Positions 1-43,090 of a DNA stretch of 43,090 nucleotides are shown here, piece after piece. Within the stretch, counting starts at the first letter, position 1, and each line of letters begins with the position of its first letter. The position numbers were made by a program, and so were the translations under genes. Below the pieces are notes generated by a model that saw nothing but the letters and a program-made list of their open reading frames with translations, ran no database searches and was not told the origin of the DNA. Location: positions 1-43,090 of IMG/VR virus record IMGVR_UViG_3300045286_000106; one strand, given 5' to 3'. The DNA comes from a virus.

Positions 1-140
1 AATTGGGTCGGCGGTGCAGGAGGGCGTCGTCGGACAGACTGCGGCCTCCGGCGCGGCCAGCGGCGCGGCGGGGGCGGGGGCGGGGGCCGGCGCCGCCGGT
101 GCCGCAGGGAGCAACGCCTTCCTCTCCGGGATCATGCAGG
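1..140. repeat. Terminal direct repeat, left copy
   Basis: These 140 bases recur at 42951-43090 with one mismatch (C at 127, A at 43077). The reading frame entering from the right copy continues here, so the two ends overlap in a circular map. It may be an assembly overlap of a circularly permuted genome or a true short terminal redundancy; the sequence alone cannot separate these. Confidence 0.95.
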
Positions 141-478
141 GGCTCCAAGGCCAGATGCCGCAGAACACCGGCAACATGGCTATGGGCGGCGGTGCTGGCG
201 CGGGGCAGAGTCTCGGGACGGCGACCATGTCGCCCGCCGTGCAAGCGGCGCCCACCGGCAACCCCTTGGCGGGCTCCACGCTCGGGCAGGGGGTCGGAAA
301 CTTCGGTCGAGGCTTCGGACAGGGCTATCTCGGCATGCCGGCACAGGGGCTCGGTGGCGCGGGGCAATGGGGCAACGTCTTGGGGAACATGGCGATGCAA
401 CAGCAGAGCCCCCAGGACCAGCAACAGTCCCGGCAGCTCATGCAGCTCGTGCAGCTCCTCGGAGGGCTCCGCCGATGA
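1..478 (+). CDS. Gly/Ala-rich putative virion protein (3' part; start lies across the circular junction)
   Basis: Function not recognised. The frame is open from base 2. Its true start is the ATG at 42925, giving a protein of about 167 residues in the closed genome. The N-terminal half is Gly/Ala-rich with long GA runs, the middle is Gly/Met/Gln-rich, and the C-terminus is a Gln-rich amphipathic stretch ending in LGGLRR. It lies between two other low-complexity proteins of the tail/ejection block. Its stop overlaps the next ATG (ATGA at 475-478), so it is translationally coupled. A minor structural or ejected virion protein is the best guess, inferred from position and composition only. Confidence 0.75.
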   Translation, partial: IGSAVQEGVVGQTAASGAASGAAGAGAGAGAAGAAGSNAFLSGIMQGLQGQMPQNTGNMAMGGGAGAGQSLGTATMSPAVQAAPTGNPLAGSTLGQGVGNFGRGFGQGYLGMPAQGLGGAGQWGNVLGNMAMQQQSPQDQQQSRQLMQLVQLLGGLRR

Positions 479-2106
479 GCGAGTTCGACGACGCGCTCTC
501 CCACATCGGGAACATCGTCGGCAACATCGGCGGCCAAGTCCTGAACGCCATCAACTTGGCGGGGGCCATCCAGAGCGGGAACCTCCCGCGGTATCTCTCG
601 GAACGGGCGCAGTTGGGACAAGACCCGGCGGCACGGACCCAGATGGACCGCTCGGGATTCTACTCGGGGCTCGCCGGCTACGGGCCGCCCAGTCTCGCGC
701 CCGACCCGAACGTCCAGAGCGCCGGCTATGGGAACCAGGGCCAGTTGATCGGCCCCACGGTCAACACGGCGCTCCCGCCCTTGACCGCGCAGGCGCAGGC
801 CGAGCAGCAGAAGCAGCAGTTTCAGGCGAATCTGTACCAGCGGGCGGCTACCGATCCGCAGGCCGCAGCGATGCTCGGCATGCCACTCAGCCCCGAGCAA
901 CAGCAAGCCATGACGCGGCAGTATGGGGTCGGGCGAGCGGGTGGGCCAACCAAGATGGTCTTTGGGCCCAAGGGGCCGGTCGAAACCTACGGCGAGACCG
1001 GCGTCGATGCGCGGGCACTCAATCCCGGGGACGATCTCATCATCGAGCACGGCATGTACTTCATCCAGAAGCCGGATGGCTCAAAGCATTTTCTTCGGGT
1101 TGCACCTAAGCCGGGTGTTGATCCGAACGCCGGCCTTGTCGACGACGGCGGGATGCCGACGGGCGGTACGACGACGCCGACCGCACCAAGCCGTGATCCG
1201 AATACCCCAGAAGCGCAAGCAAGCATCCGCGCTGCGCTGGATGAAGCAGTTGCCAAAGGAGGGATGACTCCGCAGGAACGAGATGAGGCGCTCGCAACCC
1301 AGCAGAACAATCCCGCGTTCAATGCAGTGCAATTCCCTTCAACTGCACCGCCGCAGGCCCCGGCCGTTGCGGCACCGCAACCGCAGCCGCCATCCGTCCC
1401 GACTGCAACCGCCCCGGCTCCGATGGCGGTTGCTCCTCCGGTTGCAGCACCTCCGGTCAAGCCTCCCGTTGCTCCGCCGGGACTGACATATGGGCCCAAG
1501 GCATTTACCGAAGGCGTGACGATGCCAACGCGCGAGGCGATGATTGCTGGGGGAGTGGACCCGCGTCGTTTCACGTCTGCGGACGTGCAGGCGGGACGGA
1601 AAGCCGTTGCCGACGCCAAACAAGAACAGCTCAAGTCCACGCTGCTCGCGAAGAATGATGCCCTGTCGGCACCGACCAAGACCATGATCGAGGCCGCGCC
1701 AAGTGTGAAGTATCTCTCCGGTCGCGTGAAGAAGGCGCTGGAAATGGTGCAGGCGGGTCCGCTCGCCTCGCGCTTCCACGAACTATCAACGGGAGAGATC
1801 GGCACGGACGATCCGGCGTGGGTGCATTACCGCTTCCAGTTGGGTCTCCTGACGAGCCAACTCGTGAAGATGCATTTTGGATCGCGCGGGGGACAGATGT
1901 TCTTGCAGGAGTTTCAGAAGCAACTGAACATCGCGTATACGCCGAACGACATGCGGGCGGCGCTGGAGGACTTGGATAGCTACGCCGACGAATTGCTCTC
2001 GCGAAAGTCCGGAGGATCCCCTGCTCCGACTGCGCCGGCTGGATCGCTCACCCCCGGCCCCGTGCAGGGGATGGACGGCGTCGAATATCTTGGGCCGGTG
2101 CAGTGA
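475..2106 (+). CDS. Putative internal (ejected) virion protein, Gln- and Pro-rich
   Basis: A 543-residue protein with no family recognised. The first 35 residues form an Ile/Gly-rich hydrophobic helix-like segment. A Gln-rich coiled stretch follows (about 100-140), then a folded region around 150-220 with a GDDLIIEHGMYFI core, then a long Pro/Ala/Val linker (about 320-375) rich in AAPP and QPQPP. The C-terminal roughly 130 residues look helical and charged. This build, and the position after the tail genes, match podovirus proteins that leave the capsid with the DNA. It starts at the ATG overlapping the previous stop and ends in TGATG with the next gene. Confidence 0.8.
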   Translation: MSEFDDALSHIGNIVGNIGGQVLNAINLAGAIQSGNLPRYLSERAQLGQDPAARTQMDRSGFYSGLAGYGPPSLAPDPNVQSAGYGNQGQLIGPTVNTALPPLTAQAQAEQQKQQFQANLYQRAATDPQAAAMLGMPLSPEQQQAMTRQYGVGRAGGPTKMVFGPKGPVETYGETGVDARALNPGDDLIIEHGMYFIQKPDGSKHFLRVAPKPGVDPNAGLVDDGGMPTGGTTTPTAPSRDPNTPEAQASIRAALDEAVAKGGMTPQERDEALATQQNNPAFNAVQFPSTAPPQAPAVAAPQPQPPSVPTATAPAPMAVAPPVAAPPVKPPVAPPGLTYGPKAFTEGVTMPTREAMIAGGVDPRRFTSADVQAGRKAVADAKQEQLKSTLLAKNDALSAPTKTMIEAAPSVKYLSGRVKKALEMVQAGPLASRFHELSTGEIGTDDPAWVHYRFQLGLLTSQLVKMHFGSRGGQMFLQEFQKQLNIAYTPNDMRAALEDLDSYADELLSRKSGGSPAPTAPAGSLTPGPVQGMDGVEYLGPVQ

Positions 2107-3683
2107 TGGCAGACCAACCGCAAGGCGGGCGCTACGTCATCGACGGCCATGCATTCAACTTCGCGAAGCCGCCGACGCCAGAGCAGATTCAGACGATCCG
2201 CGAGCGACTAGGTACGAGTGCTGCCGTCGCGTCACCTGCCACTCCGCAGGCACAGCCGCCGGGCATGCTGCGGCAGATTGCGGGGGCCATGGTGCCGACG
2301 GGCGGCGACATCGCGCAACTGGCTGGCGAAGGGGCCATGGCCGCCGCGGCACCCTTCACGGGCGGGGCGACACTGCCCTTTGCCGTCCCGGCTGGTCTCG
2401 CCGCTCGCGCGGGGCTCGGAGCGATTCGCGGAGGTGGGAGCGGAGCCCTCTCGGAAGGCTTGCAAGGCGGCGCTAACGTCCTCGGTGGCAAAGTGCTGGG
2501 CGCTATCGGCCGCCCGCTTGCGGCACCCTTGGCGCGTGGTGTCGGTAAGGTCGCGGGCAAGATTCTCCCGGAAGCGATCGGCCAGCCGATCGCCAGTGCT
2601 ATGGAGCGCGTCGCCTACCGCGCAGGCAAGCCCGTCGAGCAGCGCGAAGCGGAAGCCGTCACGCAGACCTTGCCCAACTTCGTCCGTGAGCAGACGGGTG
2701 GCATCTTCGAGCGACCCCTGTCCGGTGCGACCTCCGTCCGCGTGAACCTCCGGGGCTTGCTCCGGCGTACGCCCAAAGAGGCGAAGGACGCCATCGGGCG
2801 TCGGGTGCTGGATGAGACCGGCATCGACGTGACGCGGATCAAATCCCGCAACCTCTTCACGCTCATGCGGAATGAACCCGACCGCGTCATGCACGCGCTC
2901 AACCTTATGGGCAATGCGGTTGGCGAAGACGTGAACGCGCAGAAGCAGCGCGTCCTCAAAGTGTTCTGGTCATCCATGCTCGACCGGAGCGTCCACGACG
3001 CGCCCAAGGGCATGAAGTTCCCCGGCGCCTTCCGTGGGGGCTATCTCGACCCAGAAGAGATCCTCGGCCACTTGCAGTCGATGGAGAAGCGCATCGGCAA
3101 GGCGGGGTTGCTGGAGACGTTTGGCAAGGATCACCTCGCGGCCGTGACGGAGTTTCGGCAGGCATTGGCGCGAGCCAGTGGAGCAACGCAATTCCTTGAC
3201 AAGCAGGGGCTCCGGGGCATGGTCGCGCAACCGGACATTCATAAGCACGGGCTTCGCTTGATGCCCTTCTTGGTTGCCGCCGCAGCGGGCCTCAAGCTCG
3301 GCATTCCCGCCGAGCTAAAGACGGTGCTTGGGGGTGCCGAGTTTGGCATGGGCGCGACCGTTGCTGATGCACTCCTGCGGGCACGGGGCAAGGAAGAGGG
3401 AGGGCAGTTCGTCTCCTACTTGCTGGCCTCGCCTGAGCGCACCCGATGGCTCACGAGCGGCGTCAAGATGATGCAGTCGGGTCTGCCCGAGACGATGATT
3501 ATTCAGGGCCTTTCACGGTCCTTCTCGCAGTTGATGACCCGCGAGATTGCGCAGGGAATCGGAGGCCCGCTGGGTATGGCACCCTCGTCGCCCTTCCCCC
3601 TCCAGATGCAGACGTCCGGGGCGCCGAGTGGGCCGCGATTCTTCCAGCCCCCCGGCCTCCAGATGCCTGGAGCCGGCCAGTGA
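2106..3683 (+). CDS. Putative internal virion / membrane-channel protein
   Basis: 525 residues, starting at the ATG that shares its A with the previous stop; a GTG one codon upstream is an alternative. The N-terminal 50 residues resemble a small folded domain (GGRYVIDGHAFNF, then a helix). Residues about 60-170 are very rich in Ala and Gly and hydrophobic, which would suit insertion in or crossing of a membrane during DNA ejection. The central part is charged and helical. A second Ala/Leu-rich helix lies around 385-405, and the C-terminus is Pro/Gly/Phe-rich. No enzymatic motif is visible. Its neighbours suggest an injected virion protein. Confidence 0.78.
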   Translation: MADQPQGGRYVIDGHAFNFAKPPTPEQIQTIRERLGTSAAVASPATPQAQPPGMLRQIAGAMVPTGGDIAQLAGEGAMAAAAPFTGGATLPFAVPAGLAARAGLGAIRGGGSGALSEGLQGGANVLGGKVLGAIGRPLAAPLARGVGKVAGKILPEAIGQPIASAMERVAYRAGKPVEQREAEAVTQTLPNFVREQTGGIFERPLSGATSVRVNLRGLLRRTPKEAKDAIGRRVLDETGIDVTRIKSRNLFTLMRNEPDRVMHALNLMGNAVGEDVNAQKQRVLKVFWSSMLDRSVHDAPKGMKFPGAFRGGYLDPEEILGHLQSMEKRIGKAGLLETFGKDHLAAVTEFRQALARASGATQFLDKQGLRGMVAQPDIHKHGLRLMPFLVAAAAGLKLGIPAELKTVLGGAEFGMGATVADALLRARGKEEGGQFVSYLLASPERTRWLTSGVKMMQSGLPETMIIQGLSRSFSQLMTREIAQGIGGPLGMAPSSPFPLQMQTSGAPSGPRFFQPPGLQMPGAGQ

Positions 3684-3925
3684 ATCCGGCCACCCCGCTC
3701 GCGCACGCGACGGCAGAGGCCGTCCTCCAGCAGCTCGCCACCGACGAGCGCCGCGCCCTTGCCAACCTCTTCCGGGCGGCACAGCGGCTCCTCCCGGCCG
3801 CGACCGCATGGCATACGGCCACCTACGGGGAAGGGCCGCCCCCCGCGGCGATCGTGGAACTGCGCGAGGCGCTCATCGACCCCGGTCTCGAATCCCTCGT
3901 CCGGCGTGCGGTGACGGGGCGGTGA
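3680..3925 (+). CDS. Small helical protein of the virion block
   Basis: 81 residues from a GTG that overlaps the previous stop (GTGA). It is Ala- and Leu-rich, predicted helical, with an amphipathic N-terminal half (EAVLQQLATDERRALANLF). The C-terminal helix resembles an adaptor more than an enzyme. Its own stop overlaps the GTG of the ATP-grasp gene, so the two are probably translated together. Function is unknown. The upstream extension of this frame overlaps the preceding gene heavily and is not used. Confidence 0.65.
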   Translation: MNPATPLAHATAEAVLQQLATDERRALANLFRAAQRLLPAATAWHTATYGEGPPPAAIVELREALIDPGLESLVRRAVTGR

Positions 3926-5223
3926 AAGTGCTCCTGCACTCCTATCAGGGCGACGGCGTCCCGCTGGCGCTCCGCTTGGAGGATGAAGGCCATGATACCT
4001 ACCTCTACGTCCACGACCCCAAGTACCGCCCCCTCGGCGCCAACCTCGTCGAGCACGTCGACGATCCTATCGACGTCGTCGACGACGTCGACTTGGTGGT
4101 GTTCGACATGGTGGGGAATGGTGCCTTTGCCGATCGTCTCGCCACCGACGGGGTCGCCGTATTCGGTGCCAGCCGTTTCCGGGACCTCTTGGAGCTGAAG
4201 CGCCATGAGTCGCTCGCCCTCCTCGAAGCCGCCGGGTGTCACATCCCGGAGACAGAATCGTTCGGGGAGGGCGCCTTCGAGGACGCCATCGCGTTCGTCG
4301 AGGAAAACCCGGACCGCTACGTCTTCAAGGCTGACGGGAGTTTTCAGGACAAGACGCACGTCGCGCCCGATGCCGACGAGATGATCGACTACCTCCGGCA
4401 TCTCGACGAGACGATCGACGCCGAAGAACACGCTAGGCCCGCGTTTTTGCTGCAGAAAGTCGTCAAGGGCGTCGAGGTGTCCACGGAACGTTGGTACGTG
4501 GACGGGCACCCTATTCCCTCGCTCGACAACTCCACGTTCGAACTGAAGAAGTTTCTGACGGGCCGCGGCACGGACGCCGGGCTCGGGCCCACGGTTGGGT
4601 GCGCCGGGAACGTCGTCATCCCCCACCAGGACCAGCGGCTCCTGCGGGCGACGGTCGGGTGTCTCGACCGCATGGCGTTCCAGCACAAGATCACGGGGCC
4701 GCTCGATCTGAACGCCATCGTCTCGGAAGAGGATCACCTCCCGTACATTCTGGAGGTGACGGCGCGCTTCGGGTATGACGCCATCCAGACCTTCGCGAAC
4801 CTCTGGAACATGGGGTTTGGGGAGGCGTTGGAGGCGTTGGTCGATGGCACGCATCGTGTCCCGCGCGTCATGGCGCCGCTCTGCGCCGGCGTGACCGTCT
4901 CCCTGCCGCCCTATCCGTCGCCGGTGCCGGATGGGCTCCCGCGGACCTCCGTGCTCGACGACATTCTCGGCGATCCGGACTACTGGCCGTGTGACGTGGC
5001 CGAGATGGCGGACGGGTCGATCGTGTCGGGCGGCGTCCATGGCATCCTTGCCTGCGTGACGAGCCGGGGGCGCTCCGTGACAGACGCCTGCGAGTCGGTG
5101 TATGCGGACTTGCAAGAATGGCGGACGGCTGAGGTGCAGTACCGTTGTGATTTGGGCAGCGTGGTCGCCTATCGGCTCGGCCGGCTGCAAGGGTGGGGCT
5201 ATCTCCCCGACGTGAGGATCTGA
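3922..5223 (+). CDS. ATP-grasp ligase, PurD-like (phosphoribosylamine-glycine ligase fold)
   Basis: 433 residues from a GTG coupled to the previous stop. The layout follows PurD: an N-terminal Rossmann-like domain, a segment at about 95-115 resembling the PurD region before the ATP-grasp fold, a nucleotide-loop strand RYVFKADGSF with Lys 136, a strand FLLQKVVKGVEVSTE with its acidic residue, and the late strand ILEVTARFGYDAIQ (Glu 278). PurD usually has Asn two residues after that Glu, in EFNARFGDPE; here it is Thr 280. ATP-grasp enzymes join a carboxylate to an amine through an acyl phosphate. No other purine gene is present and neighbours are virion genes, so modification of a phage or host protein or metabolite is as likely as purine synthesis. 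Confidence 0.85.
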   Translation: MKVLLHSYQGDGVPLALRLEDEGHDTYLYVHDPKYRPLGANLVEHVDDPIDVVDDVDLVVFDMVGNGAFADRLATDGVAVFGASRFRDLLELKRHESLALLEAAGCHIPETESFGEGAFEDAIAFVEENPDRYVFKADGSFQDKTHVAPDADEMIDYLRHLDETIDAEEHARPAFLLQKVVKGVEVSTERWYVDGHPIPSLDNSTFELKKFLTGRGTDAGLGPTVGCAGNVVIPHQDQRLLRATVGCLDRMAFQHKITGPLDLNAIVSEEDHLPYILEVTARFGYDAIQTFANLWNMGFGEALEALVDGTHRVPRVMAPLCAGVTVSLPPYPSPVPDGLPRTSVLDDILGDPDYWPCDVAEMADGSIVSGGVHGILACVTSRGRSVTDACESVYADLQEWRTAEVQYRCDLGSVVAYRLGRLQGWGYLPDVRI

Positions 5224-5592
5224 ATGGCCGTCTTGAATGAAAACACTTTCAGCGAGCGTCCGCGATTCGTCCTGACGCTCTTGAACGGCGCCACGATCAC
5301 CACGTCGTCGGACTGGCAGTGGGTGGGCGGCTTCCAGCCCGTCACGATCTCCGTCGAAGGCGACTACAACGGGAGCGTCATGTTCCTGGCGTCGCTCCGG
5401 CCGGGCGGTAGTGGGCCGTCCCCGACGGCGCCGACGGGCCCCGATGCCAACTATCCGACTCTGCTTCCCAACGGGACTGTGACCGGACCCCAGATGCTCA
5501 TGCTCCCGAACAGCGTCCAGTGGATCAAGGCCGTGGTCACGTTTGGCGGCGGTCCCTCGGGTGCCTGCTACGCCTATGCGTCGGTGGGCTAG
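5224..5592 (+). CDS. Small beta-rich virion-associated protein
   Basis: 122 residues, starting directly after the ATP-grasp stop. It is predicted mostly beta, with a TFSERPRFVLTLLNGATI strand region and a Gly/Pro-rich loop at 58-78, like compact decoration or fibre-attachment proteins. It has no signal peptide, unlike the four genes downstream. The next gene starts 17 bases inside its 3' end. Family not recognised; the virion role is inferred from position. Confidence 0.7.
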   Translation: MAVLNENTFSERPRFVLTLLNGATITTSSDWQWVGGFQPVTISVEGDYNGSVMFLASLRPGGSGPSPTAPTGPDANYPTLLPNGTVTGPQMLMLPNSVQWIKAVVTFGGGPSGACYAYASVG

Positions 5593-6745
5593 CCTCCTCG
5601 TGCTGCTGGCGGCAACGGCCTGGGCCGGGTCGCAGCACGTCAACACGATGCCCGCCGGCATCAACTGGAGCCGCTGGGGTCTCGCAACGGGCAAGGTCAA
5701 CTGCCTGGAGCTCGACCCGCAAGCTCAAGACGGGGACATCGAGTACTGCGCGTCGGTGGACGGAGGGCAGGGCTGTCTGGAGGGCTCCGACCCCTGCGCG
5801 TGCGTGGCGGGCACGGGCGATACCGCGGACGTGATGGCGTACCGGGACCACGGCCGGTGGCGCTGCGATGGGACGGGCGGCCAGTGCTTTGCCTGCACCG
5901 ATCTCACGTCCTGCTGCACCGCCGTCATCGGGCAATCGTGTACCCTGACGTCCGACTGCTGCACGGGTGCCTGCATTATGGGGGTCTGCTCCGCAGGCGG
6001 GTGTGTCGCGCAACTAGGACAGGTCTGTACGGCCACGCTCGATTGCTGCGAGGGGTTCTGCTTCGGCGGCCTCTGCGTCACAAGCGTCTCGACGACGACG
6101 ACCTCGACATCCACGAGCACGTCGTCCTCGACCTCGACGTCAACCAGCAGCAGCACGACCACGAGCACGAGCAGCACGACCAACACGACGGCGGCGTCGA
6201 CCAGCACCAGCAGCTCGACCAGCACCTCCACCTCCACGACGACCAGCACCACGCTCGGCCCGACCGCGTCGGCGGTGTCCTTCCCGGACATCATCGGCGT
6301 GGCGCTCTCCAACACGAGCGCCGACGCGATGTACTGCTACGTGGCTTCGCCCGTGCTTTCGGTCTCTGGCGCCACAACCATCCGCGCCTCCACCACGGCC
6401 GGATCGACCACGGTCGGGTTGGCGGTCTATCAGGACGGGGATAGTGGGGCTGTCGTCGCGAAGGGCTCCGTCGGTCATGGGTCGGATGGCCCGGTCGCCA
6501 TCACGGGATTGGGCCCGTTCACGCTGACGGGCGGGACAAGCTACCGCTTCTGTCTGTGTACGAGGAATGCCGCCAACTACTTGACCTCGTACGCGAACAA
6601 CTCGCCGCCCTATGCGCGCTGGGCCAACGCCTTCGCGACTGTCGTGGGCACGGCAGCGAATGGCTGCACGACGGGCGTGCCACCCACGACGACGGGCGCT
6701 TTGACGCCCCAGAGCATCCCCATTCCAATCATGGCGGTGGAATGA
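5576..6745 (+). CDS. Exported Cys-rich protein with two knottin-like motifs, Ser/Thr stalk and CxC domain
   Basis: 389 residues. The start chosen is the ATG that begins a clear Sec signal peptide (MRRWASLLVLLAATAWA, cleavage after AWA); an upstream in-frame ATG at 5543 would bury it. The mature N-terminus is Cys-dense. Residues about 120-175 hold two copies of C-x5-CC-x3-C-x4-C, the spacing of small cystine-knot modules. A Ser/Thr-only stalk of about 55 residues follows, then a beta-rich C-terminal domain with YRFCLC and a Cys-Thr-Thr-Gly tail shared with the next two proteins. Disulphides would need the periplasm or outside. The role is probably surface binding, either on the virion or on the infected cell. 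Confidence 0.85.
   Translation: MRRWASLLVLLAATAWAGSQHVNTMPAGINWSRWGLATGKVNCLELDPQAQDGDIEYCASVDGGQGCLEGSDPCACVAGTGDTADVMAYRDHGRWRCDGTGGQCFACTDLTSCCTAVIGQSCTLTSDCCTGACIMGVCSAGGCVAQLGQVCTATLDCCEGFCFGGLCVTSVSTTTTSTSTSTSSSTSTSTSSSTTTSTSSTTNTTAASTSTSSSTSTSTSTTTSTTLGPTASAVSFPDIIGVALSNTSADAMYCYVASPVLSVSGATTIRASTTAGSTTVGLAVYQDGDSGAVVAKGSVGHGSDGPVAITGLGPFTLTGGTSYRFCLCTRNAANYLTSYANNSPPYARWANAFATVVGTAANGCTTGVPPTTTGALTPQSIPIPIMAVE
6089..6253. repeat. Ser/Thr codon repeat (stalk DNA)
   Basis: About 55 consecutive codons drawn almost only from ACG, ACC, AGC, TCG and TCC, with a few ACT-type, Asn and Ala codons. The block encodes the stalk of the 5576-6745 protein. The same codon vocabulary recurs in seven other blocks in the genome. 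Confidence 0.9.
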
Positions 6746-7320
6746 TGCGACGCCTTCTTCTTCTGCTCGCGGTCCCGACCCTGTCGTGGGCCTTCAGCAC
6801 GACCCAGATTCACTTGCCGTCGTTGCCGGGTGATGGGCCCCTCTTCCCCAAGGTCAACAAGCTCGTCTGTGCGCGCTGGACGTCGCCCTTCGACCTGCCG
6901 GGTGCCACCCGCATCACGGGGCAGATGAACTCCTCGCAGGGCGTCGACGCGACGGTCGTCCTCTATCCGGACAATGATGCGTCCGCGAAGCTCGTCTCGG
7001 GAACCACCTTCGTTGCCTTCGGGGCCGCCACCACCGCTATCACGGGTACGGGCGTCCCGTTCAACGTCGTGGCCGGGACGATGTATCGCCTGTGCGTCTG
7101 CGCCGACGGGGTGGGGGCGTTCGACGGCGTCAAGGACGTGAACGCGAGTCCCATGGACTTGGCGACATTCCTCAATGCGGGCGCGGCCGGAGTCATCATC
7201 GGGCAAGCGGCCAATGCCTGCACGGGCGGGGCGATTCCACCGGCCACGACGGGCGTCATCAGTGCCGGCACGGACATCAACGGGAACCCGCTGCAAGGGC
7301 CGGTGGGGGTGATCGAATGA
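6742..7320 (+). CDS. Exported CxC-domain protein, paralogue 2 of 3
   Basis: 192 residues from the ATG overlapping the previous stop; a second ATG follows directly. The N-terminus is a signal peptide (MMRRLLLLLAVPTLSWA). The mature part is one beta-rich domain with a Cys near the start (KLVCARW), a central TVVLYPDND strand, the YRLCVCADG motif and a C-terminal Cys-Thr-Gly-Gly segment followed by PPATTG. These match the C-terminal domain of the preceding protein and the whole of the next one. It lacks a Ser/Thr stalk. ATGA overlap with the next gene indicates coupled translation. Confidence 0.82.
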   Translation: MMRRLLLLLAVPTLSWAFSTTQIHLPSLPGDGPLFPKVNKLVCARWTSPFDLPGATRITGQMNSSQGVDATVVLYPDNDASAKLVSGTTFVAFGAATTAITGTGVPFNVVAGTMYRLCVCADGVGAFDGVKDVNASPMDLATFLNAGAAGVIIGQAANACTGGAIPPATTGVISAGTDINGNPLQGPVGVIE

Positions 7321-7895
7321 TCCGCCGCGTCCTCTTCTATCTCATCCTCCTGTCGTTCCCCGTCTTCGGCGCCACCAAGCAGATGATGCTGCCCCGCTAC
7401 TCGGCGCCGAAGGGGAGCCTCAACGTCGGCACGAACGACCGGCTCTACTGCGTCCGCACGCCGGCCACGCGCACCATGACCGCCACGAAACTCCTGGGCG
7501 GCTTCATGGTGGGCTCCTCGACGACGGTCGGGGTGGCGGTCTACGCGGATGGGACACCGGGTGGGGACAGCGGCGCCAAGCTGGGCGCGCTCTCGTCTGC
7601 CGTCACAGGCGACGCAGGCGCTGGCACGGTCGTCTCGGCCACGGGGCTGTCCATGGGCTTCACGACCGGCACGGTCATCCGGGTCTGCGTCTGCATCGCC
7701 AACGCCGCGAATGCCGCGCCGATCGTGCTGAATCCTGTGCAGTCGACGACCATGTATCCCATGCTGAACAGCGTGCTCGTCTACAACGGGTACGGGGCGA
7801 ACACCTGTACGAGCGGGGTCACGCCGGCCACGACGGGCTCCCTGAGCGCGGGCGACACGACGACGGTCGTCCCCCTCGTCTGGGTCGAGGACTAA
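7317..7895 (+). CDS. Exported CxC-domain protein, paralogue 3 of 3
   Basis: 192 residues, the same length as its upstream paralogue. Signal peptide MIRRVLFYLILLSFPVFG, then the same fold: LYCVRTP near the start, STTVGVAVYADG in the middle, IRVCVCIANAANAAP, and NTCTSG plus TPATTG near the end. The Asn-Ala-Ala-Asn piece is also in paralogue 1, so the two outer copies look closest. No enzyme motif is visible. Most likely a secreted or virion-surface binding subunit. Confidence 0.82.
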   Translation: MIRRVLFYLILLSFPVFGATKQMMLPRYSAPKGSLNVGTNDRLYCVRTPATRTMTATKLLGGFMVGSSTTVGVAVYADGTPGGDSGAKLGALSSAVTGDAGAGTVVSATGLSMGFTTGTVIRVCVCIANAANAAPIVLNPVQSTTMYPMLNSVLVYNGYGANTCTSGVTPATTGSLSAGDTTTVVPLVWVED

Positions 7896-7899
7896 CCGC

Positions 7900-10800
7900 G
7901 TGCGGGGCGCGCTCCTGCTGCTCCTCGTGGCCGGGGTCGCGTCCGCCCGACTCTGTCCTAACCCCGTCTGTACGCCGGGGACGAACACCTACCAGGAAGG
8001 CGCCACGCACTGCGGCAACCGCAACTGCGGCTTCACGACCCCCGACGTCTTCATCACCGATGCGGAACCCGATACCAACTTCGACGACCAGCAGCTCTCC
8101 GTCGGAGTCCGCCGCGCCTTCGCCAATCGCACGCTCATTCAGTTCAACCTGGGCGACATCGCGACCAACGCGACCGTCACGTCGGCCACCCTCCAACTGA
8201 ATGCGACCCCGCACGGGTTGCCCGTCCACAACGGCCATATCTGCCGGCTCCGGCAGGGGTTGTGGAGCGATTCCAGTGCGACGTGGAATAGGGCCCGCAG
8301 CGCGACCTTCTGGGGCACGCCTGGCGCGTCCAGCACCACGACGGACGTGGAGTCGCCGGGCACGGGCTTCACGACGTGCCCCGCGTACGCTGGCCCAAGT
8401 GTCCAGGGGCTCGTCAGTTGGGACGTGAGCGGACTCGCGCAGGATGCCATCACGAATCACGCGGGCATCCTCCGCATGCGGATCAAGCAGGACGACGAGA
8501 CGGGCACCTATTGGTGGGCCGCGGACGACGCGGAAACCGGCAACATCCGCCCGAAGCTGACGGTGGCGTTTGCTTGCACGACCTCCACAACGACAGTGCC
8601 GCCCCCAAGCACGACGAGCACGAGTGGCACGAATCCAACGACCAGCACCAGCACGACGACCTCGACCTCGACGACGTCCACGACGGGGATCTTCAACGAT
8701 CAGTATTGGATTGACGCGACGAACGGGATCGACACGCCGACGTGCGGCAAAGCCATCGGCACCCCGTGCAATACCTATTGGTACTGGGCCAACTCGGGCT
8801 GCTCACCGGCAGCCGGGTGTAAGAACGACGGCATTCCCCACACGGGCGGCGACACCATCCATCTCCGCAGCGGCATCTACCATGGTGACAGCAATCCGAC
8901 GCTCGCGGACCGGACCTACATCGCGATGCCCTGGGACGGGACAAGTGCCAAGCCGGTGACGATGGATTGCTATGATGGTCCTGGCCTGTGTGTCATCGAC
9001 ACGACGGGCATCACCGGGCTGTCGGGCGGCGCGGGTATGGTGGAAGTGGGTGGCGCCCTCAACTCCAAGTCTAATGCCGCGAACGCAGCCACCTACATCA
9101 CGGTGCGCGGCTTGGCGTTTGCTCCGGGCACCGGCTCGGGGGTCTCCTCGGCGCTCATCACGGTCAACGGGGCGGCCACCCATCACGTGCTCTTGGATCA
9201 GTTGACCGTCGATCCCACGACACTCGGTCACTTCGCCGGCTACACGATGCGCTTCGCGCCGTCCTCGTCGTACATCACCCTGAAGCATTCGACCGTGGGC
9301 GCCTCGAAAGCCCTCAACACGGGCGGGCCGTCGTTCAACACGGTGCCCAACATCGCCTTAGTGGGGAACGATCTCGGCAATTCCAACGGGACGGACAACA
9401 ACGATTGCCACAACCTGCTCTCGACCGTTGTGGGCCTGTCCGATGGGAACGAGTGTCATGACAACGGCGATGGCCTCGACTCCGGCGAGAACACCGACAC
9501 GCCACCCGAAGATCGCGTCATCATCCGTTACAACTACGTCCACGACATCACGGGTGACTCGGCCGGCTCCCGCTGCATTCCGCTCTCCGGTAATGGGTTC
9601 GATACCGGGCTCACCGGCATCAACAGCATCTACAAGAATGTGTGCGTGCAGACGCGGGATCTCGCCTTTCAGAGCGGCATCGAAAACTATGGTTCCGCGA
9701 TCAACACGGCCATCTGGTACAACACCGTCTTCCTCGCTGCGCCGAAGGAGCTATGGCTCTACGCCATCGGCGGCGGCAACAACAAACACATTCGCGGCCA
9801 GAATTGGCATCACAACATCCTATCAACGATCGCGACGACGGGCGATGTGGCGGCGCTCTACTTCGGTGGCGGCTCGACCGAAGCCTGTCCCGTGGGCGCC
9901 CCCTGCCCGTCCATCGGCAACCTCTTTTGGTCGCCGGAACATGGGTCATCGAATAACTGCCTCACGTGGCAGACGAGTGATCTTGGCACGTTCAGCTACA
10001 AGTGCGCGCAGCTCGCGACGACGTGGAACACCTTTGATGGGAACAGTCTGAATCTGAATGCCGACCCGGTCTGGACGAATCGGCCCGCTAGCGGCAAGGT
10101 CACGGGGCTCGGCGACATGGTGTTGCAGAACACGAGCCCCGCGATCAATCAGGGCTTGCCGTTCTGTACGGCGGTCGGGTCGGGCACGGGCGCCACGACG
10201 ATCAGCGTGACGTGCCAGGGGGCCGTCAACGATCCGCGCTATTGGTTCCCCGATCCCAACGACTACTACGGCCTGACCAATAGCGACTGCGTCGGCTATG
10301 GCGTGCGCGCTGTCGATGCGGCGGCCGGGGGCTGCTACGACATCCAGATCGAAGGCTGTGGCGTCCGCACGGTCACGAGTGAAACCAGCTCAACGATCAC
10401 CTTTACGCCGGCCTGCTCATGGAGCAACGGGGCCATGGTGCATGTGCCCTGGTCCGATACGGCGCCGGATCTCGGGGCTATCGAGTTTAACGGCGCGCCG
10501 GTCACGACGACCTCAACCAGCACGACCTCGACGTCCACGTCCACCTCGACGAGTACGAGCCTCCCCGGAGACGGCAACCCGATCGTCGTCGGGGCGACCG
10601 GCTCCCAGAGCACGACCTTCCTCCTCGGTCGCCAAGGCTCGACATCCAGCACCTATGCAAACGTCTGGTTCCTCACCAACAAAACCTACACCAAGGTGAG
10701 CGGCACCGTGTCCATTGATGCGGCGCCGACGAGCGGCCAGTGGGACGTGTCGCTCAACTACAACGAGGCGGCCATGGGCGCCTCCCAGACGTGTACGGGA

Positions 10801-12582
10801 CAGACCGGGCTCGTGAACGTCCCCCTGTGCTCCATCACGACGGGCAATACCTCGTGCGCCTTCTCGGTTGACTTGAGCGGGCTCCATGCCGGCATCGGCA
10901 TCCACAGCGGCAGTTGCTACCAACTCCAGTTCACGCCGACGAGCAGCCCGCCCGCGACGGGTGCTATCGTGGCGGCCATCGAAGCGACGGAGAGCACCAA
11001 CGAGGGCGTCTCGGTCTTCACCGGCAGCGATGCGACGAGCACGGCGGTGACGACGTATCTCGGCGTGACGGCACAGACAACGACAAGTGACCCGCGTGGC
11101 TACTTCAATCTGCCGACGGCCATCAAGGGCTGCTCCGGTGGTGTGGCGCTCAATACCGCCCCTGGCTCGGGCAAGTCGTGGAACGTGGTCCTCGACTACA
11201 GCACGGCAGCCAAGACGAACGCCCAAGACTGCGGCGATCTCACGTACACGTCGATCTCCGAAACGAGCATCGCGAACACAAACAAGTCGGGCATGTTCGC
11301 GGTCGACACCAGCTTCAGTGTGCCGGCCGGGGGTTGCATCCGTCTCCATGTGGATCCGGTGGGTAGTCCCGCCGCGACGGGCGGCGCGCAATGGGTGTTG
11401 GAATGCGGTGGCGATCCGGCTGCGGTGACCGATGGGGGGCCCGTCCTCTTCCTTGGGGATTCCAGCAACCAGACCGGCGCCCACTTCTACGGCGGTACGA
11501 TCTTGAACACCATCACGACGCAGCAGGGCGGCTATTACCTGACGGGCGATGGTGCCTATACAACATGCAGCGGCTCCTACGCCGCGCAAGCGGTGGGTTC
11601 GGGCTCCTCGACGCCGCGCTACGATGTGAGCCTCCGCGTGTCCAGCCCATTGTTGCCGACGCAATCCTGCACGACGGGCACCTTCACGCAGACGGGGACG
11701 CTCTGCTCGCAGAACATCGGCACGGACAAGTCGTGCAGCTTCACCAATGCATCGGTCGCCGTCCCCGCCCACGCCTGCGTGCAATTCGTCGCGACGCGCA
11801 ACGGCACCATCAGTAGCGGGACGAGTGGCGAGTCGTGGTCGATCACCTGTACGCGAGCCACTACGACAACCAGCACCACGGCGGCCAGCACGACCAGCAG
11901 CACCTCGACGACCAGCACCACGACCACGAGTACGAGCTCAAGCACGACGAGTACGACCAGCACATCGACGTCCACGACGACCACCACGGTCATCATCGAC
12001 AACTTCGAGCGTGCCAGTCTCGGGGCCAACTGGACGAACAGCGGCTTTGGCGCGGGGTCGACGTGCACCATCGTCGGCTCGTCCGACCTGTCCGCTACCG
12101 GCACGCCGATCGAAGAGTGCTACTGGAACGCCAACACGCCCCCGGTCCCAGGGTATGCGTGCGGCCAGCTTTCCGGGTCGGGCACCGCCGCCGACTTCTC
12201 GCCCACGGGCGTCTGTCTCGGGGCCGACAACGCCAGCGGCGGCAACGGGGCCTGCTGCGAGGTGATGTCCACGGGCGGCCCCTTCAAGTGGCAACTGACG
12301 GCCATTGCGAGCGGCACGGAGACGACACAAGAGACGGGCTCGGACACGTTCGTCGTCGGCAACTACGTCGGCATTCAGCGGACCAGCGCCACGGCCTTCC
12401 GGTGCTACCACTCCTCCAACGGCACGACGTGGACCGCCATGGGTGCGGGTGCCTCCATTAGTGCGCCCAACCCCGGGAACGCCGGCGCGGAAGCCTCCCC
12501 GACGGCGAATGCGTGGACGCTGGAAGTCTGGGAGGAGGGGGCCGGATCGCTGCCGACGGCGCGCGCCTGCGGCACACCATGA
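7900..12582 (+). CDS. Giant mosaic spike-like protein: DNRLRE/CBM96, beta-helix, triple beta-repeat, lectin-like domain
   Basis: 1560 residues from a GTG five bases after the previous stop. Signal peptide 1-17 (VRGALLLLLVAGVASA). About 25-225: a DNRLRE (CBM96-like) domain with the typical LIQFNLGDI strand and RPKLTVAF end. Ser/Thr linker 227-262. About 265-865: a Cys-containing right-handed beta-helix starting YWIDATNGIDTP, as in pectate-lyase-like polysaccharide-binding or degrading spikes. A short Ser/Thr linker at 868-888. About 890-1320: three tandem beta-sandwich repeats, each with paired Cys. Ser/Thr linker 1321-1363. About 1365-1560: a concanavalin/LamG-like domain starting VIIDNFERASLGANW. 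Likely role is glycan recognition or cleavage at the host surface; catalytic residues were not identified. Confidence 0.87.
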   Translation: MRGALLLLLVAGVASARLCPNPVCTPGTNTYQEGATHCGNRNCGFTTPDVFITDAEPDTNFDDQQLSVGVRRAFANRTLIQFNLGDIATNATVTSATLQLNATPHGLPVHNGHICRLRQGLWSDSSATWNRARSATFWGTPGASSTTTDVESPGTGFTTCPAYAGPSVQGLVSWDVSGLAQDAITNHAGILRMRIKQDDETGTYWWAADDAETGNIRPKLTVAFACTTSTTTVPPPSTTSTSGTNPTTSTSTTTSTSTTSTTGIFNDQYWIDATNGIDTPTCGKAIGTPCNTYWYWANSGCSPAAGCKNDGIPHTGGDTIHLRSGIYHGDSNPTLADRTYIAMPWDGTSAKPVTMDCYDGPGLCVIDTTGITGLSGGAGMVEVGGALNSKSNAANAATYITVRGLAFAPGTGSGVSSALITVNGAATHHVLLDQLTVDPTTLGHFAGYTMRFAPSSSYITLKHSTVGASKALNTGGPSFNTVPNIALVGNDLGNSNGTDNNDCHNLLSTVVGLSDGNECHDNGDGLDSGENTDTPPEDRVIIRYNYVHDITGDSAGSRCIPLSGNGFDTGLTGINSIYKNVCVQTRDLAFQSGIENYGSAINTAIWYNTVFLAAPKELWLYAIGGGNNKHIRGQNWHHNILSTIATTGDVAALYFGGGSTEACPVGAPCPSIGNLFWSPEHGSSNNCLTWQTSDLGTFSYKCAQLATTWNTFDGNSLNLNADPVWTNRPASGKVTGLGDMVLQNTSPAINQGLPFCTAVGSGTGATTISVTCQGAVNDPRYWFPDPNDYYGLTNSDCVGYGVRAVDAAAGGCYDIQIEGCGVRTVTSETSSTITFTPACSWSNGAMVHVPWSDTAPDLGAIEFNGAPVTTTSTSTTSTSTSTSTSTSLPGDGNPIVVGATGSQSTTFLLGRQGSTSSTYANVWFLTNKTYTKVSGTVSIDAAPTSGQWDVSLNYNEAAMGASQTCTGQTGLVNVPLCSITTGNTSCAFSVDLSGLHAGIGIHSGSCYQLQFTPTSSPPATGAIVAAIEATESTNEGVSVFTGSDATSTAVTTYLGVTAQTTTSDPRGYFNLPTAIKGCSGGVALNTAPGSGKSWNVVLDYSTAAKTNAQDCGDLTYTSISETSIANTNKSGMFAVDTSFSVPAGGCIRLHVDPVGSPAATGGAQWVLECGGDPAAVTDGGPVLFLGDSSNQTGAHFYGGTILNTITTQQGGYYLTGDGAYTTCSGSYAAQAVGSGSSTPRYDVSLRVSSPLLPTQSCTTGTFTQTGTLCSQNIGTDKSCSFTNASVAVPAHACVQFVATRNGTISSGTSGESWSITCTRATTTTSTTAASTTSSTSTTSTTTTSTSSSTTSTTSTSTSTTTTTVIIDNFERASLGANWTNSGFGAGSTCTIVGSSDLSATGTPIEECYWNANTPPVPGYACGQLSGSGTAADFSPTGVCLGADNASGGNGACCEVMSTGGPFKWQLTAIASGTETTQETGSDTFVVGNYVGIQRTSATAFRCYHSSNGTTWTAMGAGASISAPNPGNAGAEASPTANAWTLEVWEEGAGSLPTARACGTP
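8578..8685. repeat. Ser/Thr codon repeat (linker 1 of the mosaic protein)
   Basis: Linker between the DNRLRE and beta-helix modules of the 7900-12582 gene, built mainly from ACG, ACC, AGC, TCC and TCG codons with a few Val, Pro and Asn codons. Confidence 0.85.
11860..11988. repeat. Ser/Thr codon repeat (linker 3 of the mosaic protein)
   Basis: About 43 Ser/Thr codons joining the third beta-sandwich repeat to the lectin-like C-terminal module of the 7900-12582 gene; codon vocabulary as in the other stalks. Confidence 0.85.
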
Positions 12583-12683
12583 TCGAGCTCCTGGAAGTCT
12601 TCAGCCACTACGCGCCGGCGGTGAACTGTGTCCTGCTCGTCGTCCTCTTCTTCCAACTCCTCCGCCTCTCCCGACAGCGATGA
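12579..12683 (+). CDS. 34-residue single-pass membrane protein
   Basis: Starts at the ATGA overlap with the mosaic protein and ends in an ATGA overlap with the next gene. It has one hydrophobic segment (VNCVLLVVLFFQLL) followed by a basic tail LRLSRQR, suggesting an N-out/C-in orientation. It opens the lysis cassette. A holin accessory or small membrane peptide is possible; no family recognised. Confidence 0.6.
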   Translation: MIELLEVFSHYAPAVNCVLLVVLFFQLLRLSRQR

Positions 12684-12907
12684 ATGGCATTGATCCGACG
12701 GCGATTTTACAGGCCGGTATCTTGGCCGGTGTCACTTGGCTCGTGCGACTCGCCATCGGGATCTCGAACCAGCTCGGGCGCATCGAGAAGGATCTGTCGG
12801 ACGTGATGGCGTGGCGGAACGTCCACGATGCGGCGGACGAGCGGCGGTTCAACCGCTTGGAGCGCCACGTCTTCAACGGCTGGCACAAGTCCGATGAACC
12901 GGACTGA
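12680..12907 (+). CDS. Holin-like or inner-spanin-like protein
   Basis: 75 residues. An N-terminal hydrophobic helix (AGILAGVTWLVRLAIGI) is followed by a charged coiled-coil-like helix (NQLGRIEKDLSDVMAW, later ERRFNRLERHVFNGW). This membrane-anchor-plus-coiled-coil build occurs in XhlA-type lysis proteins and in i-spanins. It sits four genes upstream of the cell-wall hydrolase. Translation is coupled to the gene before. The exact class is uncertain. Confidence 0.65.
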   Translation: MNGIDPTAILQAGILAGVTWLVRLAIGISNQLGRIEKDLSDVMAWRNVHDAADERRFNRLERHVFNGWHKSDEPD

Positions 12908-12918
12908 GGAGGAGTCCC

Positions 12919-13122
12919 ATGATCCCGTGGATCAAAAAGCTACTCTACGACCCGGAGTCGTTCTCCAATTTCGTCCGCGCGGGACTGTACGCGCTCGGCG
13001 AATTGCCCACGGTCATCAACTTCGGCGAGGCGGGCGCTCCCCTCTATTGGGTGGGGAAGCTCTTGCAGATTCTCGCCCTGACGGTGCGCCACGGGAGTGC
13101 CGCACCCCCGGAGGCCAAATGA
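12919..13122 (+). CDS. Small lysis-cassette protein, unknown
   Basis: 67 residues with a strong Shine-Dalgarno (GAGGAGGAG) eight bases before the ATG, unlike the coupled genes around it, so it may be made at high level. The sequence starts MIPWIKKLLYDPESFSNFVRA and is amphipathic, with a mildly hydrophobic middle (YWVGKLLQILALTV). Position between two holin-like genes suggests a role in lysis or membrane association. No family recognised. Confidence 0.65.
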   Translation: MIPWIKKLLYDPESFSNFVRAGLYALGELPTVINFGEAGAPLYWVGKLLQILALTVRHGSAAPPEAK

Positions 13123-13301
13123 ACACCGATCCGAAAAGCATCCTGACGAGCAAGACGGCGTGGTGGAACGTCCTCACGCTCTTGGCGCAGACGTTGCCCA
13201 GCGTCTCGGGCATCATCCCCCAGCCGTGGGGCATCATCGCGACGGCGCTCGGGAACATCCTGCTTCGCATCGTCACGACGCAGCCTGTCACCGTGCCGTG
13301 A
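13119..13301 (+). CDS. Putative holin
   Basis: 60 residues. It opens with a polar KSILTSKTAWWN segment, followed by a hydrophobic helix (VLTLLAQTLPSVSGII) and a second one (WGIIATALGNILLRIVTT). The SKT-W-N start and the G-N-I-L-R-x-V-T-T-x-P-V end are a pattern known from small phage holins with two membrane segments. Its stop overlaps the GTG of the cell-wall hydrolase, as expected for a holin-endolysin pair. It would form the inner-membrane hole that times lysis. Confidence 0.75.
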   Translation: MNTDPKSILTSKTAWWNVLTLLAQTLPSVSGIIPQPWGIIATALGNILLRIVTTQPVTVP

Positions 13302-13696
13302 GGCTCGTGCCCGATGACGTGTGGGCAGTCCTGACGATTTGGCAGGAATCGCGGGGGGAAGGGCCAGCCGGCATGCTCGGGGTGGCCGAAGTGATCCGGA
13401 ACCGATGCCGGATGCACTATGCCTCCGACGGCTCGGTGGCCTCCACCGTGTTGTGGCCGCTCCAGTTCAGCGGGTGGAACGCGAAAGACGGGAACCGGAT
13501 CGTGTCCGCGCGGCTCGACGATCTTGACCCCGTCGTCGTCCAGTGCCAAGAGGCGTGGCGGATGGCGCAAGCCGGGAGCAACACGGTGTTGAACGCTGTC
13601 CTCTACTGCAACGACGCGCTCGTCTCGCCGTCGTGGCTGGCACGGTCCCGAGCCACCGCCGTCATCGGGCACCACACCTTCTACGTGCCGCTCTGA
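13298..13696 (+). CDS. Cell-wall hydrolase, SleB/CwlJ family (endolysin)
   Basis: 132 residues from a GTG overlapping the holin stop; a second GTG at 13307 is possible. The family signature is plain: IWQESRGEGPAGMLGVAEVI with the catalytic Glu in WQESRGE, then QFSGW, then a C-terminal ATAVIGHHTFY. SleB/CwlJ (Hydrolase_2) enzymes cleave peptidoglycan glycan strands and serve as endolysins in many phages of Gram-negative hosts. It lacks a signal peptide, so release should depend on the adjacent holin. Length fits a stand-alone catalytic domain. Confidence 0.92.
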   Translation: MRLVPDDVWAVLTIWQESRGEGPAGMLGVAEVIRNRCRMHYASDGSVASTVLWPLQFSGWNAKDGNRIVSARLDDLDPVVVQCQEAWRMAQAGSNTVLNAVLYCNDALVSPSWLARSRATAVIGHHTFYVPL

Positions 13697-14196
13697 TGCA
13701 AGCCGTGGCCGTCGATCAGGTCGTCGTCTACACCGAGAAACGGTGTCCGTCGTGTCCTGCGAACGGAAGGCCGGAGCTCCAACCCCTGACGCAGTTCAAC
13801 CGAAACGCACGGCGGAAGGACGGGCTCGACAGTCGGTGCCGCGAGTGTCGGAGAGCCGAGAGCAAGGCCATCCTTGCGCGGCGGCGCGTGCAGCCGACGG
13901 AGCCGGTCCCGCGGAGTACGCTCTACGCCCGCTTGATGCAGCGCCAGCAGGGGCGGTGCGCGGTCTGTCGGTTGCCGGAGCGCCAGTGCCGGGAGGGCAA
14001 GCCGATCCGGCTCTCGTATCACCGGCTGGAGGGTCGGGCGCGCGTCGTCGAATCGCTCTTGTGTACCGGGTGTGTGATCGCGATTCACGCGGTGCAGTCG
14101 GATGCCGCACGGGCCTTGCAAGTCAGTAGCTATCTCCTTGCGGCCGACCGCTGGGAGGAGTCGACGACCACCGCGGTCATCGAACGGGGGACGTGA
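13696..14196 (+). CDS. Recombination endonuclease VII-like protein, probably degenerate
   Basis: 166 residues. The N-terminal zinc-finger-like part (KRCPSCPANG, then GLDSRCRECRR) is typical of phage EndoVII relatives. The C-terminal part keeps the four zinc cysteines (RCAVC and LLCTGC) and the overall YARLMQRQQGRCAVC start. The usual DHDH-x-TG segment, however, reads SYHRLEG, and the Asn after the second Cys pair is Val. T4 EndoVII needs that Asp/His/Asn set to cut Holliday junctions. It may bind branched DNA without cutting or use other residues. It lies within the lysis module, between the hydrolase and a lipoprotein. Confidence 0.7.
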   Translation: MQAVAVDQVVVYTEKRCPSCPANGRPELQPLTQFNRNARRKDGLDSRCRECRRAESKAILARRRVQPTEPVPRSTLYARLMQRQQGRCAVCRLPERQCREGKPIRLSYHRLEGRARVVESLLCTGCVIAIHAVQSDAARALQVSSYLLAADRWEESTTTAVIERGT

Positions 14197-14414
14197 TGAA
14201 GTGGGTGCTTTTCGCGGTTGTGCTGGCCGCCTGTGCGGTCGGGATGCATGCGACGTTCGAGCCGACCGCCGATGCCGTGACGCGCCGGCCGCGGTTGGAG
14301 GCCGCATGGCGGGCGCCGGACGCGCCGCTCGTGGCCGCGTGGGCGAGCCATCCCGAGTGCGCGCACGAGTACGACGTCACGAGCCGCGTGGTGGCGTCCT
14401 ATTGTCCGGAGTAG
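14196..14414 (+). CDS. Small putative lipoprotein (outer-spanin candidate)
   Basis: 72 residues; the ATG shares its A with the previous stop. The N-terminus MKWVLFAVVLAAC has a lipobox-like LAAC, so Cys 13 could be lipidated and held in the outer membrane. The mature part is about 60 residues with two further Cys. Being last in the lysis cassette, it could be an outer spanin acting with a membrane-anchored partner at 12680. It is not notably proline-rich, unlike Rz1, so the role is tentative. Its 3' end overlaps the convergent gene by 38 bases. Confidence 0.6.
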   Translation: MKWVLFAVVLAACAVGMHATFEPTADAVTRRPRLEAAWRAPDAPLVAAWASHPECAHEYDVTSRVVASYCPE

Positions 14415-14805
14415 GCTCGGGGGTGTCGGCGAGGGCGGCGGCGATCACATGGCAGTCGGGGCATCCGCAGCGCCCATCAGCCCGGCGGTAGATGCCCTGC
14501 CCCGTGACGTGGCGGCGTTGGATGTCTCGGAGCGCCTGCTCCAGGCGCTCGGCACGGGCGGTGGCGTCTGCATAACGACCGACCCACTTATTGCCAGCCT
14601 CCCGCAGCCGCGCGATCTCGGCCGCCTGCTCGTCTTTCTCCTGGTGACACGCGCGATATTGGTAGAGCAACGCCTCATGCTCGGCCGCCTGTGCCGCGAG
14701 CGCCCCGTCGATGCGGGAGATCAGCTCACACTCTTCCTCTTCAGTAACTCCCGTTTGGCTCTCCATCCACGGCGTCACGATCGCTTTCCCAGTCGTTTCG
14801 GTCAT
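14377..14805 (-). CDS. Coiled-coil protein with Cys-rich tail
   Basis: 142 residues. The start is the ATG at 14805, preceded by GGGAGGGG and overlapping the stop of the upstream gene. A long charged helix (about 20-95, Ala/Glu/Arg/Gln-rich, including EKDEQAAEIARLREAGNKW) is predicted to coil. A short Cys cluster (DGRCGCPDCHV) near 118-128 could bind zinc. It is the last gene of the leftward operon. No family recognised; early regulatory or DNA-associated roles are possible. Confidence 0.75.
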   Translation of the reverse strand: MTETTGKAIVTPWMESQTGVTEEEECELISRIDGALAAQAAEHEALLYQYRACHQEKDEQAAEIARLREAGNKWVGRYADATARAERLEQALRDIQRRHVTGQGIYRRADGRCGCPDCHVIAAALADTPEPTPDNRTPPRGS

Positions 14806-14987
14806 GGCTGCCCCTCCCGAAGCTGCTGGGCCCGTTTGACATATCGGAGTCTCGCGGTCGTCGAGAGACACCGCAGACAATTCACATCCGCCCAGTGTGT
14901 GGTCGCATACTGAGGACTCGTGACGCCGCAGGCCGTCGTGCGATATGCCTTCCCACGACTTCTCGCGACCAAGTGATGTCGTATCAC
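14802..14987 (-). CDS. Small Cys-rich protein, possible zinc binder
   Basis: 61 residues from a GTG with GGGAGGGG upstream and GTGA overlap with the previous stop. It contains Cys in TTACGVTSP and VNCLRCL, a pattern seen in many short phage zinc-binding proteins of unknown role. The C-terminus QQLREGQP is nearly the same as the end of the upstream gene; that shared DNA carries the ribosome-binding site of each following gene. Confidence 0.65.
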   Translation of the reverse strand: MIRHHLVARSRGKAYRTTACGVTSPQYATTHWADVNCLRCLSTTARLRYVKRAQQLREGQP

Positions 14988-15226
14988 GGCTTCCCCTCCC
15001 GAAGCTGCTCCGCGTCGAATCGCAGGAAATGCACCACGTCGCGTTGCAACTCGTACACGGAGTCGCGCACGACGTCCCGATCCTCGATCCGATCCGCCCA
15101 CTCACTCAGGCGTCGCGCGATCTGCTCGCGGGCGAAGGCGGCGAGGCGCACGTCAGTCGTCTGATACTTGCGGTGTCGCGGATCGCAAAGCCACGACCGC
15201 GCCTGCTCCACCAAGTCGTCCGTCAT
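14984..15226 (-). CDS. Small charged helical protein
   Basis: 80 residues, ATG preceded by AGGAGGAC. Highly helical and charged (AFAREQIARRLSEWADRI and ELQRDVVHFLRFDAEQL). No family recognised. It sits between the RusA-like gene and the small Cys protein, and couples to both. Its end, EQLREGKP, is duplicated at the end of the next gene. Confidence 0.7.
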   Translation of the reverse strand: MTDDLVEQARSWLCDPRHRKYQTTDVRLAAFAREQIARRLSEWADRIEDRDVVRDSVYELQRDVVHFLRFDAEQLREGKP

Positions 15227-15651
15227 GGCTGTCCTCCTGGGATCTCGCGGACCACGAGGAGCGCCCCGACCGGCTGTCCCGGATGGGCGTAGTGCTTCAT
15301 GGCCTCCTGTTGCGTGATCTGGGCATCATCCACCCAGAGAATCCCCGTCATCGCGTCCTCCAGGGCCCGCACCAGCTTGGTCGTATCCGGCCGCACGTCG
15401 GGATAGGCCCGTTTCGACGTCTTCGGCCGCGGCAGCGTGAAGACCACCAAGAACTCCACCGGCCCCTCCAAGGGCGGTCCCTGGTACGCCTTCCGCGCCT
15501 CCGCAACGCACACCGCCCGCCACCCTTTCCCGTGCTTCGCATCGTCCGTGACGCGCACCCCCAACCGCCCATTTGCCCGTCGAAAGGGGAAGGCCCGTTT
15601 TGACCCTGCGGGCTGCGGAATACCGGGGATGAATAGCGTGACCGCGCTCAT
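15223..15651 (-). CDS. rusA: RusA-like Holliday junction resolvase
   Basis: 142 residues from the ATG at 15651. Family features: an N-terminal IPGIPQPAGSKRAFPF strand-loop, a long basic middle, KTSKRAYPDVRPDTTKLVRALEDAMTG with the Asp residues RusA uses to hold metal (DxxK and ED), then ILWVDDAQI. RusA dimers cleave four-way DNA junctions. The size is right for a phage RusA. It would resolve intermediates made by the RecT-like/exonuclease pair in the early operon, or debranch DNA before packaging. Confidence 0.92.
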   Translation of the reverse strand: MSAVTLFIPGIPQPAGSKRAFPFRRANGRLGVRVTDDAKHGKGWRAVCVAEARKAYQGPPLEGPVEFLVVFTLPRPKTSKRAYPDVRPDTTKLVRALEDAMTGILWVDDAQITQQEAMKHYAHPGQPVGALLVVREIPGGQP

Positions 15652-16172
15652 GTGGCGGCACGTTCCACGGTCTTCGGGCGCGGGTGTCGAAGATCCCACG
15701 CTTTCCATCGACAGAGTGGCGAGCAGTACCGCTGCCACGCGCGGCCACGTACGGCGGGCTTGCCACAAACCGCACACGTCAATCGCTGCACCGGCTTTAG
15801 GGGTTTGGCCATCGTAGCCGTGCCTCTACCAAGCTCTTGAGGGCTTGTCTGGTCCGGACATGTGTGCGGAGCGTGGGCCCTTAAGGCGTCGATCTCTTCG
15901 GAGCTCCAGATCGGCGCGTCCAGCACACGGGCATAGCGCCGCCGGAGCCATACCCTGACCGCCTCTCGCCGTGCCGTCATGTTGGGATACCAGCGAGCGC
16001 CCAGCGCGCAGTTGCATTCCTTGCAGGCTGGAACCTGCCACGGGCCTCGCCATTCAATCGGCGCCACGTCCAGCCGATCCAGCATCGTGCGTGGGACCGT
16101 ATGGTCCACCGTCGACGCATACATGCCGCAGTAGTGGCACGCGGGGACTGCCGTGTCCTGCATCGTTTCCAA
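15648..16172 (-). CDS. HNH endonuclease with C-terminal zinc ribbon
   Basis: 174 residues if started at a TTG at 16172, or 171 from the ATG at 16163; an upstream in-frame stop excludes a longer start and neither has a clear ribosome-binding site. The N-terminal part is HNH-like: CHYCG, STVDHTVPR with the central His, and PACKECNCALG ending the fold. The last 55 residues form a second Cys module (LTCAVCGKPA then YCSPLCRWKAW) that is not part of a minimal HNH enzyme. It overlaps RusA by four bases. It may be a homing-type nuclease or a packaging-associated nickase. Confidence 0.82.
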   Translation of the reverse strand: METMQDTAVPACHYCGMYASTVDHTVPRTMLDRLDVAPIEWRGPWQVPACKECNCALGARWYPNMTARREAVRVWLRRRYARVLDAPIWSSEEIDALRAHAPHTCPDQTSPQELGRGTATMAKPLKPVQRLTCAVCGKPAVRGRAWQRYCSPLCRWKAWDLRHPRPKTVERAAT

Positions 16173-16266
16173 CGCATACTGACATAGCGACTTCGCTTTG
16201 CGTTTGCAACGCTCTGGAACCAGCGCAGGGAGTTTTTAGAGGCATTCCCGTGGGGTGTCCGTGCCG

Positions 16267-16566
16267 TCATTCGGCCCTCCCGGCATGGCGCGTCCCCGGT
16301 CGGGTCATCCGGACGTACTCTTTCCGCTTCTCCCACCACGCGAGGTGCCGGCCGCAGGGGCGCCAGCGCCACGACACCTGGCCCGTTTCCAGGTCAGTGT
16401 ACTTGGTCCCGTGATAGCCCCCGCAAGTGTTGGTCACGTCGACCGACGCGGGGTTCTCCTGCTCGACCCCGGTGTTGTACCGGCAGCGGCCGGCCAGGCA
16501 GGCGGCATGCCAGACCCGTTCGCGACGGGCACTGGTCTCCAGCGAGATTTCGAGGGGCGTCGGCAT
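16267..16566 (-). CDS. Small Cys/Trp-rich protein, unknown
   Basis: 99 residues with ATG at 16566, two bases after the upstream gene. It contains Cys in HAACLAGRCRY, TNTCGGY and RPCGRH, with a Trp/Arg-rich QVSWRWRPCGRHLAWWEK. The Cys spacing suggests a metal site. The 94 bases after it hold no gene; they include a 13-base dyad (GCGTT-TGC-AACGC, 16200-16212) and lead to the HNH gene. Function unknown. Confidence 0.65.
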   Translation of the reverse strand: MPTPLEISLETSARRERVWHAACLAGRCRYNTGVEQENPASVDVTNTCGGYHGTKYTDLETGQVSWRWRPCGRHLAWWEKRKEYVRMTRPGTRHAGRAE

Positions 16567-16568
16567 CG

Positions 16569-17027
16569 CTATTCGCTCCCCACAATGCGCTTCAACTGCT
16601 CGCGCAGCTCGGCCTTGCGGGCTGCGACTTGGGCCGGCGTCAAGGCGGCGTCGGCGGCGAGTTTCGCCCGATGGGCTTCGGCCGTCGCTTCCAGGCTCTT
16701 CACGATGGCGCCGGCGAGCTCACCCATGTTGACCGGACTTGGGAGTGCCTGGCGCACGGGAGGCGGCCCCACGGGTGCCGACGTGTAGGCGCTTTGGTTC
16801 AAGTAGTACTCTTTGGGCGGGCAGGCGAGCTTTCGGATCGTGCCCGGCTTCGGGAAGAACTCGCAGGTGGCTTGTGCCTCGTCGATCCCTTCCAGCAGCC
16901 GGGCGAGCGGGAGATCGTCGAGACCCCGGCAATAGCCCTCGATGCGGCCGGGGCTCATGGGTTCCTTGAACGTCTCGGCCAAGGCCACGAGGGCCGCCAC
17001 AAACGTCGGGCGTTCGTCGTTAGTCAT
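16569..17027 (-). CDS. Helicase-loader-like phage replication protein
   Basis: 152 residues from the ATG at 17027 (GTCAACC-rich leader, stop-start overlap with the DnaD-like gene). The first 70 residues carry the pattern of small phage helicase loaders of the G39P type: a helical FVAALVALAETFKEP, YCRGLDDLPLARLLEGIDEA, then FFPKPGTIRKL. The rest is a Pro-rich linker and a charged C-terminal helix. Such proteins deliver or hold a replicative helicase. The phage shows no helicase of its own, so host DnaB is the likely client. Confidence 0.65.
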   Translation of the reverse strand: MTNDERPTFVAALVALAETFKEPMSPGRIEGYCRGLDDLPLARLLEGIDEAQATCEFFPKPGTIRKLACPPKEYYLNQSAYTSAPVGPPPVRQALPSPVNMGELAGAIVKSLEATAEAHRAKLAADAALTPAQVAARKAELREQLKRIVGSE

Positions 17028-17815
17028 GTCAACCTCGCAAGGGTCGGTTTCGGGGCCGGGCGCTGGGCCTGCGTCCGGCGGAACCACTCGTCGGCCGCGG
17101 CCGCGTTCTGTTGCCCGACCGGCGAGAGGAGCGGCACGGCGACGCTGGTCGCTTCGTCTTCCCAGCGTTTCTGGTTGAGCCAGGTGGTCGGGTGCGGGAT
17201 GAAGGCGCCGCCGTCCTTCGTCCAGTCGGGCCACGTCCGCTGCGTCGCGATCGCGGCGAGCATCTGCGCTTGTAGCGTCTCGTCCGGTGCTAGCTTCGCC
17301 CACGCGGCCCGCGCGGTCTCCTTGCCCTTCTTGCGCGGATAGGCGTCCCAGAAGCACTCGAATCCTCCCCCCACACCCCCCTCAGAACCAGAAGAAGAAC
17401 GGGAAGAAGAAGATCCCGTTCCCGACCCGACCCGACCCCTAGGCATCTCCTGTTGTGTAACATCTGAAATGTTCGCGCGAACATCCAGCGAACGTTTGCG
17501 TAACGACTTCATGCGGCCCTTCGCCTCTTTCCTCTTTTGTTTCAAGTGCTTAGCGGAGGGGTTGTAGATGAGATAGTCGTGGATGAGGTAATCGTCACCG
17601 TCCGTTTCCCACAAACGGGCGTCGAGCAATTCCTTGATGAGGTCGTGGTCGCCACGCGCGCAGAGCAACAACGCCACATGCATCGGGAGCCGTCCGTCCG
17701 TCTCGTGGCTGCCGACCCATGACAGGGACACCACGAAGGCGCCAAGGGCACCGAGGGAGCATCGGAGTGCTTTCGGGTGGCTATGGAAGCGGTCGTCGAT
17801 TTTGGCCCACGACAT
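17024..17815 (-). CDS. DnaD-like replication initiation protein
   Basis: 263 residues from the ATG at 17815 (GAGGGG upstream). The N-terminal domain MSWAKIDDRFHSHPKAL with GRLPMHVALLL and LWETDGDDYLIHDYLIYNP is the winged-helix start of many phage replisome organisers. A Ser/Arg/Gly-rich linker (about 130-160) leads to a C-terminal ECFWDAYPRKKGKETARAAW region with a late HPTTWLNQKRWEDE, also usual in these proteins. It would bind the phage origin and recruit the loader encoded directly downstream. It is the first enzymatic gene of the leftward operon. Confidence 0.8.
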   Translation of the reverse strand: MSWAKIDDRFHSHPKALRCSLGALGAFVVSLSWVGSHETDGRLPMHVALLLCARGDHDLIKELLDARLWETDGDDYLIHDYLIYNPSAKHLKQKRKEAKGRMKSLRKRSLDVRANISDVTQQEMPRGRVGSGTGSSSSRSSSGSEGGVGGGFECFWDAYPRKKGKETARAAWAKLAPDETLQAQMLAAIATQRTWPDWTKDGGAFIPHPTTWLNQKRWEDEATSVAVPLLSPVGQQNAAAADEWFRRTQAQRPAPKPTLARLT

Positions 17816-17834
17816 CCCAACCCCTCCCGGTGCC

Positions 17835-18026
17835 TTACTGCTTCGGACGGGCGAGTTCATCGGGGGGAATGTCGGTCATCTTCGCGATCTCCAGCACCCA
17901 GCGGGCATCGGAGATCCAGCCCTTGCGACGCCAGCGCACCCACGTCGAGGTGGGGATTCCCGTCTTGACGACGGCCGGCGTAGGGCCGCCCAAACGGTCG
18001 ATAGCCTTCTTGACGGCATTCGGCAT
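17835..18026 (-). CDS. Cro/YdaS-like HTH regulator
   Basis: 63 residues from the ATG at 18026. The sequence KKAIDRLGGPTPAVVKTGIP then STWVRWRRKGWISDAR is the short helix-turn-helix form of YdaS/Cro-type repressors, ending TDIPPDELARPKQ. It faces the rightward early operon across an 87-base gap that holds a TTGACA promoter and a 7-base inverted repeat, the usual setting for a switch repressor. The absence of an integrase makes true lysogeny uncertain; it may just time early transcription. Confidence 0.82.
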   Translation of the reverse strand: MPNAVKKAIDRLGGPTPAVVKTGIPTSTWVRWRRKGWISDARWVLEIAKMTDIPPDELARPKQ

Positions 18027-18047
18027 GAGCGCGACAGTACCACGCGG

Positions 18048-18088
18048 CCATTGTGTCGTGCAAGTCGCGCGATGCCGCTTGACAATGG
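18048..18088. promoter_or_regulatory. Inverted repeat overlapping the early promoter (operator candidate)
   Basis: CCATTGT at 18048-18054 is exactly inverted as ACAATGG at 18082-18088, centred between the divergent genes. The right arm overlaps the end of the TTGACA box. It may bind the Cro-like protein encoded at 17835-18026. A 7-base match could be chance. Confidence 0.4.
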
Positions 18089-18107
18089 TAGCCGATGTTG
18101 GCAGTAT
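18079..18107 (+). promoter_or_regulatory. Early rightward promoter candidate
   Basis: A perfect -35 box TTGACA (18079-18084), a 17-base spacer, and CAGTAT (18102-18107) as a weak -10. It points into the early operon and would start RNA near 18114, which favours the downstream ATGs over the GTG at 18114 for the first gene. Confidence 0.55.
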
Positions 18108-18176
18108 CGCGGTGTGGCTGAGTACACGGATGCCGAGTGGGCGAGCATGGAGCGGCAAGCGCCGCGCGGGAGAGCC

Positions 18177-18524
18177 ATGGACTGCACCGAGACGTGCGAG
18201 TGCTGCGGGACACGCGGCAAGCTGTACGAGGCGATGGACGGGCAGTGTGAGTCGTGCGCGGGCTACGTCTGCCGCGCCTGCTACGCCCAGCTCCTCGCCG
18301 ACCACGACGACGCACCCTACGACCGCGTGCTCTGCTGGGCGTGCGCCATCCGCAACTTCTGGGACGCGGCGGTCCAGGTCGTGATGCTGACGGACCCGGA
18401 GGAGTACGACCCGATCAAGCCTTGCCCCGGATGCGGAGAGACGCCGCGTTATGGATGGGACGATCCGTACACGCGCGAGGAGCACCGTAACTGCTGGATG
18501 ATCCAGCACGAGGGTGACCGATGA
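18177..18524 (+). CDS. Multi-CxxC zinc-binding protein
   Basis: 115 residues from the ATG at 18177, which has GGGAGA six bases upstream. In-frame ATG 18147 and GTG 18114 would add 10 or 21 residues, but the likely transcript begins about 18114. There are several Cys pairs: CTETCECCG, CESCAG, CRACY, CWAC and CPGCG, so two or three zinc sites are plausible. First gene of the early operon, with ATGA coupling to the next. It may be a small DNA- or RNA-polymerase-binding regulator; no family recognised. Confidence 0.75.
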   Translation: MDCTETCECCGTRGKLYEAMDGQCESCAGYVCRACYAQLLADHDDAPYDRVLCWACAIRNFWDAAVQVVMLTDPEEYDPIKPCPGCGETPRYGWDDPYTREEHRNCWMIQHEGDR

Positions 18525-18802
18525 TTACAGACCGCGTTTTGATCGTGCAGGGGCTGCTTATCGGAGTCGGATTGCTGGCGGTCGGCTATCTCATCGGGCG
18601 CCGTCCCGAGATGCCGGATTTGACGCGGATCGTGTGCGGTCGGTTGCCGGCGATCAGCGTCGAATGCAAGCACGGTATGGGGGTCGAAGCGGAGACCTCG
18701 TCGTGCCTCATCTCGCAAGGCTATGGGTCCTGCACGGATGTGCGTGGGCAACTGCGCTGCACGGCGTCCTTGGCCGAGTGGAAAAATTGGGGGGACCGAT
18801 GA
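18521..18802 (+). CDS. Membrane-anchored Cys protein, paralogue A
   Basis: 93 residues. An N-terminal membrane helix (VQGLLIGVGLLAVGYLIG) is followed by a soluble domain with Cys in IVCGR, VECKH, SSCLISQGYGSCTD and LRCTA. The C-terminal half aligns with the protein at 21038-21325 (SCLI, then G-x-x-x-C-x-D, then LRC-x-A-x-L). Coupled by ATGA to both neighbours. Unknown role; the even Cys count and a membrane anchor suggest a disulphide-bonded periplasmic domain. Confidence 0.72.
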   Translation: MITDRVLIVQGLLIGVGLLAVGYLIGRRPEMPDLTRIVCGRLPAISVECKHGMGVEAETSSCLISQGYGSCTDVRGQLRCTASLAEWKNWGDR

Positions 18803-18987
18803 GCGGTTGCTACAGCTACGATATGTGGAAGGCGCACGATCCCGCGTGGGACGAGGATGGCTCTGACGGCCCCTTCTGCCCGGACTGCGGGCGCGTGGTC
18901 GGAGGACCGCCGTCCGGTTACGCGGTCCTGTGCCGGACGTGCGTGGAGCGGCATGCCCGCCACGAGAGGAGCGACGATGGCGAGTGA
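18799..18987 (+). CDS. Small zinc-ribbon protein
   Basis: 62 residues beginning MSGCYSYDMW. A CPDCG and a CRTC pair 20 residues apart make a standard zinc ribbon, and His-rich basic residues end the protein. It starts in an ATGA overlap with the previous gene and overlaps the start of the RecT-like gene by 11 bases. Confidence 0.7.
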   Translation: MSGCYSYDMWKAHDPAWDEDGSDGPFCPDCGRVVGGPPSGYAVLCRTCVERHARHERSDDGE

Positions 18988-19978
18988 CGTAGCGGTGGTC
19001 GAGCCGGCCCTGTCGGCGTCGGCCGTCGAAGCGGTCTTGCTCGACGGCGACCTCGCGAAGCTCCAGCCGGCTGAGCGCGTGGTTTACTACCACCGCGTCT
19101 GCGAGTCGGTGGGTCTCAACCCGTTGACCAAGCCGTTCGAGTACATCCGCCTGAACGGGAAGCTCGTCCTCTACGCGCGGCGCGACTGCACGGAGCAGCT
19201 CCGGAAGCTCCATGGCGTGTCGGTCAGCGACATGACGACGGAACTCATCGGCGACGTGTACGTGGTCCGGGCGACGTTCACCGATCGCCACGGGCGCACC
19301 GATCAGGCGACGGGTGCCGTCCCGATCAAGGGGCTGTCGGGCGAGAATCTGGCGAACGCCTATCTCAAGGCCGAGACCAAGTGTAAACGGCGCGGCACGT
19401 TGAGCATCTGCGGGCTGGGGATGCTGGACGAGACGGAGGTGGCGAGCATTCCGGGGGCGAAGCCGGGCGACGCGGAGGCGCCGGCGCCCTCGCCCTTCAC
19501 GCCGCCGCGGCGCAAGAGTGCGACGCTTCCATCAGCCGTTACCCCGGTCACGGGGCGCTGTTTGGATTGTGGCGCCGACGTGCCAGCAGAAGGCTTTACC
19601 GATCATACGTGCGAGCGCGAGCCTGGCAGCGACGAGGACTTGAACGCGCTCGACCGGCAAGAGGCGGCGTTGGAGGGGGAGGCTCCACCACGGGCACCGG
19701 CACAACTCCCCCTCACGCCGCCCGCCGATGCGATCAGCCCGGCGCGGGTCAAGCGGGTGTACGCCCTCATCCATGCGGCATTGCAGGAACACGGATGCGC
19801 GGACACGTCGGAAAGCGTCAAGCTCGTCGAGGACAAGCTGAACGAACTGACCATGCGGCATCTGGAGATTCCCGTGTGGAAGCACGTCTCGTGGAAGGGA
19901 CCGAAGGGCGAAACAGAGTACGACCGCGTATGCGCCGCCATCGGGCCCATTGTGGAGAAGCTGGCGAGGGGCGCATGA
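18977..19978 (+). CDS. RecT-like single-strand annealing protein
   Basis: 333 residues, ATG with GAGAGGAGC upstream. The first 165 residues match a widespread phage family: AERVVYYHRVCESVGLNPLT, FEYIRLNGKLVLYARRDCTE, GAVPIKGLSGENLANAYLKA and ETKCKRRGTLSICGLGMLDE. Relatives are usually annotated as RecT-like DNA annealing or recombination proteins. The rest is a Pro-rich linker with a CLDCG/DHTC zinc-like motif (about 195-215) and a helical C-terminal domain that is not part of the core. It is followed by an HNH gene and then an exonuclease, its probable partner in RecE/RecT-type recombination. Confidence 0.8.
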   Translation: MASDVAVVEPALSASAVEAVLLDGDLAKLQPAERVVYYHRVCESVGLNPLTKPFEYIRLNGKLVLYARRDCTEQLRKLHGVSVSDMTTELIGDVYVVRATFTDRHGRTDQATGAVPIKGLSGENLANAYLKAETKCKRRGTLSICGLGMLDETEVASIPGAKPGDAEAPAPSPFTPPRRKSATLPSAVTPVTGRCLDCGADVPAEGFTDHTCEREPGSDEDLNALDRQEAALEGEAPPRAPAQLPLTPPADAISPARVKRVYALIHAALQEHGCADTSESVKLVEDKLNELTMRHLEIPVWKHVSWKGPKGETEYDRVCAAIGPIVEKLARGA

Positions 19979-20460
19979 TACGCCCGATCGTGGATCGCTT
20001 CTGGCCGAAGGTGGACAAGGCGCCCGGCCTTGGTCCCACGGGAGAATGCTGGTTGTGGCGTGGGGCGATCGGGGCCACGGGACACTACGGAGAAATATGG
20101 GGAGGCGCCAGTTGTCCTCGGCCGTTGCGTGCTCATCGGGTCGCGTGGGTCTTGACGCACGCACACATTCCAGAAGGCATGAATGTGCTCCATCGGTGTG
20201 ACACCCCGCTTTGCGTACGGCCCGCGCATCTCTTTCTCGGGGACCAATTGGAAAATGTCCGAGACATGGATGCCAAAGGCCGACGCCGCGTGTGTCGCAA
20301 GCTGATAACGGCCGAAACCTACGAAGACATCCGCCGATCATATGTTCCAGGCTATCGACGTCACGGGGGGAACATCGCGGCAATCGCAGCGAGGCACGGC
20401 ATCAGCGTACGCTGGGCGCGACGGATCGCACGCGGATGGACACCGACGTGCCTGTCGTGA
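19975..20460 (+). CDS. HNH homing-type endonuclease
   Basis: 161 residues. Classic HNH_3 arrangement: ECWLWRGAI, then RAHRVAWVLTHAHIPEGM, then the core NVLHRCDTPLCVRPAHLFLG and NVRDMDAKGR. The C-terminal 50 residues contain a helix-turn-helix-like part (GNIAAIAARHGISVRWARRI) used by such enzymes for target DNA binding. It sits between the RecT-like and exonuclease genes, a position typical of a mobile nuclease that has settled in an operon without breaking it. It starts in an ATGA overlap and ends 25 bases inside the next gene. Confidence 0.92.
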   Translation: MIRPIVDRFWPKVDKAPGLGPTGECWLWRGAIGATGHYGEIWGGASCPRPLRAHRVAWVLTHAHIPEGMNVLHRCDTPLCVRPAHLFLGDQLENVRDMDAKGRRRVCRKLITAETYEDIRRSYVPGYRRHGGNIAAIAARHGISVRWARRIARGWTPTCLS

Positions 20461-21041
20461 CGTTTGTGGAAGAGGACCACTCTTATTGGATGGATGGTCG
20501 ACGTGTGCCGAGCGTCACGCAGATTTTGGAACTCGCTGCATTGACCGTAGACTACTCAACCATCCCCGCTGCGACGCTGGCGCATGCGCGGGAACGTGGA
20601 AGCCACGTCGATCTCTGTTGCGACCTCTACGACCAGGACGACCTCGACTGGACGACGGTGCATCCCGAATGCGTGCCGTACGTGAAGGCGTGGGCCGCGT
20701 TTCGGGAACGCGAGCGGTTCACGCCGACGCTGTGGCAGCATCGCGTGTACCATGAGCGGCTGGAGTACGCAGGGACGATTGACGCTTATGGGGATGGCGT
20801 GCTCGTCGAGCGGAAATGTACGAGCAAGCTCAGTCCGTCCTATGCGATTCAAACGGCACTGTACGCGATGGCGATGGACTTTCCGGATCGCTGGATCGTC
20901 CAACTGAAGAAGGACGGGAGTTATGTCCTCGTGGACGGCGAGGCCGAAGCCAATCGGATCGGCCGTTGTGATTACGAGGCAGCTGCGGGGGCCGTGGCCG
21001 TCGCGCGGTGGAAGTTGCAAACCAACGGGAGGGGCAAGTGA
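20436..21041 (+). CDS. PD-(D/E)XK exonuclease (RecB/RecE-type)
   Basis: 201 residues from the ATG at 20436. The N-terminus VVTFVEEDHSYWMDGRRVPSVTQIL is the usual opening of phage PD-(D/E)XK exonucleases. The active site reads GTIDAYGDGVLVERKCTS: Asp of GTID and E-R-K bind metal and activate water. A later AIQTALYAMA helix fits the Gln-containing motif of this superfamily. It would chew 5' ends so that the RecT-like protein can anneal strands. It starts inside the HNH gene and ends in a GTGA overlap. Confidence 0.87.
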   Translation: MDTDVPVVTFVEEDHSYWMDGRRVPSVTQILELAALTVDYSTIPAATLAHARERGSHVDLCCDLYDQDDLDWTTVHPECVPYVKAWAAFRERERFTPTLWQHRVYHERLEYAGTIDAYGDGVLVERKCTSKLSPSYAIQTALYAMAMDFPDRWIVQLKKDGSYVLVDGEAEANRIGRCDYEAAAGAVAVARWKLQTNGRGK

Positions 21042-21325
21042 CAGAGGAAACGCATCCCCCAGTTGTGTGGTTGTTACTCGGCATCGCGATCGGCTGGGTG
21101 GCCTCAGACCAGTATCCCGTCGCACCCCTGGTGCAGTGGCGGGACCGCACGCCAGACATTGAGGTGCGGTGTGCCTACGAGTTTCCCGAAGGCGTGACCT
21201 TTGACCGGGGCACCGTTGCTGCCGCGTCGTGTCTCATCCCGGCTGGGGCCGACGGATGCTCCGACGAGGCACACGCTCTGCGCTGCCTCGCCCATCTCAC
21301 GTACCGCGAGCGGAGGATTCCATGA
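21038..21325 (+). CDS. Membrane-anchored Cys protein, paralogue B
   Basis: 95 residues from a GTG coupled to the exonuclease stop. One N-terminal membrane helix (VVWLLLGIAIGWVAS), then a soluble part with EVRCAYEF, ASCLIPAGADGCSDEA and LRCLAHL. The last 35 residues align with the protein at 18521-18802, so the pair likely arose by duplication within the early operon. Role unknown. Confidence 0.72.
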   Translation: MTEETHPPVVWLLLGIAIGWVASDQYPVAPLVQWRDRTPDIEVRCAYEFPEGVTFDRGTVAAASCLIPAGADGCSDEAHALRCLAHLTYRERRIP

Positions 21326-21510
21326 GACGCATCGACATTGACTGGACGAGTCTCGAAAGCCGGCGGGCGTGGGAGCAACGGCCCGTGTCGTTGGCGGGCC
21401 AGCATGTACGGCAACGGCGGCTCGACGTGTACCTGGGGATACTTGGATTTGTGTTCATGCTGGGTTGGGTTGCGTTCGTGTCGTGGGCCGTGCTGGTGGG
21501 GCTGCGATGA
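21322..21510 (+). CDS. Small membrane protein
   Basis: 62 residues with a charged N-terminal half (MRRIDIDWTSLESRRAWEQR) and one C-terminal membrane helix (LGILGFVFMLGWVAFVSWAV). GGAGGATTCC precedes the ATG. First of a run of tiny membrane proteins in the early operon; unknown function. Confidence 0.65.
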   Translation: MRRIDIDWTSLESRRAWEQRPVSLAGQHVRQRRLDVYLGILGFVFMLGWVAFVSWAVLVGLR

Positions 21511-21578
21511 CGCTATGCGAACTGCTTGCGGCGCTTTTCGTCGTCCTGGTGATCGTCGGCATCGGAGAATTGCTATGA
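21507..21578 (+). CDS. 23-residue membrane peptide
   Basis: Begins and ends in ATGA overlaps with its neighbours. It is almost wholly a hydrophobic helix (LLAALFVVLVIVGIGELL). The overlaps are the main evidence that it is real. Confidence 0.45.
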   Translation: MTLCELLAALFVVLVIVGIGELL

Positions 21579-21670
21579 CGGTGAACGAGCTGGAGCGGCT
21601 GTCTAAGGCGGGTGACGCCAGGGCCGAGATCGCTGGAGCCGTGAGCGGGAATGCCCCCTCGCGGACCTGA
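21575..21670 (+). CDS. 31-residue soluble peptide
   Basis: Starts in an ATGA overlap. MTVNELERLSKAGDARAEIAG looks like an amphipathic helix, with no membrane segment. It ends one base before the next gene. Function unknown; support is positional only. Confidence 0.4.
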   Translation: MTVNELERLSKAGDARAEIAGAVSGNAPSRT

Positions 21671-21671
21671 C

Positions 21672-21779
21672 ATGACGGAGCCGCCGGTCCCCTGGTGGGA
21701 GCCCGTGGTGGTCGTCGTCTGCGCGCTTGGGTTCACGCTGTTGACCGTGTGGGCGCTCGTGATGGGTGGTGCCGAGTGA
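21672..21779 (+). CDS. 35-residue membrane peptide
   Basis: MTEPPVPWWEP followed by a single membrane helix (VVVVVCALGFTLLTVWALVM). Its stop overlaps the next GTG. Together with its neighbours it forms a cluster of early membrane peptides. Confidence 0.45.
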   Translation: MTEPPVPWWEPVVVVVCALGFTLLTVWALVMGGAE

Positions 21780-21958
21780 CGGTCTGGGACAGCCTCAAGG
21801 CGCTGATCGTGACAGTCTGTCTCTTGCCGTTCCTCGTGGGCTTCGTGGGCCTCATCGTGTGCGCCGTTTGGGCGACCAACGGGTTGGTTCTTGTGCTGTT
21901 CGCGGCACTTGGTCTCGCCGCGCTGGGGGTGAGTTTGCTTGATCGGTGGTTCCCATGA
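21776..21958 (+). CDS. Two-helix small membrane protein
   Basis: 60 residues from a GTG. Two hydrophobic helices (IVTVCLLPFLVGFVGLIVCA and GLVLVLFAALGLAALGVSLL) separated by a short WATN turn, ending DRWFP. The topology is holin-like, but the gene lies in the early operon, so interference with the host membrane or superinfection exclusion is an alternative. Confidence 0.6.
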   Translation: MTVWDSLKALIVTVCLLPFLVGFVGLIVCAVWATNGLVLVLFAALGLAALGVSLLDRWFP

Positions 21959-22062
21959 TCGGCCGATGGCTCGTGACGGGGGCGGCGCTGCTCCTCTTCG
22001 CTGTGGGGCTCGTGCTCGCGGCGTGGGACGAGCTCCGCGCGTGGGTGTGGAGGCGGCGATGA
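21955..22062 (+). CDS. 35-residue membrane peptide with basic tail
   Basis: A single helix (LVTGAALLLFAVGLVLAAW) followed by DELRAWVWRRR. ATGA overlaps at both ends. Unknown role. Confidence 0.5.
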   Translation: MIGRWLVTGAALLLFAVGLVLAAWDELRAWVWRRR

Positions 22063-22493
22063 GAAAACGGGGCGAGCGGGTGGGCGTGCTGGGGGCGCTG
22101 GGCTCCGAAGGGCTCGTCACGGAGGCCTGTGCGACCCTGCCCGACTCGGGCGCGCGCCGCCTCATGCTGGCCGTGCTCTCGGATGCGCTCGGGTGCCTTG
22201 CGACGACGAGCCACGTGCGACCGCGGAAGCCCGTTGTGCTCAAGGATCATGTGCGCGGCCGGAAGGGGCAACCGGGCACAATCGCGCAGAAACTTGCGGA
22301 CTTACGCGCGGAGACGCTCGCGTGGTTTCAGAGTGACGAGGACCACCCCTACACGTTCGTCGGCATTTGCCAGGCGACGGGACTCGATCCGACGGCGATC
22401 CGGGAAGAGCTCCAGCGGCGGGCGTGGCGGGGGGTCGCGCGCATGCATCGGTCGGCTCTCTTGCACACGCGCGAAACCCCGAGCACGCGCTAG
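22059..22493 (+). CDS. Phage HTH-like protein, last gene of the early operon
   Basis: 144 residues. The second half (RAETLAWFQSDEDHPYTFVG then ICQATGLDPTAIREELQRR) follows a pattern common in phages and often placed late in early operons, where the helices look like a DNA-binding HTH. The first half contains an Ala/Leu-rich helix. A transcription regulator is a reasonable guess. Its stop shares a CTAG palindrome with the stop of the convergent gene. Confidence 0.65.
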   Translation: MRKRGERVGVLGALGSEGLVTEACATLPDSGARRLMLAVLSDALGCLATTSHVRPRKPVVLKDHVRGRKGQPGTIAQKLADLRAETLAWFQSDEDHPYTFVGICQATGLDPTAIREELQRRAWRGVARMHRSALLHTRETPSTR

Positions 22494-22744
22494 CGTCGTA
22501 TCTTCGTCGCTGTCAGCTTCGGCATGGGGAGCGCGGGCGGAATCGGCCCCTCGTCGGGGGCGATCCGGACTTGCCAGTAGGGGACGGCGCCGGCATTCGC
22601 GACGCGCACGCCCACGGCGATGACGCGCGCCCCGAGACTGTCGCCGTGGCAGAACACGAGGCAGAGGACGAGGGCGATGCCGGTGAGGACGCCCGCGCCG
22701 TAGATGAGTAGGACGCGGCGAAGGCGCTTGAGGCGGGGCTTCAT
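22490..22744 (-). CDS. Membrane-anchored protein
   Basis: 84 residues from the ATG at 22744. A basic start (MKPRLKRLRR) and one membrane helix (VLLIYGAGVLTGIALVLCLV), then a beta-like periplasmic part (VIAVGVRVANAGAVPYWQVRI). Last gene of a leftward operon. Function unknown. Confidence 0.65.
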   Translation of the reverse strand: MKPRLKRLRRVLLIYGAGVLTGIALVLCLVFCHGDSLGARVIAVGVRVANAGAVPYWQVRIAPDEGPIPPALPMPKLTATKIRR

Positions 22745-22959
22745 GGCGCCACCCGTGCGACGTCGGGCCACCCGATGAGGTCGGCGACGCGATGGCGCAC
22801 CGCCTGCGCGCCCATGACGGACAGGTCTGCGGGCTTCTCCGGCAGTTGGCACCGGCCTTCGATGCGATAGGCCGCATACGCTTGGGCGTAGGCCTTCTTC
22901 GCGGGATTGCGAATGCCTCGGACGTAGGCGAAGAGCTTGGCGGTTTCTTCCGTCGTCAT
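22741..22959 (-). CDS. Small helical protein, unknown
   Basis: 72 residues from the ATG at 22959 with AAGGAGAAG upstream. The sequence MTTEETAKLFAYVRGIRNPA then KKAYAQAYAAYRIEG is helical and basic, with a second helical half (GAQAVRHRVADLIGW). ATGA overlaps on both sides. No family recognised. Confidence 0.65.
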   Translation of the reverse strand: MTTEETAKLFAYVRGIRNPAKKAYAQAYAAYRIEGRCQLPEKPADLSVMGAQAVRHRVADLIGWPDVARVAP

Positions 22960-23144
22960 GGCTTCTCCTTGCGGGGTTTGGCCCACCGGGCTCGGATGGC
23001 CTTGCGGGCACGTTGGGTACGCTCCTCTGCGGTCATGTGCTGGGCGGCGGTCTTCCCGCCCTTGCTCGCGGCCGCGCGTTGGCAGACCGGGCAGCGGCGG
23101 GAGACGACGGCCACGAGGGCGCGGTGATGGATCGGGCACCTCAC
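22956..23144 (-). CDS. Small basic zinc-finger-like protein
   Basis: 62 residues from a GTG at 23144 overlapping the previous stop. It has CPIHH and CPVC pairs about 15 residues apart, then a very basic tail (QRARKAIRARWAKPRKEKP). This suggests a small nucleic-acid-binding protein. Confidence 0.6.
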   Translation of the reverse strand: MRCPIHHRALVAVVSRRCPVCQRAAASKGGKTAAQHMTAEERTQRARKAIRARWAKPRKEKP

Positions 23145-23380
23145 GCGGAGAGCGCCTTGTAGGCGGCCGGGTCCTCGTAGCGGATGGCATCGCCATCCCA
23201 CGACGGGCCGTGAACGCCCGCGAAGCGGTCAATGCACCGCAATTCCGGACGGAGTGGCGCCCCGCCGGTGAGCCCCATGTGCGTAAAGCCGCGGACTTCC
23301 ATCGCGGGGATGAGGTTGGCGTCGGTGAACTCGGTGCGAATCCACTGGCCGTCGACGTACTGAATCAGGCGATAGGTCAT
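23141..23380 (-). CDS. Small unknown protein
   Basis: 79 residues, ATG preceded by GAGGAGCC. Beta-rich N-terminus (MTYRLIQYVDGQWIRTEF), Trp/Gly-containing C-terminus. No family recognised. Positioned mid-operon among small early proteins. Confidence 0.65.
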   Translation of the reverse strand: MTYRLIQYVDGQWIRTEFTDANLIPAMEVRGFTHMGLTGGAPLRPELRCIDRFAGVHGPSWDGDAIRYEDPAAYKALSA

Positions 23381-23392
23381 GGCAGGCTCCTC

Positions 23393-23476
23393 TCAAAAGG
23401 CCCCGGCGACATGGCCGAGGGCTACGATCCAGGTGGCGAGGACGGCGAGGGCAACCCAGAGCTCGGGCGTGGTCAT
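23393..23476 (-). CDS. 27-residue membrane peptide
   Basis: MTTPELWVALAVLATWIVAL followed by GHVAGAF; one membrane helix. The ATG overlaps the stop of the upstream gene. Supported by coupling and composition only. Confidence 0.4.
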   Translation of the reverse strand: MTTPELWVALAVLATWIVALGHVAGAF

Positions 23477-23679
23477 GACCAGCTCGCGATGCGGGTGCGC
23501 GGTCCCGGCTGCTGGTAGGGTATCGAGATGAGGTCGGCGCCATAGGGTCCGGGGATCACTTCGAGGTCGAAGTTCATCGGGCCGACGTGGCGCAACATGC
23601 CGTATTCGCTGCGATGCCAGCGAGCGGCCAACCGGGCCGCGCGGGTGATGAGTGTAAAGTCGATGCGGGTCGTCGTCAT
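23473..23679 (-). CDS. Small unknown protein
   Basis: 68 residues from the ATG at 23679 with AAGGAGACT upstream. Starts MTTTRIDFTLITRAARLAAR, a helix followed by a beta-like MNFDLEVIPGPYGADLISI. The translation start region resembles that of the next gene upstream (MTTT after a GTCGTC-rich leader). No family recognised. Confidence 0.6.
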   Translation of the reverse strand: MTTTRIDFTLITRAARLAARWHRSEYGMLRHVGPMNFDLEVIPGPYGADLISIPYQQPGPRTRIASWS

Positions 23680-23680
23680 G

Positions 23681-23938
23681 TCAGTCTCCTTGAATGCGGG
23701 CGAGGAGCGCGCGGGCGTCGCAGGGGGCGCAGTCGCATGAAGCATGCCAAGGTCGCTTGCCGGCGTACCGCGCGCAGGCTTGATCGGTGATGCGATCGAC
23801 GAACGCCAGCAGCTCGGGGACTGCGGCGTGCCGGGCGCAATAGACGATGCGCTCGGTCTTGCCGTGGTGCTCGATGTTGCACGAGCAGAGAGCCGTGGGG
23901 TTGTGGATGTAGTCGGGCGTCTTCGGGGTCGTCGTCAT
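23681..23938 (-). CDS. Cys-containing small protein, first gene of the leftward operon
   Basis: 85 residues from the ATG at 23938, which has GGAGG nine bases upstream; an in-frame ATG at 23953 would add five residues. Cys in ALCSCNIEHHG, VYCARHA and ASCDCAPCDA, with His residues between, suggest metal binding. It lies directly downstream of a repressible-looking promoter. Function unknown. Confidence 0.7.
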   Translation of the reverse strand: MTTTPKTPDYIHNPTALCSCNIEHHGKTERIVYCARHAAVPELLAFVDRITDQACARYAGKRPWHASCDCAPCDARALLARIQGD

Positions 23939-23959
23939 GTCCAGGTCCTCCATACCTGA

Positions 23960-23987
23960 TACATAGCACACGGTACGTATGAGTCAA
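23960..23987 (-). promoter_or_regulatory. Leftward promoter candidate
   Basis: On the minus strand TTGACT (23987-23982), a 16-base spacer, then TATGTA (23965-23960). It reads into the leftward operon with start near 23953. The -10 and spacer are covered by an operator-like sequence. Confidence 0.5.
23961..23978. promoter_or_regulatory. Operator-like site 2 (imperfect)
   Basis: ACATAGCACACGGTACGT matches 14 of 18 positions of the perfect palindrome at 24057-24074 and lies between the -35 and -10 boxes of the leftward promoter. A repressor bound here would block transcription. Confidence 0.5.
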
Positions 23988-24056
23988 GTAGAGAGTGCGG
24001 CTGGGCGGAAAGTTTTCGCCCAACTCGTTGACTCGCTGCGTTGCGTGTCAACGGAA

Positions 24057-24074
24057 ACATACCGCTCGGTATGT
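24057..24074. promoter_or_regulatory. Operator-like site 1 (perfect palindrome)
   Basis: ACATACCG-CT-CGGTATGT: two 8-base arms, perfectly inverted, around a 2-base centre. A weaker copy sits 79 bases away in the leftward promoter. Likely binding site for a dimeric repressor, for example the RHH protein at 24716 or the Cro-like protein. Confidence 0.55.
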
Positions 24075-24513
24075 CGGAGCGAAGTCGCGGGCTTAGCGAT
24101 CACCTCTTGACAGCCCTTTCGGATTCTGTCTCAGAACCCGGCCTCGCGTGCGCGCTCGCTTCCCGAGCTTCTAGCGAGGGCTGGAGCTCAGCCAGGCCGA
24201 TCGGCCTCCGGCCGCGAGCGTTCGTTGCCTTTGCCTCGAAGCGGTTCGAGCCTGGCCTGTAACGCTCGGTCTGACATCGCACTCAGCCCACGACATATCG
24301 TGGGTACGTCCTGGGGTGGCGGCGCCCCGCTAACCCCGCGATACCGCTAGGGAATCTCGATTCTTCCAAGCCGCCATCGCCCCATGGAAGTAGCCAAGGA
24401 TGGCCCCAATCTTTCTAGCATACAGTGTGTGTGGGGTCCCCCCGGGGGGCTACCCGGGGGCGAGGAGCGCAGCGACGAGGTAGGTCGCTCCCCTCGTGAC
24501 GTACTTTCTGCTC

Positions 24514-24543
24514 TTGACACCCGAGACCCCACAAGCCTAGAAG
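24514..24543 (+). promoter_or_regulatory. Rightward promoter candidate for the late/packaging operon
   Basis: TTGACA (24514-24519), 18-base spacer, TAGAAG (24538-24543, four of six consensus). It overlaps a tandem AAGCCTAG repeat and lies just before the ATG at 24552, so the first transcript would have almost no leader. It may instead serve the genes from 24716 on. Confidence 0.4.
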
Positions 24544-24551
24544 CCTAGACC

Positions 24552-24719
24552 ATGGACAGTGAGACACGAGCAGCCCTGATCGGGCGGGGGGTGCAGGTGG
24601 TGGGGGTGGCCCTGGGGGCGTGGTTGTGGGTGGCCGGGTATCAGCGGCTCTTGGCGGGGATGGCGATCGGGGCGTTGGTCCTGCTCGTGGCGTGGCCGAA
24701 CAAGGACATGGGGCGATGA
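24552..24719 (+). CDS. Two-helix small membrane protein
   Basis: 55 residues. Two hydrophobic stretches (GVQVVGVALGAWLWVAGY and MAIGALVLLVAW) separated by a short QRLLAG turn. It opens the rightward region before the terminase genes and couples to the RHH gene by ATGA. No SD is visible at the start. Function unknown. Confidence 0.6.
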   Translation: MDSETRAALIGRGVQVVGVALGAWLWVAGYQRLLAGMAIGALVLLVAWPNKDMGR

Positions 24720-24889
24720 GGGCCACCCCGAAAGAGGTGACGCGGGATGGGGCGCGGGTCCAGGAGGTGCAGCTGGGCATGACCATCACGCCGGAGCTCC
24801 GCAAGGCCATCCGGGTGCGGGCGGCGGAGGAGGACACGACCATGCATGCCCTCGTCATGCGCTGGATCGAGGCGGGCCTAAAACGGTGA
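24716..24889 (+). CDS. Ribbon-helix-helix (Arc/ParG-like) regulator
   Basis: 57 residues. RVQEVQLGMTITPELRKAIR followed by VRAAEEDTTMHALVMRWIE is a standard RHH: a beta strand (VQLGMTI) and two helices with the Thr-Met-His turn. Such dimers bind short operators in tandem. Being encoded next to the control region and promoter, it may regulate the late operon or bind the operator-like sites at 23961 and 24057. Confidence 0.75.
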   Translation: MRATPKEVTRDGARVQEVQLGMTITPELRKAIRVRAAEEDTTMHALVMRWIEAGLKR

Positions 24890-25569
24890 GCTTTCCCGAA
24901 CACGAGAAACCCTCGCCGCCGCCGGTCCTGAAGGGCGCCGGGGTGGGCAAGGTCAATCGGCCGCTGACCCCCGAGGAACGGGTCGAGCGCATCGAGCGGT
25001 TGAAGCGGGCGCGGGCTGCGCGCCTGCCCCCGGGCGAGCGCATGGACCAGATCCTCCACGACCCCCTCCACAATCTCAACAAATTCCGGCGGAACGAATG
25101 GGAAGTGATCGCCCGCTATCTGGCCGACCCCCGCCTGAATGCCGTCCAACTGGCGCAGCTCTTAGGGTACCGCGATCCCCTGTCGGTCAAGCGCATCCTC
25201 GCCCGGCCCCATGTGCAGGCCACCATCGCCGCCATCCGCTCGGCGCAAGTGGCCGCCATGATCCGCGGGGACTTCGGCGCACAAGCGACGCTCAAGGCCG
25301 CACAGACCAAGGCGGCAGTGAAAGTCGTCGAGACCATTGACAACGCGCAGGCCGGCCCCAAGCTGAACCTGACCGCCGCGACCGAGGTGCTCGACCGCAC
25401 GGGCCTGGGCAAAGCGAGTAGCGTGCAGGTCCATCACATCCACGAGATCCTGACCCACTTCACCCCCGAGGAGCTGGACCGCTACGGCCGGGGTGGCCCA
25501 CCCCCCGAGCGCTTCAAGGACGTGTTCGAGGCCTTGGAAGGCCCCACGCTCCTCCCGAAGGACGGGTAA
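24886..25569 (+). CDS. Terminase small subunit (putative)
   Basis: 227 residues from a GTG coupled to the RHH gene. The middle has an HTH-like NAVQLAQLLGYRDPLSVKRI used to bind packaging sites, followed by long helices (ATIAAIRSAQVAAMIRGD) for ring assembly, and the later AATEVLDRTGLGKASSVQVH that is common in this family. It precedes the large terminase by four small genes. It would recognise phage DNA, possibly in the GC-rich dyads just upstream, and start packaging. Confidence 0.8.
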   Translation: MSFPEHEKPSPPPVLKGAGVGKVNRPLTPEERVERIERLKRARAARLPPGERMDQILHDPLHNLNKFRRNEWEVIARYLADPRLNAVQLAQLLGYRDPLSVKRILARPHVQATIAAIRSAQVAAMIRGDFGAQATLKAAQTKAAVKVVETIDNAQAGPKLNLTAATEVLDRTGLGKASSVQVHHIHEILTHFTPEELDRYGRGGPPPERFKDVFEALEGPTLLPKDG

Positions 25570-25785
25570 ATGCCAACGTACCAAGTCCGACCGACGATCG
25601 CCTATGTGCGGCACGAGCCGTTCGAGGTGGAGGCCGATACGGTCGACGTGACCCCCTGTGGGGCGCTCGTCTTCACGACGCAATCGCCCACCCGACCCTC
25701 GATGATGTGGACGCTCTCCAAGCCGACGCTCATCCTCGCCCCGACTATGTGGGCGAGCGTGCATCTGCTAGAGCATCCCGCATGA
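25570..25785 (+). CDS. Small beta-rich protein, unknown
   Basis: 71 residues starting directly after the small terminase stop. MPTYQVRPTIAYVRHEPFEV is beta-like, with a Met/Trp/Leu-rich C-terminus. No family recognised. It lies within the packaging operon and overlaps the next gene by four bases. Confidence 0.6.
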   Translation: MPTYQVRPTIAYVRHEPFEVEADTVDVTPCGALVFTTQSPTRPSMMWTLSKPTLILAPTMWASVHLLEHPA

Positions 25786-25904
25786 CGTGGCACCGCTTCT
25801 GGACGGCCATCGTCCGCTGGTTCCACCACCATCGGCATCACCACCATCACCGCCGCCACCCCCATCGCCTGCGGCGCATTACCGTCCGCTTCGTCGCGGA
25901 CTAA
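25782..25904 (+). CDS. His-rich 40-residue protein
   Basis: MTWHRFWTAIVRWFHHHRHH, then further His and Arg (HHHRRHPHRLRR). Fifteen or so basic or metal-binding side chains in 40 residues suggest nickel/zinc or nucleic-acid binding. ATGA overlap at the start; an SD (AAGGAG) for the next gene follows its stop. Function unknown. Confidence 0.55.
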   Translation: MTWHRFWTAIVRWFHHHRHHHHHRRHPHRLRRITVRFVAD

Positions 25905-25913
25905 GGAGTCCCC

Positions 25914-26240
25914 ATGTTGGAGATCAAGCTCGGATCGAAGGTCAAGCTCCAGATCGACGGCCACTCCGCCCTGAACGGCGCCACGATCCCCGAAGGCTCG
26001 ACGGTCGTCATCACGTCGAACGATCCCACCGTCGCCACGATCGCGGACGTGACCGTCCCCGCGGGCGGCGCCCAGACGCTCGTCACCGACGTGACGGTCT
26101 TGGCCGTCGGCACCACGGACGCCCACGTCGTCGTGACGGCACCCGACGGCACCGTGTTCGAGGCGACCGACACGCTCGTCGTCGATCCCGCGGCGCAGCC
26201 GGGCCTCGTCCGCATCACCGCCACCTTCCTCGCCGCCTAG
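25914..26240 (+). CDS. Ig-like small structural protein
   Basis: 108 residues with AAGGAG upstream. MLEIKLGSKVKLQIDGHSAL then GSTVVITSNDPTVATIADVT and DVTVLAVGTTDAHVVVTAPD follow the pattern of bacterial Ig-like (Big) domains. Phages use such domains as capsid decoration or fibre modules. Its location beside terminase genes fits a head decoration protein. Confidence 0.72.
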   Translation: MLEIKLGSKVKLQIDGHSALNGATIPEGSTVVITSNDPTVATIADVTVPAGGAQTLVTDVTVLAVGTTDAHVVVTAPDGTVFEATDTLVVDPAAQPGLVRITATFLAA

Positions 26241-26381
26241 ATGCCCGCCGTCTCCGAGCGGCAACGGAAACTCATGGGGGCCGCGCTCGCCCGCAAGCGA
26301 GCCGGCCACCCCGCGAAGGGCGACCCCAAGATGAGCACCGCCAAGCTCCGCGACTTCGCGAAGAAACTCAAGAAAAAGTGA
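26241..26381 (+). CDS. DUF3008-like small basic protein
   Basis: 46 residues: MPAVSERQRKLMGAALARKR, then KMSTAKLRDFAKKLKKK. The arrangement matches a small phage family (DUF3008-like: Q-x-x-MGAALA-x-KRAG, later MS-x-x-x-LRDFA). Role unknown; basic, perhaps DNA-associated. GTGA overlap couples it to the terminase ATPase gene. Confidence 0.75.
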   Translation: MPAVSERQRKLMGAALARKRAGHPAKGDPKMSTAKLRDFAKKLKKK

Positions 26382-27094
26382 GACGCCCTCGACCGACCTT
26401 CGCCGAGCCGGCGACCGCCCCCGGCCAGGTCGACGGCCTCTCCCCCGCGGCGCTCCGCGCCACCGCCCGCTTGATGGGCGCGCAGCGCCACGCCGAAGCC
26501 GCGATCGCGACCGACCTCTGGGCCTTCTGCACCCGCTGCGTCCAGACCATCGACCCCGCTACGGGCGCCATCCGCCCCTTCCCGCAGTACGACTACCTCC
26601 ACGACCTCCTCCGCCAGTGGCAGTCCCATCCCCTCTTCCTGTGCGCGAAAAGCCGCCGCATGTTCGTCTCCTGGGCCATGATTGCGGCGCACTACTGGCT
26701 CGCCCGCACCACCCCCAACGCCAAGATCGTGATGATGGCCCGGAAGGAAGGTCGCAATGAAGCGGAAGGCTCGGCCGAGCTCGTCTGGCGCGCCAAGTTC
26801 ATTCACGATCACCTGCCGCCCTGGGTCGACCAGCGCCCCATTGAGTATCAGTTTTGCCGGCTCCGCTTCCCAGATACGCACTCTGAAATCCTCGGACTTG
26901 GGGAAGGGGCTGACCAGGCTCGTCAGCTCACTCTTACGGCTGTCTTCGGGGACGAAGTCGCCTTCTGGGACGACCCGCTCGCGACGTACATCGCGCTCCG
27001 CCCGACGATCGAAGGCGGCGGGCGCCTGACCCTCGTCAGTTCCGCCGCCCCCGGCTTCTTCGAGTCCATCGTTCACGACCGCCTGCCCGCCTAG
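26378..27094 (+). CDS. Terminase large subunit, ATPase half (separate gene)
   Basis: 238 residues from a GTG. N-terminal adaptor segment, then LCAKSRRMFVSWAMIAAHYW with a Walker A-like Lys-Ser, a KIVMMARKEGRNEAE strand-loop, and the Walker B LTLTAVFGDEVAFWDD. It ends just after the coupling motif LVSSAAPGFFESIVHD with a TAG at 27092. A standard large terminase would continue into a nuclease domain; that part is a distinct gene at 27818-28669. Both halves could assemble into the motor, or the split could be an inactivating rearrangement; the well-kept motifs favour function. Confidence 0.88.
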   Translation: MRRPRPTFAEPATAPGQVDGLSPAALRATARLMGAQRHAEAAIATDLWAFCTRCVQTIDPATGAIRPFPQYDYLHDLLRQWQSHPLFLCAKSRRMFVSWAMIAAHYWLARTTPNAKIVMMARKEGRNEAEGSAELVWRAKFIHDHLPPWVDQRPIEYQFCRLRFPDTHSEILGLGEGADQARQLTLTAVFGDEVAFWDDPLATYIALRPTIEGGGRLTLVSSAAPGFFESIVHDRLPA

Positions 27095-27130
27095 CCGCTA
27101 GACAGTCTGTCCGTCCGCATGCTAGGTGCG

Positions 27131-27146
27131 CCTGCCAGGAGGCAGG
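27131..27146 (+). promoter_or_regulatory. Hairpin around a ribosome-binding site
   Basis: CCTGCC-AGGA-GGCAGG forms a 6-bp stem with a 4-base loop, and the AGGAGG that serves the ATG at 27148 lies in its loop and 3' arm. Folding would mask the site. A short palindrome GACAG-T-CTGTC lies upstream at 27101-27111. Confidence 0.5.
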
Positions 27147-27147
27147 T

Positions 27148-27477
27148 ATGGCAGCGACAGTCGGCTTCATCTCAGGCGGCACCATCACGGCGTTGAAGAC
27201 GCCGACCACGGGCAACACGTCCACCGGCAGCGGCAGCGCCGGCAACGTGCCCACCCTCCAGTCGATCAATCCGCTCGACTTCACCGGCGGCTCGAAGCAG
27301 GGCATGGAGAACATCCCCGACGAGATCCGCCAGTTCGTGAACATCTGCTCGACCGGCGACAACAACACGTCCGTCGCCGGCTGGGGCATGGACTTCTGGT
27401 CGACCGCCGTCTTCATCCGCATGTGTCTCACGGCGATGATCCAGCACGGCGCCCCGTCCTCGTACTCGCCACAGTAA
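27148..27477 (+). CDS. Structural-type protein inserted between terminase halves (1)
   Basis: 109 residues, AGGAGG nine bases before the ATG. Thr/Gly/Ser-rich first half (MAATVGFISGGTITALKTPT), then a more ordered part (SKQGMENIPDEIRQFVNICS, AGWGMDFWSTAVFIRMCLTA). No terminase motif. It could be a decoration protein. Its placement inside what is normally one gene is the notable feature. Confidence 0.75.
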   Translation: MAATVGFISGGTITALKTPTTGNTSTGSGSAGNVPTLQSINPLDFTGGSKQGMENIPDEIRQFVNICSTGDNNTSVAGWGMDFWSTAVFIRMCLTAMIQHGAPSSYSPQ

Positions 27478-27487
27478 GGAGTGACCC

Positions 27488-27811
27488 ATGGCCGTTGGCA
27501 CCATCGCAGTCTCCGCTGGCACCTTCACGACGCCGCCCACGACCCCCACCTCCGGCGATGGGACGACCATCGACGGCAAGATGACCACGGGCGGCCTGGT
27601 CGCCTCGACGGCCAACACCGCCGCCGGCACGGGCGACCTCGACTGCGTGCAGGGGCTCGCGTGGTCGGTCGGCGGGTTCGCCGAATACAACCAGTTCGTC
27701 GGCCTCGCCGCCGCCGCCTGGAGCTGCACGCCACAAGCGGCCAACCTCCGCATCATGGAGATCGGCCGCGCGTATCGCATGGCGGCGGTCCAGGTGCCCA
27801 CCGGGGGCTGA
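27488..27811 (+). CDS. Structural-type protein inserted between terminase halves (2)
   Basis: 107 residues, AAGGAG upstream. Thr/Gly-rich N-terminus (MAVGTIAVSAGTFTTPPTTP) and a compact C-terminal half with AWSVGGFAEYNQFVGLAAAA and two Cys. It resembles its upstream neighbour in size and composition, not clearly in sequence. Ends six bases before the nuclease half of the terminase. Confidence 0.73.
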   Translation: MAVGTIAVSAGTFTTPPTTPTSGDGTTIDGKMTTGGLVASTANTAAGTGDLDCVQGLAWSVGGFAEYNQFVGLAAAAWSCTPQAANLRIMEIGRAYRMAAVQVPTGG

Positions 27812-27817
27812 GCGCGG

Positions 27818-28669
27818 ATGCCGTCCACGACGGAAGACGCACCGGGCGTCCGGACGTGGACGAATCCGGTCAATCAATTCTTCGTCTATCGGCTGCACTA
27901 CACGGCCGACCCGGCGAAGCGCGATCCGGCGTGGCGTCTCAAGGCAAAGGCCGGGATGCCAGAGCGGGGGTGGCTCCGTGAGTACGAGATCAGTTTCGAG
28001 ACCCCCGAAGGCGAGCCCGTCTTCCCCGAGTTCCAGCCCGCGACAATGGTGCGACCGCTGCGGGTGCTCCCAGACGCTCGTCTCCTCCGCGGGTGGGACT
28101 TCGGGCACGTGTGTCCGGCCGTGGTCCTCGCACAGATGGACGCCTTCGGCCGACTCTGCATCCTCCGCGAAATCCTCCTCCCCCATTCCACTGTTCTTCA
28201 GTTGGCGTACGCCGTCCGCGTCGCCTCCACGACCCTGATGGGCAAGCCGGTCGACGGGTTCGACGCCGGCGATCCGGCCGGCGAAGCGTTTACCGATCTG
28301 GGTCAGGTCCGCACGACGCTCGCGGAGCAGGGGTTCACCTTGCAGACGCATCGGAGCCACAAGGAAAGCTACGAGGCCCTCCGCGCTCGACTGCTCCAGG
28401 ACGTCTACGTCCCCGGCGAAGGCAAGACGCCCGCGCTCCTGATCGACCCGTCCTGTTCCACGCTCATCGCGGCCATGTCCGGGGGCTTCTCGCTGTCCGC
28501 AAAACCGCCGTTCAAGCCCGTCGAGGTGCATCCCTACAAGGACGTCGTCGACGCCTTGCGCTACCTCCACACGAATCTGCTCGGCATCCAGTCCGATCAT
28601 CTTGTCGCCATGCACAAGGCCGCCCGTGTCGATTGGGCATGGGGCCAACCCGAAGGAGTGACCCCATGA
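27818..28669 (+). CDS. Terminase large subunit, nuclease half (separate gene)
   Basis: 283 residues from the ATG at 27818, with a weak GAGCG upstream. It starts in the interdomain region (VRTWTNPVNQFFVYRLHYTA) and continues with PERGWLREYEISF, the RuvC-like nuclease strand LLRGWDFGHVCPAVV (catalytic Asp), VDGFDAGDPAGEAF and YKDVVDALRYLHTN (last Asp). Together with the ATPase half it adds up to about 520 residues, the usual length of one terminase. It overlaps the next gene by four bases. Confidence 0.87.
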   Translation: MPSTTEDAPGVRTWTNPVNQFFVYRLHYTADPAKRDPAWRLKAKAGMPERGWLREYEISFETPEGEPVFPEFQPATMVRPLRVLPDARLLRGWDFGHVCPAVVLAQMDAFGRLCILREILLPHSTVLQLAYAVRVASTTLMGKPVDGFDAGDPAGEAFTDLGQVRTTLAEQGFTLQTHRSHKESYEALRARLLQDVYVPGEGKTPALLIDPSCSTLIAAMSGGFSLSAKPPFKPVEVHPYKDVVDALRYLHTNLLGIQSDHLVAMHKAARVDWAWGQPEGVTP

Positions 28670-29142
28670 CCCGAGTCCTACTGTTCGTCGCGGCCCTGCT
28701 CGTCGCCAGCACCGCAGGCGCCCAAACGACCACGACCTCCACGTCGACCTCGACGTCCACGTCGACGCTCGCCGCGGGCGCCTCGTGGGTTTGTACCATC
28801 GCCCACAAGTGGGTCGCGCCCGACCACTACGAAACGAGTGGCGCCTGCGTCGGCACGGGCGCGTATACGAACGGCGGCGGCGATGCACTCGGCTCGGCAG
28901 CCACCATGTCGGCCACCGCGCGGGCCCTCTGCGGTGATGGCACGTCCGTCCTCGTCAATCTCGTGACGACGCCGGCACCCACGAGCACGAATGCACCCAA
29001 CGCCGTCTGCGGCTTCAACTTCTCCACGTTCAAGTACGTCTGCTCGGTCGCGACGACGGCAGCGAACACCTCGCCACTGGCGGAAGCCAACTTCACGTCC
29101 GCCCCCATCACCCCGTTCAAGTTCCGGGCGATCTGCCGATGA
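28666..29142 (+). CDS. Exported protein with short Ser/Thr stalk and Cys-containing domain
   Basis: 158 residues. AAGGAG upstream of the ATG. Signal peptide MTRVLLFVAALLVASTAGAQ with cleavage after AGA or AGAQ, then a TTTTSTSTS-type stalk of about 15 residues, then a domain with WVCTIAHKW, SGACVGTG, ARALCGDG, AVCGFN, YVCSVA and a terminal AICR. Six Cys could form three disulphides outside the cytoplasm. First member of the second exported cluster; function unknown. Confidence 0.78.
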   Translation: MTRVLLFVAALLVASTAGAQTTTTSTSTSTSTSTLAAGASWVCTIAHKWVAPDHYETSGACVGTGAYTNGGGDALGSAATMSATARALCGDGTSVLVNLVTTPAPTSTNAPNAVCGFNFSTFKYVCSVATTAANTSPLAEANFTSAPITPFKFRAICR

Positions 29143-29576
29143 GGACGGTCTACCTCCTTGCCGCCCTCCTCGGGCTCGCGGTGGCGTCGTCGGTTCTCGC
29201 CACGACGACGACCACCACGAGTACTTCTACCACCCTCCAACTGCACTCGACGGCAGGCGTCCTCGCGACGGCGCAGACCGCCACCGGCCAAGGGACCGGC
29301 ATCGTCTGCGTCGGCGAAGGGGCCAAGACGCTCGTCATCGACCTGGTCGGGACCAGCTCGCCCTCCATGACGGTCATCCTGGAGCACTCCCAGGACACCG
29401 TGTCGTGGGCCACCATGACGACCGTCTGCTTCGCCCCCATGGATGCGGTGACGCTCTCGACGAACACGCCGTCCGTGTCGTGGTCGATCAACAATCCACC
29501 CATCGGGTGCTATCGGACGAACGTCAAGACCTACAGCGCGGGGACACTGGACGTGTCGTACCGCGCGGACCTGTGA
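29139..29576 (+). CDS. Exported small beta-rich protein
   Basis: 145 residues. Signal peptide MRTVYLLAALLGLAVASSVL and cleavage about SVLA, a short TTTTTTSTSTT stalk, then a beta-rich domain (VLATAQTATGQGTGIVCVGE, ILEHSQDTVSWATMTTVCFA, GCYRTN) similar to small phage fibre or decoration domains that start with an EHS-x-D-T-x-SW segment. ATGA overlap with the previous gene. Confidence 0.77.
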   Translation: MRTVYLLAALLGLAVASSVLATTTTTTSTSTTLQLHSTAGVLATAQTATGQGTGIVCVGEGAKTLVIDLVGTSSPSMTVILEHSQDTVSWATMTTVCFAPMDAVTLSTNTPSVSWSINNPPIGCYRTNVKTYSAGTLDVSYRADL

Positions 29577-29580
29577 ATGT

Positions 29581-30933
29581 GTGAGACGAGGACGCGGCCA
29601 CCGTCGCGGCACGGGGCTGCTCCTCGTGTGGTGGTTACTCGCGGCGCCGGCGTGGGCCCTCACCCCCACGCAGTGCCCGTGTGCGACCACCTCGACGACC
29701 TCAACCTCAACCTCGTCGTCCACGTCCACCAGCAGCAGCACCTCCACCTCGACCACGTCGACCTCCTCGTCGACCAGCACCAGCAGCTCCACCAGCACCA
29801 GCTCGTCGACCTCGACGTCCTCCAGCACGTCGTCGTCCACGACCTCGACCAGCAGCTCGACGTCGACGACTACGACGACGCATCTGGCGCCCGAGACCAC
29901 CTCGTCGAGCACCAGTTCCTCGACGTCGACCTCGACGAGCACGTCCTTGCAGCCCACGACATCGTCCACCTCCACGTCAACCAGCACGAGTACGTCGCTG
30001 GAGCCAACCACAACGTCGTCCTCGACCAGCACCTCGACCTCGACCTCGCTGCAACCGACCACGTCGTCGACGTCGTCCTCGACGAGCACCAGCACCTCGC
30101 TCGAACCGACGACCACATCCTCGTCGACCAGTTCTACATCAACGAGTACGTCGACGAGTCTGCCGTCCACGAGCAGCACCTCGACATCCACCTCGACCAC
30201 CACGACTACGACGAGCACATCGACCAGCATCCCAACAACGAGCAGCACGTCGACCTCGACGTCGACCAGCTCGACCTCCACGTCGAGCAGCACCTCCTCG
30301 TCCACCAGCACGTCGACCTCGACCACAACCAGCACGACGGTCATCAAGACCTATCAGGAAGGCGTGTCGGGGCCGGCCAATTCCGCGAATACCGACAACT
30401 ACATGGCGCAGGCGTCCGCCACGACGAACAACGGGACCGCCGTCACCGTCCGGGCCGGCAAGGCGTCCACCGGGTCGTCGGCACTGCGCTCCCTCTTCAC
30501 CTTCAACGTCTCAGACATCCCCGGCGGCGCGACGATCGTGTCGGCAACCCTCACGTTCCATGTGACGACCCGCACGGGCACGCCGGGGACGGGGACGATC
30601 AATCGCCTGCGTCGCACGGATTGGGACGAAGCCAATTCGACGTGGAACAACTACAAGACGTCGACCGCGTGGACGACGGCGGGCTGTGGCAGCACCGCGA
30701 CGGACTACGATACCTCGATCAGCGGCGGCACGCATGCGGCCCCGCCATCCAGTGGAACCTTTGACGTGACGGGCTTGGCGGCCATCGTCCAGGACGGACT
30801 GACGAACCACGCGGGGCTCGTCTATCTCGTGTGGCGGCTCGACACCGAGTCGAACACGACCAACATTCAGGTCGATAGTTCCGATGGCACGACGGCAGCC
30901 AACCGGCCGAAACTCGTGGTGGTCTACCACTGA
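29581..30933 (+). CDS. Exported long-stalk protein with C-terminal DNRLRE/CBM96-like domain
   Basis: 450 residues from a GTG five bases after the previous stop. A basic start, hydrophobic LLLVWWLLAAPAWA signal core, then LTPTQCPCATTSTTS: the PTQCPC motif is shared with the next protein. A 218-codon Ser/Thr stalk follows, with about 20-residue units marked by SLQPTT or SLEPTT. From about residue 255, a DNRLRE-type domain begins with KTYQEGVSGPANSANTDNYM, continues through SLFTFNVSDIPGG and ends NRPKLVVVYH. Such domains bind carbohydrate in CBM96 enzymes. A host- or biofilm-binding role is likely. Confidence 0.83.
   Translation: MRRGRGHRRGTGLLLVWWLLAAPAWALTPTQCPCATTSTTSTSTSSSTSTSSSTSTSTTSTSSSTSTSSSTSTSSSTSTSSSTSSSTTSTSSSTSTTTTTHLAPETTSSSTSSSTSTSTSTSLQPTTSSTSTSTSTSTSLEPTTTSSSTSTSTSTSLQPTTSSTSSSTSTSTSLEPTTTSSSTSSTSTSTSTSLPSTSSTSTSTSTTTTTTSTSTSIPTTSSTSTSTSTSSTSTSSSTSSSTSTSTSTTTSTTVIKTYQEGVSGPANSANTDNYMAQASATTNNGTAVTVRAGKASTGSSALRSLFTFNVSDIPGGATIVSATLTFHVTTRTGTPGTGTINRLRRTDWDEANSTWNNYKTSTAWTTAGCGSTATDYDTSISGGTHAAPPSSGTFDVTGLAAIVQDGLTNHAGLVYLVWRLDTESNTTNIQVDSSDGTTAANRPKLVVVYH
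29686..30339. repeat. Long Ser/Thr codon repeat (218 codons)
   Basis: The longest stalk in the genome. Built from ACG, ACC, AGC, TCG, TCC and related codons with SLQPTT/SLEPTT spacers about every 20 codons from roughly 29940 to 30170. None of the six reading frames meets many stops here, which creates large false frames on the opposite strand. Confidence 0.9.
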
Positions 30934-32438
30934 TGCGTCGCCTGCTCGTCAGCCTCGTGCTCTTGGCGGTAGCGCCGGCGTGGGCCTTGAATCCCACGCA
31001 GTGCCCGTGCGCCACGACGAGCACGACGTCCACGTCGACGAGTTCGTCGACATCTACCTCGTCCTCGACGTCGTCGTCGACCTCTACGAGTGCCTCCACG
31101 TCCTCGTCGACGAGCACGAGCACCTCGACGAGCAGCACGAGCACCTCCACCTCGACGTCGCTGGCGACGACCTCGTCGACGAGTAGTTCCACCTCCACCA
31201 GCACGACCTCGACGAGCACGTCCACTAGCACGACCACCTCGACGCTCGTCACCGTGCAAATCCTGTCGTTGGGTGGGACCACCGCGCAGTCGAACAGCTC
31301 GACCAACTATGCGCCGGTGAGCGGGACCGCGGGCGCCTGGACCTCAACGCAAGCCAACAATCAAGTCGTGGCGCCCACCGGCGGGAAACTCGGCAATCTT
31401 CGCGTCGTCGCAGCAGCCGACCCCGGAGGCAGTGCGTCCTGGGCCATCACGATCGAGCAAAACGGCACACCAAGTTCTCTCACCTGTACGATTAATGCTG
31501 GCAGCACCACCTGCCAGGATACGAACGGCGCCCACGACATCACCGTAAGTGCGGGAGACCGCTTCGACGTGAAGTCCGTGCCGACCAATACCCCGGCGGC
31601 TGGCGGCGTGCGGGTGTCCCTGCTCTGGAAACCGACGACAGCCAACGAGATGTGGTTCCCGATGACCACCCGGGGCACGATCAACACGACGGCCGCGTTC
31701 TTGGCACCGATGTCGGGCGACGGCACGAACACGAGCGATACGATCTCCGCACGGGTGGTCCTCCCCATCGCGGGAAGCGTGAAGAGCCTCTACACGTGGT
31801 GTTCTGCCAACGTCGGCGCCTCCGCGAGCCGAATCTTTACCGTCCAGAAGAACGGCAGTGCCACGGGGGGTATGACGTGTACGCAAGGGACCGGCACAGC
31901 CACGTGCAACGATACCAGCACGTCGCCCCTCAGCCTGGCCGTTGGGGATCAACTGAACATCGCGTATACGCTGACGGGGACGCCCGGCGCGGCTGGCTGC
32001 GGCGGTGGCCTCATCTTCGTGCCGACGACAAGCGGGCAGTTCGTGTGGATGCACGCCACCTCCGGGAACACCCCGACGACGGCCACCGATAAATTTGCGC
32101 CGCTCCAGAGTATCAACACCGCGTCGCCCACGACCGAAGACGCCTTGACCCAGCGGGCTGTCCAGGCGGCAACCGTCAAAACCATGTACGTCAAGATCAA
32201 CGCGGCCTTGGGTGCGGGCTCGCAGGTCGACTTCACGCTCAACAATGGCGCCGGGACGGCGACGGCACTCACTTGCTCGATCAGCGGCGGATCGGCCACG
32301 ACCTGCACGACGACAACCGACGTCACCGTAACCGACGATAATCTGCTGGATACCGTCATGCACCATAGTGGATCGACCGGCAGCGGCCAGAACGCGGAGA
32401 TCAGCTACGGTGCCGTCTTTACGGGGACGTTCCCATGA
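30933..32438 (+). CDS. Exported stalked protein with triple beta-sandwich repeat
   Basis: 501 residues. ATG overlaps the previous stop. Signal peptide MRRLLVSLVLLAVAPAWA, then LNPTQCPCATTSTTS nearly identical to the preceding protein, a 77-codon Ser/Thr stalk, and three beta repeats of about 125-130 residues starting near 105, 235 and 365. Each repeat has a SLTCTINAG- or MTCTQGTG-type strand with paired Cys (for example TTCQD, ATCND). The same repeat type occurs in the 1560-residue protein at 7900-12582. Probably a surface-binding fibre-like protein. Confidence 0.83.
   Translation: MRRLLVSLVLLAVAPAWALNPTQCPCATTSTTSTSTSSSTSTSSSTSSSTSTSASTSSSTSTSTSTSSTSTSTSTSLATTSSTSSSTSTSTTSTSTSTSTTTSTLVTVQILSLGGTTAQSNSSTNYAPVSGTAGAWTSTQANNQVVAPTGGKLGNLRVVAAADPGGSASWAITIEQNGTPSSLTCTINAGSTTCQDTNGAHDITVSAGDRFDVKSVPTNTPAAGGVRVSLLWKPTTANEMWFPMTTRGTINTTAAFLAPMSGDGTNTSDTISARVVLPIAGSVKSLYTWCSANVGASASRIFTVQKNGSATGGMTCTQGTGTATCNDTSTSPLSLAVGDQLNIAYTLTGTPGAAGCGGGLIFVPTTSGQFVWMHATSGNTPTTATDKFAPLQSINTASPTTEDALTQRAVQAATVKTMYVKINAALGAGSQVDFTLNNGAGTATALTCSISGGSATTCTTTTDVTVTDDNLLDTVMHHSGSTGSGQNAEISYGAVFTGTFP
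31014..31244. repeat. Ser/Thr codon repeat (77 codons)
   Basis: Stalk DNA of the 30933-32438 gene; same codon set as the 29686-30339 block, preceded in both genes by the conserved PTQCPCA segment. Confidence 0.9.
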
Positions 32439-34603
32439 GCACGCTCCTCCTCCATCCGAATCTCGCCGCCGACAAAGATTTGAAGTCCGAGTGCAAGGAC
32501 TTCGTCATTCCGCTCCTGAAAGACACGCGGCGGGACCGGCGCACCTATCGGGAGACGTGGCTCCGCTACTGGCGCATCTGGAGCGCCACGCGCGATCAGG
32601 AAGCCTATCAGGGGCGCGAGACGCTCTACTTCGCGAAGGGCCGGAAGATCATCGACAACTGGGTGCGGCGCCTGAAGCGCGACCTCTTCCCGGCCGACGA
32701 TTGGTTCGCCGTGCAGGCGTTGCGGCAGTCCTACGCCGAGCGCGAGTCGCCCACCTACGAGATCTTGAACTACTTTGCCCGCGGCGATGCGGGCGTGCGG
32801 CGCAATGCAAATGCGTGGCTCCGCCAGTTGGTCATGCTGGGCACGTCGCCCGTCAAGATCATCTGGCAGCAGGAGGAGGAGAGTCTCTCGGTCCTTCGGG
32901 AGATTCTCGATCCCGACGGGAATCCGACGCGGAAGGTGGAGCGGACGGAGGAGTTGGTGGTGCGGAACCTGGGCCCCACCTTCCGCCCCGTCGATCTGTT
33001 CTCATGGTACGTAAACCCGGTCACGGTCCGCGATCCCGAAGACGCGACCCTCTCGTTCGAGGATCTGCTCATCCCCCGCGGGCGCGTCGATGCACGCGCC
33101 GAGCAGTGGATCAGCACGAAGGACCACGACCTCGGCACCGTCTACGACAAGCAGGCCGTGGACGAGATCGACGAACGGATGGAGGGCGGCGGGTACACGG
33201 AGCGCACCCAAGAGAAGTGGGACGCCGAGCGCCGCCGACTGGCCGACAAGGGGTTTACGAATCGCATCGACGCCAAGACGCCCGTCAAGTACCGGCCCAT
33301 CGACATCACGCAAGCCATCTGGAAGCGGGTCGATGGGAAGACGGGCGTGACCGAACGCTACCTCGTCGACGTCGCCCTCGACGACATCATCTGCCGCATC
33401 CAAAAGCTCCCGTGGCAGCATGGGATGCCGCACATGCTGGCGGGGAAATTCGTGGAAGTGGTGTCGGAGTTCTACGGGCGCGGCCTGCCCGAAATCTTCG
33501 ACCGCATGCAGTACAGCCTGAACGACATCGGCAATCAGGCGTTGGACGCGCTCACCTACGCCGTCAACCCGATCACCGTCGTCGACCTCTACCAAGTCCA
33601 AGACCCGACATCCCTCCGCTTCCGGCCGGGGGCCAAGTGGCTGGCGGCGCCGGGCAGCGTCAAGAACTTCGAGATGAGTCCCGAGCCTGCCGTCGTCGGA
33701 CTCAACGCCGTGGGCACCCTCATGCAGGTCATGGGCGATCTTGCGGACGTGGTGCCGGTGGGTGGGGCGGGGGCCAAGGCGCGGGGGCGGGGCACGCAGT
33801 CCTCGGCGGGCATGCAACTGGCGATCAGCGAGGCGCAGGTCGACGTCCGGGACGTCGTCGAGTCCATCGAGGATCAGGTGATGAATCCGTGGTTGGAGCG
33901 GGCGCACTCGCTGACCGTCCAGTACCTCGAAGAGCCCCTCATTCTGCGGATTGCCGGCCGGGACGGGCAGCGGTTCGTCGAGCAGAAGATCGACCGCTTG
34001 GACCTCTTGGGGGACTTCCGCTTCACCTGGCAGGGCTCGGCGGCGCAGATGAACCAGCAGATCAAAAGCCAGCAGATGATTCAGGCGCTCCAGATCGCCG
34101 GCCAGATTCCGCCCGAAGCCCTGCAAGCCGAAGGGAAGCGGATCAGCTTCGCGACCCTCCTGACCGACATCTACTCGAAAGGCCTCCAGCTCCCCAACGC
34201 CAAGCAGATCGTCCAGGACATCCACCCCAAGGAAGGGACCGACCCGTCCCTCGAAAACGACCTCTTCCGGGTGGGTCGCGGCAAGGAAGTCATCGTCTCC
34301 GAAGCGGACGACGATGCCCAGCATCTCCAGATGCACACGCGGCTGGCGCAGCAGTCGGTCGAAGCAGACGTGCCGGCGGCCGACGCGACCCTCCTCGTGG
34401 CGCACATCCGCCAGCATCAGGCGGCGACGATGGCGAAGAAGATCATGGCGCAGCAGCAGCAACAGCAACAGGCCATGCAGGCGATGCAGGGGGGCCCTCA
34501 GGGCGGCAACGGAGCGCAGGGGCCGACCCAGAATCCGGGGCGTCCCCCGTCCACCGGGAACGTCTCGGACCTCATGCGGTCGGCGCCGCGTGGGCAAGGT
34601 TGA
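32435..34603 (+). CDS. Portal protein (P22-like)
   Basis: 722 residues, close to the 725 of P22 gp1. N-terminal region RRDRRTYRETWLRYWRIWSA then RRLKRDLFPADDWFAVQALR is typical of podovirus portals. A central stem/wing region (YSLNDIGNQALDALTYAVNP) and the long helical barrel end (Gln-rich MAQQQQQQQAMQAMQ) follow. The dodecamer sits at one capsid vertex and passes DNA during packaging and ejection. ATGA-coupled to the stalk gene; followed by scaffold and capsid genes. Confidence 0.9.
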   Translation: MSTLLLHPNLAADKDLKSECKDFVIPLLKDTRRDRRTYRETWLRYWRIWSATRDQEAYQGRETLYFAKGRKIIDNWVRRLKRDLFPADDWFAVQALRQSYAERESPTYEILNYFARGDAGVRRNANAWLRQLVMLGTSPVKIIWQQEEESLSVLREILDPDGNPTRKVERTEELVVRNLGPTFRPVDLFSWYVNPVTVRDPEDATLSFEDLLIPRGRVDARAEQWISTKDHDLGTVYDKQAVDEIDERMEGGGYTERTQEKWDAERRRLADKGFTNRIDAKTPVKYRPIDITQAIWKRVDGKTGVTERYLVDVALDDIICRIQKLPWQHGMPHMLAGKFVEVVSEFYGRGLPEIFDRMQYSLNDIGNQALDALTYAVNPITVVDLYQVQDPTSLRFRPGAKWLAAPGSVKNFEMSPEPAVVGLNAVGTLMQVMGDLADVVPVGGAGAKARGRGTQSSAGMQLAISEAQVDVRDVVESIEDQVMNPWLERAHSLTVQYLEEPLILRIAGRDGQRFVEQKIDRLDLLGDFRFTWQGSAAQMNQQIKSQQMIQALQIAGQIPPEALQAEGKRISFATLLTDIYSKGLQLPNAKQIVQDIHPKEGTDPSLENDLFRVGRGKEVIVSEADDDAQHLQMHTRLAQQSVEADVPAADATLLVAHIRQHQAATMAKKIMAQQQQQQQAMQAMQGGPQGGNGAQGPTQNPGRPPSTGNVSDLMRSAPRGQG

Positions 34604-34641
34604 TTGACAGACTGCATGGCGGCAGGCTAGGAGGCGGACCC

Positions 34642-34773
34642 ATGAAGGGGAAGACGGGTGGGAAGAAGGGGAAGAAGCCCATGCCCATGAAGAAGGGCAG
34701 CGACAAACCCATGTCCCACGGCGAGAAGCACAAGGGGATGATGGATCGTATCCAGGGCGATCCGGAGTGCTGA
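34642..34773 (+). CDS. Small Lys/Met-rich basic protein
   Basis: 43 residues: MKGKTGGKKGKKPMPMKKGS, then SHGEKHKGMMDRIQGDPEC. Strong AGGAGG upstream. The 38-base leader shares GACAG-x-CTG, GCATG and CTAGG elements with the leader at 27095-27147. Small basic proteins of this type often sit between portal and scaffold genes in podophages; role unknown, possibly DNA or capsid binding. Confidence 0.65.
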   Translation: MKGKTGGKKGKKPMPMKKGSDKPMSHGEKHKGMMDRIQGDPEC

Positions 34774-35070
34774 ATGCCGAGTGACGTGGAACTGTGGGCC
34801 GCGCTCAAGGATTCCGAAATGTGGAAGCTGATGGAGCGCACCCTGGAAACCCGCCGCGAGATGCTCTTCGCTACCGACTTCTGTGAGGCCAAGACGGAAG
34901 CCGACCGGGCCCGCGCGCAGGGCGCCATCACGGAAATCACCCGGATGAAGAACTTTCCGGCCATGGCGCTGAACGTGATGATGGAGCGCGCGCAGTCGGC
35001 GCGCACGCACACGGAGCAGCTCGACCGCCTCAACGGGTTCAACCCCGATGCCGAGGACTACGATGGCTGA
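34774..35070 (+). CDS. Small helical head-module protein
   Basis: 98 residues, starting directly after the previous stop. All-helical (MPSDVELWAALKDSEMWKLM, then EITRMKNFPAMALNVMMERA), ending FNPDAEDYDG. It overlaps the scaffold start by eight bases. No family recognised; position suggests a head-assembly partner. Confidence 0.7.
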   Translation: MPSDVELWAALKDSEMWKLMERTLETRREMLFATDFCEAKTEADRARAQGAITEITRMKNFPAMALNVMMERAQSARTHTEQLDRLNGFNPDAEDYDG

Positions 35071-35827
35071 CGACGAGCGCCCCGAACCCGTCCCGGCGCC
35101 GGCCCCGGAGCCCGAGCCGGAAGCCGCCGCATCGCCCGAAGTCCCCGACGTCGCGACGCTCCAGGCCGAGCTCGAAGAGGCGAAGCACGCGAAGCAGCTC
35201 TACGAAGAGACGCTCGCGTCCCTCACCACGGCACGGGCGCCGGCTGCCCCGTCGTCCACGGCGCCCCCTGTGGGCGGCGGGGGGGCCTACAACGATCCCG
35301 TCGTGGGCTCCATCGGCCTCGCCCGCTCGGACGTCGAACGCATCAAGCAGGAAGCCGGCCTCTCCTCGGACGAGGAAGTGGCCGCCGCCGTCCGCTGGGC
35401 CCGCCCGATCATGGAAGCCATCGCGAAGCCCCTCGTGGGCTACATCGCATCCCTGGCCGACATCGCCGACCGCCACGAGGCCCGGCTCTCCGTCGAAGGG
35501 TACGCCGACCTCCAAGAGGAAGTCGAGAAGGAAGTCGCGAACATGCGTGCCCGCGGGTCGCATCTGCCGCGCACGGAGCTGGCCCAGATCGCCCGCGCCA
35601 AGAAGCTCCCGAAGCTCCTCGAAAAGGAAGCGGCCGGGAAGAAGGCGGCGAAGGTCGAAGCCGCGTCGGCGCGGCGGGCCACGGCCGACAACGACACCTC
35701 CCTCGCGAAGGTCGGCCCGACGGCCGGCGGTCGCGCGACCCCGTCCTTGGACCAGATCAAGGGCCTGTCCTCGCGTGAGGAGCGCATCAAGGCGCTCGAA
35801 GAGGCGGCCGGCAACCGAACCTTTTAG
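35063..35827 (+). CDS. Scaffolding protein (putative)
   Basis: 254 residues. An acidic, Pro/Glu-rich N-terminus (EPVPAPAPEPEPEAAA), a coiled helix (ATLQAELEEAKHAKQLYEE), a flexible Ala/Pro/Gly linker, then long charged helices with a Lys-rich end (KKLPKLLEKEAAGKKAAKVE). This composition and its place immediately before the major capsid gene are standard for scaffolds, which guide capsid assembly and then leave. No protease is visible. Confidence 0.8.
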   Translation: MADDERPEPVPAPAPEPEPEAAASPEVPDVATLQAELEEAKHAKQLYEETLASLTTARAPAAPSSTAPPVGGGGAYNDPVVGSIGLARSDVERIKQEAGLSSDEEVAAAVRWARPIMEAIAKPLVGYIASLADIADRHEARLSVEGYADLQEEVEKEVANMRARGSHLPRTELAQIARAKKLPKLLEKEAAGKKAAKVEAASARRATADNDTSLAKVGPTAGGRATPSLDQIKGLSSREERIKALEEAAGNRTF

Positions 35828-35842
35828 CGGAAGGAACCCCTC

Positions 35843-37183
35843 ATGGCAGCCAATTCCGGCGACGTCTTCACGAGTAGCGCAGCCCTCACGGCCGATACCG
35901 TCCCCCTGCTCATCAAGGAGAAGCTGCTCTCGATCGCCGAGAAGCAGACGGTCTTCTACGAGTTGGCCGACAAGGAGAACCTTCCCGAGAACAACGGGAA
36001 GACGGTCCAGTTCACGCGCTACGAGCGCCTCAACCTGCCGACCACGACCATCACGGAAGGCACGCCGCCCGCCTCGCAGGCGTTGACGACCTCCGTCGTC
36101 CAGGCCATCGTCGATCAGTGGGGCGCCACCGTCGCCATCACGGACGTGGCCCAACTGACGGTCAAGCATCCGGTCCTCCGGGTGGCGCAGGATCGGCTGG
36201 GCACGCAGCACTCGGAGACGATCGACCGGGAGATCATGCGGACCCTCCTCGGAGGTTCCAACGTCTCCTACCCGTCGCCGCGGACGTCGCGCTCGGCCCT
36301 CCAGGCGGGCGACTACCCGACGACCGACCTCATCCGGACGCTCGTCTCGACGCTCCGCTCGCAAGGCGCCATGACCTACGAGGGCCAGGACTACGCCGGC
36401 GTCCTCGACCCCTTTCACGAGATGGACTTCACGAAGGACGCGACGTTCGTGCAGGCGGCCAGCTACTCGAACATCACGGCCCTCTTCGTGAACGAGATCG
36501 GCAAGTGGATGGGGGTCCGCTGGAAGCGCTCGAACCTCCTCCCCATCTACGCGAGTCTCGCCACGACCGGGTGGACCTTCGCGGCCAACACGACGGCGAT
36601 CAGCGCGACCAACTACGGGGCCGGCGCCGTCCAGTTCGCGGCCTCCTCGACCGTCCGCGTCAAGGTCACGAAGCTGAACACGCAGACCGGCTTCGAGACG
36701 TCCATCATGGCCGAGCAGGCCGTGACGAACGGCTCAGCCTTCGGCGTGGACATCACGACCCCGACCGCCACGGGCGTCTTCAACATCTACGTCTCGCTGG
36801 AGTCGGGCGCCGCGGGCACCGCGACCTTCCAGCTTCAGGTGACCAACCCGACCGGGCTCGTGTACGGGTTCGTCAAGGCCGGTGCCGCCAACGCGGCCAC
36901 AACCACGCAGACGGGCCTGGCGCTGAATGCCAAGGGCACCGGGGCCGTCGAGCCGCCGGACACCAGCACGGCCGGCAACGTCCACATCGGCTGGGTGTTC
37001 GGCAAGGAAGCGTTCGGCGTCGTCGATCTCGCCGGTCTCCAGACGTTCCTGACCCCGCAGACGGCGAACCAGGCCGACCCGTTGGCCCAGCTCCGCTACG
37101 TCGGCTGGAAGCAGATGTTCAAGGCGGTCATCAAGAACACGCAGTTCTTCACCCGCTTCGAGGCGCTGTCGGCGTTCAACTGA
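35843..37183 (+). CDS. Major capsid protein, N4-gp56 family, with inserted domain
   Basis: 446 residues; GGAAGG precedes the ATG. N-terminal LTADTVPLLIKEKLLSIAEK, then ENNGKTVQFTRYERL and TPPASQALTTSVVQAIVDQW are typical of N4-gp56-type HK97-fold capsid proteins. The core appears to end at RWKRSNLLPIY (about 236) and resume at NVHIGWVFGKEAFGVVDL (about 377). The 140 residues between are beta-rich and Ig-like (VRVKVTKLNTQTGFETSIM) and are likely displayed on the capsid surface. ATG of the next gene overlaps its stop. Confidence 0.9.
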   Translation: MAANSGDVFTSSAALTADTVPLLIKEKLLSIAEKQTVFYELADKENLPENNGKTVQFTRYERLNLPTTTITEGTPPASQALTTSVVQAIVDQWGATVAITDVAQLTVKHPVLRVAQDRLGTQHSETIDREIMRTLLGGSNVSYPSPRTSRSALQAGDYPTTDLIRTLVSTLRSQGAMTYEGQDYAGVLDPFHEMDFTKDATFVQAASYSNITALFVNEIGKWMGVRWKRSNLLPIYASLATTGWTFAANTTAISATNYGAGAVQFAASSTVRVKVTKLNTQTGFETSIMAEQAVTNGSAFGVDITTPTATGVFNIYVSLESGAAGTATFQLQVTNPTGLVYGFVKAGAANAATTTQTGLALNAKGTGAVEPPDTSTAGNVHIGWVFGKEAFGVVDLAGLQTFLTPQTANQADPLAQLRYVGWKQMFKAVIKNTQFFTRFEALSAFN

Positions 37184-37590
37184 TGGCAGTCCCGACGAAG
37201 AAACTCCTCACCCCCGACGAGGTGCGGGAGCTGAACGATACGCTCCGCTACCACCAGGGCGACGAGTCCGAGCAGGGCCGTCGCGAGTACGCGCGGATTC
37301 GCGCGCAACTGAAGCGGCTCTCCCATGACGAGACGTGCAGTACGTGTCAGGCGTTGCCGCCGGAGCACAAGGTGACGAGCATCGACGTGCCGCTCGATGC
37401 CCAGGGCAAGCGGTTCCGGATCAACGGCACGGAGTTCTTCGGCCCCGTCATGGTGCCCGCCTGTCAGGGGTCGATCCTGCTCCACATGATCGACCAGAAC
37501 CGGCAGGAGACGTTGCGGCACACGGAGAGCATCTCGAACAACGTGTTTCTCGGCCAGATGGGCGATCGGGCCCGGTCGGTGCAGGGATGA
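37183..37590 (+). CDS. Small head-tail module protein with CxxC
   Basis: 135 residues. A helical N-terminus (LTPDEVRELNDTLRYHQGDE), then DETCSTCQALPPEHKV, a possible metal or redox site, then a beta part with FFGPVMVPACQGSILLHMID. No family recognised. It follows the capsid gene and is coupled to the next. Confidence 0.7.
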   Translation: MAVPTKKLLTPDEVRELNDTLRYHQGDESEQGRREYARIRAQLKRLSHDETCSTCQALPPEHKVTSIDVPLDAQGKRFRINGTEFFGPVMVPACQGSILLHMIDQNRQETLRHTESISNNVFLGQMGDRARSVQG

Positions 37591-37898
37591 GCAAGGTCCA
37601 GTCGATCGCACGGAACGGGAGCCCGTACACGATCCGCGTGCAGCGGCAGATGGCGGACCACACGGTCATCGACGCCTCGTTCATCGAGCCCGACGACGAG
37701 CGCGCGAAGGCGCGGCTGGCGCTCCTCTGCGATGCGATGGACGCGCGCATGATCGCGGTCAACGAGAAGATTCTCGGGTCGTCGGCGCACATCGACGCAC
37801 TCGTCGAGGCCAAGTTGAAGGCACGGGACACGGGTTTGAACGGAGGGACCGACCATGCCGATTCCGGCCGGGCGGCTGACCTTCCAGCAGATTCGTGA
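37587..37898 (+). CDS. Small helical head-completion-region protein
   Basis: 103 residues. MSKVQSIARNGSPYTIRVQR then FIEPDDERAKARLALLCDAM and helical regions follow. Overlaps the next gene by 44 bases, which is longer than usual here, so its last 14 residues are shared with the start of the tail completion gene in another frame. Function unknown. Confidence 0.68.
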   Translation: MSKVQSIARNGSPYTIRVQRQMADHTVIDASFIEPDDERAKARLALLCDAMDARMIAVNEKILGSSAHIDALVEAKLKARDTGLNGGTDHADSGRAADLPADS

Positions 37899-38616
37899 CC
37901 TCGCCGTCCGGAAGGCCGGCAACCCTGCACTCGGTGTGCCGCTCGCGGCGGGTCCATCCCCCGCGACGCTCTACCTGACGCAGATCCTCTACGACCTCTA
38001 CACGCAGTACGAGTGGCCGGAGTGCAACACGTCACTCTCGCTCGTGCTCACGGGGCCCACGTTCCCGTTGCCGGGCGACTTCATTGAGTCGCAAGACGAC
38101 TACGCGCTCCAGATCTACAACACGAACGGCCTGCAGGAAGCCGCCACCGTGTTGGAAGTGGCCCCGGACAAGTTCAATGCCATGGCGGCGACACAGGCGA
38201 CGGGGACGATTCCCGTCTACTGGACCGCCGACCGCAATGCCGGTATCGGCCGCCTCTTTCCGGATTGCACCGGGAACGTCTCGACGGCCAACTTCCGGTA
38301 TCGCTTCCTGCCGGTCGCCGAGACGACCCCGCCGCCCTCGTCCAACTGGCCCATTCCGCCGGGCGTGGGCGAGGCGACCATCAACGCGGTGGTGCCCGTC
38401 TTCCCCAACTCCCGCTACCTGATCCAAGCCCTCTTCGTCGAGTGTCTCCAGTACGAGCGCGACCCGCGCTACACGATCGAGATTCAAGTGCTGGAGCAGA
38501 TGAAGAAGCAGGTATTGCAGGGGTCGGCCGTGTTCCAAGCGCAGTCGAACACGATCCCGCTCGACGCCGACGTCTTCCGCCAGCCCTTCCGGAACGACAA
38601 CATCAGCGGCGGGTAA
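37855..38616 (+). CDS. Head-tail adaptor, P22 gp4-like
   Basis: 253 residues. Start MPIPAGRLTFQQIRDLAVRK is typical of tail accessory factors that sit beneath the portal, followed by TLYLTQILYDLYTQYEWPEC. A Trp/Pro/Asn-rich middle and C-terminal QALFVECLQYERDPRYTIE helices follow. Lytic activity, known for P22 gp4, is not evident here. It likely extends the portal channel and starts tail assembly. Confidence 0.72.
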   Translation: MPIPAGRLTFQQIRDLAVRKAGNPALGVPLAAGPSPATLYLTQILYDLYTQYEWPECNTSLSLVLTGPTFPLPGDFIESQDDYALQIYNTNGLQEAATVLEVAPDKFNAMAATQATGTIPVYWTADRNAGIGRLFPDCTGNVSTANFRYRFLPVAETTPPPSSNWPIPPGVGEATINAVVPVFPNSRYLIQALFVECLQYERDPRYTIEIQVLEQMKKQVLQGSAVFQAQSNTIPLDADVFRQPFRNDNISGG

Positions 38617-38620
38617 GCGC

Positions 38621-40834
38621 ATGCCGGGGAACGAGACCGAGCAGCGCATCGCCGTCCGCGCCTTTTCCGGCGTCGACATCGAGACGGACCCGGCTTTCCT
38701 GCCGGACGACATCCTGCAAGCGGCGCAGAACCTCGTCCCGCAACTGACCTTCCTTTTGCAGAAGCGGTACGGGACGACGCTCGCGCCCAACCTGTCGATT
38801 CCGCTCTCGGGCGACAGTTTCCCGTGGGCGCAGCCCCGCGTCGATGTCATGCGCTGGACGCAGCAAATGAACGGGACGCCCGTCCTCTTCTTCGTCGTGA
38901 CGACCGTGGGCGACGGCGTGACGACGGCGAGTGGCGACCGGCTCTACAGCGCCGTCGGGTCGCCGACGCCGACTGTGACGGAGATTTTCAACTTCGGCGT
39001 GGGCAATGGGTCGGCCGGGTGGCAACCGACGAGTGGCGGGCGCTACGGCATGGCCGTCCTCGGGGGCTACTGCTACGTCGGGAACGGCATCAATCCGATT
39101 GTAGCGGCGCTCATTGAGACGCCGACAACGCTCTCGGTCATCGAGCCCATCGGCAACTTCAGCATCGCGGCGACGCCGCACGTCACGGCTAGTGCCCTCA
39201 TCACGGGCTCGACGACGGAGCTCTTGCCGGGGGTCTACTCGTTTCGGTGGGGCTATCTCGACACCTCGTCCGTAGCGAGCATCGCGCAATGGCGCGCGCT
39301 CAGTAACACCGACACGATCACCGTCACGAGCGACAAGCCCGTGTTGATGTTCACGGGCCCGAGCAACGCGGACGTGGCCGCGGCGACCGATCCGAACAGT
39401 CTGCCGATGCCGTTGCCGCCCATCGACGCCATCCATACGTGCCACCTCTTCCTGTCGCCGCCCGGGCTCCCCATCGAATACGCCCGCGATCAGGGCATGA
39501 TCGAGGTCGAGAACGGCACGGTCACCGTCGATCAGTTCAACGTACAGGGTGGCCTCACGCCGCTCCGTGGTGCCGCCTATACGGGCCGCTATCTGCTCCG
39601 GCATGCCTCCTCGCTCTGGCTCGCCGGCAATCAGGCAGCGGGACAGACCTCGCGGCTCTACCAGACGAACACGATCGTGCCCGGCTTGGAGCAGCAGCTC
39701 TACAACTACGGCGACTTCTTCCCGGCCCTCGCGACCTCGCTGATCGGCGGGTACGACGGCGACATCATCACCGGCATTGCTGTGAGCGGCGGCGGGCAGA
39801 ACAAAGACGTCGCGTCAGCGCCCGTCGTCATCTTCAAGCAAGCGGCGATCTACGTGTGGTTCGGCAACATGACCGACGACCCGTCCGCGCAGTTGGTGCA
39901 GGTGTCCGACCGCATCGGGTGCGTCGCCCCGCAGACCATTTGCAGCACGCCCGACGGCATCTACTTCCTCGGGCCCGACTCGGTCTACCTGCTCGACAAC
40001 GGGTTCAAGGAACCGCAGGACGTGGGCCTGCCGATCCGGCCGGCCATCTTGGGGATTCCGCAGGCGCGGCTCCAGTACGCGACGGCGACCTATCACCGGC
40101 AGTTCTACAAGCTCGCCATCACGCCGCCCGGCACGGCGCTCAACACCCAGCAGTGGTGGCTCGATCTGCGGCCGGTCATGGAGGCCCAGAGCGGCCCGAA
40201 GTGGTGGGGGCCGCACACGATCACGCCGGCGACCACGATGGCCGTCGCCATGCTCCATCCCGATGAGCGCGAGCGGCTCTACTTGGCACGGGAGATTCCG
40301 TCGAGCGAGTCGCCAGCCATCGTGACCATCTGTCTCGCCGATCAGGCAAGCGTCTACACGGACGTCGTGCGTTATCAGGTGGACGCGCCCGTCGTGGCCC
40401 GGCTCCGCACGGGGGGCCTCGTCGAAGACGACCCCTTCGGGTGGAAGCTCTGGAAGATGGTGCGGCTCATCACGCAGCCGCAGCGCGACAGTGCCATCAT
40501 CGTCAACGCCTACGTCGACGGGGGCGGCATCACCATGCGGCCGACCATGGACCAGAACGCCGAGATGGGGTCGTGGGATGGGCACCCCATGGACAACAAC
40601 GTCATCCACGCGAACAGCGGTGGCGGCATCTGGAACGTCAGTCTGTGGAATCAAGCCTTGTGGGGCGCGCGGCAGTTCGTGGAGGGCTGGTCGATTCTCG
40701 ATCCCTCGGAACCGCTCATCCGCTCACGGTCCTGCTCCATCGAACTCATCCATGCCGATCCCTCGGGGCTGCTCGTCCGGGATCTGGAAGTGACCTTTGA
40801 CGCCATTGCGCGCCGCGCACCGGGGAGTCCGTAA
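38621..40834 (+). CDS. Tail hub / packaged-DNA stabilisation protein (P22 gp10-like)
   Basis: 737 residues. Beta-rich throughout, with repeated blade-like segments (YGMAVLGGYCYVGNGINPIV, SSLWLAGNQAAGQTSRLYQ, ICSTPDGIYFLGPDSVYLL) that fit a beta-propeller-like tail hub. The start region RAFSGVDIETDPAFLPDDIL then AQNLVPQLTFLLQKRYGT resembles podovirus stabilisation proteins. It would close the channel after packaging and hold the fibres. It follows the adaptor gene and precedes a fibre-like gene. Confidence 0.75.
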   Translation: MPGNETEQRIAVRAFSGVDIETDPAFLPDDILQAAQNLVPQLTFLLQKRYGTTLAPNLSIPLSGDSFPWAQPRVDVMRWTQQMNGTPVLFFVVTTVGDGVTTASGDRLYSAVGSPTPTVTEIFNFGVGNGSAGWQPTSGGRYGMAVLGGYCYVGNGINPIVAALIETPTTLSVIEPIGNFSIAATPHVTASALITGSTTELLPGVYSFRWGYLDTSSVASIAQWRALSNTDTITVTSDKPVLMFTGPSNADVAAATDPNSLPMPLPPIDAIHTCHLFLSPPGLPIEYARDQGMIEVENGTVTVDQFNVQGGLTPLRGAAYTGRYLLRHASSLWLAGNQAAGQTSRLYQTNTIVPGLEQQLYNYGDFFPALATSLIGGYDGDIITGIAVSGGGQNKDVASAPVVIFKQAAIYVWFGNMTDDPSAQLVQVSDRIGCVAPQTICSTPDGIYFLGPDSVYLLDNGFKEPQDVGLPIRPAILGIPQARLQYATATYHRQFYKLAITPPGTALNTQQWWLDLRPVMEAQSGPKWWGPHTITPATTMAVAMLHPDERERLYLAREIPSSESPAIVTICLADQASVYTDVVRYQVDAPVVARLRTGGLVEDDPFGWKLWKMVRLITQPQRDSAIIVNAYVDGGGITMRPTMDQNAEMGSWDGHPMDNNVIHANSGGGIWNVSLWNQALWGARQFVEGWSILDPSEPLIRSRSCSIELIHADPSGLLVRDLEVTFDAIARRAPGSP

Positions 40835-41515
40835 ATGTCGACCATCAGCCGTCCGATCAAGTCTAGTTCCGGCACCACGGAATACATCCCGAACACGCTC
40901 ATCGACGCCACGGAAGTCGATGCCGACTTCGACCTCATCTACGGCGACTATGACGGGAACATCGACTCGACGAACATCCGTGCCGGGTCGATCACCTACG
41001 ACCGCCTGCTCCTGACGACGCCGAATGCGAACAGCATCATCGCCTTAGCGTCACCGGGCTTGGCGGTCCACGGCGCCATTACCGCCGCGTGTACCACGGG
41101 ATTGAACTTCAACGTCGCCACGACGCTCGTCTCGGTAGGCCCGCTGACCACGCTCGGCGGCACGGTCCTGGTCTCCGGCCTGTGCGGGCTCCAATGGGTG
41201 CTCCCGCCCTTCGTCGGCCCGTCGACGGCAACCATCGGGTTCGCGTGGCAGCGGGATGGCTTGCCGATCGGGGGCGGCGTGCGGGTCCAGTACGAGCTCG
41301 ACCCGCAGCCGATGTCCCCCAGCATCGGGACGGGCATCCTGCCGATCCCGACGCCGCCGCTCGTGGACATCGGCACGGGGAATGGGGGGACGTGCGCGCC
41401 GGGTGCCCATACGTGGACGCTCATCGCGGAACTGCCGATCGTCACCTTAAACCCCGGATCGCTCGTCACGTCGTCCGCGAACGCGGGATTCTACACCGCC
41501 GTGGAATTGCGCTAG
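40835..41515 (+). CDS. Tail fibre-like protein
   Basis: 226 residues starting directly after the hub gene. The N-terminus SSSGTTEYIPNTLIDATEVD then ADFDLIYGDYDGNIDSTNIR is a common attachment segment of phage fibre or spike proteins. The rest is a beta-rich domain with Gly/Pro loops and several Cys (ACTTGLNF, SGLCGL, GTCAPG). It lacks a long shaft, so it may be a short fibre or an adaptor for the exported or stalked proteins. Confidence 0.77.
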   Translation: MSTISRPIKSSSGTTEYIPNTLIDATEVDADFDLIYGDYDGNIDSTNIRAGSITYDRLLLTTPNANSIIALASPGLAVHGAITAACTTGLNFNVATTLVSVGPLTTLGGTVLVSGLCGLQWVLPPFVGPSTATIGFAWQRDGLPIGGGVRVQYELDPQPMSPSIGTGILPIPTPPLVDIGTGNGGTCAPGAHTWTLIAELPIVTLNPGSLVTSSANAGFYTAVELR

Positions 41516-41524
41516 AGAGGAAAC

Positions 41525-42082
41525 ATGGCGGCACGCATCACCATCCGGCAGGCGACCGTAGACGACCTTCCCTGGGTGCGTCATCTCATCGCCAAGTTCA
41601 TGGCCGACCCCAAGCAAGTGCAGGGGTATCCCACCTTCGATGTGGAGGAGCTGGACGCCTTCACTGTCGCCGCCTACCGGGCTCTCGCGCACAATCCCGC
41701 GTTCCGATCGTGGCTGGCGTGGCGTGGCAAGACGGCGATCGGATGCTTGGCGGGCGAGATCCAGTCGCGCCTTGTCGGCAAGCCGCATCGGTACGTCAAC
41801 GCCCTCTGGGCGTACGTCGAGCCGGAGTATCGAGCCGGAGACGTGGGATTCCGCATGCTCGACGCGATGGCCGTGTGGGCGGAACACGAAGGCATCGACA
41901 CGATGGAATGTCGCGCGACGGCGGGTGATACCCGGTATGCCGATCATGGCTACCCCCTCGTGGCGACCGACTATGCTGCGCCGATTGCGCTCGTCCGTGA
42001 CCGATGGCGCCAGCACGCCGAGAAGACGGACGCGCCCAAGACGAACGGGCACGACACGACGGTGGAGGCGTTGACGGCATGA
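41525..42082 (+). CDS. GNAT-family N-acetyltransferase
   Basis: 185 residues; GAGAGGAAAC precedes the ATG. Typical N-terminus RITIRQATVDDLPWVRHLIA, a central strand HRYVNALWAYVEPEYRAGDV containing the acetyl-CoA loop (R-A-G-D-V-G), then a helix FRMLDAMAVWAEHEGI and MECRATA. GNAT enzymes move an acetyl group from acetyl-CoA to an amine. It lies between fibre and ejection-type genes, so a virion or host protein could be the substrate. Such genes are known beside structural genes in other podophages. Confidence 0.85.
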   Translation: MAARITIRQATVDDLPWVRHLIAKFMADPKQVQGYPTFDVEELDAFTVAAYRALAHNPAFRSWLAWRGKTAIGCLAGEIQSRLVGKPHRYVNALWAYVEPEYRAGDVGFRMLDAMAVWAEHEGIDTMECRATAGDTRYADHGYPLVATDYAAPIALVRDRWRQHAEKTDAPKTNGHDTTVEALTA

Positions 42083-42921
42083 GCAGCCTACTCTTCGGCA
42101 ACCAGAGCGGTTCCGATTCCGTTGCCACGGGCCTCGGCTATGGCAGTCTCCCGTTTGAGATTGCCCGCGGGTCCAACGCGCAGTTCGGCCGGCCGCTCCG
42201 GCAAGGGTTCGGATTCAATCCCTCCGAGCATTTCATGAATCAGTTGGCGACAGCTCGCGGGCCGCTCGCCGACGTGATCCGCTCTGTGCAGGGGTTCTCG
42301 GGCAGTGTCGGGCCGGAGGCGCAGGCGTTGGGCGCCCAGACGGCCGCACGCGGCTCACAGGCGTATCAGACGCTCACGGGCCAGATCGACAACTACCTCC
42401 AGAATCTTCCGCAGTACCAGCAGGAAGCCAACCTCGGCGCCACCGATGCGACGGCGGCGGTGCGCGATGCCTTTTCGCCCGTGACCTCGTCGGCGCTCTA
42501 CGGCGCGGCGTCGCAGCGGATGCTCGACCAGATGCGACCGGGCGAAGCCGCTCGGGGGCTGGAGTCGAGTGGCGCGGCACAGGGCGCGGAAGAGGCGGGC
42601 CTTCGGGATCTGACCTTCCAGTTCGCGCAGAACCAGGCGGCCCAGCAGCAGCAGGCGTTGCAGGGGTTGCAGGGCGCCACGGGGTTCGCCAACCAGATGG
42701 GACAGCAAGGCGTCGGCGCGGCACAGGCGCTCATGCAGGGCGCTGGACAGGCCCAAGACCTCCAGTCGCAGCAGTTTCAGCTACCCATGCAGGCGATCGG
42801 AAACCTGCTCCAGATGCTCCAGGGCGGCCAGCAGCAGGGCTATCAGTTGCTCGGGCAGACCTCGCCGCAGTTGGGGACGACCTCCAGCAGCGGCAAGGAC
42901 TTCTTTGGGGCGCGGTTCTAG
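42079..42921 (+). CDS. Gln-rich putative ejection/virion protein
   Basis: 280 residues. The N-terminal 90 residues are Gly/Phe/Ser-rich (SLLFGNQSGSDSVATGLGYG). Helical regions follow with a very Gln-rich C-terminal half (FAQNQAAQQQQALQGLQGAT, QSQQFQLPMQAIGNLLQML). This composition is shared with the next protein. Position after tail genes and the long amphipathic helices suggest a protein carried in the capsid or tail lumen. ATGA overlap with the GNAT gene. Confidence 0.75.
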   Translation: MSSLLFGNQSGSDSVATGLGYGSLPFEIARGSNAQFGRPLRQGFGFNPSEHFMNQLATARGPLADVIRSVQGFSGSVGPEAQALGAQTAARGSQAYQTLTGQIDNYLQNLPQYQQEANLGATDATAAVRDAFSPVTSSALYGAASQRMLDQMRPGEAARGLESSGAAQGAEEAGLRDLTFQFAQNQAAQQQQALQGLQGATGFANQMGQQGVGAAQALMQGAGQAQDLQSQQFQLPMQAIGNLLQMLQGGQQQGYQLLGQTSPQLGTTSSSGKDFFGARF

Positions 42922-42924
42922 GTC

Positions 42925-43090
42925 ATGGCGAACCTGCTCCAACAAGTCGGAATTGGGTCGGCGGTGCAGGAGGGCGTCGTCGGACAGACTGCGGCCTCCG
43001 GCGCGGCCAGCGGCGCGGCGGGGGCGGGGGCGGGGGCCGGCGCCGCCGGTGCCGCAGGGAGCAACGCCTTCCTCTCAGGGATCATGCAGG
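42925..43090 (+). CDS. Gly/Ala-rich putative virion protein (5' part; continues at base 1)
   Basis: Starts at the ATG three bases after the previous stop: MANLLQQVGIGSAVQEG and on into a Gly/Ala-rich region. The frame is open to the end of the window and is the same frame that enters at base 2, ending at 478. Only 26 bases before the repeat are unique to this end. Confidence 0.8.
   Translation, partial: MANLLQQVGIGSAVQEGVVGQTAASGAASGAAGAGAGAGAAGAAGSNAFLSGIMQ
42951..43090. repeat. Terminal direct repeat, right copy
   Basis: Matches 1-140 except for one base (A at 43077, C at 127). Both versions keep the reading frame; the change falls at the third base of a Ser codon (TCC or TCA). Confidence 0.95.

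Follow-up and report, generated by a model that had tools for sequence, protein, structure and literature searches.

It is assumed of tailed phages that their particles come together entirely within the cytoplasm, and of phage adhesins that they function as components of the virion. Ordinary tail fibres have no signal peptide, and their assembly is cytoplasmic. Decoration adhesins of the Hoc/Ig-like type place weak glycan-binding domains in virion modules; they are synthesized in the cytoplasm and have no signal peptide, disulfides or stalks. Bor is an exported phage lipoprotein. PblA and PblB of Streptococcus mitis phage SM1 are tail proteins that double as bacterial-surface adhesins, reach the outside by phage holin/lysin-dependent release and bind choline (PMC7600539). 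Lom of phage lambda is a signal-peptide protein that is encoded among the tail genes and forms an outer-membrane beta-barrel (PMC12309495).

We examined a single linear IMG/VR metagenomic virus record of 43,090 bases (the window), in which a first-pass annotation had pointed to eight late genes starting with Sec-type signal peptides and had known of no described phage system of this kind. Our search of the open-access literature, which was not a full one, found no description of Sec-exported phage fibre or lectin sets either. We consider it likely that the eight genes constitute a late phage module of Sec-exported adhesins. At the level of sequence, the predicted export of a dedicated fibre/lectin module is well supported by signal peptides with signal-peptidase-I sites, fibre- or lectin-type domains in several window proteins and in relatives, mostly even cysteine counts across the clade, stalks, and fixed positions in many relatives.

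Eight predicted signal peptides in a late operon

The late operon lies on the + strand, as do all genes described below, and comprises the two halves of the large terminase (TerL), the portal, scaffold-like genes, the major capsid gene and a fibre-like gene. The TerL ATPase half (26378..27094; phrog_2 terminase large subunit, E 2e-4) and nuclease half (27818..28669), which corresponds to the C-terminal half of the uninterrupted TerL of MW202637 (E 3e-20), precede cluster 2 of the exported genes, the nuclease half directly. The portal gene (32435..34603; phrog_332, 1.7e-14; phrog_1216, 2.2e-9) follows cluster 2 directly. The major capsid protein (35843..37183) was assigned by operon position and homology, with 45-55% identity to homologues in the same place in L028-L031. 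Genes 37855 and 38621 we take, by position and our own reading, to be adaptor- and nozzle-like, and a SEVN-type fibre-like protein (40835..41515), which in the window has no signal peptide, comes after the nozzle-like gene. Towards the left end of the record come genes for internal virion-like proteins (475-3683) and then cluster 1 (5224-12582), with holin-like genes and a gene for a cell wall hydrolase (12680-13696; PF07486, 6e-13) just downstream, so that cluster 1 stands between internal virion-like genes and lysis genes. Cluster 1 is headed, in the tail-fibre position, by a small protein with no signal peptide (5224..5592), a similar counterpart of which stands ahead of an exported gene in a relative (L034:2371).

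Several other features of the operon were recorded. The ATPase and nuclease parts of the large terminase are encoded by two separate genes (26378-28669), between which lie two small ones (27148, 27488). Nuclease-half genes also occur in relatives (L034:7329-8273, L035:1749-2621, L138:1448-2317, L139:2418-3287), where other genes precede them, an HNH-like one in G002, and the nuclease half aligns to the C-terminal half of uninterrupted terminases in named relatives. RNA families or introns as the cause of the split found no support, there being no Rfam match. A GNAT-type acetyltransferase gene is kept within the virion operon (41525-42082 in the window; L029:9249; L030:14266), and an ATP-grasp-like ORF with a weak GARS_C match (3928-5223) lies between virion genes and the exported cluster.

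The eight ORFs, four in cluster 1 (5576-6745 to 7900-12582) and four in cluster 2 (28666-29142 to 30933-32438), are all open and co-directional, with most neighbours overlapping or abutting as in an operon. For signal peptides we used a scorer of our own, not SignalP, with a cut-off of 7. On its calibration sample, 50 kb of E. coli K-12 DNA, the scorer flagged 6/6 exported proteins (scores of 7.3 or more) and 0/35 others (maximum 6.5). All eight window proteins scored as carrying Sec/signal-peptidase-I signals with a predicted cleavage site (7.2-9.3), bearing out the claim made at first pass. The signal peptides are 16-26 residues long, with an N-terminal Arg, a hydrophobic core and an AxA-type cleavage site; in every case the charged n-region, core and AxA site fall within the pattern of Sec/SPase-I export, in which the site lies at 16-30 residues. 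Examples are MTRVLLFVAALLVASTAGA cleaved before QTT (28666), MRRLLVSLVLLAVAPAWA cleaved before LNP and MRGALLLLLVAGVASA cleaved before RLC. With the first 44 residues shuffled, each protein's own score was reached in 0-2 of 300 trials, and a uniform scan of the window returned only these eight and one small candidate at 14196.

No LPxTG, no lipobox at the scored cleavage sites and no clear C-terminal anchor was seen in the eight proteins. Most mature parts contain no strong hydrophobic anchor; 7317 has one segment with a mean hydropathy of 1.84. Outer-membrane anchoring of the Lom/Bor type, by lipobox or beta-barrel, was not recognized in the eight, barrels being judged without formal prediction. 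Any surface display would therefore take place without a recognisable anchor.

Stalks, shared parts and domains of the putatively exported proteins

Counting as a Ser/Thr stalk any stretch with at least 14 of 20 residues S/T, we found stalks in 5576 (164-235), 7900 (three), 28666 (13-41), 29581 (28-260) and 30933 (21-112), a shorter S/T run in 29139, and none in 6742 and 7317. The earlier count of stalks or linkers in six of the eight is right on a lenient reading, as five long and one short. Stalk codons are mixed synonymous ones (ACC/ACG, TCG/TCC/AGC) and the other frames encode other sequence; thus the S/T pattern is held at the protein level.

In cluster 2, the first protein (28666..29142; signal peptide score 9.2), after the TerL nuclease gene, joins a short stalk to a domain with six mature cysteines. 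By eye it resembles exported ORFs just upstream of the portal in L061, L067 and L097; a leave-one-out profile did not recover this kinship at a significant level. The second (29139..29576; 8.26) consists of a signal peptide, the short T/S run and a beta-sandwich, whose AF2 model (pLDDT 78) matches the fold of small phage proteins (E 8e-6). It shares 23-35% identity with 17 rows of an exported family found in relatives (family B, below), to whose genes it is similar in position. In a leave-one-out B profile it reached only E 0.09, yet was the best match at its place in the window, and it is likely a divergent member of the family. The third (29581..30933; 7.68) carries a stalk of ~230 residues and a C-terminal DNRLRE/disaggregatase-repeat-like domain (PF06848, E 5e-7), and the fourth (30933..32438; 9.26) a stalk of ~90 residues and three C1q/TNF-like jelly-roll repeats with Cys pairs. 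The fourth matches the tail fibre family phrog_7049 (E 3.4e-5). Its second repeat, modelled with AF2 from five aligned sequences (pLDDT 69), is similar in fold to collagen-linked heads and phage tail fibres and weakly matches C1q domains in the PDB (E 6e-4).

In cluster 1, 5576..6745 (7.77) encodes a 25-Cys region, a stalk and a C-terminal beta domain; its analogue in G002, a Cys-rich T-stalk protein with a signal peptide, is similarly placed after a similar small gene (L034:2703). The next two proteins (6742..7320, 7.17; 7317..7895, 7.54) are each a signal peptide and a beta domain, which were aligned with the C-terminal domain of 5576 as putatively related. The last (7900..12582; 8.36) has 1560 aa and 49 Cys, with a DNRLRE-like domain (PF06848, E 5e-4), beta-helix-like and beta-sandwich regions and three ST linkers; the right-handed beta-helix look is a reading by eye. 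A PDB sequence search with its middle region and with the C-terminal domain of 29581 gave no useful match. Homology indicates tail-fibre character for 30933, and position does so for cluster 1; this does not extend to all eight. No enzyme signature or catalytic family was found in the exported proteins.

The first-pass annotation had also described shared parts: a common start, stalks, and DNRLRE or beta-repeat ends. The mature start LxPTQCPCATTSTTSTS is indeed common to 29581 and 30933, and the three repeats of 30933 were recovered; the DNRLRE position was described wrongly for 7900, since the domain is N-terminal there, though C-terminal in 29581. The PF06848 matches (30.0 bits in 29581, 20.3 bits in 7900) are below the Pfam gathering cut-off of 33.9 bits and denote domain resemblance only. 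As a search tag, the PTQCPCA start gave 20 viral-contig matches, all of them chance reading frames.

Recurrence of putatively exported adhesion modules in related phages

Relatives were gathered by capsid and portal alignments (13 and 79 viral loci), their portals mostly 33-43% identical to that of the window. No cultured member was found among them, and for named relatives the portal pointed only to three uncultured Caudoviricetes and distant Microcystis and Pelagibacter phages. Follow-up of the suggestion that related metagenomic phages be searched for the same modular set showed that late ORFs with signal peptides and adhesion modules recur. A uniform scan found 65 such ORFs with coding support in 63 core loci (0.96 per 10 kb) vs 3 in 28 distant loci (0.09); these figures are approximate, since the 65 include a handful of internal capsid-gene pieces or tiny membrane proteins (e.g. 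L030:8125) and the scan missed several likely true ORFs (e.g. L029:8404, L063:6654). The ORFs adjoin or precede the portal gene, intervene between it and the capsid gene, or occupy the tail-fibre position: 22 are up to 6 kb upstream of the portal, 26 after it and 6 further upstream. Their median Cys count is 6, the count is even in 51/65, and 22/65 have Ser/Thr-rich stalks. In two loci (L064:6467-7621, L101:1389-2570) there is an extra signal-peptide protein upstream of the portal that has the look of an outer-membrane barrel and almost no Cys.

The exported ORFs of relatives contain LamG lectins, collagen, C1q/TNF-like heads, DNRLRE and Cys-repeats. Laminin_G_3 domains with a C-terminal Cys cluster (E 3e-8 to 9e-28) occur in 13 loci, 11 of them with a strong signal peptide and two with weak signal-peptide-like starts by eye. 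In L058, L080, L084, L093, L096 and L139, all of them relatives and not the window, the PF13385 cut-off of 27.6 bits is passed (34-98 bits). Collagen repeats are present in L080 and L139 (E 3e-8, 2e-7), Myxococcus-type DUF4215 repeats in L045 (E 2e-11), a possible DUF4082 below cut-off in L083, and T-stalk proteins in L034, L035 and L054-L058. The collagen-like signal-peptide protein of L139 is followed by a holin and an endolysin-like gene.

Ten loci supplied an alignment of an exported 'stalk-only' protein of 60-80 residues, which bears a CGPAxxxCGPA motif and adjoins the exported beta-sandwich B protein. Its profile matches 29/54 B-carrying loci, a number that low-complexity stalks may inflate. 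In L139:6383-7342 the motif reads YGPAxxxYGPA, the pattern surviving without its cysteines. Family B occurs in ~50 contigs; a scan with the window protein placed first confirmed none and, reordered, gave 49 loci, and independent counts are somewhat lower because some loci are two copies of one contig. A conserved signal-peptide-like segment is present in 52/54 members. In at least 17 B proteins an in-frame basic tail precedes the hydrophobic segment, so that B may in these be membrane-anchored and not cleaved. The basic tail of L074 is a 59-residue phage family, phrog_20603 (E 3e-16). Behind phrog_20603-type proteins the B domain is fused in frame at L074:10804-11349, L096:2017-2577 and L063:6110-6670, with the hydrophobic segment and an AxA site between.

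A signal peptide has also been placed on a fibre-like protein. In the SEVN family, 15/18 members start directly at the conserved N-terminal domain and three (L029, L037, L039) have a leading signal peptide; those of L037 and L039 may be one shared gain. The hydrophobic leader of L029 ends exactly where its cytoplasmic homologue in L030 starts (EA/GLVSRPTK vs M-GLVTRPSK), the scorer putting its best cleavage site five residues earlier, and L029 has gained Cys residues (GLVSRPTKTC vs M-GLVTRPSKTG). Thus, an export signal can be added to an otherwise unchanged phage protein.

Possible destinations of the putatively exported proteins and comparison with known systems

From these features we infer translocation, disulfide formation, glycan binding and a destination. 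Late in infection, the host Sec machinery would carry the proteins over the inner membrane, and signal peptide removal and disulfide formation would take place in the periplasm. The stalks would stay extended, perhaps glycosylated. Anchorless proteins would remain soluble in the periplasm, or be secreted, until lysis frees them with the virions, after which their stalked heads, trimeric or of the lectin type, would engage glycans on surfaces. Given the absence of anchors and a probable diderm host, the simplest course would be maturation in the periplasm followed by release together with the virions. A diderm host is suggested by the short signal peptides and the Myxococcus-type DUF4215 repeats. 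The sole cellular-genome match came from a Chloroflexi MAG, in a contig of 4.3 kb; a search for the LamG module, run without a positive control, found it neither in this MAG nor in 151 genomes of the same phylum. No match to the 30933 repeats, DNRLRE domain, LamG domain or B family was found in 50,697 records of named phages, nor to the LamG domain in plasmids.

We tentatively read the module as a second, extracytoplasmic set of adhesive fibres that would be Sec-routed, disulfide-matured on Ser/Thr stalks and attached, beyond the cytoplasm, either to particles or to the cell surface; some of the assembly of the virion or of the infection surface would then take place on the far side of the inner membrane. 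The three functions that the first-pass annotation had proposed are not separable by sequence; its export, Cys pairing and mix-and-match build are supported and recur in dozens of relatives. Among destinations, we rank virion attachment ahead of free adhesins, decoys or matrix-acting proteins, and these ahead of a coat on the living cell. That at least the fibre-position proteins attach to progeny virions at or after lysis is our favoured destination, held with less than even confidence: most of the proteins have no conserved virion-docking domain after the signal peptide, and we know of no precedent for virion parts assembled from exported proteins.

The same missing docking part fits a free existence as secreted adhesins, decoys or matrix-acting proteins that are set free no later than lysis and never join virions, a reading that we regard as possible if doubtful. 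Such proteins would perhaps occupy receptors on debris and neighbouring cells, or loosen the host matrix so that progeny spread. A soluble, anchorless, stalked lectin/CBM-like architecture suits this, as do the position of cluster 1 just upstream of the holin-like genes and cell wall hydrolase, and that of the collagen-like protein ahead of the lysis genes in L139. However, no catalytic family was detected, the genes are embedded within the head/tail operon, and the exported form in L029 retains the whole fibre-like protein.

Coating of the infected cell or lysogen, whether to exclude superinfection or, by lysogenic conversion, to confer a new adhesive surface, seems unlikely. PblA/PblB, as tail proteins serving as surface adhesins (PMC7600539), and Lom, as a signal-peptide protein encoded among tail genes (PMC12309495), are precedents. 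A tyrosine integrase was found in 6/6 tested B-carrying relatives (G157, G158, G160, G161, G162, G166), so a lysogenic stage is likely there and lysogenic conversion is possible in that subgroup; the integrase flanks held no recognisable host genes, only one tRNA-Pro. Against such a coat, no tyrosine integrase was found in the window or in 5/5 tested relatives outside the B group, and no serine recombinase in any of the twelve; furthermore, the window's eight genes lie inside the late operon and their products have no anchor or lipobox.

Domains and positions are those of fibres, and in some B proteins a long basic tail precedes the hydrophobic segment, as would be expected of ordinary cytoplasmic virion fibres in which the segment is a membrane-interacting or assembly element. 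We consider this improbable. The predicted signal peptides argue against cytoplasmic assembly of the eight, with their AxA sites, short Arg-containing n-regions and Cys-rich mature parts of mostly even Cys count, and the segment is absent from most SEVN-family homologues. An artefact, through a chimeric assembly or the joining of host genes to phage sequence, would suit a single linear metagenomic record with host-like modules (LamG, DUF4215, T-stalks) but is contradicted, and hardly credible, because exported genes of like kind are found in corresponding positions in dozens of contigs that were assembled independently.

If the reading as an exported adhesive set is true, its presence within the virion operons of a large uncultivated soil clade would break one of two assumptions about phages: either virions acquire components once lysis has occurred, or the phage alters the exterior of its host in the course of infection. 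The set would also be a potential source of disulfide-stabilised, stalked lectins.

Compared with known systems, the building blocks are familiar ones of fibres and lectins; what is new is the predicted Sec routing and the recurring multi-gene form. The fold of the 30933 repeats is that of C1q/TNF or collagen-linked tail-fibre heads, and the repeats match phage tail-fibre proteins. Ordinary fibres have no signal peptide, whereas the fibre-type proteins of the window do. With Hoc/Ig-like adhesins the set shares glycan-binding-type domains encoded in virion modules, and differs from them by its signal peptides, Cys and stalks. Lom and Bor likewise have phage-encoded export signals, lom among tail genes, but each is a single outer-membrane beta-barrel or lipoprotein in lysogens, whereas the window encodes a multi-gene, apparently soluble lectin/fibre-type set in a late operon. 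PblA and PblB are also phage tail-type adhesins; they are exported without a signal peptide, via lysis, whereas each window protein has its own Sec signal peptide, and the set has Cys modules and Ser/Thr stalks. The window set is thus unlike both of its nearest systems, PblA/PblB being released by lysis proteins without a signal peptide and Lom being a beta-barrel.
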